Assembly (NCBI GenBank): GCA_030378105.1
Contig: JAUCGL010000001.1
Coordinates: 1-64,000 of the forward strand
Direction: 5' to 3'
DNA length: 64,000 nucleotides
Source of the DNA: Candidatus Halobeggiatoa sp. HSG11
GTDB lineage: Bacteria; Pseudomonadota; Gammaproteobacteria; Beggiatoales; Beggiatoaceae
In this document: piece after piece, positions 1-64,000 of the stretch
Layout: the number at the start of each line of letters is the position of its first letter
Position numbering within the stretch: position 1 is the stretch's first letter
The notes under the pieces: generated by a model
What the model was told of the DNA's origin: nothing
Database searches by the model: none
What the model saw: the letters and a program-made list of their open reading frames with translations, nothing else
Translations under genes and position numbers: made by a program

Positions 1-192
1 TCTTTCTGAGTCTGTTAATGGATTGACAAATAACATGTTTTTATGTTCTCTTGTAGTGGATGGTTTGAAATTTTATCTGATTATAGTATATCATATTTTT
101 TGTTAAAATACTTTTGTGTATCTACATATGTAACAAGCATCCAGATTATCTCTTGCATGGAACCGAGTTAAACATAGCAGAGGATTATCTTA

Positions 193-2406
193 ATGAATCA
201 CATTGATAAAATACCGTTGTCGGATTTGGCTCAAGAATTTGTTCAGGAAAGTATTAAGCGTAAGCAGAAAATACGTTTGATTGTGGTTAGTATTGTGAGT
301 GTTATTATTTTGGTGTTGGCTGGGATGGCCATTTATGCTAATGTGCAACGAGTTGAAGCTGAAAAACAAGCTGAAATTGCAAAAGAGCAAAAAATAAAGG
401 CTAAGATATCTGAACAAAAAGCTAAAGTTGAGAAACGAGTAGCCCAATCCATTCTTGCTGCTAACCTTCCTAATGCAAGTAATGGTTATTATGAACAAGC
501 TCTATTATCATCTGTTCAACTTTATAACGATGAAGATACACTATTGACCCGTAGCAATTTATTACGAGTATTACAAGCACAAAAACGGCGGAAAAAGTTT
601 TTATATAATGATTCTGGTGTTAATAATGTAGCTTTTCATCCCAATGGTAAAATAATTGTTTCTGGGGATGATAATGGTATTATAAAATTATGGAATCTTG
701 ATACAGGAAAACAAATTGGCAAACTACTAAGAGGTCACTTTGGTTCTGTTAATAACATTATATTTAGTCCGGATGGAAAAATTCTAGCTTCTTCTAAAAG
801 AGAAGATAATGTAGAATTGTGGAATACAGAAATAAGGGAATTACTTGATAAAGCATCAGGTGATTCTAATAGTAGTGTGACTTTTAGTCCTGATGGTAAA
901 ACTCTCGTATCCGGAGGTAATGTTAGTCCTGATGGTAAAACTCTCGTATCCAGAGGTAAAGATAGAACTGTTAGATTATGGAATGTTGAAACAAAACAAC
1001 AGCTTGGAAAACCATTAGTTGGTCATTCTAGTTGGATCACAAGTACGGTGTTCAGTCCTGATGGTAAAATCATTGCGTCAGGAAGTATAGATGATACTGT
1101 GAGATTGTGGAACGTTGAAACAAGACAACCAATCTGTGAACCGTTAGTAGCTCATTTTGCTAGTGTTAATAGTGTAGCATTTAGTCCTGATGGTAAAACT
1201 CTTGTTTCTGGAAGTTGGGATAAAACTATCAGGCTATGGGATGTTGAGAAGAAAATAGTACTTGGTGAGCCATTATCAGGTTATTCTGAACCGGTTGAAA
1301 GCGTGGCATTTAGTCCAGATGGAAAGACTATAGCTTCAGCTTCAGGAAATCATAATCATACTGTTAGTTTTTGGGATATTAAAACGAAAGAATCATTTGG
1401 CAAACAGTTAATTGGTCATGATAAATACATTAGAAGTATAACATTTAGTCCTGATAGTAAAATCCTAGCTTCAGGAAGTGATGATTATACTGTGAGATTG
1501 TGGGATGTTCAAACGAAAAAACTACTTGGAGAACCATTAATGGCCCATTCTGAAATTTATAGCGTGGCATTTAGTCCTAATGGCAAAATCCTAGCATCAG
1601 GGAGTTTGGATGGAACTGTTATATTGTGGGATATTGAAACAAGGAAACAGCTAGGTAAATTAATCGGTCATACTTCTTCTATTTCTAGCTTGGCATTTAG
1701 TCCTGATGGTAAAACTCTTGTTTCAGGAAGTTGGGATAAAACTATAAGATTATGGGATGTTAAAACAAAAAGACTAATTGGTAAACCGATAATTGGACAT
1801 TTAGATCATGTTAATAGTGTAATATTCAGTCCAGATGGCCAGACTATAGCATCTGGAAGTTCAGATCATACTGTTATATTATGGAATGTTAAAACAAGGC
1901 AACAGCTAGGTACGTTAGTTGGTCATGATTTAACTGTTTCTAGCGTAAAATTTAGTTTTGATGGCAAAACTCTAGCTTCAGGAAGCTGGGATGGAACTAT
2001 TAGACTTTGGGACGTTGAAACGAGACAGCCAATTGGTGAACCATTAGTAGGCCATACTTTCCATATTAGGAGTGTGGATTTTAGTCCAGATGGTAAAAAT
2101 TTGATTTCTGGTGGCTATGAGTATGATAATTATGGTGCTGTTAAATTATGGGACATCGATCCAGAATCATGGAAAAAACAGGCTTGTGCTATTGCCAATC
2201 GTAATTTCAGCCACGAAGAATGGGAAAAATATATGGGCGACCGTCCCCACGAAAAAACCTGCCCAGATTTACCCAAAGATACTCTTGGTGCAATCGAACT
2301 TGCTAAAGAAGCCAGAGAACTACTCAAACAAGGTAAAACAGAAGAAGCCAAAGAGAAATTTGCTTTGGCAAGGGAATGGGATGAAAATGTAGTTTTTGGA
2401 GATTAA
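193..2406 (+). CDS. Membrane-anchored WD40 repeat protein
   Basis: The 737-residue product has a short cytoplasmic N-terminus, one transmembrane helix (about residues 28-50), a charged coiled-coil-like stretch rich in K/E/A (51-85) and about 13 WD40 blades (about 140-690) marked by recurring FSPDGK and LWD motifs, enough for two seven-bladed propellers. The tail has the NRNFSHEEWEKYMGD and TCPDLP signature that usually closes the WD40 region of NACHT/STAND-WD40 proteins in Beggiatoa and cyanobacteria. Such proteins normally carry a P-loop ATPase before the TM helix; none is present here and an in-frame stop lies at 175-177, so this is a headless version. An AGAGGA ribosome site precedes the ATG. 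WD40 propellers are interaction scaffolds; the partner is unknown. A 13-residue stretch near residue 235 is duplicated in tandem. Confidence 0.9.
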   Translation: MNHIDKIPLSDLAQEFVQESIKRKQKIRLIVVSIVSVIILVLAGMAIYANVQRVEAEKQAEIAKEQKIKAKISEQKAKVEKRVAQSILAANLPNASNGYYEQALLSSVQLYNDEDTLLTRSNLLRVLQAQKRRKKFLYNDSGVNNVAFHPNGKIIVSGDDNGIIKLWNLDTGKQIGKLLRGHFGSVNNIIFSPDGKILASSKREDNVELWNTEIRELLDKASGDSNSSVTFSPDGKTLVSGGNVSPDGKTLVSRGKDRTVRLWNVETKQQLGKPLVGHSSWITSTVFSPDGKIIASGSIDDTVRLWNVETRQPICEPLVAHFASVNSVAFSPDGKTLVSGSWDKTIRLWDVEKKIVLGEPLSGYSEPVESVAFSPDGKTIASASGNHNHTVSFWDIKTKESFGKQLIGHDKYIRSITFSPDSKILASGSDDYTVRLWDVQTKKLLGEPLMAHSEIYSVAFSPNGKILASGSLDGTVILWDIETRKQLGKLIGHTSSISSLAFSPDGKTLVSGSWDKTIRLWDVKTKRLIGKPIIGHLDHVNSVIFSPDGQTIASGSSDHTVILWNVKTRQQLGTLVGHDLTVSSVKFSFDGKTLASGSWDGTIRLWDVETRQPIGEPLVGHTFHIRSVDFSPDGKNLISGGYEYDNYGAVKLWDIDPESWKKQACAIANRNFSHEEWEKYMGDRPHEKTCPDLPKDTLGAIELAKEARELLKQGKTEEAKEKFALAREWDENVVFGD
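886..963 (+). repeat. 39-bp in-frame tandem duplication inside the WD40 gene
   Basis: The stretch beginning AGTCCTGATGGTAAAACTCT at 886 recurs at 925, a 39-bp period that adds 13 residues (SPDGKTLVSGG...) in frame. The copies are nearly identical, so the duplication is recent. It is too short to form a full WD40 blade and must bulge from or distort one blade. Confidence 0.85.
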
Positions 2407-2410
2407 CGGC

Positions 2411-2442
2411 AGACCTACTAGGTTTCCAAAACCTAGTAGGTC
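2411..2442. repeat. REP-like palindrome, copy 1
   Basis: Perfect 15-bp inverted repeat AGACCTACTAGGTTT / AAACCTAGTAGGTCT with a 2-nt loop, just after the WD40 stop codon. Several further copies flank the tyrosine transposase gene downstream, the arrangement expected of REP elements mobilised by a RAYT enzyme. It could also act as a transcription terminator. Confidence 0.85.
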
Positions 2443-2454
2443 TTAAACCCTCTA

Positions 2455-2549
2455 CCAAAAGAAATTTGCTTTGGCAAGAGAATGAGATAAAAATGTGGTC
2501 TTTGGGGATTAACGGCAGACCTACTAGGTTTTAGAAACCTAGTAGGTCT
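2455..2549 (+). repeat. Duplicated 3' end of the WD40 gene plus REP palindrome, copy 2
   Basis: About 57 bp from 2460 repeat the last codons of the WD40 gene (coding for KFALAREWDENVVFGD) with several substitutions, followed by a second 15-bp-arm palindrome at 2517-2531 / 2535-2549. The offset from the gene's own end is 106 bp, so the unit is gene end plus palindrome. The copy is not translated in a useful frame. Confidence 0.85.
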
Positions 2550-2587
2550 TAAACTAGATTTAATAAGTTAATAATTAAACAACAAAT

Positions 2588-3160
2588 ATGTCAAAAGAAA
2601 TACCTTTAGTCGGCGGCCAATATTACCATATTTATAATCGTGGTAATAATGGAGAAAATTTGTTTATTGAAGAACGCAATTACCAATATTTTTTTGAATT
2701 ATACATCCGTCACATATACCCAATTGCCAATACCTATGCGTATTGTTTAATGAAAAACCATTTTCACCTTCTAGTTCAAATGAAACCAGAACAAGACCTG
2801 ACAGGTCTGAATTATTCCAAACAATTTTCTAATTTATTCAACGCCTATACCAAAACAATTAACAATACTTATCAGAGAACTGGCAGTCTTTTTCAAAAAA
2901 ATTTCAAACGTATTTTAGTTGATTCAGACACTTATTTAACCCATCTAGTTAATTATATCCACCATAATCCTCAAAAACACGGCTTTACTGATGATTTTAG
3001 CACTTATCCATACTCCTCTTACCAAACTATTTATCAACAAAAAAATAGCCGAATTGAAAAACAAAAAGTTATAGATTGGTTTGGTAATCTTAAATTATTT
3101 GTAGAATATCATCAGCAATTTGATGAAACAAAAATTCAACATTTAATTGAAGATGATTAA
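2588..3160 (+). CDS. REP-associated tyrosine transposase (RAYT, Y1/HUH family)
   Basis: The 190-residue protein matches the Transposase_17/Y1_Tnp family. It opens with the typical YYHIYNRG strand, carries the HUH metal-binding motif as NHFHLLV (about residues 57-63), the family signature RTGSLFQKNFKR, and the helix YLTHLVNYIHHNPQKHG that supplies the catalytic Tyr region. RAYTs nick and join single-stranded DNA at REP palindromes and are usually single-copy, without terminal inverted repeats. Here matching palindromes lie at 2517-2549 upstream and 3174-3206 downstream, which supports the assignment. The gene appears intact. An AGACCTG-A-CAGGTCT palindrome lies inside the coding sequence at 2794-2808, giving the in-frame residues DLTGL. 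Confidence 0.92.
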   Translation: MSKEIPLVGGQYYHIYNRGNNGENLFIEERNYQYFFELYIRHIYPIANTYAYCLMKNHFHLLVQMKPEQDLTGLNYSKQFSNLFNAYTKTINNTYQRTGSLFQKNFKRILVDSDTYLTHLVNYIHHNPQKHGFTDDFSTYPYSSYQTIYQQKNSRIEKQKVIDWFGNLKLFVEYHQQFDETKIQHLIEDD

Positions 3161-3173
3161 CAACAAACCAACC

Positions 3174-3271
3174 AGACCTACTAGGTTTTAGAAACCTAGT
3201 AGGTCTTAAACCCTACCAAAAGAAATTTGCTTTGGCAAGAAAATGAGATAAAAATGTAGTTTTTGGGGACG
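3174..3271 (+). repeat. REP palindrome copy 3 plus WD40 3'-end copy
   Basis: A perfect 15-bp-arm palindrome (3174-3188 / 3192-3206, loop TAG) follows the RAYT stop and is followed at 3221-3271 by another degenerate copy of the WD40 gene end. Together with the upstream copies this brackets the transposase gene. Confidence 0.85.
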
Positions 3272-3275
3272 ACCT

Positions 3276-3383
3276 TTAAGTTAAAAGTTAAAAACTAAAA
3301 GTGAAAAATGATTGATAAATTATGAATATTACTGTATATATTTACCTTAATTTTTAGTTTTTCACTATTAACTTTTCACTTAA
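3276..3383. repeat. Imperfect inverted repeat upstream of the antitoxin
   Basis: AAGTTAAAAGTTAAAAACTA near 3278 is imperfectly complementary to TTTAGTTTTTCACTATTAAC around 3353-3372, giving a long AT-rich hairpin just before the toxin-antitoxin pair. It may be a small mobile hairpin or an operator; the sequence alone does not decide. Confidence 0.4.
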
Positions 3384-3400
3384 ACAAATGAGTATTCATC

Positions 3401-3625
3401 ATGGAAACATTTAAACAAAAAGCAATCACAGCAATTTCACAACTACCAGATACGGCTGATATTGATGATATTGTTGTTATTTTGTATCAACTGAAAACTG
3501 AAAAACAAGCCCAAACAGAATCACCCTCATGTTTAGACTTAATGAAAGACTATGTTGGCTGCATAAAAGATGCACCAAAAGATTTATCTACTAATAAAAC
3601 CTATTTTGAAGATTTTGGTTCATGA
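3401..3625 (+). CDS. Putative antitoxin of a PIN toxin pair
   Basis: The 74-residue protein overlaps the following PIN-domain gene by 4 bp (ATGA), the usual antitoxin-then-toxin order. The N-terminus (METFKQKAITAISQLPDTADIDDIVVILYQL) resembles the short helical N-termini of small antitoxins found beside PIN toxins in cyanobacteria and Beggiatoa, but no classical AbrB, RHH or Phd fold is evident. The function is inferred from length, overlap and neighbour. The pair sits between two WD40-3'-end repeat copies, so it may have been inserted as a cassette. Confidence 0.7.
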   Translation: METFKQKAITAISQLPDTADIDDIVVILYQLKTEKQAQTESPSCLDLMKDYVGCIKDAPKDLSTNKTYFEDFGS

Positions 3626-4050
3626 CAACACATCCCATTATTCTTGATACAGGCCCTTTAATAGCACTACTCAGTGAATGTGATGATTATCATAATTGGA
3701 GTATTCAACAATTAGCTTATCTAAAAGAACCACTTATCACTTGTGAAGCAGTTCTTACAGAAGCTAGCTTTTTATTAAAAAAACGCACTACACAAGAACC
3801 TGCGATATTGTTGGAAATGATTCATAATGGTTCAATCAAAATACATTTTCATCTAAATGATGAGGCAAAAAATATTGAACAATTAATGACAAAATACACC
3901 AATGTCCCCATGTCTTTTGCCGATGCATGTTTAGTGAGAATGGCAGAACTCTATCCCAGTAGTGTTATATTGACTTTAGACAGCGATTTTCAGATTTATC
4001 GTAAACATGGAAATCAAATCATACCAGTGATTATGCCGGATATTCATTAA
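3622..4050 (+). CDS. PIN-domain ribonuclease toxin (VapC-like)
   Basis: The 142-residue protein has the acidic PIN pocket: D9 in ILDTGPLIAL, E47 in VLTEASFLL, D101 in SFADACLVRM and D120/D122 in TLDSDFQIY. PIN toxins are Mg-dependent ribonucleases neutralised by a cognate antitoxin, here most likely the overlapping 74-residue product. Length and motif order are normal, so the toxin is probably active. The next 320 bp hold another degraded WD40-end/REP copy and the promoter region of the helicase gene. Confidence 0.88.
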   Translation: MTTHPIILDTGPLIALLSECDDYHNWSIQQLAYLKEPLITCEAVLTEASFLLKKRTTQEPAILLEMIHNGSIKIHFHLNDEAKNIEQLMTKYTNVPMSFADACLVRMAELYPSSVILTLDSDFQIYRKHGNQIIPVIMPDIH

Positions 4051-4145
4051 AAAATTTGCTCAAAGCAAGAAAATGAGATAAAAATATGATTTTTAGAGAT
4101 TAACGGCAGACCTACTAGGTTTCCAAAAACTAGCAAATCTTAAAC
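4051..4145 (+). repeat. Degenerate WD40 3'-end plus REP palindrome, copy 4
   Basis: The sequence from 4056 again resembles the end of the WD40 gene, followed by a decayed palindrome (AGACCTACTAGGTTT then AAACTAGCAAATCT). It is the most diverged of the four copies and immediately follows the PIN toxin gene. The remaining bases to 4374 are AT-rich and show no gene. Confidence 0.75.
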
Positions 4146-4374
4146 TTACCAACTATTTATAACGTTTCTATCACATGGTCTGGTTAATCCCTCTGTTTGT
4201 CAGCTATAATGTTTTTTAGTTTAGCTTTTTTACACCTTTTTTGATGGATTTTTAGCAAAGATATTGTTAATTTAAACTAACATAAAAAATATGGTAGAAT
4301 ATGCTGAAATAATGAAGCACATCATACAATCTCAATCATATAAAATAATACTGACTTAATACAAATATATTCAA

Positions 4375-7300
4375 ATGAACATAATACATGGCACTTGGAT
4401 TCCTGAAGCAGAAGATAATTTTATTCAAACTGGCAATTTTTGCCTTTGGATAGAAACTTTTACTGGAAATTCAAAAGAATATCATTTAAAACAAAAAGAT
4501 TTAATCAATTTTATGAAAGGTACTTTTGGCCTTTCTGTTGATAATCGTTATCTTAATAAAGAACTCGTAACCCATTATTTTCTATTGCCAACTGCTAAAA
4601 ACAAGCCATTGCCCTCACCAGAGTTAAATCGTTATGTGGAAATGGAAATGCCTAAAAAGGCTACTTTAAAAGCTTGGGAAATTGAATGTTATATGGTAAA
4701 TGATGTTATTAAAACTCTTAACGATATTCATTTTCTGGTTTCTTATAATAGCGAAGATATTCAATTAGGTACTGATTTTTTGTTCTGGCATCAATACAGC
4801 CAATCTCTTAAAACAGTTATTCTGAAAGACCAATATATTCCGGCTTTAATATATCGTGAATTGACCAAACCAACTAAACGTAAATCAGCTTCCATTGAAA
4901 TTCATAGTGGTTGGCAAATAATTTCTGAACAGTATGAAACCAATATTCAGCAAGCCGTTGAAACCATGCCAATTGCTTGTACTGTTGGAAGTGAAGACCA
5001 AACTTGCTACAACAAGGAAAGCTTATTACGTCATTTTTCTGAAATTTTGGTGACAAATATTATCAAACAAACCAAAATACCAGCTACTTTTGAAAAAAAG
5101 ATTGATAAATCACTAGTGTACGATTGTGTTCACCAGATAAAAACTGCTGAAAATAAAATCACCGACTCAACATTAGCCGAATATAAACTATGGCGTGGTT
5201 GGCAACAAAAACTACTAACTGCTAATTCTAATGCAACCTTTCAGTTGGGTTTTCAATTACAAGAAGCTGAGGAAAATAAACCAGATAACTGGCAACTTGA
5301 ATTTCTGGCAGTTTCTAAACAAGACCCATCTCTCAAGTTAATGCTTAATGACTACTGGCGGCAAACTCAGAAAAATAAAAAAATTACTCACAAGCATTTT
5401 GGCAGTAATTTTGAGCAGATTCTATTGACCAGTTTGGGTTATGCAGCTCGCATGTACCCTAAAATTTGGGCTGGTTTGGAAACTGATAAACCGACTGGCC
5501 TTAGTTTAAATTTAGAAGAAGCTTTTGAATTTTTAAAAGAAAATGCTTGGGTATTGGAAGATGCTAATTATAAAATAATTGTGCCGGCTTGGTGGACTCC
5601 AGAGGGTCGTAAACGGGCTAAAATTAAACTCAAAGCTAGTAGTGGTGGAAGTTCTTCTAGCAGTAAAGCTAAAGGCTATTTTGAACTGACCAAATTGATT
5701 CAATATAGTTATGAATTATCGGTTGCTGGGCAGTCTGTTACTGAAGCAGAATGGCAACAATTAGTCAATGCTAAAACGCCACTTGTTCAATTTCGTGGTC
5801 AATGGATTGAATTAGACCGTAAAAAAATGCAGCAAATGTTAGAATTTTGGCAGCAGCATAGTGGCGAAACTTCAGAAATTGCTCTGACTGACTTGCTGAA
5901 ACAAGCCATTGAACAAGAAGATGAGCTTGAAATTGAGCATGATGTTGCTTTGAGCAAAATGCTGGCAAAATTATATAACAATACCGAACTTAAACCAATT
6001 GCTAATCCACGAGCTTTAAAAGGTAAACTGCGTGCTTATCAAAAACGTGGTGTAGCTTGGTTGCAATATTTAGAGCAACTTGGTTTAAATGGCTGTCTTG
6101 CTGATGACATGGGACTTGGAAAAACCATTCAAATCATAGCGTTATTATTGATAGATGGCAAATCAAAGGGGCAAACTCTGTTGATTGCTCCCACTTCAGT
6201 TTTAAGCAATTGGCAGAGAGAGATTGAAAAATTTGCTCCTAATTTACGAGTTTTAGTGCATCATGGTGGCAAACGTGATAGTGAGACAAAAGCTTTCAAA
6301 ACTACGATAGCTAAATATGATATTATTGTTACTTCATTCACTTTAGCTAGGAAAGATGCTAAACTTTTCAATAGTTTAAAATGGCAACGATTGGTATTAG
6401 ACGAAGCTCAAAATATCAAAAATCCCAAAACTGCTCAAACTAAAGCTATTTTAAAAATAGACAGCGAACACCGCCACGCTCTAACAGGTACACCAGTGGA
6501 AAACCGTCTGTTAGACCTGTGGTCAATTTTTAACTTTTTGAATCCCGGCTATTTGGGTAAGCAAACTAAGTTTAACAAGTCTTTTGAACTGCCTATTCAA
6601 CGGGATAATGATAAAGTACAATCCACTATTTTGAGGAAATTGGTAGAACCATTTATTCTGCGGCGAGTTAAAACTGATAAGAGTATTATCAAGGACTTAC
6701 CTGACAAAGTTGAGCATAAACAATATTGCAACTTGACCAAAGAGCAAGCTTCCCTATACGAAGCAGTGGTGCAAGATGTGGCAGAGCAACTGGAAGATGC
6801 AGAAGGCATTCAACGCAAAGGTTTGATGCTATCTACTTTAATGAAATTGAAGCAAATTTGTAATCATCCACGTCAATTTTTACAAGACAGCAGTATTTTT
6901 TCTCCTGAACGGTCGCATAAATTGGAACGCTTGACCGAAATGTTGGAAGAAGTGATTGCTGAACAAGAAAGTGTATTAATTTTTACTCAATTTACTGAAA
7001 TTGGTGAGAATTTACATCAATATCTCAAGCATGATTTGAATTACAACAGCTATTATTTACACGGTGGAACCACTCGTAAAAAGCGTGAACAGATGATTAC
7101 TGAATTTCAATCTGAAGATAGTCCACCTTCAATTTTTGTGTTATCTCTCAAAGCTGGTGGAGTAGGTATCACTTTGACTAAAGCCAACCATGTGTTTCAT
7201 TTTGATAGGTGGTGGAATCCGGCAGTGGAAGATCAGGCGACTGATAGAGCGTTTCGGATTGGTCAGCGTAAAAATGTATTTGTGCATAAATTTGTGTCGC

Positions 7301-7455
7301 TGGGAACTTTGGAAGAACGAATTGACCAAATGATTGAAGATAAAAAGAAAATTGCTAGTAGTATCGTGGGCAATGATGAATCTTGGTTGGCAAAATTAGA
7401 TAATGATAGCTTTAAGGAATTGATCGCTTTAAACCGGGAAGAAGTGATGGAATAA
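4375..7455 (+). CDS. SWI2/SNF2-family DEAD-like helicase
   Basis: The 1026-residue protein has an N-terminal ~450-residue region typical of bacterial SNF2-associated domains (DUF3670-like), followed by the two RecA-like lobes. Motifs seen: DDMGLGKTIQ (Walker A, about 577), DEAQNIKNP (motif II), LTGTPVENRLLDLWSIF (III), then LHGGTTRKKREQ, SLKAGGVGITLTKANHVFHF (V) and DRAFRIGQ (VI). These enzymes are ATP-driven double-stranded-DNA translocases acting in repair, transcription recycling or some defence systems. Bacterial homologues often sit beside a SWIM zinc-finger gene; none is adjacent here. A Ser-rich linker (SSGGSSSSSK, about 424-433) separates the N-domain from the rest. It is convergent with the next gene across a shared terminator. 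Confidence 0.93.
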   Translation: MNIIHGTWIPEAEDNFIQTGNFCLWIETFTGNSKEYHLKQKDLINFMKGTFGLSVDNRYLNKELVTHYFLLPTAKNKPLPSPELNRYVEMEMPKKATLKAWEIECYMVNDVIKTLNDIHFLVSYNSEDIQLGTDFLFWHQYSQSLKTVILKDQYIPALIYRELTKPTKRKSASIEIHSGWQIISEQYETNIQQAVETMPIACTVGSEDQTCYNKESLLRHFSEILVTNIIKQTKIPATFEKKIDKSLVYDCVHQIKTAENKITDSTLAEYKLWRGWQQKLLTANSNATFQLGFQLQEAEENKPDNWQLEFLAVSKQDPSLKLMLNDYWRQTQKNKKITHKHFGSNFEQILLTSLGYAARMYPKIWAGLETDKPTGLSLNLEEAFEFLKENAWVLEDANYKIIVPAWWTPEGRKRAKIKLKASSGGSSSSSKAKGYFELTKLIQYSYELSVAGQSVTEAEWQQLVNAKTPLVQFRGQWIELDRKKMQQMLEFWQQHSGETSEIALTDLLKQAIEQEDELEIEHDVALSKMLAKLYNNTELKPIANPRALKGKLRAYQKRGVAWLQYLEQLGLNGCLADDMGLGKTIQIIALLLIDGKSKGQTLLIAPTSVLSNWQREIEKFAPNLRVLVHHGGKRDSETKAFKTTIAKYDIIVTSFTLARKDAKLFNSLKWQRLVLDEAQNIKNPKTAQTKAILKIDSEHRHALTGTPVENRLLDLWSIFNFLNPGYLGKQTKFNKSFELPIQRDNDKVQSTILRKLVEPFILRRVKTDKSIIKDLPDKVEHKQYCNLTKEQASLYEAVVQDVAEQLEDAEGIQRKGLMLSTLMKLKQICNHPRQFLQDSSIFSPERSHKLERLTEMLEEVIAEQESVLIFTQFTEIGENLHQYLKHDLNYNSYYLHGGTTRKKREQMITEFQSEDSPPSIFVLSLKAGGVGITLTKANHVFHFDRWWNPAVEDQATDRAFRIGQRKNVFVHKFVSLGTLEERIDQMIEDKKKIASSIVGNDESWLAKLDNDSFKELIALNREEVME

Positions 7456-7491
7456 CTTATAAAAAATATGATTAGGAAAATTTGGTAGATG

Positions 7492-7516
7492 ATGGGCAAC
7501 AATGTTGCCCATTTTT
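7492..7516. terminator. Bidirectional terminator hairpin
   Basis: ATGGGCAAC-AAT-GTTGCCCAT followed by TTTT lies between two convergent genes (stops at 7455 and 7528). A nearly identical hairpin recurs at 40779-40803 as part of a larger duplicated segment. Confidence 0.85.
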
Positions 7517-7527
7517 AATTATAATAT

Positions 7528-8871
7528 TTAAGGGATAAATTCAACAGATTCATCAACTTTTATTGTATCAGCTATATCTACTTCCTTACCGATTATTACA
7601 TTTTTCAGAACTCCATTACCAGTTATAACAAGTTTTTCTAAAAGAGCTTTATTATCAAAATCATTACCGATAATGTCACCACATAGTTCACCACCAATAA
7701 TATGGGTATTTGATGCTAATTTTACATCACAAATTCCATCAATTATACTATTGTTAAATATGGTTCCTCCTAAAATTCCACCTGAAATAGAAGCACCATG
7801 GAAAGCTATATTTTCAATTGTCCCATTATTAATAATTGTACCAGTTAAAATACCTTCAATTTCATCACTATCCGAATTCAAACCAGTTATCATTGCTCCA
7901 GCTTCAACAATTAAGTTAGAAGCCCAACCATGAGTTTCCATTTTTCCAGTTAAAATAGCATTAGATACACTTGCATTTTCGGCAATAAATATATCTCCTA
8001 TTTCTTTGTTATTGAAAGTACAGTAGGTATGGATTTTATTGCTTTCTGGGCATGATTTGGTTAGAGTGGTTGGAGTAGAAAGTTTAACAGGTTCGTATGT
8101 TATTGATACACCAAAATCATTTACAGATTCTTTGTCTAATGATTCAACAAGTTCTTTATTTAAGTCTATTCCATCAGAACCGTTTATTACAGTTGTTTCA
8201 TCAAAATTATCTTCTAAATCTGTTTCACCAGAAACGTTTATTACAGTTGTTTCATCAAAATTATCTTCTAAATCTGTTTCATCAGAACCGTTTATCACAG
8301 TTGTTTCACTAAAATTATCTCCTAAATCTGTTTCATCAGAACCGTTTATTACAGTTGTTTCATCAAAATTATCTTCTAAATTTGTTCCATCAGAACCGTT
8401 TGTTACAGTTGTTTCATCAAAATTATCTTCTAAATCTGTTTCATCAGAACCGTTTATTACAGTTGTTTCATCAAAATTATCTTCTAAATCTGTTTCATCA
8501 GAACCGTTTGTTACAGTTGTTTCATCAGAACTATCCCATAAATCTGTTCCATCAGAACCGTTTGTTACAGTTGTTTCATCAGAACTATCTCCTAAATCTG
8601 TTCCATCAGAACCGTTTGTTACAGTTGTTTCACCAGAATTATCATCTGAGTCTATTTTAATAGTACCTTCAACTATATCATCAAATCCTTTACCAAAAGC
8701 TTTATCTAACTTATCATCTCTCTCTGCTTTTGTATCAGTTTGTCCTAGAACTGTACAATTTGATACCTGAAAAATATCATTACACCAAAAATCACTGTTT
8801 TCGTCGGCTTGTACTAAAATTGGTATGAGAGTTAAGGGAATAATTGTAAAAAAATGATTGGATTTTAACAT
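7528..8871 (-). CDS. Exported acidic repeat protein with beta-helix-like C-terminus
   Basis: The 447-residue protein starts with a signal peptide (MLKSNHFFTIIPLTLIPILVQA). Residues about 80-235 consist of an 18-residue repeat with consensus ETTVINGSDETDLEDNFD, nine copies of ETTV in all, very rich in Asp, Thr, Ser and Glu. A region with TKSCPESNKIHTYCTFN follows, then a Gly/Asn/Ile-rich part (GGILGGTIFNNSIIDG, NAILTGKMETHGW) that looks like a right-handed beta-helix or polymer-forming fold. No known family is certain. The acidic repeat could bind calcium or act as a stalk. A broken partial copy lies at 40815-41348. Confidence 0.75.
   Translation of the reverse strand: MLKSNHFFTIIPLTLIPILVQADENSDFWCNDIFQVSNCTVLGQTDTKAERDDKLDKAFGKGFDDIVEGTIKIDSDDNSGETTVTNGSDGTDLGDSSDETTVTNGSDGTDLWDSSDETTVTNGSDETDLEDNFDETTVINGSDETDLEDNFDETTVTNGSDGTNLEDNFDETTVINGSDETDLGDNFSETTVINGSDETDLEDNFDETTVINVSGETDLEDNFDETTVINGSDGIDLNKELVESLDKESVNDFGVSITYEPVKLSTPTTLTKSCPESNKIHTYCTFNNKEIGDIFIAENASVSNAILTGKMETHGWASNLIVEAGAMITGLNSDSDEIEGILTGTIINNGTIENIAFHGASISGGILGGTIFNNSIIDGICDVKLASNTHIIGGELCGDIIGNDFDNKALLEKLVITGNGVLKNVIIGKEVDIADTIKVDESVEFIP
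8145..8631 (-). repeat. 54-bp tandem repeat array (9 copies)
   Basis: The 54-bp unit recurs exactly in phase; the GAA codon opening ETTV falls every 54 bp from 8631 down to 8199 (eight full periods). Differences are mostly single bases switching between DET/DGT, EDNF/GDSS and VINGS/VTNGS. Such arrays change copy number by slippage or recombination and so vary stalk length. Confidence 0.95.
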
Positions 8872-8911
8872 TGTGATTTCTCTTTTGTTAGAATGAATAC
8901 TTAAGCGAGTT

Positions 8912-8980
8912 AGTACAATGAATTAACGAAATGAGCAAATTTTTTAGATTTATTCGTTTATTTCGCCAATTCGCTGTACT
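8912..8980. repeat. Imperfect hairpin between two exported-protein genes
   Basis: AGTACAATGAATTAACGAAAT pairs imperfectly with ATTTCGCCAATTCGCTGTACT, giving about 21-bp arms with four mismatches and a ~27-nt AT-rich loop. It lies downstream of the 1600-residue gene and upstream of the 447-residue gene, both minus strand, so it may terminate or attenuate transcription between them or be a small mobile hairpin. Confidence 0.6.
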
Positions 8981-8996
8981 CATATACTTACATCAA

Positions 8997-11900
8997 CTAC
9001 TCAACATTCCCTCCATCACAATTCACTTCAGCCATGATAGGAATTCGATTGATTTCCTTGTCATCCAAAAGCTGTGTTATCTGATTAAGAGTAGCCTGAG
9101 TTTCAGCATCACTATATGGTGGTGCATCAGTAACAAAAATAAGTGTACCTTTTTGTTTAAGATGACTTAATCCCAAAAGTAATGCATCAGCACTGGCTTC
9201 AGGACACATTCCCCCATCTTTAGCTTGTAAACTTTCAACTGCTGTCAATAAAGTTTCAAGCTTATTAGTAATGGCAACCAATTTGATATCATCTTCATCA
9301 CGGAAAGTAACTACGGCTATGAGCGGTGTAGCACCATTGGCAAAACCATCAATAAGACGTTGTTTAACTTGCCTAATAATACCGTTTATCTGATCACCCA
9401 TACTATTTGTCACGTCCATAACGATAACACCATCTACTTCAATACCTTGAGTATTAACTTCTGTCCTAACTTTAGAAGTATGAGCAATGTAATTATCAGA
9501 ACTAACTTGAGCTTTGGCTATGAGTTTAATTAAACCCGGTTCCTCAACTATAGTATCTATATTGATAGTAACCATGCTAGTATCATCAGGATTTTCTACA
9601 CTTAGATTGTCTACTGGACAAATTATCTCTGGTAAATTATCAGTATTACAATTAGCTGGTGCAGATTCAAAGCTTAATTCCTTAGGCAAAGTTATTTTCA
9701 ATTTAGTACCAATTGATTCACCTTCAAGAGCATTATCATTCAGTTCAACATCAAAACTATAATGTAATGTGCCACCTATTGTTACTGGTTTTGGAGTGGC
9801 TGTACCAAATACAGATAAATATGGTTTGGCCCTAGTCCAAGTTTTAGCAACATCAGTTGAGAACTCATTAGAGGTTAGAGTTACTTGATTGACAAGTGTA
9901 TTTGAGATTTGGCCAATACTTAATACAACTTCAATATTTGCACTTCCACCTATTGGTAAGTCAGGTATAGCACAGCTTGTACCATCGCAAATAACTTCTC
10001 CCATACCTTGAATATCAACAAGTTCAGTACCAGTTGGAATTTGATAGGTAACAATTCCACCAGTGGCCATTTTATCTCCACCATTAACAACTGTTATAAC
10101 ATAGGTAATATGTTTACCTTGCTCAGCTTTTTGACCACGAATTTTAGTAGCAATTCTGGCTTTTAGCTTAGTTAGTGGTTCAAGCTTGATTTTGGTTAAT
10201 AATTGTCCATTACCAACTTCAAAATCAACTGGCATAAAGGTTAAATCATCTTTGGTAGCAATAGCAGTGTATTCACTTTCTACTAAATTGCCTATTTCCC
10301 AGTTGCCAGCAGCATCAGTTGTTATCGTTTGATCACCTATTTGGAGGACAACATCAGCAATTGGACTACCAAGTTCGTCACGGATTGTACCGATGGTTTT
10401 GTAATCTCCATTAGGAACAATATCCCATTCTGTACAAGTAGAAGTTATTACTGATCGACCATCACGAATACTTCTAATGGCTCTTCTAACACCAGACCAA
10501 CGCATAATTTTACTAGACCAACTTGAAATTTTGCTGGATACTCTAGTTACTCTATCAGCAATAGTTCTAACTCTACTACTCCAAGAAGAAACTCTATTTG
10601 CTAAAGTTAAGAAACGACTACCAGACGTAAAAGTTGATACAAATCTACTAGCAACACGTGCAATAATGGGATGACAATTTCTACATGCCCAATTAAGTAC
10701 TTTGTTTGACCATCCAAGAATACGTGTAGCTTTTGTAGTAAAGAAACTAGATACTTTATGAACTATTCCAGCGGCTTTGCTAACAAAACTTGCAACTTTA
10801 GTAACTTTGCTGGAAACCTTGTTCACAAATTTAGCAGCTTTACCAACAAAACTCTTGACCTTATTTGTGACTTTTTTCCACCAACCACGCAAATTTGAGG
10901 CAGATTCATCATAGCAAGTTCCATCAATAGCATTGATAATTTGGTAACTATCATCTTGAGGATTAAAGACACCAATAATTTCTGGTGTTTCAATATCAGT
11001 AACACTTAGGGTATTATCATCATTCAATGTTGCTTGCATTCCCGGAAAATCAGGATGAGTAATGATTTGTTGGCCTTGTTGATCTTGGCTAATAATCATA
11101 CCAGAATCTGCATCAACACCAGTTATACTAGCATCTTCATTTAATGTAGCAATAAAGTCAGGTAAAGTTATGTCAACAACACTAACATTGCCTTCTGAAT
11201 CACTAGTTAAAACAATATTAGGTTCAGTTGTATCAACTGCCTGCATATTGTCTTCATTATCAAAAGTTACTTGTAAAGTTGGAGCATCAGGATCATTAAT
11301 AGTTAATGTGTCATCTTCATGTGCAGTTAAAACATTTCCCGCATCATTAGGATCACTAAATACAATACTACCATCTGCTTCAGTGGTTATATTAACAACA
11401 GTACTTCCGCCATCATTTCCTACCAGATTGCTACCAGTTGTTACTTGGTCTTTGCCTTCTGCTAAATCAGGAGTAGTTGAACTTTCCAACAATTCAGTTT
11501 CTGGTTCATCAGTACCATTAGGAGTTATAATAATAGTATTTTCATTGTCTTGAATAACAATACTATTGATATAGTCACTAGGTGGTATAGACTCTGGATC
11601 AGTTGGATCAGTATTAGCCTGACTTTCTAAAAGATTTGAGAAACCATCTCCATCAGCATCTAATTTTGCATCATCTACCACAAAATCTAATACTTCAAAA
11701 TATTGATTTTCAAACTCATCTGACATCCCATCACCATCATCATCAGTATCAACATTATCACCTTTACCATCACCATCAGTATCTAACCATTCATCAGCAT
11801 CATCTGGGAATTGATCTAAAACATCAGGATGTCCATCTCCATCACTATCTTCTCCAGCATCAACCATGACATGAGTTATAGTTTCTGAAGTTACATCTGC

Positions 11901-13799
11901 TTTGGTTTTAGACGTGGCAGTTATCGTAATTTCATTAGTAGCTGCACGTTCATTAGGTAAAGTTACATTTAAATTAACATTAGTAGATTTCAAACCTTTA
12001 ATTGCAACTTCCGCTATAGTTCCCAAAGTCCAACCATTGGAATCAGTTATTGTAAACGTATAACTGTCATCTTTTGGACTGGCATTAAAGACTTTAATTG
12101 GGATAGTAACTGTAGAACTTGGTTCATCGACTATTAGTTGGTCGGAACTAAGTTGTACATGATAAATAACTTTACCTTGTCCTATTACAATTTCTGGAGC
12201 ATCAATCAAATCTCTTATATCAACACCATCATCTAACAGAATATTATCAGCGAAGATTTCAACTTTCTCATTAGCTTTAAATATCTTGCCACTAATTCCA
12301 CGTAAATCAATAATACCACCTTCACCATTCAAGGATTTGGTTGCAATACTGATGACTTTAATATTTGAAAATGTATTTTCATTAGCTTTAGTGAAGTTTA
12401 TAGTACCACCTTCGTCTGTGTATAAATTAACACTTTCAAAGTCTCTTATTTTAAGATTTTCACCAAGGTTTAAATTAATTGGATCACCCCACATGGAACT
12501 ACCTGGAGCACCTACAATTTCACCATTAAAATCACCTAGATTAACAATAACATTTCCGCCTTTAGAATGTCTAGTACCTGTTCTATAGCCTCTACTCCAA
12601 CCACCGGTACCAGTTGTTATAGAACCAAAATTGACAGAATCATTAACGTTATCACTACTAACTACTATATAACCACCTTCACCAGCAACAGCGGCTGCAT
12701 GATGTGAAATTCCCGCATTACCACCATTTCCGGCAACAATATTGGAATAATTTTCAATAATACCAGCTTTAATTTCTATTCCACCACCATCTCCAGCGTA
12801 AACATGACGACCATCTGGGCAAACATCTGTAGGAATCCAACGTATAGGAATACCCCAAAAACCTCCCCATCTCCAGCTATTTCCACCATAGCTAGTTCCG
12901 CCATTACCAGTTAATATTAAAGCTTCATTAGATGAATCTGTGGTTTCATTTACAAAAATATTACTTGCAAATAACATTATATTACTTGCAGAAACACCAC
13001 GAACGAAGCAACTGCCATCTACACCATCTTGGCCTATTATTTTACCTCTGTTATTAATAGTACTAGCATGTATCTCTATATCAGAAGTTCCAAATTGACG
13101 AGTATTTTCATCACTTGCAATAACTCCTTCATTACAAAGACTACCAGTCCCTAAATTAACCATTTCCGGTGGCATTGTTACAGCATGACCACTAGAAACT
13201 TTTACCTTATCACCACCACTAGGAATTCTACCAGTTGACCATATACTGGAATCATTCCATTTACCACTTTTTTGTGAAGTAACAGAAGGAATATCACAAG
13301 CTTCATCTGGTGTAATTGGGTCAACACAAGATGTAGAGATACCAATATCTATTTCACGATTTTGACCATCTTTAATTGTGATATCATAGTCAATATTTCT
13401 ACTATGATCGATATTTTTATCTACTTTTGGTGCTGTTGAACAAGTATCACGAGGAATATTAATTGATAGTTGATATTTTCCATCACTAAGACTTGGAAAT
13501 GAATAGTATCCATTATCATCCGTAAGTTGTTCAGTTAGCTTCCACCCATCTTGTTTCAAAAGTATCATGTGATTTTCAAGAAGTGTATCCTGATCGTCTC
13601 TCACACCATTAGCAATTACACCATTACCAGTATCAAAAATATCTAGAAACTTATATCCAGAAATACTACCAGCAAAACTGGTTGCAGGTAATCCAATTAG
13701 TGTAGCTAACCCAATAGCTAAAGCAGGTTTAAATTGCCGCCATTTATCAGGAGGTCCAGAACTTCTATCCTGTTCAACAGGAGATTTAAAATATTGCAT
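8997..13799 (-). CDS. Giant exported mosaic protein: SdrD-like, G8-like, TSP3, DUF11 and vWA domains
   Basis: The 1600-residue protein has an N-terminal signal anchor (PALAIGLATLIGLPATSFAG, after about 25 polar residues), an SdrD-like B domain (about 45-150), a G8-like start (SGKWNDSSIWSTGRIPSGGD) leading into a Gly-rich beta-helix-like region (170-520), a thrombospondin type-3 Asp-rich calcium-binding stretch (about 645-705), a repetitive segment (740-960), a very basic Ser/Val/Trp-rich helical block (about 966-1116), a carboxypeptidase-regulatory-like domain (1130-1205), two DUF11-like domains (1210-1430) and a C-terminal von Willebrand A domain with the MIDAS motif DVTNSMG near 1460. It is probably a surface or matrix adhesin. 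A GGAG ribosome site precedes the ATG. The vWA (~150 residues) is slightly short. Confidence 0.85.
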   Translation of the reverse strand: MQYFKSPVEQDRSSGPPDKWRQFKPALAIGLATLIGLPATSFAGSISGYKFLDIFDTGNGVIANGVRDDQDTLLENHMILLKQDGWKLTEQLTDDNGYYSFPSLSDGKYQLSINIPRDTCSTAPKVDKNIDHSRNIDYDITIKDGQNREIDIGISTSCVDPITPDEACDIPSVTSQKSGKWNDSSIWSTGRIPSGGDKVKVSSGHAVTMPPEMVNLGTGSLCNEGVIASDENTRQFGTSDIEIHASTINNRGKIIGQDGVDGSCFVRGVSASNIMLFASNIFVNETTDSSNEALILTGNGGTSYGGNSWRWGGFWGIPIRWIPTDVCPDGRHVYAGDGGGIEIKAGIIENYSNIVAGNGGNAGISHHAAAVAGEGGYIVVSSDNVNDSVNFGSITTGTGGWSRGYRTGTRHSKGGNVIVNLGDFNGEIVGAPGSSMWGDPINLNLGENLKIRDFESVNLYTDEGGTINFTKANENTFSNIKVISIATKSLNGEGGIIDLRGISGKIFKANEKVEIFADNILLDDGVDIRDLIDAPEIVIGQGKVIYHVQLSSDQLIVDEPSSTVTIPIKVFNASPKDDSYTFTITDSNGWTLGTIAEVAIKGLKSTNVNLNVTLPNERAATNEITITATSKTKADVTSETITHVMVDAGEDSDGDGHPDVLDQFPDDADEWLDTDGDGKGDNVDTDDDGDGMSDEFENQYFEVLDFVVDDAKLDADGDGFSNLLESQANTDPTDPESIPPSDYINSIVIQDNENTIIITPNGTDEPETELLESSTTPDLAEGKDQVTTGSNLVGNDGGSTVVNITTEADGSIVFSDPNDAGNVLTAHEDDTLTINDPDAPTLQVTFDNEDNMQAVDTTEPNIVLTSDSEGNVSVVDITLPDFIATLNEDASITGVDADSGMIISQDQQGQQIITHPDFPGMQATLNDDNTLSVTDIETPEIIGVFNPQDDSYQIINAIDGTCYDESASNLRGWWKKVTNKVKSFVGKAAKFVNKVSSKVTKVASFVSKAAGIVHKVSSFFTTKATRILGWSNKVLNWACRNCHPIIARVASRFVSTFTSGSRFLTLANRVSSWSSRVRTIADRVTRVSSKISSWSSKIMRWSGVRRAIRSIRDGRSVITSTCTEWDIVPNGDYKTIGTIRDELGSPIADVVLQIGDQTITTDAAGNWEIGNLVESEYTAIATKDDLTFMPVDFEVGNGQLLTKIKLEPLTKLKARIATKIRGQKAEQGKHITYVITVVNGGDKMATGGIVTYQIPTGTELVDIQGMGEVICDGTSCAIPDLPIGGSANIEVVLSIGQISNTLVNQVTLTSNEFSTDVAKTWTRAKPYLSVFGTATPKPVTIGGTLHYSFDVELNDNALEGESIGTKLKITLPKELSFESAPANCNTDNLPEIICPVDNLSVENPDDTSMVTINIDTIVEEPGLIKLIAKAQVSSDNYIAHTSKVRTEVNTQGIEVDGVIVMDVTNSMGDQINGIIRQVKQRLIDGFANGATPLIAVVTFRDEDDIKLVAITNKLETLLTAVESLQAKDGGMCPEASADALLLGLSHLKQKGTLIFVTDAPPYSDAETQATLNQITQLLDDKEINRIPIMAEVNCDGGNVE

Positions 13800-13855
13800 A
13801 AAAAATACTCCAAAAAGTTTAAAAAAATTATTAATTCAATTAATTAGAAAAAATC

Positions 13856-14017
13856 TTAAATTAAACCTTCAAAGTAGATATTTTTTTCCTGCAATACATT
13901 ATCTATTGAAAAAATATCAATCATTCCTATAGTCCAAGAAGCAAGGTTTTTTTGCCAATTAAATGGTATTAAACTTGCGTATTGTTCTATAGGAGTGCTT
14001 TTAAGTTGTTGGTTCAT
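13856..14017 (-). CDS. Small hypothetical protein (53 aa)
   Basis: A 53-codon ORF beginning MNQQLKSTPIEQYASLIPFN lies upstream of the 1600-residue gene on the same strand, with AGGA eight bases before its ATG. No signal peptide or known motif is seen. It sits between the conserved leader element (14050-14190) and the giant gene, so it could be a translated leader. Its coding status is uncertain. Confidence 0.4.
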   Translation of the reverse strand: MNQQLKSTPIEQYASLIPFNWQKNLASWTIGMIDIFSIDNVLQEKNIYFEGLI

Positions 14018-14049
14018 TAGATTTATCCTAACAAATTGAAAAATGGTGA

Positions 14050-14180
14050 TTTAGTCAGCTTTCTTTCGACGGTCAACTGACCAATTCACTAAATGGTTAC
14101 TATCCTTAAGACACTGGCATCTTTTAATAGCACTTCTCCTACCATCAGTTAAACTCTCTCAAATCAGAGATAAATTTGAG
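14050..14180 (-). promoter_or_regulatory. Conserved leader element, copy A
   Basis: Read on the minus strand, this ~130-base stretch begins AAATTTATCTCTGATTTG and ends with the hairpin-forming GTCAGTTGACCGTCGAAAG...CTGACTAAAT. The same start and end recur at 15281-15398, each copy upstream of a G8-like exported-protein gene. The arms GTCAG/CTGAC can pair. It may be a cis-acting RNA leader, but it matches no riboswitch class I can recognise. Confidence 0.4.
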
Positions 14181-14262
14181 TTTTCTACAAAAAATTAACT
14201 GAAGTTTTGCACCTAACCAATGATCATACGATGCGAAATTATATAATAAAAAATGGTAATTA

Positions 14263-15252
14263 TTACCAAGAAAAACCTTGAGCTTTACCACCACCTAAAA
14301 TTTCTAATAAAGATGGTAAATTTAGTTTACCTCCTTTACTAAATATGCTGTTGTTTGTGTCGTGAACAGTTCTGTGAGTATTATAGCAATGTGGCCATGG
14401 TTTACTCCACACCCATATCCAATCACACCTTCCAATAGTAACTGCTCTTGTTGTACAATTATGAGCTTTATTACCGTTACCAGTAACTAAGATTCCCCTA
14501 GATTTAGAATTAGTAGAAGTTTCAATGCTTAATTCACCACCATTACCAGCTATAGCACTACCACTGTTTGCTTGTGCATAACCACCATTACCAGTTAGCA
14601 TAAAACTGTTGTTTTCCAAATTGTTAGCAATAATTTTAATAAAACCACCGTTACCCGCAATTTGTTCTCCTAAACCACAAGTTGCTAATGGACATAAACC
14701 ATTAGCCCATACTGGATCATTACCACCATCACCAGTTTTAACTATAGCTTCATAAAATTCCGTAGTTTCACTGATAAATTTATTTGCAATTATAGTTATA
14801 TTAGCTCCATTACCAGCAGGTTTAGCACAATCACCATGTACACCATTTTTACTAATAATACGATATTTATTGTAGACATAATTTGCCTTAATAGTTATAT
14901 CATTGGTATTATAATCAACATTATCTTGGCTAGTTATAATTCCCTCATTACAAATATTGCCATTGCCTAAATCAATATTTTGAACAATAATTGTATGGCC
15001 ATGAAGAATTTTAACATTATCATTAGTTTGTACAGTTTTTAACTCAGAACTCGGATTGTTTACATCTTGCCAAATAGCGCCATCCCAATTTCCACTACTT
15101 GTTGATATTAAAGTTGGATTCTGACAATAAGCATCCATATTATCATCAGCATTTCCAACAATTGGAATAGTACTTAATAATATTAGAATTACTAAACCTG
15201 TAAATAAACATTCGTCAAAATAATGTGAATAAAATGTATAACTTTTTAACAT
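14263..15252 (-). CDS. Exported G8-like/beta-helix protein, short paralogue of the 1600-residue protein
   Basis: The 329-residue protein has a signal sequence (FTGLVILILLSTIPIVGNA, after ~16 polar residues) and then follows residues about 170-400 of the giant protein: SGNWDGAIWQDVNNP, GNGNICNEGIITSQDN, NDITIKANYVYNK, and Gly-rich ETTEFYEAIVKTGDGGNDP and AIAGNGGELSIE segments that match its FVNETTDSSNEALILTGNGG and AVAGEGGYIVVS. It stops after a Gly/Leu-rich tail with none of the TSP3, DUF11 or vWA parts, so it is either a truncated duplicate or a stand-alone module. A good AAGGATAT ribosome site precedes the ATG. Confidence 0.75.
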   Translation of the reverse strand: MLKSYTFYSHYFDECLFTGLVILILLSTIPIVGNADDNMDAYCQNPTLISTSSGNWDGAIWQDVNNPSSELKTVQTNDNVKILHGHTIIVQNIDLGNGNICNEGIITSQDNVDYNTNDITIKANYVYNKYRIISKNGVHGDCAKPAGNGANITIIANKFISETTEFYEAIVKTGDGGNDPVWANGLCPLATCGLGEQIAGNGGFIKIIANNLENNSFMLTGNGGYAQANSGSAIAGNGGELSIETSTNSKSRGILVTGNGNKAHNCTTRAVTIGRCDWIWVWSKPWPHCYNTHRTVHDTNNSIFSKGGKLNLPSLLEILGGGKAQGFSW

Positions 15253-15280
15253 AATTTATATCCTTTCGTAAAATAGTAAA

Positions 15281-15405
15281 TTTAGTCAAATATCTTTCCA
15301 CGGATCAACTGACTCCATGAACCAAAGAAATAATCCAAGCTTCGCTTAAATATTAGCTGAGTTTATTGTCTTAAAATAACCAGAGACAAATTTACTGTTT
15401 AAATA
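15281..15405 (-). promoter_or_regulatory. Conserved leader element, copy B
   Basis: On the minus strand it opens AAATTTGTCTCTGGTTA and closes GTCAGTTGATCCGTGGAAAG...TTGACTAAATTT, matching copy A at both ends with a variable centre containing TTTAAGCGAAGCTTGGA. It ends about 28 bases before the start codon of the 329-residue exported protein, as expected of a 5' untranslated leader. Confidence 0.4.
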
Positions 15406-15547
15406 AACACTAACATGAAATAATTGACATTACACGTTAAATAAAATACCACTCTGCTTAAATGTTCCCTCTTAAAATTCTATAACTGCTTATAGAGTGT
15501 TTCTTAAATGATCACTCGACAATTAATAATTAATGATTTTCATGGTA

Positions 15548-15688
15548 TTACAATTCGTCATCACTCTGATATTTCTTACTTATTCCATAAAGCTCATACC
15601 AAATCTTCAGATAACTATCATGACTGTAACCAATTACCTTTGATTTAGAGTTTTTATCAGAAGCTTGTTTTTTTATATCTTGTTTCAT
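15548..15688 (-). CDS. Small hypothetical protein behind a poly-G tract (46 aa)
   Basis: A 46-codon ORF beginning MKQDIKKQASDKNSKSKVIG contains an aromatic central stretch (SYLKIWYELYGISKKYQ). Its start codon lies 7 nt downstream of twelve consecutive G residues on the coding strand, which occupy the ribosome-binding position. No family is recognised. It is the only gene-like object in the ~740-base gap between the 329-residue and 692-residue protein genes. Confidence 0.45.
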   Translation of the reverse strand: MKQDIKKQASDKNSKSKVIGYSHDSYLKIWYELYGISKKYQSDDEL

Positions 15689-15695
15689 ATCTTTA

Positions 15696-15707
15696 CCCCC
15701 CCCCCCC
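15696..15707 (-). repeat. Homopolymer G12 tract (C12 on the plus strand)
   Basis: Twelve consecutive C on the plus strand in a strongly AT-rich region. On the minus strand it ends 7 nt before the ATG of the 46-aa ORF. Homopolymers of this length are prone to slipped-strand mispairing and are a classic basis for phase variation of surface genes. Confidence 0.9.
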
Positions 15708-15848
15708 TTAAAAGAATTATCTAAAAAACTCCCTATATTGTTGTCTCAAACTATCTTTAAAATATAATGAGCTAAAGCCATAAATTTTGCTTTGATGTGT
15801 TAATGATAATGTTAAACGATTAACACTGCGAGTTACATTGCATATTTT

Positions 15849-15867
15849 TGTAACATATTGGGTTATA
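15849..15867. promoter_or_regulatory. TGTAAC-N7-GTTAYA palindrome, site 1
   Basis: TGTAACATATTGGGTTATA. Extra half-sites GTTACA occur at 15832-15837 and 15874-15879, so this gap holds a cluster. The same palindrome occurs at 33104 and 36375. Confidence 0.5.
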
Positions 15868-15994
15868 TTTAATGTTACATGCCTTGTATATTGAGTAAAT
15901 ACGGGGATTTAGGAATAATTTGAAGTGAGGAAAATTTATGACTATCCAGAAAAAATTCCAACTTAAACTTTATCTGAATATGGGTGAATACTGA

Positions 15995-18064
15995 TCAGCG
16001 TTGTAAATCATATGGACTTGCTAAAAGCCCGCTGCGTGGTGCAAGTTGGAATGTGCTTTGCCCAAAAGCTGTTTTGCAAAAAGGTATTTTTAATTCTAAT
16101 CTATTAAGCTCTGTTGATAACTTTGAAATTTCATTAAAATCTTTGATTGATGAGTCAATAATAATATTGCCATCTCTACCAAACGCAGAAGAAGAATCTA
16201 ATACACTATCGCTTGATTCAATAAAATACTCAGTTCCAATATTTATGTTACCACCATCACCTTGAAAACTAGTGGTAATAAGTTTGCCTTTTTGTAAAAT
16301 AGAAAATGTTGAATAGTCTAATGTGGGGTGTTTTATTGTTATATTTCCACCATCATGAAATATTTCATTTCCAGATGCTCTTGTAACGATACCACCATTG
16401 TTCAAGTAGAGTTGCTTACTAACTTGGATATCAATATTGCCACCAGAGGATTCTTCAGATTGCGTTGTAATTTCAGCATTGTGTAAACTGATTTCACCAA
16501 TCTCAATAACAATATTGCCAGCATTTCCTTTTCCCAATGAACCTGCCTGAATAGTACCATTATTTTGTAATTCAAGTTTTGGTGATGATACATTAATAGT
16601 CCCACCTTTACCATTTGCAAAACTGTTGCTAAATAATCCGCTTCGTTCTCCATATCCACCAATAGAAATAGTTTCATAAGCTTTAATATCTATTTTTCCA
16701 CCATTTCCAGCCTCAATATTTGTTGTTTGAGGATTTGAACTTGAATTAATGTTTGCTCCGTTATTAATGTTTAATTGGTTTACCTGAATTAAAATATCTC
16801 CTGCATTACCAGAATTTAAAGTATCAGAACGAATACTTCCATAATTTTCCATTATTAAATTTGGAGTAAAAATGATGATTTCTCCTCCTTTACCTATAGT
16901 ATCAGTACTGCTTTGTATACTGCTTGTATAAACATCATATTGACTGACTAAATAACCTGATATATTAATAGATTCTGTAGCAGATACATTAACATTACCA
17001 GCATGACCAATTGCTCCATCTGTAGTACTAACATCAATCTGAGAGCCATTAAATATGTTTAACTCTTTGGTTTTTATGTTAATATTACCACCATTACCAA
17101 TAGCTTCTTTTTTAAAATTTGGTTCTTTATATACTTGGGCTGTAATTCTAGTAGCATTAACAAGACTTAATGCATTTGAGGCTTTTATTGTAATACTCTG
17201 TCCATTTTCATTGCCAAAGGTATCTGCCCATATTTGACTATTATTGAGTATAACTTCACCACCAATGATATGTATAGTTCCTCCACCATTACCACTAACA
17301 TTAATATTTGTAGTTTTATTCGTAATTTTACCAAATTTTTCAAAACTGTTATTTGGTATCTCTTGAAAATCAATCGGTATTTCACCAGATGAAGCAATAC
17401 TTACTAAATTAACTTTACCATTATTTTGTACCAATTCACCAGATTGATTAAAATCACCAGTGACTATAACGCTATCTTCCAACGTCAAATCACCACCAAC
17501 CAAAGAAAATGTTTTACCTGTTGGTACAGAAAGAAATCCACCTTGTTTAGAAATTTCACTGGGATTTTCACTCAAAAAACCAAAAGCACTTGGTGGTGCA
17601 ACAGTCAACAAACTATTTTCTGATTGTGTAGCATCAAAATGTCCATTTTCACCTAAACGTAAATAATCAGCCGTACTAGCATGAAATGAACCTTGTACAT
17701 CTAATTGAGCATTTGGCCCAAACATAATTCCAGCCGGATTAATAAAATACATATCCGCATTTGGCATGGATGATACTAAGCCACCATCAATATTTGAAGG
17801 ATAACCACCAGTTACTCGACTAATCACATTTTGAATATTATCTGGGCCAGTAAAATTGGCGAATTCAGTTGGAGCAATATCGAATGTTTCAAAGCTATGA
17901 AATAGATTAGAACCCATTTGTTGTCCAAGTTCAGCACCAATATGAAAATTTGGGCCTTCCAAATTACCGGCAGTTCCCAAAGTTCCATCCATTACAATTT
18001 CAGCATGTACAGTAGTTGTTATGGTCATAACCAATAAACATGCTTGTATAGTTTTTTGTGTCAT
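15995..18064 (-). CDS. Filamentous haemagglutinin (two-partner secretion) exoprotein
   Basis: The ~689-residue protein has a signal peptide (KTIQACLLVMTITTTVHAEI) and a haemagglutination-activity/TPS domain: NLFHSFETFDIAPTEFANFT, NVISRVTGGYPSNIDG, MYFINPAGIMFGPNAQLD, GSFHASTADYLRLGE. Gly/Asn/Ile-rich repeats suited to a right-handed beta-helix follow (about 200-640), and the tail is ...CKTAFGQSTFQLAPRSGLL. TPS exoproteins are exported by Sec and then by a TpsB/FhaC Omp85 pore; no TpsB gene is seen in the window. The start is set at an ATG 8 nt after GAG; a GTG three codons earlier overlaps the preceding gene's stop (GTGA), so the two are transcribed together. The C-terminal motif is common in CHAT-associated haemagglutinins of Beggiatoa and cyanobacteria. 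Confidence 0.9.
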   Translation of the reverse strand: MTQKTIQACLLVMTITTTVHAEIVMDGTLGTAGNLEGPNFHIGAELGQQMGSNLFHSFETFDIAPTEFANFTGPDNIQNVISRVTGGYPSNIDGGLVSSMPNADMYFINPAGIMFGPNAQLDVQGSFHASTADYLRLGENGHFDATQSENSLLTVAPPSAFGFLSENPSEISKQGGFLSVPTGKTFSLVGGDLTLEDSVIVTGDFNQSGELVQNNGKVNLVSIASSGEIPIDFQEIPNNSFEKFGKITNKTTNINVSGNGGGTIHIIGGEVILNNSQIWADTFGNENGQSITIKASNALSLVNATRITAQVYKEPNFKKEAIGNGGNINIKTKELNIFNGSQIDVSTTDGAIGHAGNVNVSATESINISGYLVSQYDVYTSSIQSSTDTIGKGGEIIIFTPNLIMENYGSIRSDTLNSGNAGDILIQVNQLNINNGANINSSSNPQTTNIEAGNGGKIDIKAYETISIGGYGERSGLFSNSFANGKGGTINVSSPKLELQNNGTIQAGSLGKGNAGNIVIEIGEISLHNAEITTQSEESSGGNIDIQVSKQLYLNNGGIVTRASGNEIFHDGGNITIKHPTLDYSTFSILQKGKLITTSFQGDGGNINIGTEYFIESSDSVLDSSSAFGRDGNIIIDSSIKDFNEISKLSTELNRLELKIPFCKTAFGQSTFQLAPRSGLLASPYDLQR

Positions 18065-18069
18065 AAGAA

Positions 18070-21000
18070 TCACTCTTTAACAAAGATTTTAATAGCTTGT
18101 TCACCATTGTAAACAATAGGCCCATTACTTTGTAGACGATAGCCAAAATAGAATTTAAATTCCCCAACTGGTAATAAACCAGTATAAATATCGACAGTCT
18201 GAATAGCTTTCAATGTTACTGTCTCCATAGCTTTTATTAAATTATGATCGATTGAATCAATCCAAATTAAATTTTCTGCTTGAAGTTTCATAAAACTTTT
18301 TTCGGTAACTGACATATAAGTACCAAATACAACAATTTCTGCTTCTGCTCCAATAAATTCTGGTGACACTGTGAATCTGCCTTCAATAGTTATTTCTTCT
18401 TCAGTATCTATAAAAGCCACTGATTGTTGAGAACAATTATTTGCTGCAATTTCACTGTCAAAATTTTCACTAACAGTAAAATCTTCTGGTGGTTCTACAA
18501 CTCCTTTACCTAAATTGGATACAAAACAAATTGGTTTAGAAATATTGGTTCGTTCATCATTATCTATGATAACCAGCTCTGCTTGATTAGGTTCAACAAC
18601 ACTTATACCATCAGCATTTGATAAACGTAGCACCAATTTTTCATTGCCTTCAAATTCTTCATCATCAATAATATTTAAGCGGATGGATTTAGAACCACAT
18701 TCACCATTTTGCCACATTATCCAAGGTAATGCGTTTCTCTCGTTAGAATGTAAATTATAATAGTTATAGTCACTATTCAATACGGCAGTGCTTCCACTAA
18801 TAGCTCCATATTCAACTCTAATGCTTCCTTGACAACTATATTTACTACAACTATTTACACTTGGTAAACGTTGTACCTCAATTTCAATATCGCCATCACC
18901 TTCTTTAACATTGTAATTAGTTTGCACAAAGTTAAAAGTATTATTTTGTATACATTGTTGTTCTGGTTGTTCTATAAAGTCATTGTCTTCTATCGTTAAT
19001 AATGCTTGGTTAGAATTGCCTAGATTCACATTACCGCTCACTACAGATAAACCAAAAACAACAATTTCATCATCTTCATGTTTGTTATCATCAATAGTGA
19101 GCAAAGTTACTTTTTGAGTATCAACATTACCATCTTCCCACATTAATGTTGCATTATTTTCAATATGGTAATCTTCCCCTAACATTGCCATGCCTTCTCC
19201 AACAATAGGAATAATTTTCACAATCACTTTACCATCACCACCATTTATACGACCAACATCAATTGTAAATTTACTATCACCTTCATTAACTAAGTAATTG
19301 GTTTGAGCAAATTGTAAAGTACCATGTTTTATCTCTTTCACTATTTCTTTGCAAATAGAAACAGAGTATTTTTCTTCATCATCTCTTGATACAGGATATT
19401 TATCTATATAATCATTAGTATCAATTACAATATTGTGAACAGGAACAATCGTTACTTTTGTAGAAGCAATTTCATCCAAAGTATCTGGATTGAGCAACGT
19501 AATTGTAAAGAATTTTTCTACATCTTCTAAATTATTTAACAATTGAACTGTAAAATATTTTTCTTTATTATCACCATCATTCCAAGATAATACAGTTTCA
19601 TTTTTAATATAGTCAGTACCGTCTATTGCTGTAGCATCTTTTGTGATAATTTTTGTCGATATATTACCATCACTGCCATTAATACGGGCTACTTTCATCA
19701 TAAAAGTACCATCAGCAGCATTTACCTTATAATTATCATTTATAAACAATGAACTACCATTATTTTGTGTATTTTCAGTAACTACTTCACCAATATCATC
19801 ATCTGTAATTATAAATTTTGCTAATGAATTATTGCCTAATTCAGCATCACCAGTCACGTTGATTAAACGCATAATAACTGTTTCATTGCCTTCATAATTG
19901 TTATCATCAGTTGCAGATAAGGAAATAGTTTTAGAACCAGATTCTCCATTACTCCAAAACAACGTACCTTCACCATTAGTAAAATCACTTCCAGACGTTG
20001 CGGTACTTGCTGAAGTGATAATATATTCAACATAAATATCACCAAAATTACCATCTTGACGAGTAACAGTGATAGTCGCATTACCGCCATTTTCCTCAAT
20101 GTCATCATAATTATTTTTGGTAAATTCCACAGTACCAGCTTGCGGTTTTTCATTATCTACAATCGTAACGATAGTTTGGCTTACTTCTCCTAATTTAGCT
20201 CCACCAGAAGGAGTGGATAAATTAATATTAAATGTTTCATTACCTTCATAATTATTATCATCACTGATTGGTATAGTGATAAATTTGGTCTGACAATCAC
20301 CATCATCCCAAACTAACGTACCTTTTGTCCCAGTATCATTAGAATAATCACTACCAAATTCAGCACTGTTACTAGTTAAATTGTAATCAACCTCAATTTT
20401 ATTATCACAACCACTAGTTCGTTGTACATAAGTTGTTAGCATATTTGCACTTTCAGTAGTTTTAATATTAGCCTGTGCAAGTTGTAAACTACCGTGATCA
20501 TCACAATTTGGATAACAATCACGATTTAAAATAATCTGCTCCTGTTGAATATCATTGTCAAACCAAACTTTTTCATTTGTTATCCCCATTGCTACTCTGG
20601 AATTAACTTGTATATTATCATTGTATATCATATGATTAGGTGCTTGAATTCGTAACCTATATGTAGCTGGTTCAGGATTTGGGAAAATTATTATATTATC
20701 TCCACAATTTTCTTCTACCACTATGTCTATATTTTGTTGTATAATCCCCTCATTATTCCAAAATTGAAAATTATTCCCACAAACTGGAGCAAATAAATCA
20801 CTTCTTACGGCTAGATTAATGGCGGTATAACCACGACTAGTATTATTAGTTTTAAAAATATGTACTTCACTTTCGGTTATAGCTCCAAAACTGTCTACTG
20901 CTTCTACTTTCCAGTAGTAATTGGTTAAATCTTGCAAATCGACAGATTCATTAACAAAGTGCATGGATGTTGTTAAATTCCTAATTGCTATGACTTCATT

Positions 21001-24000
21001 GTTGAAATTTTCATCTTTCGCAATAAACAGGTTGTAGTGAACCAAATCACCATCTGGATCAACGCTAGGTTTCCAGTCAAATGCTAATATGGTTGCGGTC
21101 TCTTCATCAATATGTGGAGCTTTTAATATAGGTTCACTGGGTGGAGAATTACCTGGTTTATTTTTATAAATAATTGAATGTTTTACTAACGAAATTTGTT
21201 TAGTTTTGCTATCACGCACTGTATAAAAAATTTCATACATACCAACTTCGGTAAAACCCGAATAATTGATTTCAAAGCGATTAGGGGTGTCATTGTATTT
21301 TAAAAACTGATTTTCTAGGTCAATGTCTATTTGCCCAGTAGTTTTTTGAGTGTAGAGAACCTTAGAAGGTGGGCGAATTGCAATTTGGGCAGAATCAATT
21401 TTTGTTACATCATTAGCTGTTAAGAACAATAAAGCAGTCGATTCATCAGCAGTTAAATATTGTGGTGGAGTTACAGTAATTATATCAGCTTTAACATTAT
21501 TAGCATTACCAGCCAAACTAACTCCAGCACCTAAAAAGATAGACTTTGCATTTTGGCCATCTACTGTCAAAACATTACTACCCTTTCCATTACCATCATC
21601 GTCTAACAATGGATGTTGCATTGCATCGTCTAAATATTGATTGGCAGTATTTGCTGCTAACACACCACTACGAGTAAACATTTCTGTACTTGCAGTTGCT
21701 TTGGTAAATGCTTCTTGTAATGACAAACCACGCCATAAATGTTGAGAAAACTCCTCAATAAAAAATTCCCCACTACGGATACCATCCTTTTCTTTTAAAC
21801 CCTTGTAGGATACTTCGTCAGCAGCAGAACTGGTAATAATTGTCCGCCCTTTTTTAGATAATTCGGGAATGAAACTTCCAGAATAACAAGCTCCAATCAC
21901 AACAACACGAGGCTCTGTAAGAGCTGTTGTATTTAATCCTGCTTCCATATCAGATAACCAAGAATTTAGTTCTGATGCTTTAATGATCTCATCACCAAGA
22001 TAAAATATACCCGGATTACCATGATCAACCATAAAAATATACAGGGGAGCTGGTGAACCGTTGATTTTACCACCTATTTCAGTAATTGCTTGTTGAATTG
22101 CAGCTTCACTGGGAATAGCATCTACTTCATCTTGGATATCGTTATTGTTGAAGTAGTAAATATTATCTGACAAAAAACCTCTATCCAACATTCGTTGATA
22201 AAGTCGATTCAAAGTTTTATTATATGCTTCCATACCTTCATTATTGGTCATACTACCTTGAATAAGAATAGCGTAACCGGCTGAACTACCAACAAGGACT
22301 GTTTGAGTAGAGGAATTTGAGGCAAGTAATTGTTTGTTACCAGTAAATTTAGTTTGAATATTATATTGGCCCTTGTGGGTAAACATAGTATTCAAATCAA
22401 AGTTATAATTGCCTAATTTATCAGTAATAGCATTAGCTTTAAATACTGTACCAGTTGGTGAAGTAACGGCTATTTCAATAGTTTCTCCTGTTAAAACAAG
22501 ATTTGGGTCATCAGGTAATTGAGTTAGTTTACCTGCGATACTCAATGATTTATTTTGGAGGATTGTTTGACTATTAGTATATAAGGATAATTTTGATGGT
22601 AGGCGTTTATTAATTGTTAGATTTATGTTTTCTTCATTAAAATTACCAGCTTTATCAAACACACGTACTTTTATTGTATAATCTCCTTCGGGAAAGGATA
22701 CTTTGCTGGTATCATAAGACCAATTATTGTTATTTTGCTGAGGAGATAACCATTCTGGTATGTTTGCAAATTGACTATGAACACCTAGATAGGAATATTC
22801 ACCAGTTAATGTTTGATACTTAATTTGAATACCAATATCTCCAAGCTCATTATCTTCATTGACAATACCTTCTATTTTTAATAGATTTGATAAAATTTGT
22901 TGATCTGGATAAGTTATTGTAACAATTGGAGATTGGGTATCAGTAGATGGTAATAAACCACTTATTTTGCGAATGCGGTGGTTTTTGGAATCAACAAAAT
23001 ATAAAGTATTACCAGTTTTATCTAAAGCAATATTGGTTATATCACTAAATATAGTATCATAACTACCTATTTTTTTAAATGATTTGAAATCATTACCATA
23101 ACCAGAGCTACTACTTCTTATAATTGTACTAAAAGTTCCATCTATATTATTAAATTTACATAAAATATTATTTGTTGAATCAAAAGTATATATATTATCA
23201 GTGTTATCTAAAGTAAGAGAAGTTGGATATTCCAATATTTCTTCTGTAGGCAATCCCTCATCACAAATATATCTTCCTTCTTCAGGATCAACCGTTTTTC
23301 CAATTATATTAATACGACCTTCAAGATCAACTTTGTAAATCATATGAGCAGAACCATCACCAAAATATAAATTACCCATACTATCAATAACCATACTGGA
23401 AGGTTGATCAATTTCTACTTCTGTAGCAAGTGGTCTACAATCATCATCAATATCCGCAGGATAAGTATCACAGGTATCATTATGATCTTGTATCAAATCA
23501 TCAAAATTTTCTATACCCATACCAGCTATTTTTTTAACAGTTCCATTATTTAAATTAATTCTACAAATAGCTCCAAAATCAACAACATATAAATAACTTA
23601 TACCATTATTTTCATAAAGAGCTATATCTATTATTATTAAAAAACCTACATCAATAGCTAGTTCCACTTCATCACAGCTACTACCTGTCTTGCTATGTCC
23701 TGCAATAGTAGTAATAATATTATTCTTGGCATTTACCATCCGAACACTTCTATTACCAGTATCCAAAATGTATAAGTTATCATTTTTATCTACTTCCACA
23801 TCCAAAGGAAAATTAAGTTGTGCATCTGTTGCAAGACCTCCATCACCACTATTATCTGCTTCTCCGGTTCCAGCAACAGTGGAAATCATACCAGTATTTG
23901 AGTCAAGTTTACGAATTTTATGGTTCTCTCTATCAGCAATATATAAATTATTGTTTGCATCTATTGCTATTCCCCAAGGATTTGTGAATTGTGCAAGTCT

Positions 24001-24123
24001 TGCTGGACCATCATTATTTCCTTGAGTACTTCCAGTTGGAGTTGTGACGTAAGGTTCTGCAATCAAAGGCGTAGAAAGCAGAGATATAATTAATCCTAAA
24101 ATTGATAAGGTAAAATATTTCAT
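18070..24123 (-). CDS. Giant exported NHL / C13-peptidase / Calx-beta protein
   Basis: The protein is ~2017 residues from the chosen ATG (signal peptide MKYFTLSILGLIISLLSTPLIA; GAGAAG lies before it; an ATG eight codons upstream is less likely). Order: six or so NHL repeats (about 35-410; NLYIADRENHKIRKL type), Ig-like domains (420-640), a caspase-fold C13/legumain-like peptidase with His in FMVDHGNPG (~700) and Cys in GACYSGSF (~745), a cadherin/fibronectin-like region (900-1100), then five Calx-beta domains (about 1220-1870) recognised by TDDNNYEGNET and TIVDNE motifs, and a C-terminal beta domain. C13 enzymes cleave after Asn or Asp. Calx-beta and NHL parts suggest calcium-dependent surface assembly. 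It is followed within 5 bp by the haemagglutinin gene. Confidence 0.88.
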   Translation of the reverse strand: MKYFTLSILGLIISLLSTPLIAEPYVTTPTGSTQGNNDGPARLAQFTNPWGIAIDANNNLYIADRENHKIRKLDSNTGMISTVAGTGEADNSGDGGLATDAQLNFPLDVEVDKNDNLYILDTGNRSVRMVNAKNNIITTIAGHSKTGSSCDEVELAIDVGFLIIIDIALYENNGISYLYVVDFGAICRINLNNGTVKKIAGMGIENFDDLIQDHNDTCDTYPADIDDDCRPLATEVEIDQPSSMVIDSMGNLYFGDGSAHMIYKVDLEGRINIIGKTVDPEEGRYICDEGLPTEEILEYPTSLTLDNTDNIYTFDSTNNILCKFNNIDGTFSTIIRSSSSGYGNDFKSFKKIGSYDTIFSDITNIALDKTGNTLYFVDSKNHRIRKISGLLPSTDTQSPIVTITYPDQQILSNLLKIEGIVNEDNELGDIGIQIKYQTLTGEYSYLGVHSQFANIPEWLSPQQNNNNWSYDTSKVSFPEGDYTIKVRVFDKAGNFNEENINLTINKRLPSKLSLYTNSQTILQNKSLSIAGKLTQLPDDPNLVLTGETIEIAVTSPTGTVFKANAITDKLGNYNFDLNTMFTHKGQYNIQTKFTGNKQLLASNSSTQTVLVGSSAGYAILIQGSMTNNEGMEAYNKTLNRLYQRMLDRGFLSDNIYYFNNNDIQDEVDAIPSEAAIQQAITEIGGKINGSPAPLYIFMVDHGNPGIFYLGDEIIKASELNSWLSDMEAGLNTTALTEPRVVVIGACYSGSFIPELSKKGRTIITSSAADEVSYKGLKEKDGIRSGEFFIEEFSQHLWRGLSLQEAFTKATASTEMFTRSGVLAANTANQYLDDAMQHPLLDDDGNGKGSNVLTVDGQNAKSIFLGAGVSLAGNANNVKADIITVTPPQYLTADESTALLFLTANDVTKIDSAQIAIRPPSKVLYTQKTTGQIDIDLENQFLKYNDTPNRFEINYSGFTEVGMYEIFYTVRDSKTKQISLVKHSIIYKNKPGNSPPSEPILKAPHIDEETATILAFDWKPSVDPDGDLVHYNLFIAKDENFNNEVIAIRNLTTSMHFVNESVDLQDLTNYYWKVEAVDSFGAITESEVHIFKTNNTSRGYTAINLAVRSDLFAPVCGNNFQFWNNEGIIQQNIDIVVEENCGDNIIIFPNPEPATYRLRIQAPNHMIYNDNIQVNSRVAMGITNEKVWFDNDIQQEQIILNRDCYPNCDDHGSLQLAQANIKTTESANMLTTYVQRTSGCDNKIEVDYNLTSNSAEFGSDYSNDTGTKGTLVWDDGDCQTKFITIPISDDNNYEGNETFNINLSTPSGGAKLGEVSQTIVTIVDNEKPQAGTVEFTKNNYDDIEENGGNATITVTRQDGNFGDIYVEYIITSASTATSGSDFTNGEGTLFWSNGESGSKTISLSATDDNNYEGNETVIMRLINVTGDAELGNNSLAKFIITDDDIGEVVTENTQNNGSSLFINDNYKVNAADGTFMMKVARINGSDGNISTKIITKDATAIDGTDYIKNETVLSWNDGDNKEKYFTVQLLNNLEDVEKFFTITLLNPDTLDEIASTKVTIVPVHNIVIDTNDYIDKYPVSRDDEEKYSVSICKEIVKEIKHGTLQFAQTNYLVNEGDSKFTIDVGRINGGDGKVIVKIIPIVGEGMAMLGEDYHIENNATLMWEDGNVDTQKVTLLTIDDNKHEDDEIVVFGLSVVSGNVNLGNSNQALLTIEDNDFIEQPEQQCIQNNTFNFVQTNYNVKEGDGDIEIEVQRLPSVNSCSKYSCQGSIRVEYGAISGSTAVLNSDYNYYNLHSNERNALPWIMWQNGECGSKSIRLNIIDDEEFEGNEKLVLRLSNADGISVVEPNQAELVIIDNDERTNISKPICFVSNLGKGVVEPPEDFTVSENFDSEIAANNCSQQSVAFIDTEEEITIEGRFTVSPEFIGAEAEIVVFGTYMSVTEKSFMKLQAENLIWIDSIDHNLIKAMETVTLKAIQTVDIYTGLLPVGEFKFYFGYRLQSNGPIVYNGEQAIKIFVKE

Positions 24124-24147
24124 TGGTCTTCTCTTTTTAATAATCAT

Positions 24148-24230
24148 GTTTGAATCAGGATTTACAGAATTATAGGATTTTCAGGATTAAAACAAAATTA
24201 TGAAAATATCCTGTTAATCTTGATTCAAAC
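24148..24230. repeat. GTTTGAATCAGGATT inverted-repeat element
   Basis: GTTTGAATCAGGATT at 24148-24162 pairs with AATCTTGATTCAAAC at 24216-24230 around an interior of GGATT-type repeats. It fills the gap between two giant genes. A related element with longer arms lies at 28473-28616. Confidence 0.75.
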
Positions 24231-24240
24231 AAATTAAATG

Positions 24241-27200
24241 CTATTCATCATCCTGTTTATCTAACAATTTATTGACAATAAAATCAGGTAATATCTCAAG
24301 TATATCAACAAGAGAATCTTTAGAATTTGACTCTTTAACCAAAACAGTCAAGATACCAGCAAACATATCTCCAGCCTCATCACTTAGTATATTACGTAGT
24401 AAATCAACTGGAACTTGTCCACCAAAATGCGGCATAAATTTTTCCAAATATTGATGGCGTTCAATTAAACTAGAACGTGTATGTTCCAAATGATCCATCA
24501 GTTTATCTTCATCATCAAGTTGTGGTTGGTCAAGGAAAAGTAATGGAAACTCAGCCGTTAATTTATCCTGAAACTCTTGTGGAAATTCTTCCAAAATATC
24601 ATCCACTAATCGTTTTGGATAACCAATTTCTATATTTTCTTGCAACTCTTCTGCAAAAAAGTCTTGGATAATTTTACTTGGTAAACCATCAACATAGTCA
24701 CGGAAAAATTGACTTTGCAATCTGACAAGGTTATCAATAATATACTGTTCAGAAAATTTATTGATGCGATCATGCTGCAATCCATCAATGAAATCACCAA
24801 TATGTTCATTCACATAATTTCTGGGCAAAAAACGAAGCAAATTAGTTGGTAATCTTTCCAAAGTAAAACAAATGTTACTAATGGCAAATTCAGGATCAGA
24901 GATTTCACTATTTTTAAACTTCAATTTAACTTTACTTATTCCAGAACCAGTGATATTAAATGGATAATTACCCAATTGCCCTAATTCATCTTGGCAAGCA
25001 TCACCAGTACCAAAAAATTCATCATCACGATAAGCTACACCAGCTTCAGTTGTGTAATTAAGTGTATCTTTTGCAACTAAGTTTTCTTGAGCATTATATC
25101 CTTTTAACGAAACAGAATGTTGTAAAATTGGATTAGGCTCTTCAGTTTGACTTAAATCATCATCCGAATTTGCTTCCTCATCTGAATCTTCAATTGGGTT
25201 TAAGTCCCCAAAATCAGATATTTGCAATGAGAAGTCATTGACAGTTAGACCAGAATCGAACCAGAAAGTATAATTATGGTAGCGTTTTGTATCTGCAATC
25301 CCTCTGTCAATACAACCATTAATCTTACCATCAGCCTCATAAATAGCTGGTTCTTCACCTTCCGCAATTATTTTAGATTTACCAGATGAAGTCATAAACG
25401 TTAATCCCGGATACATAATATCAGAACCTTCAATAGACTGGCCGATATCAAAATGTTCTAATGGCAAGCAAATTTGTTTATCTGGTTCAGTATCCATTAA
25501 CTCAATAGCTGTTTCTACCAGATCACCCAACGGGCATTCTTCAGCAATTACTCCAATTCCTTCAATATCTTTAAAATTGCCAGTTGGAATGCGGATAGCA
25601 CTTTCTACTTGGCATTCTTCAATATTAAAGACTTGTAATAATTCACCTTTATGAGTTCCAAGCAATAACAAATTATTAGTCAGAGCTTCTAATGATTCTG
25701 TCTCACCGGGTAAATTATTACACTGGACTTCTAAGCTATTGGTATCTGGCTGGTATTTTAATAAATTAGTATTTTCTGCACCATAAAGAATAATTTCTTT
25801 TGATAAGGCTAAATCTTCTACCTGCCTATCAGAAGGTAATACTAGAGTGCCTTCTCCAGTTCTTATATCTATGGTTATCAACCCTTCACCTTTAGCCCAA
25901 CCGTATAATGTACCATTAGGGGCAAAAATTATACTGTCAACCTCTTCAAAACCAGTTGAACCAATTGGTAAAGTTATTTTTCCAGTTTTAGCATCAATAA
26001 CATAGAGATAGCCGGGGAATTTACCAAGACCTGCATCATCGCCGGAAGTTGTATAGATAATCTTAGTAATTGGATGAATAGCTAAACCTTCTAAATCAAA
26101 GCCTTTTAATGTCCTTCCAACTTTATTAACAACAAAATTTTCCATACGATTGTCTGGAGAAAAAATTAAAAGTTGAGAATGGTTTTTATTTTTATCATTA
26201 AGTGCGTAAAATTTACAACTAGCTGTGGAAGTTTTGGCAAGAATTTCATTAAATTCCTCATCACTAAGGGGACGAAGCCGTTCTAATGCTTTAGGTAAAT
26301 AAGCCATCACAAAGCTGGTTGCTGCTAAACGAGTACTTAAACCATTATTGCGATTTTTCCATGAACCATTGTTGGCTTGAGTTTCCAGCAAGTACATAAC
26401 AGCTTTCCGTACCATTAGATCATCTTTCATTGGGTTACTATATTCCAGTCCTAACCCAACCATTGAAGTAACTAAAGCATCACTTGCTTGATTATTATAT
26501 CTGCCCCAACCACCATTGTCATTTTGGCGTTTTCGTAACCATTGTTCTTCGGCGTAAATGGCACGATCAATTTTTGCTAATACTGTGTTATCAGTCAATG
26601 CAAGGCGTGCTTCACCAAGAGCCATTAAACGCAACGCATGAACAGTTTTATCAGAAGAATTATCACGATAATTTTTCATAAAATAACCCACTGCCGCTTT
26701 AACATCTTTCTCAAATTTAGGTAAAAGCTGCATATCTAATGGTATTGGATTGATTTCATTTAGCTTATCAGTAGTTGCATTTGCTGCCCATGTTTTGCCG
26801 TTAGCTTGTACAATTCCAAATATTTTCTGACCGGATAATATTCGTTGAGCAATACCATTTTGATTAATACGATATATGCCATATGGTGTGTGGCCTTCAT
26901 AAGAAAAATTTTTAGCACTGACAAATAATTCATCTTTAGAATTAGCATCTAACCACATTGGTGGAAACGGTAATCCATCGGCAAATGTGGTGACTGTACC
27001 TTCTGTATCCAGTTTGAGAATGTTGTAACCTGAATAATTGGCAATGTATAAATTACCTTTACTATCAAATGTTAAACCAGTTGGTTTACTTAGTCCAGAG
27101 CCATTTTTACTGCTAATTATTATGCCATTCAAACTGACTGTTAAAATACGATGGTATTTTTGATCAGAAAGGTATAAATTATTATCAGGACCAATTTCCA

Positions 27201-28434
27201 CATCTCTTATCGTACCGTAATATTTGTTTCCAACGTACTGCCAATTATCTTGTTGAGCTTGGATTAAGCGTCCATTATTTCCACTTATGTATAAAGTACC
27301 ATCGTTAGCTACAGCTAATCCAGTGCTGTTATTTGGCAATCTAGTAACAAAAGTTGTTGTTTGTCCAGTTGCCATATTAATACGATTGACTTGACCATTG
27401 ACTTTTAGGACATATAAAGAACCATTATGCTGTTCTATATCACGCACTTCACCACCACTACCTAAATCTGCCGTTTCCAATAAACGATATTCTTGTTGGT
27501 TTTGCAGAGTTGGAGCAGTTTTTAACACATCTGCCATTCCAATAGTTACTAATGCTGTTTGGGCAATATCATTACCCCACCAATAATGTCCACTATCTGC
27601 ATACCAGTGATTGGTTTTAGTTTGTTTGCGTTGATTATGAAAATATTTGGCAGCATTGTACTTCGTGAGAAATGAAAATTCTTTATCAGGCCAACCAGTT
27701 AATGACCATAAACCTAAAGCTGTTTGGCTCTTTTGTCGATAAGAATGACTTATCCATAAACTACCATTTTCATGACCACTTGCCCCAACGGTATTATAGA
27801 GAAAATTTGCTGCTTTTTGATCTATTTCAGCATCTTTTTTAATTGATAAAGCCATTCCCATCAAACTTTGAGTTTGGATATGACAACCTGAACAACGATA
27901 ATGACGATGCCAATTTACAGCAGCTGGGCCAGTAAATTCTCCACCTTTTTTGATTGCTTCTTGTACATCTAAATATAAAGCCCATGATTTTGGATCAAAA
28001 TGTTCCTTATTTTTCACAGGGTCGGGTGGGTCAATCTCATCATCCGTAACATCATATTTATCTGGCAGAGGTATTGGAATTTCTAGTTCATATCCACCTT
28101 CACCTTCAAAAAATTGTGGTTCTTCAACACATTCTGCTGCATTATTTTCCTCAATTGAAGTATCAGAAGGGTCTGTATCATCACCATCTTCGATTGAAAT
28201 ATTAGAAGATTCCGTATTTTCTTCAGTTGAGGTATCAGAAGACTCTGTGTTTTCATCTCCTTCAATTGGAGTATTAGAACATTTTGTATCATCAACCGAT
28301 TCTTCAGTAGTATTCGTATCATCCACCGGATGACTATCAGCCGATAGATCACCATCTGCTTGCACAGTCAATGTAATACAAATTAACATCACTGGTAATA
28401 AAGTAAGTATTTTTGCTATTTTTGAATAGTACAT
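24241..28434 (-). CDS. Giant exported protein: heme-c motif, alpha-toroid split by NHL propeller, shared C-terminal module
   Basis: The 1397-residue protein has a signal peptide (ILTLLPVMLICITLTVQA), an acidic Ser/Thr/Glu/Asp repeat linker (25-115), a CSGCH heme-binding motif near 180 in HRHYRCSGCHIQTQSLMGMA, then prenyltransferase/squalene-cyclase-type repeats (GSLWISHSYRQKSQTALGLW, 210-300). An NHL-like propeller (310-560) interrupts them before they resume (DNGGWGRYNNQ, NNGSWKNRNNG; 570-720). From about 735 to the end it matches the next gene upstream: a propeller-like part (DLEGLAIHP...), a Cys-containing beta domain, and a helical tail with repeats such as LPRNYVNEHIGDFIDGL. CxxCH plus a toroid is known in planctomycete proteins; the actual function is unknown. 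A good AAGGA ribosome site precedes the ATG. Confidence 0.82.
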   Translation of the reverse strand: MYYSKIAKILTLLPVMLICITLTVQADGDLSADSHPVDDTNTTEESVDDTKCSNTPIEGDENTESSDTSTEENTESSNISIEDGDDTDPSDTSIEENNAAECVEEPQFFEGEGGYELEIPIPLPDKYDVTDDEIDPPDPVKNKEHFDPKSWALYLDVQEAIKKGGEFTGPAAVNWHRHYRCSGCHIQTQSLMGMALSIKKDAEIDQKAANFLYNTVGASGHENGSLWISHSYRQKSQTALGLWSLTGWPDKEFSFLTKYNAAKYFHNQRKQTKTNHWYADSGHYWWGNDIAQTALVTIGMADVLKTAPTLQNQQEYRLLETADLGSGGEVRDIEQHNGSLYVLKVNGQVNRINMATGQTTTFVTRLPNNSTGLAVANDGTLYISGNNGRLIQAQQDNWQYVGNKYYGTIRDVEIGPDNNLYLSDQKYHRILTVSLNGIIISSKNGSGLSKPTGLTFDSKGNLYIANYSGYNILKLDTEGTVTTFADGLPFPPMWLDANSKDELFVSAKNFSYEGHTPYGIYRINQNGIAQRILSGQKIFGIVQANGKTWAANATTDKLNEINPIPLDMQLLPKFEKDVKAAVGYFMKNYRDNSSDKTVHALRLMALGEARLALTDNTVLAKIDRAIYAEEQWLRKRQNDNGGWGRYNNQASDALVTSMVGLGLEYSNPMKDDLMVRKAVMYLLETQANNGSWKNRNNGLSTRLAATSFVMAYLPKALERLRPLSDEEFNEILAKTSTASCKFYALNDKNKNHSQLLIFSPDNRMENFVVNKVGRTLKGFDLEGLAIHPITKIIYTTSGDDAGLGKFPGYLYVIDAKTGKITLPIGSTGFEEVDSIIFAPNGTLYGWAKGEGLITIDIRTGEGTLVLPSDRQVEDLALSKEIILYGAENTNLLKYQPDTNSLEVQCNNLPGETESLEALTNNLLLLGTHKGELLQVFNIEECQVESAIRIPTGNFKDIEGIGVIAEECPLGDLVETAIELMDTEPDKQICLPLEHFDIGQSIEGSDIMYPGLTFMTSSGKSKIIAEGEEPAIYEADGKINGCIDRGIADTKRYHNYTFWFDSGLTVNDFSLQISDFGDLNPIEDSDEEANSDDDLSQTEEPNPILQHSVSLKGYNAQENLVAKDTLNYTTEAGVAYRDDEFFGTGDACQDELGQLGNYPFNITGSGISKVKLKFKNSEISDPEFAISNICFTLERLPTNLLRFLPRNYVNEHIGDFIDGLQHDRINKFSEQYIIDNLVRLQSQFFRDYVDGLPSKIIQDFFAEELQENIEIGYPKRLVDDILEEFPQEFQDKLTAEFPLLFLDQPQLDDEDKLMDHLEHTRSSLIERHQYLEKFMPHFGGQVPVDLLRNILSDEAGDMFAGILTVLVKESNSKDSLVDILEILPDFIVNKLLDKQDDE

Positions 28435-28472
28435 AGTTATTTCCTTGTTATTTAAGATTAATTAAATTTTAA

Positions 28473-28616
28473 TTGTCTGAATCAGAATTAACAAAATTAA
28501 AGAATAAAAAGAATTTACAATCTTTAAAACCAAAAAATATTTATATATTAATTATTTATGGTTAATGCTTCTAAATTCTGAAAATTCTCCAATTCTGAAA
28601 ATTCTGATTCAGACAA
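28473..28616. repeat. 144-bp element with 17-bp perfect terminal inverted repeats
   Basis: TTGTCTGAATCAGAATT (28473-28489) is the exact reverse complement of AATTCTGATTCAGACAA (28600-28616). The interior contains tandem ATTCTGAAA-type repeats and no ORF. It belongs to the same family as 24148-24230 and behaves like a MITE or large intergenic hairpin. Confidence 0.85.
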
Positions 28617-28624
28617 GTTATTAT

Positions 28625-31600
28625 CTAATTTTCATGATTGTCCAACAATTTATTGAGAATATAATCCGGAAATTTATCAAGAACGTCAATAATTGATTCA
28701 TCAGAACTTGATTCAAGCAAGTCAGTTAAGATGCCAGTGAACATATCTCCAGCTTCATCGCTTAATATGTAACGAAGTGTTTCAGTAGGAACTTCTATTC
28801 CAACATACCATTTTTTTGAAGATTTATAACGATAAGTTAAATCAGATTTGGTTGCTTTAACATGTGTTTCTACTGTATTTTCAATTTGCGGAAATTCTTG
28901 TCTAAATTTATCCTGAAAGTCCTGTGGAAATTCCTCCAAAATATCTTCTATTAGTCGTTCTGGATAGTTAGAAGCTATTGGTTCTTGTAACTCTCCAGCA
29001 AAAAAGTCTTGGATAATATCACCGGGTAAACCATTTACATATTCACGAATAAATTTATTTTGCAATCTGATAAGATTTCTGATTATATAATCTCTGGGAA
29101 ATTTGCTAATTCGATCATATTGTAAATCATCAATAAATTCACCAACATGTTCACTAACATAGTCTCTTGGTAAATATTTTAGCAATTTAGAAGGTAATCT
29201 TTCCAAAGTAAAACAAATGTTACCAATGGCAAATCTATCATCAGATGGTTTTTTGCCTGTTTTGTTATTGTAATACTCTAATTTTACTTTGGTTATTCCA
29301 GAACTAGTAATTTCAAATGGATACTTGCCAATTTGACCGAGTTCATCTTTGCAAGCTTCACCAGTGCCAGAAAAGTTGCTATTTGTGTAACTTAAAGTAT
29401 CTTTTATTACTAATTTTTCTTGGTCATTATATCCTACTAATGATATAGAATGTTGAGAAGCGTTATTGGGATTATAATCACCAAAATCGAAAGTTTGCAA
29501 TGAGAAGTTCTTAAACGTTAAACCTGAGCTAAGTAAAAAAGTGTAATCATGATAACGGTTTTTATCTCCAATACCCCTGCCAATACAACCGTTAGCCTTA
29601 CTTTTACTTAGATCATAAACTGCTGGACTTTTACCTTCAACAATTACTTTAGAACTACCAGAAGTCATCAAACTTAATCCCGGATAAAGAACATCAAAGC
29701 CTTCAACTGAATCATTAACTTCAAATTGTTCTAAGGATAAACAAATTTGTTCATCCACCGGTAATTCAATAGCTTTTTCTACCATTTCACCTAACGGACA
29801 TTCTTCAGCAATTACACCAATTCCTTCTACATCTCTATATTCTCCAGTTGGAATTCGTATAGAATTTTCTACCTGACATTGTTCAATATTAAAGACTTGT
29901 AATAATTCACCTTTATGAGTTCCTAGTAACAATAAATTTTCTGTCAAGGCTTCCAATGCTTCTGTTTCTTTGGGTAAATTTTCACATTGAGTTTCTAATT
30001 CATTGGTAGCTACTTGGTATTTTAATAATTTGGTATTTTCTGCACCATAAAGTAATACGTTTCCAGTTTTAGCTAGAGCTAAATCCTCTATTTTCTTATC
30101 AGATGGTAACATTAAAGCTGCTTTACCTGTTTTGGTATCAATATGAATTAGCCCATCACCTTTAGCCCAGCCCCATAAATTTCCATCAGCGGCAAAAGTT
30201 AAGCTATCGACCTCATCAAAACCAGTTGAGCCAACTGGAATTAAAGCACCATTATTAGTACTCATCACATAGAGCTGTCCCGGCAATTTGCCAGCACCAA
30301 CATCATCACCTGATGATACGTAAACCAGCTTACTTGTTGGGTCAACTGCGAGTCCTTCAATATCATAACCTCTGTATAATGGTCCTAATGGGCTAGAGAT
30401 AAAATTTTCTAATCGACTATCAACGTTAAAGACAAGAAATATACTATTGTTCAAGTTTTTATCATTAATTGCATAGAATCGGCATGAAGCTGGAATTGCA
30501 ATATCAGGAGATGGGCCATTCCAAGCAGTATTATTGGATTCATTGCATTCACGAACTTGTTGGTCAGCATCAACGAAAGCATAAACAGTTGTCCATTCAT
30601 CCAATTCGCCAATATTTTCCAGTGTTATATCTTGATAAGCACCACCTTCAATTGAGCCAATGACGACATTGCCTAATAGTCTTTCAGCTTTGTCTGGACT
30701 ACTAGCATAAAAGCGCACTTTGATATTTTCGGGGGAACTAACAAGACCTCCGTTACCAATTCGTACTGTTAAGGAGTTATCAATGATTTGCAGTTTGGAT
30801 GCGGTTAAATCGGCAACAGCAGTTGGTGGTATGCCTTTTTCTGAATTAAGGGTGTTGAGGCGGTAGGTATTGTGCAATAGCCAACTTGGTGCTTCAACTC
30901 TTGGTACTGTACCGTCATCATTGATGTTGGTTATATGATAGTTGTACTGATTCCATATCTTACGAGTATTAACCCAACTATTATTTTTGTCTTGATAAAC
31001 TTTGATTCCATTATCGCCACCAATAATAATATCAGCTTGGTTATCATTATCTACATCAGCAATAACTGGATATTCATAAGAAGTTTTACTCCTATTAGGA
31101 ATTTCAAACAAAACTTGACCATCTCTACCACGATAAATACGCAAGTATTGTTCGTCTGCATAAACAACTTCCGCCTGTCCATCACCTTCAAAATCAAATA
31201 CAGAAGAACCAGTTACATGTGAACTACTATCTTGGTTAGGAACTGCCCATAATATATTACCTTTAGCATCAAATACTACATATCTATATTTACCAGCGAC
31301 ACCAATTTCTGGTATACCATTACCATTCATATCAGCAATGGTTGGTGCACCACCTTTTCCACCATATGGAATAGAAATTGGCCCCCAAATAAAATTGCCA
31401 TTATAGTCTAATAAGGATACTTTTCCATGAGAAACAATTACAATTTCTGGATAGTCGTCATCATTAAAATTACCAACTCCAGTAAAACCATCACCAGCAG
31501 TATTATTTTGCCAAAGTTTTTGTCCTGTGTTTGAATAGGCAGATGCACCAGCAATGATTTCTTGTTTTCCATCACGATTAACGTCTATTACAACAGAAAA

Positions 31601-33019
31601 AGAACCTTGTGAATTATTACCTGTAAAACCATTTCCTTGCCAACGTAATGAACCATCTGCATTAAGAACAGTATTACCACTCACAATTTCTGGATTACCA
31701 TCACCATCTAAATCCGCAATTGATACACCACCATTATCAGTGTATGTATTCACACTGCTTTGCCACTTAAATTCACCTGTATGTTCTAAAGCTATTAAAC
31801 GATTTCCATATGGTGCAATAATTTCAACAAAACCATCATTATCAATATCAGCAACAGCAAGATTAGCATATTTATTTGTACTATAATTTGCAATCCATAT
31901 ATTATGTCCATCTTTGCCATTAACTGCCCGTATTTTGCCAGATTCATTGTAGATAATACTTGGTATATCAAACTGATTAATTTTGCCATCGTTATTAGTA
32001 TCTTCAAGATTAGCAACTACTGGAGTCATTAATACACGACCACTCTTTTTTTCCCACTTCAACTCAGGTTCAAAAGTTACCTCTTCAGAAGCAATCTCAC
32101 ACATATTAGCCGTAGATAATATATTGTTATCCTCATCAGCTTCCGTTATATATTGCTCACTATCCACCTTAGCAAAAATAGGACTGTCCAAAAATTCCAA
32201 AGTACCACTGATAGGAATTTCTTGAGCAAGCGAATCTGCAACTCCAAGTTTATTATCAATATTAGCATCAAATTGACCATTTTGATTACTATCCTCAAAT
32301 ACCGTTATTTGGCTTGATTCTGCTGGAATACCAAGATTTTCCACCATCACATCCACAATGCCACTAACTTGTAAAGTCTGTGTATCAGTAAATATGTTTT
32401 GGATAGATAGATATGGGATAGTTAGATCAGGTTCAGTAAGAACTTCACGCTGAATTTCGTATGGGAAAACACGGACGTTGTCAATTGCTGGATATATATC
32501 GCCTCCAGTAAAAGTTAATTTAGTTTTTTCACGATTTGCAGTAAAAGTAAAAGATTTTTCAGTCCAACCCATTTGAGCAGTGTTATGCCCAGCAACATCA
32601 AAATAGAAATCCTGTGAATAAGAACCAACCGAAACGGTTAAAGATGGAATTCTATTACCGGATGGATACCCAGCTAAATCAAACAATACTTTATATTCAA
32701 TCCCGATTTCGGTTGAAAATGATTGGCTAATAGCACCTTCACGACCACCGCCCGGAACTTCCACACTTCGTTGTCCATCTGATGCTTGCCAAAAACTACC
32801 AATATAGTCAACATTACCTTTAGTAATTCTCCAACTAGTAATATCTTTACTATCATCATACAGTCTAATATGGCCATCAATATTAATTCCTTCCTCAAAA
32901 CTACCATTTTTAATCAAATTAATCTCATCAGCAATAGCCGGAAATGTAATACCGAACATAACAAGTATTACCATCCAATATCGCCATTGTTGACTTATTC
33001 CCACCAATAATGCATTCAT
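28625..33019 (-). CDS. Giant exported protein: DUF642-like, CARDB, FG-GAP propeller, shared C-terminal module
   Basis: The 1464-residue protein has a signal peptide ending ITFPAIADE, a DUF642/carbohydrate-binding-like domain (about 33-190; LIKNGSFEEG, TFTGGDIYPAIDNVRVF), a CARDB-like domain (200-310; VDVMVENLGIPAESS), FG-GAP/VCBS repeats forming an integrin-like propeller (330-690; VADIDNDGFVEIIAP, IADLDGDGNPEIVSG), a second CARDB (760-840), and from about 850 the ~610-residue module shared with the downstream gene (FYAINDKNLNNS, STGFDEVDSL, LLLLGTHKGELLQVFNIE, AGDMFTGILT). It is probably a surface glycan-binding or matrix protein. An AGAGGATAT ribosome site precedes the ATG, and a TGTAAC-N7-GTTACA palindrome lies 85 bp upstream. 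Confidence 0.85.
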   Translation of the reverse strand: MNALLVGISQQWRYWMVILVMFGITFPAIADEINLIKNGSFEEGINIDGHIRLYDDSKDITSWRITKGNVDYIGSFWQASDGQRSVEVPGGGREGAISQSFSTEIGIEYKVLFDLAGYPSGNRIPSLTVSVGSYSQDFYFDVAGHNTAQMGWTEKSFTFTANREKTKLTFTGGDIYPAIDNVRVFPYEIQREVLTEPDLTIPYLSIQNIFTDTQTLQVSGIVDVMVENLGIPAESSQITVFEDSNQNGQFDANIDNKLGVADSLAQEIPISGTLEFLDSPIFAKVDSEQYITEADEDNNILSTANMCEIASEEVTFEPELKWEKKSGRVLMTPVVANLEDTNNDGKINQFDIPSIIYNESGKIRAVNGKDGHNIWIANYSTNKYANLAVADIDNDGFVEIIAPYGNRLIALEHTGEFKWQSSVNTYTDNGGVSIADLDGDGNPEIVSGNTVLNADGSLRWQGNGFTGNNSQGSFSVVIDVNRDGKQEIIAGASAYSNTGQKLWQNNTAGDGFTGVGNFNDDDYPEIVIVSHGKVSLLDYNGNFIWGPISIPYGGKGGAPTIADMNGNGIPEIGVAGKYRYVVFDAKGNILWAVPNQDSSSHVTGSSVFDFEGDGQAEVVYADEQYLRIYRGRDGQVLFEIPNRSKTSYEYPVIADVDNDNQADIIIGGDNGIKVYQDKNNSWVNTRKIWNQYNYHITNINDDGTVPRVEAPSWLLHNTYRLNTLNSEKGIPPTAVADLTASKLQIIDNSLTVRIGNGGLVSSPENIKVRFYASSPDKAERLLGNVVIGSIEGGAYQDITLENIGELDEWTTVYAFVDADQQVRECNESNNTAWNGPSPDIAIPASCRFYAINDKNLNNSIFLVFNVDSRLENFISSPLGPLYRGYDIEGLAVDPTSKLVYVSSGDDVGAGKLPGQLYVMSTNNGALIPVGSTGFDEVDSLTFAADGNLWGWAKGDGLIHIDTKTGKAALMLPSDKKIEDLALAKTGNVLLYGAENTKLLKYQVATNELETQCENLPKETEALEALTENLLLLGTHKGELLQVFNIEQCQVENSIRIPTGEYRDVEGIGVIAEECPLGEMVEKAIELPVDEQICLSLEQFEVNDSVEGFDVLYPGLSLMTSGSSKVIVEGKSPAVYDLSKSKANGCIGRGIGDKNRYHDYTFLLSSGLTFKNFSLQTFDFGDYNPNNASQHSISLVGYNDQEKLVIKDTLSYTNSNFSGTGEACKDELGQIGKYPFEITSSGITKVKLEYYNNKTGKKPSDDRFAIGNICFTLERLPSKLLKYLPRDYVSEHVGEFIDDLQYDRISKFPRDYIIRNLIRLQNKFIREYVNGLPGDIIQDFFAGELQEPIASNYPERLIEDILEEFPQDFQDKFRQEFPQIENTVETHVKATKSDLTYRYKSSKKWYVGIEVPTETLRYILSDEAGDMFTGILTDLLESSSDESIIDVLDKFPDYILNKLLDNHEN

Positions 33020-33103
33020 GTGTATATCCTCTTGTATAAAAGATTAACAAAGTTATAACATTTCACGATAAAAATTATAAGCAATCATACTATTCTCAAT
33101 TAA

Positions 33104-33122
33104 TGTAACATTTCAAGTTACA
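33104..33122. promoter_or_regulatory. TGTAAC-N7-GTTACA palindrome, site 2
   Basis: TGTAACATTTCAAGTTACA has perfect six-base arms. It sits in the only gap between the CHAT gene and the 1464-residue gene, 85-103 bp upstream of the latter's start, where an operator would act. Related half ATAACATTTC lies at 33056. Confidence 0.6.
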
Positions 33123-33138
33123 CTGTAAAAAAATTAAC

Positions 33139-35472
33139 TCACATCCAATTTCCAACCAATACCAATGGAGCCCAATAATTAGGATGGGAATAATTTTCTT
33201 GTTTAAGAAGTTTAATTTGAGATTGTTGTAATGCCTTAGCAATACTTGAATGTTGTTTTAATTGATTATAAAATTCATCCATTAGTATAGGAGTAGTATC
33301 ATCATCAGCATCCCATAAATTAGCCAAAGCAGATTTCACCCCAGTTTTCACTGCAATTCCAGCTAAACCTAAAGCGGCTCTATTACTTCCCACAGCTGTT
33401 TGACAAGCACTTAACGTTAGCAATTCTACAGATACTTTTGGAACATTAAATTTTATTAATTCTTCTAGTCGATCTATTGTTATTTTATTATCATAAGTAA
33501 TAAAAAAATTTTCACGAGGGTCTTCATTAAATTGGCCATGTGAAGCAACATGCACGATACTATAAATATTTTTCTTAATTTCAGCTTCAAACTGTACTCG
33601 TCTAAATTCACTATTAAACAATATTTTGGATTTAGGATCAGGATAATATTCTTTTTCAATTTCATCTATTTCTGATTTTGCCTGAGGCAAAGGTTCTAAT
33701 CCTTGCACACCATCAGAAATCCCACTAAGAAGAACTTGTAATTTGATATCAATCGGTTCTGGATTAGTTAAAGCTAAACCCTGTGTAACTGCTATAGCAT
33801 AATTCTCAATTAAAAATTGTTTACCATCATGAAAAGCAGCAAATGGTACAGTACGTAAAATTTCATCAGGTACTATAACCAAAGTATCAATCTGTTTTAA
33901 TTTCTCTTCAATTGGTCTAATTAACCAATCGTAAAGAGGTTCGGCATATTCAAGATAATCATCTGATGTTCCGAATTCTAATGTACCAAGAAAAATATGA
34001 GTAATATTTTCAATTTCTTGACGAGATGCTTCAAGAGGAACTAGAAATAAATTATTTGATAAAATAACCAATAATTGAGCTTGCTCTTGAGGTTGAGATA
34101 ATAAAATTGGATAAAGAATAGCAGTTTTTGAATATGTTTGGTTAGTAAATTCAGCGATTTTTTCAGTAAATTTACCTGTTTGTAACATTTCTAAACAACT
34201 ACTTTCATCATAATCTTGAAACTCAGCAATTTTAAACCGTTCAAGTGTAAACAATAATTTTTTTAAATACTTTTGTGAATTATTTGGTTGTGGTAATTTA
34301 TTATGTTGCTGAATTAACAAATTCATTAGTTCATAATAAAGTGGAGCCAGTGAATTATGAAAATTGCCAATAAGTTGCTGTCGATTGCTACAATAACCAG
34401 TATTAGCTAAAGATTGTCGAATAGGTTGCAAGGTTTCAATAGCTAACCGATACATTTCAATCGCTTCTTCCGGTTGCTTCATTTCCTTAAATAAACGCCC
34501 TGATTGCCAATACCAACGATAAACAAGTTCTGGTAAAATCATTTTATCTGGAAGAAAATCAGCTTGTTGGGCTAAAAATAATGCCTTACGAGTTAAAGAT
34601 AAAGCTTCAGAATAACGTTTGGCATCGTAATATAATTCGCCTAAATAACCATAAGCATAAGATAATGCAATATTATCCTTAGTTTCTTCAGCAGTTTTCT
34701 GAGCTGCTTGCAAAGCTGAAACAGCAATATTTTGGAGTTCAACCTGTTGTTTAAAAGCCTTTTTCTGTTTGAGTATTTGAATTGCCTGAGTTGCCAATTT
34801 ACCTATTGCTAATAATCCAAATGATTTATCATGGGAAGCTGGTAATTTGCTAATTATTGATAAAGATTTTTTTAAATCTTCAAATATTACAATATTTTCA
34901 ATATCCTGTAAAAGATAAACTTTAATAATATTAATTTTTGCTTTAGCTATTAAATATTGAGCATTAGCTTGTTTAGCAAGTTTTATACTATCCTCATATT
35001 TTTGTAGTGCATCTTCATATAAATCTGGTATAGATTCAAATATTTTAGGTTTGAAATCAATACCTGTTGATATTGTTAACATGTTGCCTTGCCTTATGAA
35101 AACTTGGGCAAGAAGTAATGGGTCATCAAGTTCATTAGCAATAGTTTCTGCTTTTTGTAATAGTTGTTCAACTATTAGTTTATTGTCACTATATAGTTGG
35201 CAAATACAGGGAGTTGATTCAACGCATGAAATAGTTTGAGGTGGAATTATCAAAGATAAATCAGCTTTTTCATTTAAATGGCGGATTTGATAAGCCTTAT
35301 TATTTTTAATAAATGATTTAGCCTGTTGTAAATTTTGACAAGCTTTCTCATAAAAACCATAATTGCGGTTGGTTGCACCCGATTTAAGCAACTTATCAAA
35401 GTTATTTGTAGTTTCAATCTGTGCATAAGCTAGATTGCTATAAATAATAATATAATAGAAAAATAATCGCAT
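33139..35472 (-). CDS. TPR-CHAT caspase-like protease
   Basis: The 777-residue protein has a probable signal peptide (MRLFFYYIIIYSNLAYAQ), TPR-type helical repeats (about 25-400; ALSYAYGYLGELYYDAKRYSEAL, EAIEMYRLAIETLQ) and a C-terminal CHAT domain (about 500-777) with the catalytic His in VHVASHGQF (~643) and Cys in LSACQTAVG (~687), plus the ALANLWDADDDTTPILM signature. CHAT proteases are caspase-clan enzymes; the TPR-CHAT (Craspase/Csx29) member cuts a specific protein on activation. In Beggiatoa and cyanobacteria exported TPR-CHAT proteins commonly accompany TPS haemagglutinins such as the one at 16-18 kb. It is transcribed just before the 1464-residue gene. Confidence 0.92.
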   Translation of the reverse strand: MRLFFYYIIIYSNLAYAQIETTNNFDKLLKSGATNRNYGFYEKACQNLQQAKSFIKNNKAYQIRHLNEKADLSLIIPPQTISCVESTPCICQLYSDNKLIVEQLLQKAETIANELDDPLLLAQVFIRQGNMLTISTGIDFKPKIFESIPDLYEDALQKYEDSIKLAKQANAQYLIAKAKINIIKVYLLQDIENIVIFEDLKKSLSIISKLPASHDKSFGLLAIGKLATQAIQILKQKKAFKQQVELQNIAVSALQAAQKTAEETKDNIALSYAYGYLGELYYDAKRYSEALSLTRKALFLAQQADFLPDKMILPELVYRWYWQSGRLFKEMKQPEEAIEMYRLAIETLQPIRQSLANTGYCSNRQQLIGNFHNSLAPLYYELMNLLIQQHNKLPQPNNSQKYLKKLLFTLERFKIAEFQDYDESSCLEMLQTGKFTEKIAEFTNQTYSKTAILYPILLSQPQEQAQLLVILSNNLFLVPLEASRQEIENITHIFLGTLEFGTSDDYLEYAEPLYDWLIRPIEEKLKQIDTLVIVPDEILRTVPFAAFHDGKQFLIENYAIAVTQGLALTNPEPIDIKLQVLLSGISDGVQGLEPLPQAKSEIDEIEKEYYPDPKSKILFNSEFRRVQFEAEIKKNIYSIVHVASHGQFNEDPRENFFITYDNKITIDRLEELIKFNVPKVSVELLTLSACQTAVGSNRAALGLAGIAVKTGVKSALANLWDADDDTTPILMDEFYNQLKQHSSIAKALQQSQIKLLKQENYSHPNYWAPLVLVGNWM

Positions 35473-35505
35473 GATTTAATTGTAAATAGTTAAGGAAAGG
35501 TTATC

Positions 35506-35545
35506 AGACCTGATAGGTTTTTGAAATCTGTCAGGTCTTTGATTT
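35506..35545 (-). repeat. Diverged REP-like palindrome/terminator
   Basis: AGACCTGATAGGTTT-TTG-AAATCTGTCAGGTCT is a diverged relative of the palindromes around the RAYT gene (same AGACCT outer bases), followed by TTTGATTTTT. It lies between two minus-strand genes 77 bp apart. Confidence 0.75.
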
Positions 35546-35549
35546 TTAA

Positions 35550-36242
35550 TTATTTGGGCTGTTCCATCTGAAAAATTATTTTAGCTTGACGTACACAGTT
35601 TTTACCTAACATCCATTTACCTTTAGATGTATTAGATATTAATTTAGTTGGCATTTTATGCAATTTAATAAAAAGAGGACTCTTTTTAGTAGAGGAACTT
35701 TTTATGATCTTAGCCAAATGAATATTACCTGTTGTTGGTAACTTATCAACTGAAATTTCTAACATGTCTTGTTTAGCATCCCATTTTAACGTGGTTTCGT
35801 TTATACTAACTTCAATTTTAGTTTTGGCATCAGGTCGCCAAAGTTTAAGAGGAGCATCAGAAGCATAACAAAAATTACTATCTTCAGAAACAACAAGTAA
35901 CTCTGAATTTTTTAACTGTTCATACTTAGCAATTATTGGTCGTTTATTACCAAATATTTCTCTGATAGTTTTAATAAGACCATCACTTTTTTTATCAGTT
36001 TTTTTATCAGCATCATAAGGTCCATCAAAAGTGTAAATGACCTTTTTATTGCCTTTCGTTATTTCCACCTGAATTTTATCTCCGAGTTTGAGATTAATTT
36101 CGGTTTTCTCGGTTAACATTTTACCAATAGGGTATTCTTCTGGTAAATTGCTTGATACCACCTTGAATGTTACATCTCCCATAACCATTTGAGAACTTAT
36201 CCAAATAGATAAGATTAAGAACAGTTTTAATGAGTTAAACAT
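35550..36242 (-). CDS. Exported hypothetical protein (230 aa)
   Basis: It has a signal peptide (SLKLFLILSIWISSQMVMGD), then a beta-rich protein of ~210 residues with two Cys (in NFCYASDAPLKLW and GKNCVRQAKI) that could pair. No family is recognised with confidence. Short exported proteins of this kind often precede TPR-CHAT genes, and this one is transcribed immediately upstream of the CHAT gene in the same direction. An AAGGAGAT ribosome site precedes the ATG. It shares a ~190-bp divergent promoter region with the HTH-ATPase gene, in which the TGTAAC-N7-GTTATA palindrome lies. Confidence 0.75.
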   Translation of the reverse strand: MFNSLKLFLILSIWISSQMVMGDVTFKVVSSNLPEEYPIGKMLTEKTEINLKLGDKIQVEITKGNKKVIYTFDGPYDADKKTDKKSDGLIKTIREIFGNKRPIIAKYEQLKNSELLVVSEDSNFCYASDAPLKLWRPDAKTKIEVSINETTLKWDAKQDMLEISVDKLPTTGNIHLAKIIKSSSTKKSPLFIKLHKMPTKLISNTSKGKWMLGKNCVRQAKIIFQMEQPK

Positions 36243-36374
36243 AAATACATCTCCTTAAAGTAATAATATTCAGATAAAATCCATATTTAAGAAATTCTCT
36301 GAATAACTAACATAAAGTGAAATACACAACAAATTATATTCTTTAACATATAACATTTAAAGTCAAACTTTTTT

Positions 36375-36393
36375 TGTAACATGAAATGTTATA
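36375..36393. promoter_or_regulatory. TGTAAC-N7-GTTATA palindrome, site 3
   Basis: TGTAACATGAAATGTTATA has long arms (TAACAT-GAA-ATGTTA) and sits 47-65 bp upstream of the HTH-ATPase start in the divergent promoter region. Position and symmetry suggest an operator, possibly for the HTH protein itself. Confidence 0.6.
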
Positions 36394-36439
36394 TTAAAAT
36401 CGCTATAATAATTCTATTAATACAAATTGAGATTTGATA

Positions 36440-37951
36440 ATGAATGTTTTACAAGAACGACCTAGTTTCGGAGAATTGTTGTTTCATTATAATCGCCATA
36501 GAAAATACTCTGATGATGAGTTAGCCGATAAAATTAGTGTATCCGTCAGAGATATTATAATTCCAAAAAATAAAAAATGTCCAAATGTTATTAATGACGA
36601 AATTACTGTTCTTGAAGATAAAAACAATACAATCATTGAAATAAAAAGCGGAAACACTGTTATTAAAGAACCAAGCGATATAATAGATTTATGGTTCAAT
36701 AATGAACTCTACACTCTAAGAGGTAAATATGTATCCAGACTTATTAGACTGTTTAAATTAACAGATGAGCAAAGTACCGAATTTTTATTCGCATCTGGTT
36801 GTCAGCAGAGTTTTGGAAAATTGTTAGAATTTTATATGTGGGAGAAAAAATTTAATAATACTAAACTAGCAAAAAAAGTTGGAGTCGCAGTTAAGACAGT
36901 TGGATGTTGGATAAAAGATGGGATAATGCCACGTCCTGAATCTGTCAGAGAAATTGCCAAGGTTTTAGATATTTTAAAATTACCTGATAGACAAATTATA
37001 GAATTTTATTTATTAGCTGGTGTTGCACCTCCCTCCGGTATTGGCGGTGAAATAATAGGTATTGATGATAAGGTAAAAGATACTAGTGTAATTGATGAAG
37101 CTTCCCATGAACTCGCATATCCAACTTTGGGAATTCCTATATCTCATCCTAATCAATTTTTCGGCCGATTAGATATACTTAGACGCTTTAAGAGAGCATG
37201 GCAAAATCCAAATGCACTACAACATATTGCAATAATTGGCAAAAGACGTAGTGGTAAAACTTCTTTGTTAAAGTACTTACAATATATTGCTCAAACTCCA
37301 ACAACAGAATTGCGTTCAGAACAACATCAAATATGGAATGGCTGGTTACCAAAAGATTTTCAGTTTGTTTTGATTGACTTTCAATATGCAGCTATGAGTC
37401 AACCAGAAAGTTTATTAACCCATATTTTGAACAAACTTAACTTACCAGTACCAAATCCATGTAATTTGATAGAATTTACTCAAGTGCTTGATGAACAATT
37501 GACTAGACCAACAATTATGTTATTTGATGAAATAGGTGCTGGACTACAATCTCCTGATTTAGATCAAACATTCTGGTCGAATATGCGTGCTTTGGGTAAT
37601 CATTGTGCAGATGGCAAACTTGGTTTTGTGGTGACAGCCCATGAACAAATTCATATTTTAACTAAAGATAATTCTAAAGAATCGCCGTTTTTTAATATTT
37701 TTGGCCACAATGTACATCTTAAACCTTTAACTACAACTGAGGCTACTGATTTAATTAATAGTTTTTTTAAATCATTACCAACAATAGATATAGATTGGTT
37801 GTTGCGAAACAGTGGTGGTTGGCCAGCATTGTTGCAACTTTTATGTGATAGTCGCTTACATGCTTTGGATACAAATGATGATAGTGATACTTGGAAAACT
37901 GAAGGTAAAGAACGGATTAAACCATTCTTAATTGATTTACCTACAGGATAA
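36440..37951 (+). CDS. HTH (duplicated XRE-like) STAND-type ATPase
   Basis: The 503-residue protein (ATG at 36440; a TTG two codons earlier is possible) has two N-terminal XRE-like units. Residues about 10-130 start FGELLFHYNRHRKYSDDELADKI, and 130-190 repeat the pattern FGKLLEFYMWEKKFNNTKLAKKVGVAVKTVGCWIKDG. A P-loop ATPase follows with FFGR entry, Walker A IIGKRRSGKTSLL (~266) and Walker B IMLFDEIGAGL (~361), then a wHTH-like end. STAND ATPases act as ligand-triggered switches; with HTH units this one is probably a DNA-binding sensor-regulator. Six bases separate it from the membrane ATPase gene, so the two are expected to work together. Confidence 0.88.
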   Translation: MNVLQERPSFGELLFHYNRHRKYSDDELADKISVSVRDIIIPKNKKCPNVINDEITVLEDKNNTIIEIKSGNTVIKEPSDIIDLWFNNELYTLRGKYVSRLIRLFKLTDEQSTEFLFASGCQQSFGKLLEFYMWEKKFNNTKLAKKVGVAVKTVGCWIKDGIMPRPESVREIAKVLDILKLPDRQIIEFYLLAGVAPPSGIGGEIIGIDDKVKDTSVIDEASHELAYPTLGIPISHPNQFFGRLDILRRFKRAWQNPNALQHIAIIGKRRSGKTSLLKYLQYIAQTPTTELRSEQHQIWNGWLPKDFQFVLIDFQYAAMSQPESLLTHILNKLNLPVPNPCNLIEFTQVLDEQLTRPTIMLFDEIGAGLQSPDLDQTFWSNMRALGNHCADGKLGFVVTAHEQIHILTKDNSKESPFFNIFGHNVHLKPLTTTEATDLINSFFKSLPTIDIDWLLRNSGGWPALLQLLCDSRLHALDTNDDSDTWKTEGKERIKPFLIDLPTG

Positions 37952-37957
37952 TTAGCA

Positions 37958-40762
37958 ATGTTCATAACAACACACCTACATAACAACTTATTCATAGCGA
38001 GTTTTCAACTATTAGGTTGGTTATTATTTCATCCAACTGCTTGGCAACATTTTGTTAATCAAATTGATACAAGTCTATCACCGGATTTTACCTTAAGCAA
38101 TATCTCACTTAATTGCTACCAACATCCAAATTTACGCAGGTTGCGATTGATTGCTTTTGTCATGTTACCAATTTTGGTAGGTTTATTGATTGGAATTTTA
38201 TTGACGATTATTCCTTTTATATCTTGGTTTTTCAACCAAATACCAACACAAAATTCTGTTTACACTTTACCTGAACATTTTGGGGTGAATTTAATTATCG
38301 GAATAAGTTATGGAATCTTAATTTGTCTTGTTGGTAGTATATTAAGTAGTCTAACAATTTCTATACCTTTTGCTATAGTTGCTAGTGTTTTATCTGGTAT
38401 TTTAGTTGGTTTTTGTATGGCAATGAAGTTGTATGGTTGGACTATCATTTCAGCTATTTTTGCAACAAGTGTTGCTGGTAGTATAACGACTCATTGGTAC
38501 TGTAAAGATAATAAATATGCTGTTATTGGTAATTTGGTCATTGGTACTATTTTCGGAGCTGTTAGTAGCGTGGTTGTTGGTATTATTTTGTTAGGAATTG
38601 TGTTATTTGTTGGAGCAGGGGTTGGATATATATTTACACAACTATGGCCTAATATCAATAATTTACAGGAATATGCAAAAATTATTGGTATGGCAGTAGC
38701 GTGTGGATTGTTTTTAGGTGGTTACTTAAAGAAAAATTGGCGTGATTCTCTTAAATGGGGATTATTATTTGGTTGTTTAATGACTTTATTAATTGCTCTG
38801 ACTTTTAATATAATGGAAATTCCCAAAGATACTTGGTCCAAACACCTATTTAACAGTATAAGAAGAGGAACTATCAATGCTATGGCCTTTTCAGTTCTAT
38901 TTGCAGTACCATATTTATTAGCTAGACATTTTGCCAATGTTTGGGCTGGAGTTATTGCTGGAGTTTTAAGCAGTGGCGGAATATATTTGGGGATAATATT
39001 AACTGGTGAATATTCCAAATTTTTAATAGTTTGGGGATTGGTATTTTTTGGGCTTGGATTGAGTCAAAAATATTGGTTATCAATAATATCTTATCCATTT
39101 GAATTGGCATGGAATTTATTGGTTTATCAAGCTCAAAAACGTAACCCCAAACGTACCATTAATTTATTGTCTTGGCATTCCGCATTCTGGAATGAACAAC
39201 AACATTTACCACTTTTTGGTTTGGAAACCTTATTGGTTAAAGTGTATGAATATGATGCAAATTTAGGTCAACAAGCTATCCTACATTTAAGTAATACTCC
39301 ACAAAACTGGGCAGTTCAAGCCACTCAAATTGAAACCAACATTCAAACTTTAGAAAAATGCCATACTATTCAAGATATTGCCCAAGTTCATAAAATTCTA
39401 GTGGTAAATGATGATTTGGATGGCGTTTCCGGTAATTGGTTGCGTAATTTTAATAAGAATAGTCAAGATATTAGCACTGTTCTTAAGCAAAATAATTACC
39501 AACAAATAATAATATTAGATAATAATATCAATGCTATCGAAGGTATATTAACTCTTGCTGGCGGTAAACAGTCCAAAGAAGTGCAACGTTTCCGAACGAT
39601 AGCTAAAAAATGGTTGCATCTATTGCATGATCGTGCCAATAAACTTAAAGGAATGCAAGAGATTTATAATCCTTATATTGTTGGAATACCATTACAAAAT
39701 GGCCAAGATGTTTTTATACCACGTCCTGATATTAATGCACGAATAAAACGCTTATTAGACAACCGTTCTGCTCCACCTTTATTACTTTATGGACAACGAC
39801 GTACAGGTAAAACTTCTTTATTGCAAAATTTATATACTCAATTACCAGATAATTTCATTATGCTTTTTATAGATTGTCAAGGTACATTAAATGCGGCTCA
39901 AAATAACTTAAGTTTCTTTTATAATTTAGCTCGATTAATTATTAATTCTGCTAAGAAAAATTATCCGAATTTACCATTTCCACCTTTACCTGAAGATGTG
40001 GTACGTTCTGATCCAGTTACTCGATTTGATGAATGGTTAGATGCTGTTGAAATAGCAATAGGAGATAAAACTTTATTATTTGTTTTAGATGAATTTATCA
40101 CTCTTGATAATGCTTTCAATGATGGACGTTTAGAAATAACGACTATTTTAGGTATGTTGCGTAATATGATTCAGCATCGTTTAAAATTTCGCTTTTTGTT
40201 ATCTGGTGGCCATGCTTTACAAGAATTACAACATTGGGCTAGTTATTTGATTAATGCACAAACTGTACATATGAATTATTTAACAGAAGATGAAGCTAAA
40301 TGTTTAATTGAACATCCAATAGAAAATTTTCCATTAAATTATACTGATGAAGCCACCAAAAGAGTTATAGATTTAACTAATAATTTGCCGGTTCTTATTC
40401 AAGCATTGTGTGGCGAACTAATAAGTATAAAAGATAAGCAAACAGTTGATAAGCGGCTTTTTGTTCAAATATTTGATGTTGAAATGGCTATACCATCAGC
40501 TTTGGAACATAGCAGAATTTTTTTTGATGATATTGAAAAAAATCAAGTAGATAAAGATGGTCGTATTGTGCTTAAATTTATGGCCTCTCAAGGTGAAGGA
40601 GCTATCGTTAGTCGAGAGAAATTAGCAACACTTAATATCACTGATCAAGAAAAAACTATAGAATTGCTGCTTTTGCGAGAGATAATTGAAGTAGTGGGTG
40701 ATGATGGCTATTGCTTTCAAATAGAATTAGTACGGCGTTGGTTTTTATCGGAAAAATTGTAG
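37958..40762 (+). CDS. Polytopic membrane protein with C-terminal STAND ATPase
   Basis: The 934-residue protein has ~10 transmembrane helices between about residues 65 and 370 (LPILVGLLIGILLTIIPFI, LVIGTIFGAVSSVVVGIILL, VWAGVIAGVLSSGGIYLGII), a cytosolic linker (370-580), and an AAA/STAND ATPase with FIPRPDINARIKRLL, Walker A YGQRRTGKTSLL (~611) and Walker B LLFVLDEFITLD (~705), ending in a winged-helix-like part. It starts 6 bp after the HTH-ATPase gene with AGGA in the preceding stop region. The likely role is a membrane-signal receptor coupled to the HTH-ATPase. The stop codon TAG coincides with the first bases of a segment duplicated from 7474, so the natural C-terminus may have been replaced. 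Confidence 0.85.
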   Translation: MFITTHLHNNLFIASFQLLGWLLFHPTAWQHFVNQIDTSLSPDFTLSNISLNCYQHPNLRRLRLIAFVMLPILVGLLIGILLTIIPFISWFFNQIPTQNSVYTLPEHFGVNLIIGISYGILICLVGSILSSLTISIPFAIVASVLSGILVGFCMAMKLYGWTIISAIFATSVAGSITTHWYCKDNKYAVIGNLVIGTIFGAVSSVVVGIILLGIVLFVGAGVGYIFTQLWPNINNLQEYAKIIGMAVACGLFLGGYLKKNWRDSLKWGLLFGCLMTLLIALTFNIMEIPKDTWSKHLFNSIRRGTINAMAFSVLFAVPYLLARHFANVWAGVIAGVLSSGGIYLGIILTGEYSKFLIVWGLVFFGLGLSQKYWLSIISYPFELAWNLLVYQAQKRNPKRTINLLSWHSAFWNEQQHLPLFGLETLLVKVYEYDANLGQQAILHLSNTPQNWAVQATQIETNIQTLEKCHTIQDIAQVHKILVVNDDLDGVSGNWLRNFNKNSQDISTVLKQNNYQQIIILDNNINAIEGILTLAGGKQSKEVQRFRTIAKKWLHLLHDRANKLKGMQEIYNPYIVGIPLQNGQDVFIPRPDINARIKRLLDNRSAPPLLLYGQRRTGKTSLLQNLYTQLPDNFIMLFIDCQGTLNAAQNNLSFFYNLARLIINSAKKNYPNLPFPPLPEDVVRSDPVTRFDEWLDAVEIAIGDKTLLFVLDEFITLDNAFNDGRLEITTILGMLRNMIQHRLKFRFLLSGGHALQELQHWASYLINAQTVHMNYLTEDEAKCLIEHPIENFPLNYTDEATKRVIDLTNNLPVLIQALCGELISIKDKQTVDKRLFVQIFDVEMAIPSALEHSRIFFDDIEKNQVDKDGRIVLKFMASQGEGAIVSREKLATLNITDQEKTIELLLLREIIEVVGDDGYCFQIELVRRWFLSEKL

Positions 40763-40778
40763 GAAAATTTGGTAGATG

Positions 40779-40803
40779 ATGGGCAACGATGTTGCCCATT
40801 TTT
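40779..40803. terminator. Duplicate terminator hairpin
   Basis: ATGGGCAAC-GAT-GTTGCCCAT-TTTT, one base different from the hairpin at 7492. It lies between the membrane-ATPase gene and the pseudogene and came with the duplicated segment. Confidence 0.85.
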
Positions 40804-40814
40804 AATCATAATAT

Positions 40815-41348
40815 TTAATGAATAAACTCAACAGATTCGTCAATATGGACTGTATCAGCTATATCTATTCCCTTACCGATTATTACATTTTTCAGAATCC
40901 CATGACCAGTTGTCCCATTATTAATAATTGTCCCAGTTAAAATACCTTCAATTTCATCACTATCCTAATTCAAACCAGTTATTATTGCTCCAGCTTCAAC
41001 AATTAAGTTAGAAGCCCAACCATGAGTTTCCATATTTCCAGTTAAAATAGCATTAGATACACTGGAATTGTTGGCAATAAATATATCTCCTACCTCTTTA
41101 TTTTGGAAAGTACAGTAGGTATGGATTTTGTAGCTATCTGGGCATGGTTTGGTTAGTGATGAATTAAAGATTGGTGGTGTATTAGTTGTGGATATATCGT
41201 TTTCTAAATCTTTATTAACCGAAGCATTATCTTCTGCTTCAGTTGGAGTTATAACTAATTCTTCATCATCAGTTTTATTAATTTCAGGAACAGATGACGG
41301 AGTGTTGGGTTTATTAACTTCTACTTGGGAAAGTTATTTAAGTTTCAT
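40815..41348 (-). pseudogene. Broken partial copy of the 447-residue exported repeat protein gene
   Basis: Read on the minus strand it encodes ...KIHTYCTFQNKEVGDIFIAN...ETHGWASNLIVEAGA and, at the end, ILKNVIIGKGIDIADT, closely matching the C-terminal half of the 7528-8871 gene. Decay is clear: TAA at the fifth codon after a remnant ATG (41348), TAG in place of TCG after ITGLN, and an internal deletion of about 200 bp that joins GTIINNG to the last ~35 residues. The 54-bp repeats and signal peptide are absent. The flanking terminator is copied too, so a block of at least 0.4 kb was duplicated. Confidence 0.9.
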
Positions 41349-41503
41349 TCCTTAAGGTTTTTGATGTTTTTACTCCATATTTCCCTTTCTTATACTTAAT
41401 TTTCCATAAAAATGTCATTTATACAAGTCTTTTGACGTATTCTTTTGACATATTTCCGTGATCTGGCTAATATTCAATAATTTGGTTATTCTATTATGAA
41501 ACA

Positions 41504-41518
41504 CATACAAAGTGTATG
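41504..41518. promoter_or_regulatory. Palindrome over the start of the HTH-TPR gene
   Basis: CATACA-AAG-TGTATG, perfect six-base arms, ends in the ATG of the regulator gene. There is no Shine-Dalgarno sequence before that ATG. The position suggests an autoregulatory operator, or a transcription start very close to the start codon. Confidence 0.55.
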
Positions 41519-42352
41519 AATATGAATTCTTTATTTGAATGTGCTTATGAAATAAAAAAAGCTACTGGTTGGTCTCAAGAGAAAATAGGGGCTGAAACTG
41601 GGTTGGCGGTTAGTACGATTAGTCGAATTTTTCGGGTACCGGGTTATGCGGGTAATGAAACTTCAAGTCGGCTTATTCAGCAGTTGCATGAGGAGGTGGT
41701 TGGTTCGCCTTTTCCAGCTTATATGGAGCAGTTGTTTAAGAAGTATGAGTATTGGAAGGAGCAGTATACCAAGAAGGAGTTTGCGGAACATTTGGAGGTT
41801 TTGGAGTCGTTGTTGAAGAATCATCGGGCGATTGATTCGTATGAGTTGGTGGCTTGTCGGGTATGTTGGTTGTTGGGGCATATTTTTTATGATCGGGCTT
41901 TTTATCTGCGAAAGGGTTATAAGTTGGAAATGTCTGAGTTGGCTTTGGTTTGGTATCGGAGAGCTTTGGATATTTTGGGGCATCATGAAGGTTTGATTGT
42001 TCAACGTTATAAGATTCAGCAGTGTATTGTTTCGACTAATTTTAATTTGTGTGATCGGAATGAGCGGTTGAGTAGTGAGGCTATTTATCGTTGTTTTGTG
42101 GATATGGATTATTTGCAGATTGTGAAGACGGTTATTAGGGAGGATTCTTGGAATTGGATTGCGGCTAGGAATGGTTTGGTGGCTGGGTCTATTTTGCAGG
42201 ATTGGGAGAGTTGTTTGTTGTTTTGGGACACGATGCAGAAGGTAAATAAGAATTTTGCTGATTTGGATTTTGAGCCAGCGAATGAGTTGCCAGCTATAAG
42301 TCAAGATTCAGATTTAGTTTGGTTTGTTAAGCAGATTAAGGAGCGATCATGA
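41516..42352 (+). CDS. HTH-XRE regulator with TPR-like C-terminal domain (RRNPP-like)
   Basis: The 278-residue protein has an N-terminal XRE helix-turn-helix (about 10-60; YEIKKATGWSQEKIGAETGLAVSTISRIF) followed by an all-helical region (70-270) with TPR-like stretches such as CWLLGHIFYDRAFYL and ELALVWYRRALDILGHHEG. This domain order is that of RRNPP peptide receptors (Rgg, PlcR, NprR). Its last four bases overlap a 45-codon ORF encoding a signal-peptide-bearing peptide. Codon use is unusual: from about 41690 the coding strand is very rich in G and T and poor in C, unlike the neighbouring A/T-balanced genes. Alternatives are an ordinary HTH regulator with a helical dimerisation domain. Confidence 0.8.
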   Translation: MNMNSLFECAYEIKKATGWSQEKIGAETGLAVSTISRIFRVPGYAGNETSSRLIQQLHEEVVGSPFPAYMEQLFKKYEYWKEQYTKKEFAEHLEVLESLLKNHRAIDSYELVACRVCWLLGHIFYDRAFYLRKGYKLEMSELALVWYRRALDILGHHEGLIVQRYKIQQCIVSTNFNLCDRNERLSSEAIYRCFVDMDYLQIVKTVIREDSWNWIAARNGLVAGSILQDWESCLLFWDTMQKVNKNFADLDFEPANELPAISQDSDLVWFVKQIKERS

Positions 42353-42486
42353 AAAAGTTAGTTTTATTAGCAATTGTTATTTGTAACCTTTTGTTAAGTC
42401 CGGTTGTTTTTGCGGATATGGGTCGGGTGAGTGTTTTGGGGTTAAGTATCCAATTAAATGATAATATTTTGAGAAATTATGAATGA
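42349..42486 (+). CDS. Small secreted peptide precursor (45 aa)
   Basis: The ORF begins inside the stop of the regulator gene (ATGA overlap) and has a strong AAGGAG ribosome site 6 nt before the ATG. The product has a textbook signal peptide (MKKLVLLAIVICNLLLSPVV then FA, predicted cleavage FA|DM) and a mature part of only 23 residues starting DMGRVSVLGLSIQ. It overlaps the next ORF by 8 bp, so three genes are translationally chained. Position and design match precursors of Phr/PapR/SHP-type signals beside RRNPP receptors. The alternative is a small periplasmic protein or a decayed exported gene. Confidence 0.7.
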   Translation: MKKLVLLAIVICNLLLSPVVFADMGRVSVLGLSIQLNDNILRNYE

Positions 42487-42685
42487 GCTTATACCATTTT
42501 TGCGAGATGCTTACAACCTAGTCGCACAGGTTCATAATAAAGTACCTACCGAAACATTAGAAAAAGCAATGGATGCAATAAAAATAGCTATAAATGAACA
42601 GCAAAAAATTGATCAAGAAATGATGAATAGTGATTCTATAAAGAAAGATATAGAAAAAATGAAAAAAGTTTTTAAATCAATATGA
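42479..42685 (+). CDS. Small helical protein (68 aa)
   Basis: A 68-residue, almost entirely helical protein rich in K, E, M and I (ETLEKAMDAIKIAINEQQKI) that could form a coiled coil; no signal peptide. It overlaps the secreted-peptide ORF by 8 bp with GAGA as a possible ribosome site, so it belongs to the same unit. The end overlaps the convergent caspase gene by 9 bp. No family is recognised. Confidence 0.6.
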   Translation: MNELIPFLRDAYNLVAQVHNKVPTETLEKAMDAIKIAINEQQKIDQEMMNSDSIKKDIEKMKKVFKSI

Positions 42686-44839
42686 AGTCTTGATAAATAA
42701 TCTTTTTATTTCATAAATTAATTTTTCAAGGTATTTACTTATAACTTCTTTTGAAGCCTCATTTGGTAAAGATAAGTTGTCTAATTTTTTTTCTCTAATA
42801 AAATTAAATGCACTTATATAAAGTTCAGGGTATAATACCAATTCTGAATCAAATTGTGTATCAAACATATTTAAAGGTAGGTATTCGCTACTTCTAAGAC
42901 TCCTAATAAGCCAAACAGTAAGAAAAATAAATAAATCTTGACAAAATGTATTTTTACTAGGAATTGTATGACTATTTAAAACAAAATTATATGTTTCTAT
43001 AGTTATTTTTTTTAAACAAGTAGGTTCATTTTCCTTTAACCAAGATATTTGTTTAATAGCATCTTGACGAGCTTTTAGATTTTCTAATAATAATTTTTCT
43101 TTGTTTTTTGATTCATTAGGATAAAACTTTTCTTTTACTTTTATAACTTTTTCAATTGCATCATTTGTTATATTATCAGATTTATAAGCCCGATTTTTAC
43201 ATATTATTAGCTTGTCAGAAAGACCATAAGAAGATATCTTAGGTAAAGGTAAATTTTTACTTGCCAATCGTTCATTCAAACCACTAAAAATATCATGAAG
43301 TGTTAATGTTTTTCCAGCATTATCAATACCATGTTCTAAAATAGTTAATAATTGACTAGTAAAAGCTGTAAAATTTTTATTTTCTGGAGATTCAGCTTTG
43401 GCAGTTTCATTACCAGTAGTTGCTGTAATCAAAAACACTTTTTTTTCTTTATCATCAATATATTTTGTTGCAAGACCACTGAAACAACAATCTAAAATGA
43501 AAATAATATTTTTTGCTTTACTCTTATCTATAATAGTTTGTAATAATTCTCCAGATAAAATTGCACCAGTATTTTTAGGATCGCTAGAGTGAGTTTCTGT
43601 TGTTGTAAAATAAAGCTCTTTATAATGACGAATACAATGACCCACATAATAAAAGATTACTGTATCAGTAGCTTTTGGTATAACTTTTATTATTTTTTTA
43701 GTTATTTTGCTATAACTACTCTTGTCAATTAGCATAAGAGTATTTTTTTTGTCAATATCAACAATTGTAGATAGTAGTTTTCTTAGCTTAGTAAGATTAT
43801 CTATAGCATTAGGAATAGGGAAAAAATTTTCATCTTTAATTTCACTTGTTCCAATTAAAATAGCCCGAGTATTTTTTGGATCAATTTTTACTAAATCTTG
43901 TTTTTTAGCATTACAGATATTTAAGTTATTATACTTTGTTATTAAGTTTTTATCTGTTGTTTTTTTATTATCTATTTGTTGCTCTAAAGGTAATTTTTTT
44001 GGCAATACAGATATATTACTATCATTTTGAATAGACAAAGGATTACTCTTCAATAAATTAATAACAAAAGCCGCTGCAACATCAGCCGCATACTCTTGCC
44101 ATTCATCATTTTTACTAGAATCAGCCCAATCACAAATACCTTTAACCATAAGAAATTCTGGGCGTGATTCAGCCATATATGCTGCTAAGGCTGTACCATA
44201 TCCCTCCATTTCTATACCAACTAATTTTGACCAATGATCTTGTATTTTAGAAGCTGAATTATTATCAGCAAGAATTTTTTCACCTGAAGCAATAACACCC
44301 CAATGAATATTTGGATTGACTCGTCCAGTTGTACCATCTGGTCGTTCAAGAATTGGTTTTAAAATCCATTGTTTATAAGAAAATTTTTTAGCGGCTTGAA
44401 TGATCTTATGTGTAGGACGTAGAACATCATCACGTGATTCAGTAGTCTCATCTTTTATTTTCTGCTGTTCATATCCAACAATTTGTTCTGCTGCAATTAA
44501 ATCTCCCAATAAACGTTTATCCTTGGTTATATTTATTAAATCAGTTTGTTCATTATCATCTTGCATACCGCCAGCAATACCAGCCAAAACAATTAAATTT
44601 GGATTCAAGTCATTAATTACTTGTGTTGTTGTAATACCAACTGCAACATTGCCCATTTTATTTTGACAAAGTAGAACAACTTGACAGAAATTTTCCTTAT
44701 TATCATTAGATAAATTAAATTTATCTGCGGTATAACTTCCTACTTGAATTTTTTCACATTTATTATTATCTAAATGACGTAAAACGGCATTTTTTTCTTT
44801 CTCAAGTGCCGTTATAATAACCACATCTGCTTTTTTCAT
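42677..44839 (-). CDS. Nucleoside phosphorylase-caspase (C14) fusion protein
   Basis: The ~720-residue protein (ATG at 44839; a TTG five codons upstream is possible) has an N-terminal phosphorylase/nucleosidase fold (5-275: VVIITALEKEKNAVL, VVLAGIAGG-type glycine turn, GIEMEGYGTALAAY, KGICDWAD), then a caspase-like C14 domain (about 320-570) with ARAILIGTS-type start, His in FYYVGHC (~397) and Cys in FILDCCFSG (~448), then a ~150-residue helical tail. PNP_UDP domains are found as sensor or effector modules fused to caspases in bacterial conflict systems. It is 27 bp downstream of a four-TM protein gene, an arrangement suggesting effector plus membrane partner. Confidence 0.87.
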   Translation of the reverse strand: MKKADVVIITALEKEKNAVLRHLDNNKCEKIQVGSYTADKFNLSNDNKENFCQVVLLCQNKMGNVAVGITTTQVINDLNPNLIVLAGIAGGMQDDNEQTDLINITKDKRLLGDLIAAEQIVGYEQQKIKDETTESRDDVLRPTHKIIQAAKKFSYKQWILKPILERPDGTTGRVNPNIHWGVIASGEKILADNNSASKIQDHWSKLVGIEMEGYGTALAAYMAESRPEFLMVKGICDWADSSKNDEWQEYAADVAAAFVINLLKSNPLSIQNDSNISVLPKKLPLEQQIDNKKTTDKNLITKYNNLNICNAKKQDLVKIDPKNTRAILIGTSEIKDENFFPIPNAIDNLTKLRKLLSTIVDIDKKNTLMLIDKSSYSKITKKIIKVIPKATDTVIFYYVGHCIRHYKELYFTTTETHSSDPKNTGAILSGELLQTIIDKSKAKNIIFILDCCFSGLATKYIDDKEKKVFLITATTGNETAKAESPENKNFTAFTSQLLTILEHGIDNAGKTLTLHDIFSGLNERLASKNLPLPKISSYGLSDKLIICKNRAYKSDNITNDAIEKVIKVKEKFYPNESKNKEKLLLENLKARQDAIKQISWLKENEPTCLKKITIETYNFVLNSHTIPSKNTFCQDLFIFLTVWLIRSLRSSEYLPLNMFDTQFDSELVLYPELYISAFNFIREKKLDNLSLPNEASKEVISKYLEKLIYEIKRLFIKTSY

Positions 44840-44866
44840 TATATTTTTACTCAAATAATTTACACA

Positions 44867-45478
44867 TTAACGACCTTTTTTTAAATCAGCATACTTAAAA
44901 ATAAATATCCCTAAACCACAAAGTAATATTATTTCAATAATAAAAACAAAAATCAAGAGATAATCCCAAGATTTAGACCATAAATCCCAAAATAATAAAA
45001 GAGAAAATAATCCTGATAAACAAAATGTTACTTCATCAATAAATAACTGAGTTTTCTTGCGTATTTTTCTCCAATTATCACTTCTATGCCCAGTTTCCCA
45101 GCCAAATAATGGCTCTGATATCTCATCAATTAAATTTTCATTAACCAATTTTTCCAGCTTATCCGTCATATCATACCGAATATATCTACCAATAGCAGAA
45201 ATTTTTTCATCATTAACCAAATATGTCCAGCCCAAGATTAAACAAACCCAAGGTAATACTAAAAATACATGGTAATGTGATGGACTAGTGATAGAATAAG
45301 ACAAAATACCACCAAAAGCAGCTAAAGTAACATATAACAAATTATCTCTAAAACGCATCCGCATAACTTGTTCATCTTTTAACTTCACATATTCATTAAG
45401 ATGTATCCATAACAACCATTCTTTAGGTTCATCTATTTTTCTTGGTATAGAAGGATTAACAGCATCATTTGGTAACAT
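44867..45478 (-). CDS. Four-TM membrane protein partnered with the caspase fusion
   Basis: About 203 residues from the ATG at 45478, which has GGAG six bases upstream (a TTG four codons earlier is less likely). A soluble N-terminus (1-45) is followed by two helices (LLYVTLAAFGGILSYSI, VFLVLPWVCLILGWTYLV), a ~65-residue charged loop containing LFGWETGHRSDNW, then two more helices (FCLSGLFSLLLFWDLW, LLIFVFIIEIILLCGLGIFIF). No enzyme motif is seen. It is transcribed directly before the caspase gene and probably encodes its membrane partner, anchor or pore. The ~350-base stretch down to 45828 is AT-rich with no gene recognised. Confidence 0.8.
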   Translation of the reverse strand: MLPNDAVNPSIPRKIDEPKEWLLWIHLNEYVKLKDEQVMRMRFRDNLLYVTLAAFGGILSYSITSPSHYHVFLVLPWVCLILGWTYLVNDEKISAIGRYIRYDMTDKLEKLVNENLIDEISEPLFGWETGHRSDNWRKIRKKTQLFIDEVTFCLSGLFSLLLFWDLWSKSWDYLLIFVFIIEIILLCGLGIFIFKYADLKKGR

Positions 45479-45827
45479 ATTTTTCTCCAATCAGATAAGA
45501 ACTATTGTTATACATTTCAGTTAAAAATAAATTATATTAGCTTCACGTTTAATTCATATTGGATTAAATCTGGCATAAGACCTCCAAATAATAAATATTT
45601 AATTTACCTTAAAAAATTCTGCATAAACCAGTACAAAATTATACACTTATATATTATACACATATAACTAGTTTATGTGGCAAATTATACCAAAAATTAC
45701 AGATAGTTTGCAACATTTTTTCCCCTATTCCCAGCAACTTATTAAGAATACAATCAAGACGCACCAGTATCATATTCAAACCAAGCAGATTTAATTTCGG
45801 ATTTTATTGAATCCACAGTCCTTTAAA

Positions 45828-47666
45828 TTAACTACTAGCTTTCCACTCAGGAACCATATGCTGAACTATTTTAACAATATCCTCTTCAGCATATCTATCA
45901 CAAGCACCTGTTAACTCTTCTAAAGTAGCGGTCAATTGCTGTAAACTATTACTACGATGATCAGCAAGTAAAACCTTAGCATGAGTTGTTTTGCCAAGTT
46001 TTTCATCGGCATGGAACAACTCCTCATACAACTTTTCACCGGGACGTAAACCAGTATAAGTTATTTGAATATCCTTGCCGGGATACTTGCCAGATAAACG
46101 AATCATTTGTTCAGCTAAATATTTGATTTTAACTGGTTTACCCATATCCAATACAAATATTTCGCCACCCTGCCCCATTGAACCAGCTTGCAAAATCAAC
46201 TGACAAGCCTCTGGAATAGTCATAAAATAACGACTTATATCAGGATGAGTAACAGTAACTGGACCACCAGCAGCAATCTGTTTATTAAATAACGGTACAA
46301 CACTACCAGCCGAACCAAGTACATTCCCAAATCTAACTGTTATAAAATGAGTTTTCGCACGATCATTCATTGCCTGACAGATAATTTCCGCTGCCCGCTT
46401 AGTCGCTCCCATAATATTAGTTGGATTGACAGCTTTATCGGTAGAAATCATCACAAAAGCTTGACAACCTTGTTCCGCAACAGCTTTGGCCAAAGTTCGA
46501 GTTCCCAAAATATTATTTCGCACTGCCTCTCTTGCTTGAGATTGCAACATTGGTACATGTTTATAAGCAGCCGCATGAAATACTACATCTGGTTGATAAT
46601 TCTGTAAAATATGCCGCATTGCAACTGGATCAGTTATATCACCTAAACAAGCATGGAGAATTAAATTTGGAAACTCCTGTCGCAACTGCATTTCTACTTT
46701 ATATAAGTTAAACTCTCCACGCTCAACAATTACCAGAGAATTAGGCGTTAATTTAGCAATTTGACGACATAACTCAGAACCAATTGAACCACCGCCACCA
46801 CTGACCATAACTGTTTTGGCATGTAAACCAGCCACTATTATCTGCCAGTCTAATTGAATTTTGGCTCTACCTAATAAATCATCAATTGCAACTGCATGTA
46901 AATCATTGAGATTAACCTGTTGATTGATAACTCGGTCTAATTTTGGTAAAGTTCTAACTGGTGTGCTGCATCGTTCGCATAGTTCTATGATTCGCCGCAT
47001 CTGCTCTTCAGTGGCGGATGGCATAGCGATAACGATTATGTCAACGTCTAATGATTCAGTTATTTCGGAAAGCTTATCAATACTTCCCAGCACGGGTACG
47101 CCTTGTACTTTACCACCATGCAAGCGTTTACGGTCATCTAAAAAACCAACTGGCATATAACCACTACCACGATTACGCAACATGTCACGCACTAACATAT
47201 CGCCAGAACTACCTGAACCTAGAATTAAAACTCGTTGCGGTTGGGTATTGTCGGTTAATATGAATTCTAACGAATGTTCATGCCATAGACGGTATAATAA
47301 ACGTGGCATTCCCAATGCGGCTATTAGTAAAAATGGGTAAAATAATAGGGATGAACGGGGGATAAATTCTAACCGATTGAACAATACAAGAACTAAAACT
47401 ATTATAAAAGTTCCAATAATAGAAGTTCTTAATATAGTTACTAAATCAGGTAAACTGGCAAACCTCCATACTCCTTTGTATAAACCACCGTACCATAAGA
47501 CAAAGCTTTGCACTCCTACGGCAATTGGTAAAACTTGCCAGAAAACAGTTGCAACATTTGGTTCTAAAGGCAAATCGTAACGCAGTATGATCGCTAAGGT
47601 CCAAGCTATAGCGACCATAAAAATGTCATGTAAAATGATTGGAATACGATGGTAACTAAAGTACAA
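45828..47666 (-). CDS. CapD/WbpM/FlaA1-type polysaccharide biosynthesis sugar-nucleotide dehydratase
   Basis: The 612-residue protein has four N-terminal transmembrane helices (10-125), a CoA-binding-like Rossmann unit (LILGSGSSGDMLVRDM, ~150), and the catalytic extended-SDR domain (VSGGGGSIGSELCRQI ~288; ISTDKAVNPTNIMGATKRAAE; VRFGNVLGSAGSVVPLF; TGLRPGEKLYEELF). WbpM-type enzymes convert UDP-GlcNAc to the 4-keto-6-deoxy sugar for O-antigen or capsule. The start is a TTG with GGAG six bases upstream inside the end of moaA; the one-base gap after the moaA stop indicates translational coupling. The link to moaA is unusual and probably reflects transcription rather than pathway. Confidence 0.92.
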   Translation of the reverse strand: MYFSYHRIPIILHDIFMVAIAWTLAIILRYDLPLEPNVATVFWQVLPIAVGVQSFVLWYGGLYKGVWRFASLPDLVTILRTSIIGTFIIVLVLVLFNRLEFIPRSSLLFYPFLLIAALGMPRLLYRLWHEHSLEFILTDNTQPQRVLILGSGSSGDMLVRDMLRNRGSGYMPVGFLDDRKRLHGGKVQGVPVLGSIDKLSEITESLDVDIIVIAMPSATEEQMRRIIELCERCSTPVRTLPKLDRVINQQVNLNDLHAVAIDDLLGRAKIQLDWQIIVAGLHAKTVMVSGGGGSIGSELCRQIAKLTPNSLVIVERGEFNLYKVEMQLRQEFPNLILHACLGDITDPVAMRHILQNYQPDVVFHAAAYKHVPMLQSQAREAVRNNILGTRTLAKAVAEQGCQAFVMISTDKAVNPTNIMGATKRAAEIICQAMNDRAKTHFITVRFGNVLGSAGSVVPLFNKQIAAGGPVTVTHPDISRYFMTIPEACQLILQAGSMGQGGEIFVLDMGKPVKIKYLAEQMIRLSGKYPGKDIQITYTGLRPGEKLYEELFHADEKLGKTTHAKVLLADHRSNSLQQLTATLEELTGACDRYAEEDIVKIVQHMVPEWKASS

Positions 47667-47667
47667 T

Positions 47668-48660
47668 TTAGCCTCCGGTTACGTTCATATAACGCATGAT
47701 CTGTGGTTCTCGATTTAACTCAAAATCATGGCCTTTGGGTTTGTGGGCTATTGAATTAATAATTGTCTGCTTAAGAAATTCTAGGTCATCAGGATGTTGG
47801 CGTATTATATCTCGCAAATTAATTGAATTTTCCTTGCCTAAACACAGAAGCAAATGGCCATCCGTGGTTATTCGAACCCGATTACAGGTATCACAAAAAT
47901 TGTGGCTATGAGGAGAAATAAATCCAATTCGAGTATTAGTTTGTGGAATTCGATAGTATTTGGAAGGGCCAGCAGTTGTCTCTGTTGAGGCTATTAGGTT
48001 AAATACTTGTCTTAAATCACTACGAATTTGGTCACTGGAATAGAAGGCTTCGGCCCGATCATGGCTACCGATTGTACCTAATGGCATTTCTTCAATGAAG
48101 CTAATGTCTATATGACGTTCAATTGCAAATTTAACTAAATCAACCACTTCATTATGATTGCGATTTTTTAAAATAACTGCATTTAGCTTAATTCCTTGGA
48201 AACCAGCTTTGATTGCTGCTTCAATACCTTGTAAAACGCTATCAAGTTTATCAGCCTGAGTTATTTTCTGAAATTTGTCTGGTTTTAAGGTATCGAGACT
48301 GATATTGATTCTTTTTAATCCGGCTTCTTTAAGTGGTTGAGCCATTTTCACAAGTTGAGAACCGTTGGTTGTTAGTACCAGTTCATTCAATCCACTTAGT
48401 TTGCCTAAGTTTTGAAATAGTTGCAATATATTAGAACGTACCAGAGGTTCGCCTCCAGTTAAACGGATTTTAGTCACTCCTAGTTCAATAAATGCACGGC
48501 CTAACCATTCAAGTTCTTCTAAGGTTAATACTTGCTTACGGGGCAAAAAAGTCATTTTTTCACCCATGCAATAAACGCATCGAAAGTCACAGCGATCTGT
48601 AACTGACATACGCACATAGGTGATTTTTCGGTCGAAACGGTCGGTTAATTGAAAGGGCAT
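47668..48660 (-). CDS. moaA: GTP 3',8-cyclase (molybdenum cofactor biosynthesis protein A)
   Basis: The 330-residue radical-SAM enzyme has the N-terminal 4Fe-4S motif CDFRCVYCMGEKM (~24-36), the LTGGEPLVR SAM motif, the C-terminal second cluster (CDTCNRVRITTDGHLLLCLG) and the double-glycine C-terminus (NVTGG) required for activity. It makes 3',8-cyclo-7,8-dihydro-GTP, the first moco intermediate, in the cytoplasm. Length is normal. No moaB, C, D or E is nearby. It ends one base before the TTG of the sugar dehydratase gene. Confidence 0.97.
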   Translation of the reverse strand: MPFQLTDRFDRKITYVRMSVTDRCDFRCVYCMGEKMTFLPRKQVLTLEELEWLGRAFIELGVTKIRLTGGEPLVRSNILQLFQNLGKLSGLNELVLTTNGSQLVKMAQPLKEAGLKRINISLDTLKPDKFQKITQADKLDSVLQGIEAAIKAGFQGIKLNAVILKNRNHNEVVDLVKFAIERHIDISFIEEMPLGTIGSHDRAEAFYSSDQIRSDLRQVFNLIASTETTAGPSKYYRIPQTNTRIGFISPHSHNFCDTCNRVRITTDGHLLLCLGKENSINLRDIIRQHPDDLEFLKQTIINSIAHKPKGHDFELNREPQIMRYMNVTGG

Positions 48661-48802
48661 ATTTGATTAATCATCTGTGATGATTTTTAAACTGATTGCT
48701 GTACACTGTTTTAAAATACAGCTTATTATATCAGTTTTTGTTGCTTAATCAAATTGGGGGTTGACTTAAGAAAATCTAAAAAACTATCTAAATCATAAAA
48801 AC

Positions 48803-51715
48803 TCAAGATTTAAGTTCCAATTCCAACAACTCATCTATCACTCCCTCTTCCAACAACATTTCTCTAAATAATGGTACACAATAATAATAAATACCTTTTT
48901 CATACTTCAAAATATAAGCTAATTCAAGCCGTCCTAATGATTGGTTTAGTTGTTCAGCGGTATAAGCATACTGGTTATCATTAAGTATATTAATAATATC
49001 TTTTTTGTTAAATTGTCCTTGTTTAACAGTAGCATAAATAATAATTCTATCTAAACGTGTAGCTTGTTCATCTTTAATTAACCTTCGCCATCTTTCATTT
49101 AAAGAAGTTCTTATGTCCCAACAATTTAAAGCTTTATCAACATCTTTGTAATTTAATTTACGTTTTTTACTTGATAGTTTTTTTAACATATTATCACTAG
49201 CAATTGCAATCAAGTTGGCTCTTTGTCCTGTATCAATAATAATTTTTTTAATCAATCTTTCATTAATATAACTGACACCTAATAATTTCATTGGCTCTGT
49301 TATTAATTTATAACAAGCTTCTGTTTCCAGAGCATTAACAAAAATAGTCTCTCCAAAATTTAATAATGGTGATTGATAATCCAATGCTACTGCTTCATAT
49401 AAACGCCAAAACCCTGCAAAAATAAAATTACAATATCCTTCTTCAGTAATATTTCTAATTTTATTTAAAGTTTGATAATCTTTTTCGATTTCATCTTTAA
49501 AAAAATCATCTGCTTCGTCAATTAAAAACAAATATTTTTGTTTATTTTTAGTTAATAAATCCAATAAAATATGTAAAGGAGTATTTATATCTAAATTTAA
49601 AGTAAGATTTAATTTTATTAACAAATCAGAAGTATCTTTTAATGAAATATAACAACAATTAACATCAGAATTATCTTCATAGTTACGTTGTATTTTTTTT
49701 AGCAAACTTGATTTTCCTACTTGTCTTCCTCCAACAATAAGGTAATTTTTTGGTTCACAGCTAAGAATTTGTGTTACAATCTGCTTACGTCCAAAAAATA
49801 TGTAATCTTTCTCAATACTACCACCAGTTTTATAAGGGGAAATAGTACTAAATTCCAATTGATTAGCTAGTAAATACATAAAAAAATCTATTGCTTTGGG
49901 TGATAATAGTAATTCAGATAATTCTTTAGCATTTGGTATTACTAATAAATTTTTGTCTTCTTTAATTTTTATAGGTAAATTTAATCTTTGTTTTGGTTCT
50001 AAACTAATTAGTATTATTGCTTTTACATTTACTTCACCTTCAGATTGTCTTAATTGCTTAGAAATATCTTTTAATTGCTTAATTACTTCTTCTGCTAATA
50101 AATGTTTTGGTAAGAAATAGATAAAATAATTAGTTAATCGAAGAGGAAATGAGTTATCAAATACGAGTTTAAATACGTTAGAATTTTCTGTGGGTTGTAT
50201 TTCTGCATTTAATCGTTCTGCTAATAGTTCAACCCGTTCTATATTAGACATTTCAACAAAGTTAATAGCTTTATCTAACCATGTTTCAGATGGTATATCA
50301 TTACTTGATAAAACTGAATCAAGGCAATTAATATATTGAAGTGAACGTTTAGTTTCAGCAAGTTTATCTAACGGTAGTATTAATAATTTTGAAGGTTTAT
50401 TTACTAATTCATTCATTAGATCACGTACTACTGGATAAAAATAAAAATAAAGATAAAAATAATAAAATACAATTACAAATAAGGCACTCAATCCTATTAT
50501 TGACACCCAATTTGTATATGGAATAGGAATTGTACCAAATTCAACTTTACGAATAATATGGTTACGTTTCTCACTAATATATAAACCAATTACAAAGCCA
50601 TTTTTATTGCCATCTTCATTATCTATAATTAAAGCAATATCTTCGGGACCATTTAATGATGCTTTAATCGCATTACCTCCATCACCACTGTAACCTTGCT
50701 TTTTACTTCCAGCTATAGTTGTAATAATATTGTTTTGGTCAATATAACGGATTCGATTTTCGTCTTGATCAACGATATATAATTCACCTGTATTAGTTGC
50801 AACAAGATTATTTGGATGTGCAAATGTTGCATTTATTGCTTTTCCATTATCACCGCCATGTTTTTTAACTCCTTTTTTACCGGCAATAGTAGTCATTATA
50901 TTAGTATCTTTATCAACTTTACGAATGACAAGATTAGAAGTATCAGCAATATACATATTTCCATCTTTATCTAAAGCAACAGATTCAGGTTGGTATAATT
51001 TAACTTGTAAGGCATCTCCTTCCTTAACATCTTCATCCTCCCCACTGTTTCTACAAATACCAGCAACAATAGTTATTGTAGGGTTAGCATTAATATTTAT
51101 TTTACGAATACAATGGTTATTTCTATCAGCTAAATACATGTTTTGACTTTCAACATCTATTGAAATGCCGCCATATAATGCGTTAATTTTTGCTCCTAAT
51201 GCTGGTATATTATTACTAGCAGAACCGGGTTTTTCACCACCTATAAACGGTACAATATCTCCTTTTTCGGTCACTTTATACACACAAGCTGTATTAACCA
51301 GAATATATAAATTTTTATTATTATCTACAGCAACACTAACAGGTTCAGAAAGTATGACTTCTATGGCTTTCATAGGTTCTGATTTTTTACAAGAAATAGG
51401 TTTTGAACCACCACCAGCAACAGTAGTAGTAATATTTTTTCTTTTGTCTATTTTACGCACTCGATTATTTTCAAAATCGGCAAAATAAATATTGCCTTCC
51501 ACGTCTGTTGTAATTCCTCTTGGACGCCTTATTTTCACTGCTTTTGGTATTTTTATATATATTCCATCTCCCTTGTAACCAGGACCTCCATCACCAACAA
51601 CTGTACTAATTCGATTACCTGTTTGTACATCAAATAATGGTAAAGTTAATCCTATTGTCAGCATTACAAGAAACAAAAATATATATAAAATTACTTTTGG
51701 TTTTACTATGGGCAT
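48803..51715 (-). CDS. Membrane NHL-repeat sensor with cytosolic STAND ATPase
   Basis: About 970 residues (ATG at 51715; a TTG five codons earlier also possible). An N-terminal TM or signal anchor (VILYIFLFLVMLTIGLTLPLF) is followed by a periplasmic NHL propeller (about 25-385; NIYFADFENNRVRKIDKR, NMYIADTSNLVIRKVDK), a second TM (IIGLSALFVIVFYYFYLYFYF, ~405-430), a cytosolic linker, and a P-loop ATPase with IVGGRQVGKSSLL (~660) and YLFLIDEADDFFKD (~735) plus a winged-helix end. It looks like a receptor: periplasmic binding by NHL, cytosolic ATPase switch. It follows the HTH gene by ~40 bp, matching the HTH-ATPase/membrane-ATPase pair at 36.4-40.8 kb. Confidence 0.85.
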   Translation of the reverse strand: MPIVKPKVILYIFLFLVMLTIGLTLPLFDVQTGNRISTVVGDGGPGYKGDGIYIKIPKAVKIRRPRGITTDVEGNIYFADFENNRVRKIDKRKNITTTVAGGGSKPISCKKSEPMKAIEVILSEPVSVAVDNNKNLYILVNTACVYKVTEKGDIVPFIGGEKPGSASNNIPALGAKINALYGGISIDVESQNMYLADRNNHCIRKININANPTITIVAGICRNSGEDEDVKEGDALQVKLYQPESVALDKDGNMYIADTSNLVIRKVDKDTNIMTTIAGKKGVKKHGGDNGKAINATFAHPNNLVATNTGELYIVDQDENRIRYIDQNNIITTIAGSKKQGYSGDGGNAIKASLNGPEDIALIIDNEDGNKNGFVIGLYISEKRNHIIRKVEFGTIPIPYTNWVSIIGLSALFVIVFYYFYLYFYFYPVVRDLMNELVNKPSKLLILPLDKLAETKRSLQYINCLDSVLSSNDIPSETWLDKAINFVEMSNIERVELLAERLNAEIQPTENSNVFKLVFDNSFPLRLTNYFIYFLPKHLLAEEVIKQLKDISKQLRQSEGEVNVKAIILISLEPKQRLNLPIKIKEDKNLLVIPNAKELSELLLSPKAIDFFMYLLANQLEFSTISPYKTGGSIEKDYIFFGRKQIVTQILSCEPKNYLIVGGRQVGKSSLLKKIQRNYEDNSDVNCCYISLKDTSDLLIKLNLTLNLDINTPLHILLDLLTKNKQKYLFLIDEADDFFKDEIEKDYQTLNKIRNITEEGYCNFIFAGFWRLYEAVALDYQSPLLNFGETIFVNALETEACYKLITEPMKLLGVSYINERLIKKIIIDTGQRANLIAIASDNMLKKLSSKKRKLNYKDVDKALNCWDIRTSLNERWRRLIKDEQATRLDRIIIYATVKQGQFNKKDIINILNDNQYAYTAEQLNQSLGRLELAYILKYEKGIYYYCVPLFREMLLEEGVIDELLELELKS

Positions 51716-51754
51716 ATTATTTATTACCAAATATCAGTTAAATATTATTCATTC

Positions 51755-52927
51755 TTAATTAGAATAAGAGTTAACTACTTGTTTGCCAACCTCTCTTATT
51801 ATTTCACATCGCCAACCTAACATTCCTTCCTCAATTTTAAAAACATTATTCCAATACAACCTGCATAGTAAAGTATTATTGTAGAGTATTCCAGTAGACA
51901 TCTTATGTTTTTGGTTGTGCTTTAACCATTTAGATAATTTATCTCGATCACCACTACTTTTAATAACTGAACTAAATAATTGCCATAAATTACTGGTATC
52001 CAAAAGTATCTTTGAATGTTCTTCCCAAGATAAATTAGGGTTGTTTTTTTTAAGTTTTATCGATTCTAATAATAATTCTGGATGTCCACCACATATTCTT
52101 AATATTTCATTTGCATCTTCTGTTTCTAAATCTAAATTTTTTTGAAAATAACTAATAGCTTCGACATCTTCAATACCAAGCTCAGGCTTTGACTCAAAAT
52201 CTTCACACATACTTAGCAGTGAATGTTCATCTAATGGTTCTGATTTAAGTTGAGCTAATTTTTTACTTCCCCATAAAATCAAATGTAGTTTAGATGAACC
52301 AATTTCATCCATAGTACTACGTATTATTTTTCCTAATGCAGATTCTAAATTTGGTGAACATCGCTCAAGTCGACTGATTAATAAAAATAATGGAGTACTT
52401 TCTTGTACTTTTTCTTTTAATTTGATTTCAAATTGATGAGAATTTTGTATATTGTTCCATCCAAATTGTTTACCTAACTCTGGAAAATATTCATTAATAT
52501 CTTCAGAAAAACCTGCTGGTGGTTGTAAATGCACGGTATTTCCAAGTGGGTATCTTTTTCTAGCTTGATTATATAAAGCATTAGCAAAAGGTAGAGATTT
52601 CCAATTTATTGGAGTAAGCCAAATTTTATATGGTGGATTAGAATTTGATAATTCATCTAATCCTGCCTGAAAATCTTTACTTAATAAAACATCTTCTAAA
52701 TCCTTTTTTTTGTATTTTTCATCAGGAAATGCTGCTGTAATGAACTCTTCAGATTCTTGTTTATTTAGTTTAAAAAAATTAGCAAGAAGTTCTATTGTTT
52801 TAATATCTTGAGGTAACTTACCATTCACCCAATGCCAAATAGTCTCGCGTCTCACACCTATTTCATCAGCAATAGCTTTTACCCTAAAAGGACGTTTATA
52901 TTTGGTCAATAACTTTGCGAAAGACAT
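51755..52927 (-). CDS. HTH protein with degenerate ATPase domain
   Basis: The 390-residue protein has an XRE-like HTH at 14-55 (VKAIADEIGVRRETIWHWVNGKLPQDIKTIELLANFF), a linker (60-95) and an ATPase-like region (about 95-320). Where Walker A is expected after KIWLTP the sequence is INWKSLPFANALYNQ, without GxxxxGK[ST]; a Walker-B-like TPLFLLISRLERC has no acidic pair. The rest is shaped like STAND/AAA_35 proteins (CGGHPELLLESI). It is probably a nucleotide-binding-dead regulator. It is transcribed just before the NHL-ATPase gene, so the pair may be a receptor-regulator unit. Confidence 0.75.
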   Translation of the reverse strand: MSFAKLLTKYKRPFRVKAIADEIGVRRETIWHWVNGKLPQDIKTIELLANFFKLNKQESEEFITAAFPDEKYKKKDLEDVLLSKDFQAGLDELSNSNPPYKIWLTPINWKSLPFANALYNQARKRYPLGNTVHLQPPAGFSEDINEYFPELGKQFGWNNIQNSHQFEIKLKEKVQESTPLFLLISRLERCSPNLESALGKIIRSTMDEIGSSKLHLILWGSKKLAQLKSEPLDEHSLLSMCEDFESKPELGIEDVEAISYFQKNLDLETEDANEILRICGGHPELLLESIKLKKNNPNLSWEEHSKILLDTSNLWQLFSSVIKSSGDRDKLSKWLKHNQKHKMSTGILYNNTLLCRLYWNNVFKIEEGMLGWRCEIIREVGKQVVNSYSN

Positions 52928-53212
52928 TCTTTAATTCCTCTCTGATAATTAATCTAGCTTAATCAAAATTTATTATTCTCTATTTATTATCTTATGTCAA
53001 CATCAAAAATGTTAAAGATATTTAGGCAAAATTAGACAATTAACAGTTTCGTTAAATTTATTTTTAACTGGAAAATAATGGTAAATAATATAATTATTAT
53101 TTTCAATATGTTATTAATAAATTACCATTAATTTAACAATTTAGGTAATATTCAAAATTAAATAACAAACATACAATGAGCCCATCATATTTACTTTAAA
53201 GGTGATTAAAAA

Positions 53213-53602
53213 ATGTCTAAATATTTTCTTGTAGGTTTAGTACTACTAGTAACAGCCTGTCATCATACGAGACCTGATTCAGAACTAAGATTCTATCAGG
53301 TAGTTACAGGAGATACTTTATATAGTATTGCCGAAGCACATAAAATGGCCGTAAATTATTTGGCAAACTGTAACAATTTAGTAGCCCCTTATTCATTAAC
53401 AGTAGGGCAATGGCTAAAAACAAACTGTTTTGCAACAACTCGTAAAGAACCTTCTAATAGTTGCAAACATGTAGTAGAAGAAGGTGATACTTTATCTTTA
53501 ATATCAAGAAAATGTGGGTGTAGTATTAATTCAATTATCGACTTAAATAATATCAAGAACCCTAATCAAATCTTGGTAGGAGATACATTGTCAATTTGCT
53601 AA
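53213..53602 (+). CDS. Lipoprotein with two LysM domains
   Basis: The 129-residue product has a lipoprotein signal peptide with lipobox LVTAC (Cys at 16) and two LysM domains (about 28-70, YQVVTGDTLYSIAEAH; 85-129, HVVEEGDTLSLISRKCGC). LysM binds peptidoglycan GlcNAc. There are several extra Cys in the domains. AAAGGTGA precedes the ATG. It is the first gene of a same-strand run of six to 56507, divergent from the HTH gene across a ~285-base AT-rich promoter region. Confidence 0.9.
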   Translation: MSKYFLVGLVLLVTACHHTRPDSELRFYQVVTGDTLYSIAEAHKMAVNYLANCNNLVAPYSLTVGQWLKTNCFATTRKEPSNSCKHVVEEGDTLSLISRKCGCSINSIIDLNNIKNPNQILVGDTLSIC

Positions 53603-53642
53603 AAGCTTTCCTTCAAAAATCATATTAATGTAGGAGAATTAT

Positions 53643-53990
53643 ATGTATTTATATTTTAGCGACAGGATGGGATTGTTTTATTGGAGTTTTTTTAAAGGAT
53701 TTTCTGTTTGGTTAATACTAGTGTTGGTAATTTATATTACTAATAAATATTTGAAATATTTTTACTTTGATGGTTTTGAATCAATTTTTGAATCTTTCAT
53801 AATGGTTTTTACAAGCTACGTTGTTTTCATTTATATAGCTTGTTTTATTTTAGGTGTGATTTGTATAATTATGAGTATTAAACACGGTAATTTTTATCCG
53901 TGTGAATTTTGTGCTTGGCTTAATTACATAGTTTACTGTGATGATAGAAGTATTATGGATATGTGTATGTATGGCAGAATTCATCGATAG
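53643..53990 (+). CDS. Small membrane protein, family A (115 aa)
   Basis: Two transmembrane helices (FSVWLILVLVIYITNKYL; FIMVFTSYVVFIYIACFILGVICII) and a C-terminal Cys-rich region (YPCEFCAWLNYIVYCDD). AGGAG precedes the ATG by 6 nt. Topology and Cys-Trp-Leu-rich end resemble the 101-residue protein at 54432, so the two are probably paralogues. Function unknown. Confidence 0.65.
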   Translation: MYLYFSDRMGLFYWSFFKGFSVWLILVLVIYITNKYLKYFYFDGFESIFESFIMVFTSYVVFIYIACFILGVICIIMSIKHGNFYPCEFCAWLNYIVYCDDRSIMDMCMYGRIHR

Positions 53991-54022
53991 TATAACTTTT
54001 TACATTTTGGAGATTATTAACT

Positions 54023-54409
54023 ATGAATAAAATACTTTGCAAGCTATTGTTGATTTTAATGTTTTTAGTGCCATCAGTATCTTTCGCTAAACCCACACCT
54101 ATATTTTTACAGACAGGCGACGAGCTATTTGAAATAGAAGATGCACCAAAATTGTGGGATGGGTCTTCAATTGGATACGCATGTAAGCGGTTTGGCTTGT
54201 TCTACGCAGATTTATGGACTTGGGATTGTAAGATAATGGTGATAAATATTGATGAGTTCTCTGCTGGTGAGCTTGATGAAGAAATGAGGCTTGAGTTCTC
54301 ATCCATGTACTCACTTAGCGATAGGGTACGTAATCCTTGGAATCATTATGGTGGATTTGTCTTAGCTCTATTTATAATCAGTATAGTAGTTATTAAGCTA
54401 CGGCAATAA
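54023..54409 (+). CDS. Exported or membrane-anchored small protein (128 aa)
   Basis: A signal peptide (LCKLLLILMFLVPSVSFAKP), an ~80-residue extracytoplasmic part with two Cys (IGYACKRFG, TWDCKIM) and a C-terminal TM helix (GGFVLALFIISIVVIKL) ending in a short charged tail. No family is recognised. It lies between two paralogous small membrane proteins in the same direction, suggesting a membrane complex. Confidence 0.65.
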   Translation: MNKILCKLLLILMFLVPSVSFAKPTPIFLQTGDELFEIEDAPKLWDGSSIGYACKRFGLFYADLWTWDCKIMVINIDEFSAGELDEEMRLEFSSMYSLSDRVRNPWNHYGGFVLALFIISIVVIKLRQ

Positions 54410-54431
54410 TAAGATACGAGGAGAAATTATT

Positions 54432-54737
54432 ATGTTTTTCAATGAAATATTTGATTCATCGTCCAATATTTTTTGGCTAGGTTTTTTAGTTTGGTCAGTA
54501 ATAGGGTTATCGATCTATATTGCTAGTAACCACTGGCAGTACTCAGAACTCAAATCGATTATTGGGATCGTAATGCTAATTTTACTCGGGTATTTTGTTA
54601 TTATACCCATAGCTTGTATATTTATAGATATTGGCTGTTATATTATGAGTTACTTTAAAGGCTATGATTATAATAATCAAATCCATGAATGGTGCAAATG
54701 GCTTCACACAGCTTGTAGCGAAAAATGTAAATATTGA
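54432..54737 (+). CDS. Small membrane protein, family A paralogue (101 aa)
   Basis: Two TM helices (LGFLVWSVIGLSIYIAS; IIGIVMLILLGYFVIIPIACIFIDIGCYI) and a Cys-containing tail (HEWCKWLHTACSEKCKY) laid out like the 115-residue protein at 53643. GAGGAG lies 8 nt before the ATG. Unknown function. Confidence 0.65.
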   Translation: MFFNEIFDSSSNIFWLGFLVWSVIGLSIYIASNHWQYSELKSIIGIVMLILLGYFVIIPIACIFIDIGCYIMSYFKGYDYNNQIHEWCKWLHTACSEKCKY

Positions 54738-54797
54738 GCATTATAAATGTGAGAATATACAGCAAAAACAGTTATTTTTATGCAGAAAAATATTGGA

Positions 54798-54934
54798 ATA
54801 TCGTTCCCAAACTCCAGTTTGGGAATGCACTGCCAAGAAGCTCCGCTTCGTCTTAACAATGATATATTTCAATTCAAAGCAGAACTTTAACTGCATTGTG
54901 TTCCCAAACAGAAGTTTGAGAACAATAATCATAA
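54798..54934. repeat. TTCCCAAAC palindromic repeat element
   Basis: GTTCCCAAACTCCAGTTTGG at 54803 and a related inverted repeat GTTCCCAAACAGAAGTTTGA at 54900 bracket about 70 bases including the small hairpin AAGAAGCTCCGCTTCGTCTT. It looks like a composite MITE. No gene is present from 54738 to 55128 apart from these repeats. Confidence 0.6.
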
Positions 54935-54954
54935 TTGCTGAAATTTTTTACAGC

Positions 54955-54987
54955 AGACCTAAATAGGTTTTCAAAATCTGTTAAGTC
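54955..54987. repeat. Diverged REP-like palindrome
   Basis: AGACCTAAATAGGTTTTC followed by AAAATCTGTTAAGTCT, a decayed relative of the AGACCTACTAGGTTT palindromes near the RAYT gene. Confidence 0.55.
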
Positions 54988-55128
54988 TTATTTTTAATGA
55001 GTTAAATGTTATAGTTGGTCAAAATGCCAACCTAATATTTTAATAATTGGTCATTTTGATGAATTTAAAAAATTTTCCTAATCTATATAATGGGAATTGT
55101 TAACTTCACAATTAAATGGTATATCAAT

Positions 55129-55578
55129 ATGAAATTTAAAATTAAGTTACTACTAATGGTGTTTAGTTTTATACTACTTCAAGCTTGTTTTCATCACAAA
55201 CAAACAACTCCTGTAATTCCACATCAGGTTTTATCTGGGGAAAACCTTAATGCCATTATAAATTTGTATGGAATTTCTGATAATGACGTAGAGGTATTAA
55301 TAAAGTTCAATGATCTTCAACCTCCAGATTATTATATACGTGTCGGTGATACTCTATATGTTCCTAAATACATGATACTTAAGCCTAAATCTTGTTATCA
55401 GAAACATGTTGTAGTTAAAGGTGATAATGTATATTCTTTAACTAGAAAATATGGTCTTAGCAAAGGCGATATAGATAATTGGAATAACCTAAAAGACTCT
55501 AACCAATTGTCCATAGGGCAAAGATTAATAGTTTCCCCACCTAATAATCCAGCTTGTTCGCAGTCCAATCGTAGATAA
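55129..55578 (+). CDS. Lipoprotein with two LysM domains (second)
   Basis: About 149 residues from the ATG at 55129, chosen because it directly yields a lipoprotein signal peptide (KFKIKLLLMVFSFILLQAC); an ATG 13 codons upstream would bury it. Two LysM domains follow: VLSGENLNAIINLYGISDNDVE...YIRVGDTLYVP and HVVVKGDNVYSLTRKYGLSK...LSIGQRLIV. Similar in plan to the lipoprotein at 53213, so the cluster has duplicated LysM modules. Predicted envelope location, binding peptidoglycan. Confidence 0.88.
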   Translation: MKFKIKLLLMVFSFILLQACFHHKQTTPVIPHQVLSGENLNAIINLYGISDNDVEVLIKFNDLQPPDYYIRVGDTLYVPKYMILKPKSCYQKHVVVKGDNVYSLTRKYGLSKGDIDNWNNLKDSNQLSIGQRLIVSPPNNPACSQSNRR

Positions 55579-55676
55579 GTGATTTGGTGAACACATATTT
55601 AACCATAATGATTTTTTGTAGTTAATTCATGGAATTCAAAATAAATCTTGGATTCCATTACATTAAGAGGTTTATT

Positions 55677-56507
55677 ATGAACGTAAAACAATTATTAGTT
55701 ATTTTATGTTGTATCAGCTTGTTACCATCTTTTGTGGTAGCAGAAACTTTTGGAATAGTCATATATAAAGGCAAGACTCAATTGAGAGTTCGTAAAGCTC
55801 CTAGTACAAATGCAAAAGAGATTAATGGCCTACCATATGGAGAAGTAGTAAAAATTTTAACCAAGCCAAGTAGTTCTTGGCATAAAATTGAATACCGTCA
55901 AGGATTAAGAGGTTATTCTTTTGGCAATTACGGTAAAAATATTCTCCCCTTGCCTTATGAACAATACGATGCTTGTGTAAAAGTTGTAGCTGAATCACTG
56001 AATGTCCGTACTGGTCCAGCTTATCATGATCGAAAAGATGGAACTCCCCAATATTTTCGTGTAATTAACGAAATTGCTGAAGGTTCTATATTGCAAGTTT
56101 TGGGCAGAATAGCGTACAGAAACTGGGAAGGAAATAATGTTGTATGGTTTAGAATCCAAGATGCTAATATGCAAACTGGTCATTATATTAACGGAAATTC
56201 CAAATATGTTTTACCAGCAAATTGTCAAAATATTGTTAATTATTCCAATTATTTTGATGAGGAATTAGAAGAAACTGAAGAATCAGAAGAAATGCAACTT
56301 GAATATCGTGAAAGAAAGATTGAAAAAAATCCTGAAGAAACATTTTACAATTGCAATATACAATCTAATGCAAAATCTCGTAATTGTATAGAAAATATTT
56401 GTAAAACAACAAGTATTACAGATGAGGAGTATAAAAGCTGTAAATATGCTTGTGAAAAAAGGAGAGCAACTGACAAGGAGGAATGTAATTATAGACATAG
56501 AAATTAA
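55677..56507 (+). CDS. Exported SH3b-domain protein
   Basis: About 276 residues from the ATG at 55677 (signal peptide MNVKQLLVILCCISLLPSFV then VAET; AAGAGG lies ~8 nt upstream; an ATG 16 codons earlier is less likely). Two bacterial SH3 domains follow: QLRVRKAPSTNAKEINGLPYG (~30-90) and KVVAESLNVRTGPAYHDRK (~100-180), then an acidic and Cys-rich tail (EELEETEESEE; SRNCIENICKTTS; YKSCKYACEKR). SH3b domains bind cell-wall peptides; with the two LysM lipoproteins this fits a peptidoglycan-associated group. The tail is unusual for the family. Confidence 0.85.
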   Translation: MNVKQLLVILCCISLLPSFVVAETFGIVIYKGKTQLRVRKAPSTNAKEINGLPYGEVVKILTKPSSSWHKIEYRQGLRGYSFGNYGKNILPLPYEQYDACVKVVAESLNVRTGPAYHDRKDGTPQYFRVINEIAEGSILQVLGRIAYRNWEGNNVVWFRIQDANMQTGHYINGNSKYVLPANCQNIVNYSNYFDEELEETEESEEMQLEYRERKIEKNPEETFYNCNIQSNAKSRNCIENICKTTSITDEEYKSCKYACEKRRATDKEECNYRHRN

Positions 56508-56514
56508 ACTCGTA

Positions 56515-56555
56515 GGGTGTATAAACGAAGTGTCATACACCACATTTTTCTAACC
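56515..56555. repeat. 41-bp repeat, copy 1
   Basis: Begins GGGTGTATAAACGAAGTGTC and contains the inverted pair GTGTA/TACAC; identical to 59441-59481. Both copies follow within ~25 bases of a stop codon. Confidence 0.9.
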
Positions 56556-56558
56556 GTT

Positions 56559-56600
56559 CACAATTCTCAATCAAAAACTTGGTTGAGAATTGTGGTTTTT
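56559..56600 (+). terminator. Strong intrinsic terminator
   Basis: CACAATTCTCAATCAA-AAAC-TTGGTTGAGAATTGTG (one G-T pair) followed by GTTTTTATT, after the SH3b gene and the 41-bp repeat. It separates the LysM/SH3b run from the convergent toxin-antitoxin pair. Confidence 0.85.
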
Positions 56601-56652
56601 ATTAGGAGAAACCAAATAGAAGAAATCCAAAAATTTAGAATATTCCATTTGG

Positions 56653-56865
56653 CTATCTTATTCTTGAATCCCTAACAGCATCTAGGATATTTTGAGTTGT
56701 AGCTTTAGTTTTAATCCCAGAAATATCAAATGGTGAAGTTGTATGTTTTGATTTTAAAGAAAATAATGCACCATCTTTTCTGCGAATTTCAACTTCTTCT
56801 TTTTGAGCTAATATTAATAGCTTAGAAAGATTTTGTCTAGCTTCTGAATAAGTAAATACTTTCAT
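56653..56865 (-). CDS. Phd/YefM-family antitoxin
   Basis: The 70-residue protein opens MKVFTYSEARQNLSKLL, the standard Phd/YefM N-terminal DNA-binding fold, followed by EVEIRRKDGALFSL. It overlaps the upstream PIN toxin by 4 bp (ATGA). Phd/YefM antitoxins bind DNA as dimers and wrap the toxin with their C-terminus. The order is toxin then antitoxin, opposite to the usual one. Confidence 0.88.
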   Translation of the reverse strand: MKVFTYSEARQNLSKLLILAQKEEVEIRRKDGALFSLKSKHTTSPFDISGIKTKATTQNILDAVRDSRIR

Positions 56866-57251
56866 TTTATTACCTCAATGTTAAGTTCAGTGGCTACTTG
56901 TTTCATACGTTTATCCAAAGTAATCAATGGATAATTAAGTGATTTTGCACATTGTAAAAAATAAGCATCATATGCATAAATATTGAAATCAATTGCAAGT
57001 TTTAGTGCTTGCTGAATATCTACGCCAATTAGTTTTACTGGAATGTTATTGGCAATTTTTTGAGCCATAACAGCTTCATCATTGGTAATTTGTTTACGCT
57101 TAACCATAGCAGATAAAGCATTACCAATTTCATATGGCAATATTTCTGGAGCAGTTGCTTCAGTTTCTGATGTTAGCTGAATGATGTAATCTTTTTCTGG
57201 TTCATCTAAAACAACTGCTAATAATATGTTTGTGTCTACTATTATATTCAT
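56862..57251 (-). CDS. PIN-domain ribonuclease toxin (VapC-like)
   Basis: The 129-residue protein carries the PIN acidic residues D6 (IVDTNILLAV), E41 (ILPYEIGNAL), D95 (YAYDAYFLQCA) and D113 (LITLDKRM). It is transcribed before its Phd-type antitoxin, with a 4-bp overlap. PIN paired with Phd/YefM is common; the order is the odd point. The 72-bp gap up to the divergent HAD-fusion gene must hold its promoter. Confidence 0.9.
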   Translation of the reverse strand: MNIIVDTNILLAVVLDEPEKDYIIQLTSETEATAPEILPYEIGNALSAMVKRKQITNDEAVMAQKIANNIPVKLIGVDIQQALKLAIDFNIYAYDAYFLQCAKSLNYPLITLDKRMKQVATELNIEVIK

Positions 57252-57323
57252 AATGAATAATTGTACAACTATAAATTATTTTAGCAAGAATTCATATTTA
57301 TTAATAACTTTTAAGGAAACTTT

Positions 57324-59417
57324 ATGAAAAACCAAGTATTAGCATTATTATTAGTTGTATCCGAAGTAGTAATCGCCTCACCAACCGCAGAGGAATATCC
57401 ACATTGGAAAGAATGCTTCCCATCAGGAACTTTTTCTGCTGAACAAGACAGATGTTCTAAACTCCAACAAGTCGATGAATTCATTGACCAACATGCCAAT
57501 CAAAACAAAGGAGCCGTATTTGATTTTGATGGTACGCTTTACAATGAAGGTATTGATTTAAAGGAGGAACATGGAACTGAATTAAACGGTAAGCAAGTGA
57601 AAGTTGTGGGACAACCAGCGTGGCATCGTTGGGCAGCCAACCATTGGCATGAATATCCAAAATTAGATTTATTTCCACTGTACAGAACGAAAGGCAACAA
57701 CCATTTAGAAGCACTTATTAATGTTGATAACTATCTGGAAGGTAAGAGTAATTCTAAAACTGGCAAAGTGACTGGCTATCATAAATTCCGCCAAATCGGA
57801 ACCTTAGAAGCTGGTATGACACCAGAAAATATGGCTGAAGCAGTCAAACTTTATCTGGACAATTACAGCCCAGAAGATTATGCTTTCAAGCCTGTATTAG
57901 ACATTATGCAGAATATGATCAACAACAAATTTAAAGTTTGGATCATAACTGGAAGCAATCCTTATTTCGTTTCAGTAGTATTAGATAGGATTGAACAACT
58001 TGATACAACTGGATATTTTAATTTTGGTGATTTGTCAGTAACTCCTCATCAACCTTCTTCAAAAAATGGGAAAACCATCAACTCCAGAATAGTTGGTAAT
58101 GCTGCCAAAGTATACAACGGTAAATTTACAGCCGTTTGGGATGATAGATATTTACCCAGAAACAAGTATAAAGAACTGTATGCTGTGATGAAAGAAGGCA
58201 AGCGTTTGGTTATCAGGGATTATATTGAACCATATGATAATACTGATATTATTGCTTGTGTTGGTAATAGTGGCGGTGATTTTGAGATGATGGATTATGT
58301 ATTGAACAAACCTGATTCCAAAGGGATTTTTATTAATCCTCGTGGTAGACTAAAAAAATTGGAAGATAACCCAAATACAGCAACTTTTTCTATGTCTCGG
58401 AATTTAGACCCAGAACAAAGAATGTTCAACTCCATCAACAGCCTACACCAACAATTTCTTGATGCTGAGAAAGATTTTTCATTAACTATTCCAGAATCTT
58501 GGAAAGATATTGAATTTAAACATATAGTTGGTTGTGGTATGGGCGGAAGTTCCTTGCATTACCAAGTATTTAACTCAACTAGTCTATCTGAACAGAAGAT
58601 AGTCATAGCCAATGATTACAATATCCCAAAGTATGTTGATTTAAAACAAGCTTTAGTTATTGGTAGTTCATTTTCTGGAGGAACAGAAGAAACTATATCT
58701 TGCTTTAAACAAGCTATTGATGGTAGAGCTAAAACTATTGCTATTACTGGAAAAGAAAAAGGTGAACTTGCTAAAATTGCATCTGATAACAATATTCCTA
58801 TTCTATACCTTGGTTTAGGAGATATTGAACCAAGAGTGGCTATTGGCAAGTACTTCACGTATTTAGTTAAGATACTACATAAACTTGGTTTGTCTAAAAT
58901 GTTTGATGTTAATGCCGTTGCAGATAATTTGAAACAGCAAGATTTATTTCCAGAAACTCAACAACTTGCTCCAAAAATGATAGGTTCAACTGTGATGATT
59001 TATTCAGGTAAATCTTTCAGCAGCACTGCCAGAATAGCCAAAACCATCATCAACGAAAATGGCAAACACCCATCTTTCCAAAGTGAATTACCAGAAGCTA
59101 ACCACAATGAAATAGAAGGTTACATCAATGCTGATGGAAAATACACCCTTATATTCTTTGACAATCCAAAAAATGATCATCCTAAAATCAGAGAACGCTT
59201 TGAAAAAACGGTTATTTCTGTCAAAAAACATTCTCAAGCTGATATTATTAACTATATTTATCAACCAACTGGAAATTTATATATAGAAAGGGTTTTTAAT
59301 GCTTTGTTGTGGAGTCATTATCTTGGTTATAACCTTGCTATTATCTCCGATGTTAAACCGAAAGAAGTTGATATTATTAAGTGTTTTAAAGAACAGCTTA
59401 AAGGAAATGATTGTTAA
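57324..59417 (+). CDS. Exported HAD phosphatase / phosphosugar isomerase (SIS) fusion
   Basis: The 697-residue protein has a signal-peptide-like start (QVLALLLVVSEVVIASPT), a HAD phosphatase domain (about 50-360: AVFDFDGTLYNEG with the two catalytic Asp, VWIITGSN motif II, GNSGGDFEMMDY motif IV), and a bifunctional phosphoglucose/phosphomannose isomerase-type SIS module (390-690: GCGMGGSSLHYQ, IGSSFSGGTEETISC, SELPEANHNEIEGY). The NHNEI motif is the family signature. PGI/PMI enzymes interconvert sugar phosphates in the cytoplasm, so an export signal is unexpected. AAGGAAA lies 5-6 nt before the ATG. Alternatively the hydrophobic start is not cleaved. Confidence 0.85.
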   Translation: MKNQVLALLLVVSEVVIASPTAEEYPHWKECFPSGTFSAEQDRCSKLQQVDEFIDQHANQNKGAVFDFDGTLYNEGIDLKEEHGTELNGKQVKVVGQPAWHRWAANHWHEYPKLDLFPLYRTKGNNHLEALINVDNYLEGKSNSKTGKVTGYHKFRQIGTLEAGMTPENMAEAVKLYLDNYSPEDYAFKPVLDIMQNMINNKFKVWIITGSNPYFVSVVLDRIEQLDTTGYFNFGDLSVTPHQPSSKNGKTINSRIVGNAAKVYNGKFTAVWDDRYLPRNKYKELYAVMKEGKRLVIRDYIEPYDNTDIIACVGNSGGDFEMMDYVLNKPDSKGIFINPRGRLKKLEDNPNTATFSMSRNLDPEQRMFNSINSLHQQFLDAEKDFSLTIPESWKDIEFKHIVGCGMGGSSLHYQVFNSTSLSEQKIVIANDYNIPKYVDLKQALVIGSSFSGGTEETISCFKQAIDGRAKTIAITGKEKGELAKIASDNNIPILYLGLGDIEPRVAIGKYFTYLVKILHKLGLSKMFDVNAVADNLKQQDLFPETQQLAPKMIGSTVMIYSGKSFSSTARIAKTIINENGKHPSFQSELPEANHNEIEGYINADGKYTLIFFDNPKNDHPKIRERFEKTVISVKKHSQADIINYIYQPTGNLYIERVFNALLWSHYLGYNLAIISDVKPKEVDIIKCFKEQLKGNDC

Positions 59418-59440
59418 GTAAGCTTTTTGATAGCTCGTTA

Positions 59441-59481
59441 GGGTGTATAAACGAAGTGTCATACACCACATTTTTCTAACC
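59441..59481. repeat. 41-bp repeat, copy 2
   Basis: Identical to 56515-56555 and again just downstream of a gene end. Confidence 0.9.
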
Positions 59482-59485
59482 TTCA

Positions 59486-59649
59486 AAATCGCTGCGAAAC
59501 ATGGAGAGGCGAAGCCGAAGTCGAGTAGTCCGCGACTTGCGTGAGAGTTCTTAAATTTGAAGAAATAGTTAAGCGGAGCGGTGTTTCTTGAAATCAAGTC
59601 GCAAACTCTACTTGGTTTCGACTTAGCTTTTTCATGTCTCGTAGCAATT
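59486..59649. repeat. Long imperfect hairpin element (164 bp)
   Basis: The left arm from GCTGCGAAACATG to GCGACTTG (59491-59539) pairs with the right arm running to GTAGC (59596-59645), ~50-bp arms with mismatches. A nested hairpin AAGAAATAGTTAAGCGGAGCG/TGTTTCTT lies inside. It is GC-richer than its surroundings and has no ORF. It could be a MITE or a structured RNA. Confidence 0.7.
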
Positions 59650-59712
59650 GCTTATCTTTTGACATTTAGGTTATGTTTGGATTAAAATATATTTTTTACA
59701 ACAGGATAAATA

Positions 59713-60096
59713 ATGATGCAACAACAAATAGAAACATATTTAGCAGATGAAACTAAACTTTATCAGGAATGGTTCGCAATATATAATCCTCCAATAGATG
59801 GTGTAGATGGTGAAATTGTTAAATTTGCTGAAACAGAATCTTTAGATTCATTGAAGAAACGTTTTGCCACTTGGTTTGACAGCCAAGAAAAGGCTTTACG
59901 TAAAATAATCTGTGAAGAATGGGGTTATAACAAAAAAACCTTTGAAAATAAGCTTGCATTAATTACTGCTATTGCAATTGATTGTTTAGTAGTAACTTAT
60001 GAACTTTCTACTGCTAATACAATAACAATAGCTACAATTTTAGTAGCTGATGGTTATTTGGAGCGTTTATGTCCGGAAACTGAAGTGAAAAGTTAA
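59713..60096 (+). CDS. Hypothetical protein (127 aa)
   Basis: Mostly helical, no signal peptide, with a hydrophobic stretch (LALITAIAIDCLVVTYELS, ~78-97) that may be a core helix or a membrane pass. No family recognised. It starts 63 bp after the hairpin element. Confidence 0.65.
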   Translation: MMQQQIETYLADETKLYQEWFAIYNPPIDGVDGEIVKFAETESLDSLKKRFATWFDSQEKALRKIICEEWGYNKKTFENKLALITAIAIDCLVVTYELSTANTITIATILVADGYLERLCPETEVKS

Positions 60097-60171
60097 AAAT
60101 GTCTGAAGTTCATAAACTTAGTGTTGCCAATCAAAATGACAATGACCCAAATGGGTCAGGGCAACTATAAA

Positions 60172-60276
60172 TATAGCATTTCCCGATTAAATAGATTACA
60201 GTAATACAAAATAAATAATTGATATTTTTGTAGAATTTAATTAATAATTAACCATTCATAATTAATAATTGCTATA
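60172..60276. mobile_element. MITE-like element with TATAGCA ends, copy A
   Basis: Starts TATAGCATTTCCCGATTAAA and ends AATTGCTATA; the ends are inverted (TATAGCA/TGCTATA). A related 84-bp copy lies at 63415-63498. No ORF. Confidence 0.75.
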
Positions 60277-60279
60277 ACT

Positions 60280-60348
60280 GTTTCGCTGAGGAATGATTAG
60301 CTAACGGAATATGGACGTTCCATTAGCGTCATGAAATCTATGCGAAAC
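60280..60348. terminator. Nested hairpin between convergent genes
   Basis: GTTTCGC (60280) pairs with GCGAAAC (60342-60348), enclosing GCTAACGGAA...TTCCATTAGC. It lies between the stops of two convergent genes, as a bidirectional terminator or structured repeat would. Confidence 0.6.
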
Positions 60349-60362
60349 TCGTTAAAAATCAA

Positions 60363-61676
60363 TCATAAAGTAAAAGTAAAATCTTTCACCAATGCTCCCG
60401 GCAATCTAGCACTATTGGTTGAACGTACTTCATAAGTATCTGCTTCCATAATAAATTCTCTTTCGGCAGTCAAGGCTATTAAATTAGCTCCTAAAATATT
60501 GTATAAAGTTTCATCCCACCGCATAACGTTCAATGGAGCAACTATTTCTCCCTTTTCAACCCAAAAAGTGGCAAATCTGGTCATGCCAGTCATTCTGCAA
60601 GCTGGTCGATCAGAATAGTTTAAATACCATAAGTTATTGATATAAATACCAGTATCTAATTCACGCAATATATTATCAGCAGCAAAATTGCCAGCCGCTA
60701 AATCTATCGAAGTAGGGAATTCTTCATCATAAGCTCCGTTAGTATCCAACTCATATTCTTTTGCAGAACGTGGAGAAATAAGGGTTTTATCATAAATACC
60801 TTGTTTAATCAAGGAAATTTGGTCTGGTTTAATAAACCCTTGAGTTTGGAAAGTAGGAGCAGTTCCATCTTTGATATTTTCGGTGATTGTTATGCTTGGG
60901 TGTAAATTTTGTCCTTCCAACATTTGCAGTAAAGCGGTATCTTTTGTTCGATGGGACTTGATGCCGAAGCTATCCCAACTCAATAGCTGGAAAATTTCAA
61001 ATAAAGCAGCCGGAGATAAATAAACTCGATATTTACCCGGCTCTATGGTGCGAGATTCCTGTTTTAATATTTGCAATTGATTGGTTGAGCTAGTTATTTT
61101 ACTTTGAAATTCAGCATTATTCCACTCAAAACCAGCGTAAGCAGACTTAACCGCTTTGTCTTTACTGTGATATAAACTCCAATCAAAATTAAAGGTATAA
61201 CTGCTATGCCAATTGCGTTGCCCAAAAGAGTTGGCAAAACCAGTAAAAATACCACCAGAAGCATAGATACCAACAAAATCACCAGTAGCAGTTAAAATTT
61301 CGTTAACTGCATCTTTAGCATCTAATAAATTATTAGTACCTATTGATTCGGTTGAATTTATTTCAGTTGCATAGAGTAAATATGGGTCTGCCGGAACATG
61401 CGGTAATTGATGACGAAGTTGCTGAATTGAAGCAGTCACCCGTTCATAATCGGTATTTAGTTCACCACTGAGGGCTAATTGTTCGCTGACATGGCGTTGA
61501 CCATCAATCAAATCAATCATCAAATAACGTTGCTCAACACTGCCCGGCTGCCGAATTTGAGCTTTGTTAAATCTAATGAAATCAGATTGTTCTGCGGTTA
61601 GTTCGGCTAAATAAATTTCATTGCCTTGTAATTGTTTATCAATAAAATCGGCTAAGGTGTTAAAGTATTCTTGCAT
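60363..61676 (-). CDS. TldE/PmbA-family metalloprotease subunit
   Basis: The 437-residue protein belongs to the TldD/PmbA family on length, fold signatures (FTGFANSFGQRNWHS, LSPAALFEIFQLLSWDSFG, DTGIYINNLWYLNYSDRPACRMTGMTR) and position after tldD. It lacks the HExxxH metal site of the partner, as TldE subunits do. The TldD-TldE heterodimer is a Zn protease that trims unfolded peptides and matures some RiPPs such as microcin B17; CcdA degradation is also known. Its ATG overlaps the last base of the tldD-like gene, and GGAGG of the preceding stop region serves as ribosome site. Confidence 0.9.
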   Translation of the reverse strand: MQEYFNTLADFIDKQLQGNEIYLAELTAEQSDFIRFNKAQIRQPGSVEQRYLMIDLIDGQRHVSEQLALSGELNTDYERVTASIQQLRHQLPHVPADPYLLYATEINSTESIGTNNLLDAKDAVNEILTATGDFVGIYASGGIFTGFANSFGQRNWHSSYTFNFDWSLYHSKDKAVKSAYAGFEWNNAEFQSKITSSTNQLQILKQESRTIEPGKYRVYLSPAALFEIFQLLSWDSFGIKSHRTKDTALLQMLEGQNLHPSITITENIKDGTAPTFQTQGFIKPDQISLIKQGIYDKTLISPRSAKEYELDTNGAYDEEFPTSIDLAAGNFAADNILRELDTGIYINNLWYLNYSDRPACRMTGMTRFATFWVEKGEIVAPLNVMRWDETLYNILGANLIALTAEREFIMEADTYEVRSTNSARLPGALVKDFTFTL

Positions 61677-63103
61677 TACACACCTCCAAATACGTCAATA
61701 TCAGCAAACACACAGGTTGGTGAAGCATGTCCGACTCGCATAATTTGATTTGGTTCACCCTTACCACAGTTAGGAACTCCAAAAACGTTGACAGTATTTT
61801 TGTCTCCAACTTTGCTTAAATTTCTCCAAAAAGTAGCTGATATACCTCGATAATTTGGATTTTTTACCACTTGAGTTAATTCTCCATTTTCTATTAATTG
61901 TCCCCACTCACAGCCAAATTGAAATTTATTGCGTGAATCATCAATTGACCATGAAGAATTAGTTCGCATCAAAATACCTCGTTCAATAGAACCTAACATA
62001 TTTTCAAAACTACTAGTACCCGGTTCAACGTTAAGATTAGCCATTCTATCTATTGGTGGTCGATTCCAAGAGCTGGCTCGGGAATTGGCAACTCCGGCTG
62101 TATTGGCTCTGGTCTGTGAAATAGTTCCACCCAATGGAGTTTGCAAGATACCATTTTGAATAATATAAGTTTTTTTTGCTTCCAAACCTTCATCATCAAA
62201 ATTATAACTGGCAAATTGATTAGTAACAGTTGGGTCAAATGTTACGTTAAGCAATTCCGAACCGTATTGATAGTTACCGAACATGTCCAAGCTAACAAAA
62301 GTAGTACCAGCATAGTTTCTTTCATCACCTAAAATTCGGTCTAATTCAAGTGGATGGCCGATAGATTCGTGAATTTGCAATATCATTTGATCGGGAGCTA
62401 ACATAACATCCATACGATTATTTGGACAGTTAGGAGCAGCTAGTAATTGCAATGCTTCAGTAGCTAAAACCTTACCTTTGCCAATAAAATTTAGCTTATC
62501 TAACATTTCTAAGCCACCTTGCTGTCCATTGCTGAAATCCCCAAAAGTTCGCCGTTGCGTCTCAACTCCCTGATTAGCTATAACTCTTATATTTGGGATA
62601 ATATATTGAAAATTTTGCTGAATTTCACTGCCAGTATTGGTCAAATAAATCTGTTCAGTTTGAATTGCTTGTAATGAGACTTCCCAATCAACAATTTTAT
62701 CATTCAACTTACATTGTTCTGCTTCTTGACGTAATAAATCCAATTTGTCATTAGTTGATACACTATCCCAAATCTCTGTTACGGTTGAATTATATTCACC
62801 TTGGGCTTGTGACATATTGGTCTTAGTTAAATCAATTACCATATGATTACGACTATGTTCAGCCCACATTTGAGCTTTAGCCATAGCTTTCTTTAAACCA
62901 GTTTCAGTCAAATCACTGGTTGCTGCGTAACCTAAACCACCTTTATCAATGACAGTTAACATAACTCCAGTATCATGAGTACGAAGTGGTGGTTCAACAA
63001 CTTTTTGGCGTACAGATAATTTTTCAGATGTTTCTGTTATATAACGTAATGAACAAAAATCGACTGGAGGAATTATATTTTGGAAACGTTGTTTAATGTG
63101 CAT
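61676..63103 (-). CDS. tldD: TldD-family metalloprotease
   Basis: The 475-residue protein has the family's zinc motif HESIGHPLELDR (HExxxH; ~240-251) and the region GVANSRASSWNRPPIDRMANL. Together with the downstream TldE-like protein it should form the heterodimeric peptidase. E. coli TldD is 481 residues, so the length is normal. No RiPP precursor or cyclodehydratase is recognisable nearby. It is first in a two-gene operon. Confidence 0.92.
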   Translation of the reverse strand: MHIKQRFQNIIPPVDFCSLRYITETSEKLSVRQKVVEPPLRTHDTGVMLTVIDKGGLGYAATSDLTETGLKKAMAKAQMWAEHSRNHMVIDLTKTNMSQAQGEYNSTVTEIWDSVSTNDKLDLLRQEAEQCKLNDKIVDWEVSLQAIQTEQIYLTNTGSEIQQNFQYIIPNIRVIANQGVETQRRTFGDFSNGQQGGLEMLDKLNFIGKGKVLATEALQLLAAPNCPNNRMDVMLAPDQMILQIHESIGHPLELDRILGDERNYAGTTFVSLDMFGNYQYGSELLNVTFDPTVTNQFASYNFDDEGLEAKKTYIIQNGILQTPLGGTISQTRANTAGVANSRASSWNRPPIDRMANLNVEPGTSSFENMLGSIERGILMRTNSSWSIDDSRNKFQFGCEWGQLIENGELTQVVKNPNYRGISATFWRNLSKVGDKNTVNVFGVPNCGKGEPNQIMRVGHASPTCVFADIDVFGGV

Positions 63104-63275
63104 ATATTAAATTGTATTTATGGTTTTTAATTCTTTAAGTTATCTGAATATTAAATTATTATATCCTGTTCATACTATTTTTGCTATAGTATACTTATCA
63201 TTGGGTAAGCACAGGAATTTGTATTTAATCTGAACTAGCATCAAGCTACTTTACTTAAATTATTGAGGGGGCAGT

Positions 63276-63419
63276 ATGAAATATTATATTTTGGAACTGG
63301 ATGATGGTGTGCGGACTATCGGTTTTCAACAAAATTTCGGAGTACAAGGTTCCCTTGTTTCTATTTGTAAGAAGAACTTGATTCCAATTCTCTCCATGTC
63401 TTACAGCGTTAATGTATAG
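63276..63419 (+). pseudogene. Short ORF apparently truncated by a MITE
   Basis: A 47-codon ORF (MKYYILELDDGVRTIGFQQN...) has a strong GAGGGGGC site before its ATG, but its stop TAG lies within the TATAGCA end of the MITE copy at 63415. The coding frame therefore appears to have been cut by the insertion. No family is recognised. Confidence 0.5.
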
Positions 63420-63498
63420 CATTTCCCAATTAAATAGACTACAGTTATATTAAGCAAGAATTTTATATTTTTATAGATTTTAATTAAGAATTGCTATA
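63415..63498. mobile_element. MITE-like element with TATAGCA ends, copy B
   Basis: Starts TATAGCATTTCCCAATTAAA and ends AATTGCTATA, 84 bp, clearly related to the 105-bp copy at 60172. Together with the truncated ORF it accounts for most of the ~420-base stretch before the hsdR fragment. Confidence 0.75.
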
Positions 63499-63527
63499 TC
63501 TAATTAATAAGACAAGTTAAAATAATT

Positions 63528-64000
63528 CTAACCACCGGTGATTCCATTAATAAAAGTATCAATAAAATCTAAAATCTTGTTCAAAATTTGTTCGCCTAAT
63601 TTTTTGCGTTTTAATACTGAAGGTTTTTTGCCTTCAATTAATTCCAATATCTCATCTCGTAGTGGTTCTCTTTCTGAAAGAAGATAGTTATTTATCAATT
63701 TTTGGGTTTTTTCTTCAGACAAATTTTCATCTTTTACTAACTGTTGAAAAGCCTTTTCCTGTTCTTTATCCCAAAACTTATAAAACTCTGATTTTATTTT
63801 GTTTTTATCTTTGATTTCAGGAAGATTATCCAAAATAAATTTTTCTATTAATTCTCGTTTGCTTCTTAAGGCAACTTCTGTATTTAATAAATTATAGATT
63901 TCAGTTGGTTCTTCATCAGCATTTGGTTTTAATTCAATCAGTAGCTGGATAATATAATTTACATTTATTTCATCACGATGGATTAGTTCCAACTCAAAAT
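63528..64000 (-). CDS. hsdR: Type I restriction enzyme R subunit, C-terminal part (runs off the window)
   Basis: The frame is open to the window edge (FELELIHRDEINVNYI...), and no start codon with a ribosome site is present, so this is the 3' end of a longer gene. It matches the C-terminal helical domain of HsdR: INVNYIIQLLIEL, NNYLLSEREPLRDEILELI, LGEQILNKILDFIDTFINGI. HsdR is the ATP-dependent translocase/nuclease of type I restriction; its hsdM and hsdS genes would lie outside. Confidence 0.85.
   Translation of the reverse strand, partial: FELELIHRDEINVNYIIQLLIELKPNADEEPTEIYNLLNTEVALRSKRELIEKFILDNLPEIKDKNKIKSEFYKFWDKEQEKAFQQLVKDENLSEEKTQKLINNYLLSEREPLRDEILELIEGKKPSVLKRKKLGEQILNKILDFIDTFINGITGG

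Follow-up and report, generated by a model that had tools for sequence, protein, structure and literature searches.

The gene pair at positions 36440-40762 of the window (the whole 64,000-nucleotide stretch of DNA analyzed) has the layout that the earlier note described: a P-loop ATPase of 503 aa with two XRE-like units is followed, after 6 bp, by a protein with ~10 transmembrane (TM) helices and a C-terminal ATPase of its own. The genes and the parts of their products are:

36440..37951, plus strand: HTH-ATPase gene; 503 aa, from ATG at 36440 (TTG at 36434) to the stop at 37951
HTH-ATPase domains: XRE-like unit 1, residues ~10-118 (with a beta insertion); unit 2, residues 124-193; STAND/ATPase_2-type ATPase, residues ~231-500
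37958..40762, plus strand: membrane STAND ATPase gene, 934 aa, 6 bases after the HTH-ATPase gene
Membrane STAND ATPase parts: ~10 TM helices, residues 1-400; helical arm, 400-565; P-loop ATPase, ~570-830; C-terminal winged helix, ~866-931

The HTH-ATPase gave an HTH_3 match at residues 139-180 (E 9e-5, slightly under the Pfam cut-off), and its first XRE-like unit gave no Pfam match. In its structure model each unit has five helices (spanning 10-118 and 125-192), and a beta insertion of low confidence breaks up the first. In the membrane protein, ~10 hydrophobic helices make up the membrane domain. Walker A and Walker B are conserved in the alignments of both proteins (G272, K273 and D363 in the HTH-ATPase; G617, K618, D711 and E712 in the membrane protein). 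The hhGRxxE motif ahead of Walker A is present in the HTH-ATPase, with F241-G242-R243 conserved, and in the membrane family, where F586 is invariant and R589 exceeds 90%; G588 also exceeds 90% in the Beggiatoaceae alignment, and the window copy has P588. A GxP-like motif lies past the ATPase core, with P462 and Q466 invariant in the HTH-ATPase and P811 and Q815 in the membrane protein, whose structure model also shows the winged helix. STAND ATPases are signal switches. Among known structures, the archaeal ATPase_2/STAND proteins 2qen and 2fna ranked 1 and 3 for the HTH-ATPase model and 1 and 2 for the ATPase of the membrane protein. CED-4, Apaf-1 or NLR structures ranked after them for both models, and the ORC/Cdc6, MuB and TnsC matches of the HTH-ATPase stood alongside and below the STAND matches. 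No C-terminal TPR, WD or other sensor repeats were found in either protein, the chains stopping shortly past the ATPase or at the winged helix; we know of no requirement for such repeats in ATPase_2-type STAND proteins. Neither protein had a Pfam match to a HisKA/HATPase kinase or receiver domain.

The earlier note also saw the same module recur at 48.8-52.9 kb. The order, an HTH protein and then a membrane protein with a P-loop ATPase, does recur there, but the pair is a related design and not the same module. It lies on the minus strand, with 24 bases between the two genes:

51755..52927, minus strand: sister HTH partner with an XRE unit and a STAND-like domain; P-loop lost, GGHP and winged helix kept
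48803..51730, minus strand: sister membrane partner with an NHL propeller, TM segment and STAND ATPase

Where the membrane protein of the first pair has ~10 TM helices, its sister counterpart has 1-2 together with an NHL sensor, and the sister partner domain is inactive. In one member of the sister family (L272), a TIR domain replaces the HTH. The genome does contain true paralogs of the first pair at other loci (twice on C293, on C4 and on others).

Adjacency of the two genes, on which the earlier note made its reading depend, is conserved beyond this genome: a neighborhood search recovered 69 distinct pairs of adjacent genes, from Beggiatoaceae, Chloroflexi and filamentous Cyanobacteria. Of the 66 loci with enough upstream DNA, 53 carry the HTH-ATPase gene upstream in the same orientation, an arrangement far above chance; the 13 loci that lacked it are nearly all Beggiatoaceae orthologs. 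A gammaproteobacterial sample contained no full-length relatives outside the family. The lineages with matches in the three groups are known for filamentous growth, a tie drawn from the 80 best named matches and not from a measured enrichment. Nor do the two proteins evolve independently. Their mirror trees correlated with r=0.925 (0.25 when permuted within phylum), and within Beggiatoaceae alone with r=0.92 (0.55 when permuted within genome); 0 of 2000 permutations reached the observed value in either case. Since matching trees could arise from co-linear operon linkage alone, the only answer to this objection comes from genomes in which the genes are unlinked. Both single-copy partners were retained in 17 Beggiatoaceae genomes, the membrane protein alone in 1, the HTH partner alone in 0 and neither in 7 (Fisher p=1.7e-5), and by manual tally the genes are unlinked in at least 7 of the 17.

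Between phyla, the DNA-binding module is exchanged while the ATPase is kept: XRE in Beggiatoaceae, SARP/BTAD in Chloroflexi and another small HTH in Cyanobacteria. The BTAD match (E 9e-21) comes from L185, the sole Chloroflexi partner scanned, and the others, of 478-557 aa, were assigned by length. The promoter element changes along with the module, from a palindrome in the window and a close relative to 11-bp direct repeats in Chloroflexi. The swapped domains with their matching promoter elements argue for the DNA binding that the earlier note ascribed to the HTH partner. On the other hand, ~10 Beggiatoaceae orthologs have lost the HTH, with decayed remnants of it upstream of one, so that DNA binding is not the sole job of this ATPase and the ATPase pair is valuable without it.

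Divergent from the pair lies a cluster of exoprotein genes, absent from the earlier note, which is likely its target. The genes of the cluster and the candidate operator sites (strand not assigned) are:

35550..36242, minus strand: SP230, 230 aa, signal-like N-terminal segment
33139..35472, minus strand: TPR-CHAT protease-like protein, signal-like N-terminus
28625..33019, minus strand: exoprotein of 1464 aa with DUF642, FG-GAP and CARDB; candidate operators in its promoter
18070..24147, minus strand: exoprotein of 2025 aa with NHL, peptidase C13-like and Calx-beta repeats; putative target cluster
15995..18073, minus strand: two-partner-secretion (TPS) domain exoprotein; putative target cluster
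36376..36392: candidate operator GTAACATGAAATGTTAT, divergent promoter of the HTH-ATPase gene
33105..33121: second candidate operator, in the promoter of the 28625-33019 gene (20.3 bits)
33055..33071: third candidate operator, also in that promoter (11.7 bits)
15850..15878: overlapping pair of weaker candidate sites (12.4 and 11.4 bits) upstream of the 14263-15252 gene

In many Beggiatoaceae, a gene of the SP230 family is divergent from the HTH-ATPase gene or lies beside it, and the TPR-CHAT protein also adjoins the pair in L149, L122, L129, L130 and L142. Hydrophobic N-termini are commoner in divergent neighbors than in the background. The palindrome, TAACRTnnnAYGTTA, was seeded from two related divergent promoters, that of the window and the same promoter of Parabeggiatoa HSG14 (L149, 7284-7300). 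The next four best sites in the window are all intergenic within the exoprotein cluster, whose promoters hold three of the best sites. Sites with 0-1 mismatch number four in 5.2 Mb, two of them in this window. Near-exact sites also occur at C129 and C73, where the neighboring genes are one secreted-like and one unrelated. A blind palindrome search of 18 Beggiatoaceae promoters revealed no clear common element, a result compatible with the operator reading only if every paralog has its own site.

In Chloroflexi, 11 of the 12 GCGTTGATCnnGCGTTGATC matches in 159 kb fall in the divergent promoter, where ~1 would be expected in all. Direct repeats with an 11-bp period are present in eight of nine Chloroflexi divergent promoters, and the ninth carries a variant. 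The repeat unit is similar to the AfsR box reported in the literature, CGTT(T/C)ATCGNN (PMC10972967). Among the cyanobacterial HTH promoters, a lag of 11 stands out (z 5.7 with similar promoters removed), and a strong repeat was found in 30% of them, as against 1% of other promoters.

Taken together, these results suggest, with a probability of roughly 0.6, that the pair consists of a membrane STAND ATPase controlling a DNA-binding STAND ATPase that regulates genes for envelope and secreted proteins. They support in part the earlier note's reading, in which a membrane ATPase senses a signal and passes it to a DNA-binding partner. The two genes would encode a transmembrane switch of two STAND-type ATPases, in which the multi-helix domain of the membrane protein may read a signal at or across the envelope. 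The membrane protein would change state through nucleotide exchange on its cytosolic ATPase and then act on the cytosolic DNA-binding ATPase, probably through a mixed assembly of the two ATPases in which the latter is freed or sequestered. We infer that the HTH-ATPase binds the palindrome as its operator, both in the divergent promoter of its own gene and in the exoprotein promoters (SP230, CHAT-TPR, FG-GAP, TPS), with an activating or repressing effect. Via the pair, genes for surface and secreted proteins would probably be switched in response to the cell envelope, and these proteins would be made on demand. A broader proposal, to which we give a little less than an even chance, is that this is a further basic design: a membrane STAND ATPase switches a DNA-binding one through assembly of the two ATPases, the DNA-binding modules being interchangeable, for surface-protein control in three distantly related, largely filamentous lineages.

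An unlikely rival is a conflict or defense system of multicellular bacteria, in which the membrane STAND ATPase, as sensor-effector, would kill or halt an infected cell, and the operon would be silenced by the HTH partner until infection. The filamentous habit of the lineages with matches, the TIR domain in the sister family, the PNP-caspase effector-like gene at 42677-44854 and the caspase-like nature of CHAT all agree with it, as does the enrichment of NTP-dependent conflict systems in multicellular bacteria, Beggiatoa included (PMC7159879). However, PADLOC returned weak partial ATPase matches only (E 5e-4 or worse) and no full-length match, viral contigs contained no relative, and plasmids gave only partial matches below 40% identity. 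A single-copy ortholog pair is present in most Beggiatoaceae genera with the SP230 neighbor conserved, unlike fast-turnover defense islands, and the putative operators point toward exoprotein genes. Less probable still is that the pair works as an ATPase machine that exports or assembles the neighboring surface proteins, with the HTH merely autoregulating the operon. The divergent neighbors do look exported in Beggiatoaceae and Chloroflexi, and several orthologs without the HTH keep their ATPases; but the exoproteins have their own routes (signal-like N-termini, the TPS domain), the neighbor families are unrelated from phylum to phylum, and STAND ATPases, being switches, are to our knowledge not export motors. 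That the HTH-ATPase assembles on DNA in a loading pair like ORC/Cdc6, TniB or TnsC, anchored or remodeled by the membrane ATPase, is very improbable: the corresponding fold matches and weak TniB profile matches are outweighed by the STAND ATPase_2 structures, which match best, and by the lack of recurring transposase or replication genes beside the pair.

Textbook accounts of bacterial transmembrane signaling describe two-component, one-component, ECF-sigma and kinase pathways. If control of one STAND ATPase by another is correct, a paired-STAND relay would be an added route, one that shares its switch ATPases with innate immunity receptors (NLRs). With matches in Beggiatoaceae, filamentous Cyanobacteria and Chloroflexi, it may bear on surface control in multicellular bacteria. 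The sites at 36376 and 33105, the Chloroflexi GCGTTGATC repeats and the cyanobacterial 11-bp repeats are concrete testable elements, and Nostoc, Calothrix and Oscillatoria are culturable hosts in which to study the pair.

A literature search, covering little of the subscription literature, yielded no description of the pair, which as far as we found is an unreported new form of the STAND regulators, themselves known. The ternary conflict systems with VMAP and iSTAND (PMC7159879), found in multicellular bacteria, have an inactive STAND partner like the 51.7-52.9 kb protein, but neither MoxR nor vWA components turned up next to the pairs in this analysis. The archaeal ATPase_2/MNS-type STAND ATPases 2qen and 2fna, the best fold match for both ATPases of the pair, each appear in their solved structures as one soluble ATPase, without a TM domain or XRE unit. 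With two-component systems the pair shares a co-evolving gene pair, a membrane sensor with a DNA-binding partner, and proximity to target genes, but it differs in the lack of any detected kinase, phosphotransfer or receiver domain. MalT, IniR, which regulates an envelope-stress operon, and SARP-NB-ARC proteins such as AfsR are STAND transcription factors (PMC5760070, PMC10972967, PMC6468293) in which, as in the pair, a DNA-binding domain is fused to a STAND ATPase switch, and the Chloroflexi operator repeats are AfsR-like. These regulators, however, each consist of one protein that carries C-terminal sensor repeats or else a sugar-binding domain, whereas the pair has no sensor repeat past the ATPase and encodes a second, membrane-bound STAND ATPase alongside.

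The two genes of the pair, an HTH-ATPase gene followed by a membrane ATPase gene, are 6 bases apart, as the earlier note had described:

36440-37951, gene 1, HTH-ATPase, 503 aa
37958-40762, gene 2, membrane ATPase, 934 aa

All Pfam matches (HTH_3 and weak AAA_35/AAA_22 for gene 1, AAA_22/ATPase_2 for gene 2) fell below the cut-offs, so this ATPase-pair family is easily overlooked. For gene 1, AlphaFold (pLDDT 84) predicts the claimed two XRE-like units followed by an ATPase; each unit has five helices, and a low-confidence beta insertion splits the first. In the gene 2 model (pLDDT 90), a membrane domain of long helices is followed by a helical arm, then the ATPase and, at the C-terminus, a winged helix. 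For both models, the top Foldseek match was the archaeal ATPase_2 structure 2qen, with 2fna second or third and ORC/Cdc6 and NLR resistosomes among the matches ranking after these; therefore, "STAND-like" is a reasonable label for the two modeled ATPases.

The HSG11 genome encodes about eight paralogues of the membrane ATPase and about seven of the HTH-ATPase, several in adjacent pairs, and the two proteins were matched in 24/25 and 23/25 genomes of the family, respectively. When each species was represented by a single genome, a scan yielded 171 relatives. The best 80 of these, on which the lineage distribution rests, fall in Beggiatoaceae/Thiotrichaceae, Chloroflexi (Anaerolineae, Ardenticatenaceae, Chloroflexales) and Cyanobacteria (Nostoc, Calothrix, Oscillatoria, Tychonema, Westiellopsis, Brasilonema and others). 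An HTH-ATPase gene was found on the same strand, at most 5 kb upstream, in 53 of the 66 loci having upstream DNA, and within 700 bases in 44 of the 53. Once the Beggiatoaceae's own loci were added, 69 distinct pairs were obtained from the three lineages; the adjacency is thus not confined to this genome; such confinement was what the earlier note had named as a possible refutation. The named genera belong to lineages known for filamentous growth, so that the best matches of this one scan suggest a filamentous-lineage pattern. The open-access papers searched held no description of the pair.

Variant arrangements were also observed. Two HTH-ATPase-family genes precede one membrane ATPase in L091 (9291-11422), L107 (8109-10310) and L111 (8696-10983); L091 and L111, like the single-partner pair of L144, adjoin an ABC ATPase and a ~1110-aa protein with some 18 TM helices. 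In cyanobacterial L208, L211, L212, L215, L225 and L227, ORFs of 112-205 aa between the two genes may be a split membrane-protein N-terminus or an extra gene.

The other outcome that could have told against the pair, independent evolution of the two ATPases, was not observed. The distance correlation between their trees was 0.925 over 67 pairs, compared with 0.25 ± 0.10 when partners were permuted within phylum; in Beggiatoaceae, it was 0.92 versus 0.55 ± 0.14 when paralogues were permuted within genome. None of 2000 permutations attained the observed value in either test. Gene linkage could produce such matching trees. However, the genes of one orthologous Beggiatoaceae pair lie apart in several genomes (separated by 280 kb in G023, for example, or placed on different large contigs in G009), and its partner is kept in 17 of the 18 genomes with that membrane protein and occurs alone in none (Fisher 1.7e-5, ignoring shared ancestry of the genomes). 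We read this joint retention despite unlinked genes, uncorrected for genome kinship, as functional coupling.

On the divergent side, the window encodes a series of large proteins that look exported:

35550-36242 (-), SP230, a 230-aa protein
TPR-CHAT protein
DUF642/FG-GAP/CARDB protein
Calx-beta/NHL/C13 protein
two-partner secretion (TPS) exoprotein
VWA/SdrD protein

This one-strand 27-kb run (8997-36242, -) is likely a single surface or exoprotein cluster. SP230 adjoins the pair repeatedly, in many Beggiatoaceae; CHAT-TPR proteins recur near it in L149, L122, L129, L130 and L142, TPS exoproteins in L122, L129 and L201, and the divergent gene in Chloroflexi encodes a TadE/CARDB surface protein. 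Divergent neighbours had hydrophobic N-termini at 11/17, 9/12 and 5/9 loci, where the background frequencies were 0.30, 0.39 and 0.15. It is this recurrence, with the hydrophobic N-termini, that points to envelope proteins or exoproteins as the putative targets.

Candidate operators were found in promoters at these loci. The palindrome GTAACrtgawATGTTAy is present in the divergent promoter of the window and of Parabeggiatoa HSG14 (L149), whose partner is 54% identical to the window HTH-ATPase. With a matrix seeded solely from these two promoters, the next-ranked four window sites (33105, 15862, 33055 and 15850) are all intergenic and in the adjoining exoprotein cluster; the three intergenic regions holding palindrome sites make up ~1.65% of the window. 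Genome-wide, four sites have at most one mismatch, two of them at this locus. In L282 (G000:C129, ~3950-3976), two overlapping near-exact operator-like palindromes lie upstream of a gene for a secreted-like protein of 299 aa, which may be a distant regulon member. In Chloroflexi, 8/9 loci carry GCGTTGATCnnGCGTTGATC in the divergent promoter, 40-60 bases upstream of the SARP-ATPase gene, and 11 of its 12 matches in 159 kb are in these promoters (~1 expected by shuffling). Cyanobacterial HTH-ATPase promoters show lag-11 direct repeats (z 5.7 after removal of similar promoters), strong in 3/10 versus 1% of other promoters at the same loci. Chloroflexi control promoters likewise show lag 11, probably because these divergent intergenic regions are also among the controls, read from the opposite side.

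These promoter elements differ along with the N-terminal module of the partner, whose ATPase is constant across lineages: Beggiatoaceae have XRE (with two units in the window protein, L153 and L206), Chloroflexi a BTAD-type SARP and Cyanobacteria another small HTH. This covariation favours a predicted role of the partner as a DNA-binding regulator. In about ten Beggiatoaceae orthologues, only the ATPase is left; one is preceded by a decayed HTH (frameshifts, stops) and another by a frameshifted HTH, as seen just 5' of the partner gene in L134 (upstream of 5920) and L180 (upstream of 8945).

The arrangement was also said to recur at 48.8-52.9 kb:

51755-52927 (-), HTH partner
48803-51730 (-), NHL membrane protein

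Profile alignment relates both proteins to the first family (NHL protein ATPase, E 2e-5, probability 77%; XRE unit of the partner, E 5e-6 over 65 residues only), but the recurrence is not exact: in the relatives seen, the partner lacks a P-loop motif, while its GGHP motif persists and its end resembles a winged helix. In about nine relatives, it is found close to the NHL membrane ATPase or a similar one. The second pair is a sister design, whose predicted DNA-binding partner is an inactive STAND-like protein. In L272 (2566-4323), a sister-family partner carries a TIR N-terminus in place of the HTH.

Among known systems, iSTAND (PMC7159879) is similar in kind to this inactive partner, and the Chloroflexi GCGTTGATCnnGCGTTGATC unit resembles the AfsR box, CGTT(T/C)ATCGNN (PMC10972967). 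Elsewhere in the window, a PNP-phosphorylase and caspase (C14) protein (42677-44854, -) adjoins a small 2-TM protein (44867-45490, -), with a PADLOC match to PDC-M60C (6e-39); this gene pair resembles the effector pairs of conflict systems.
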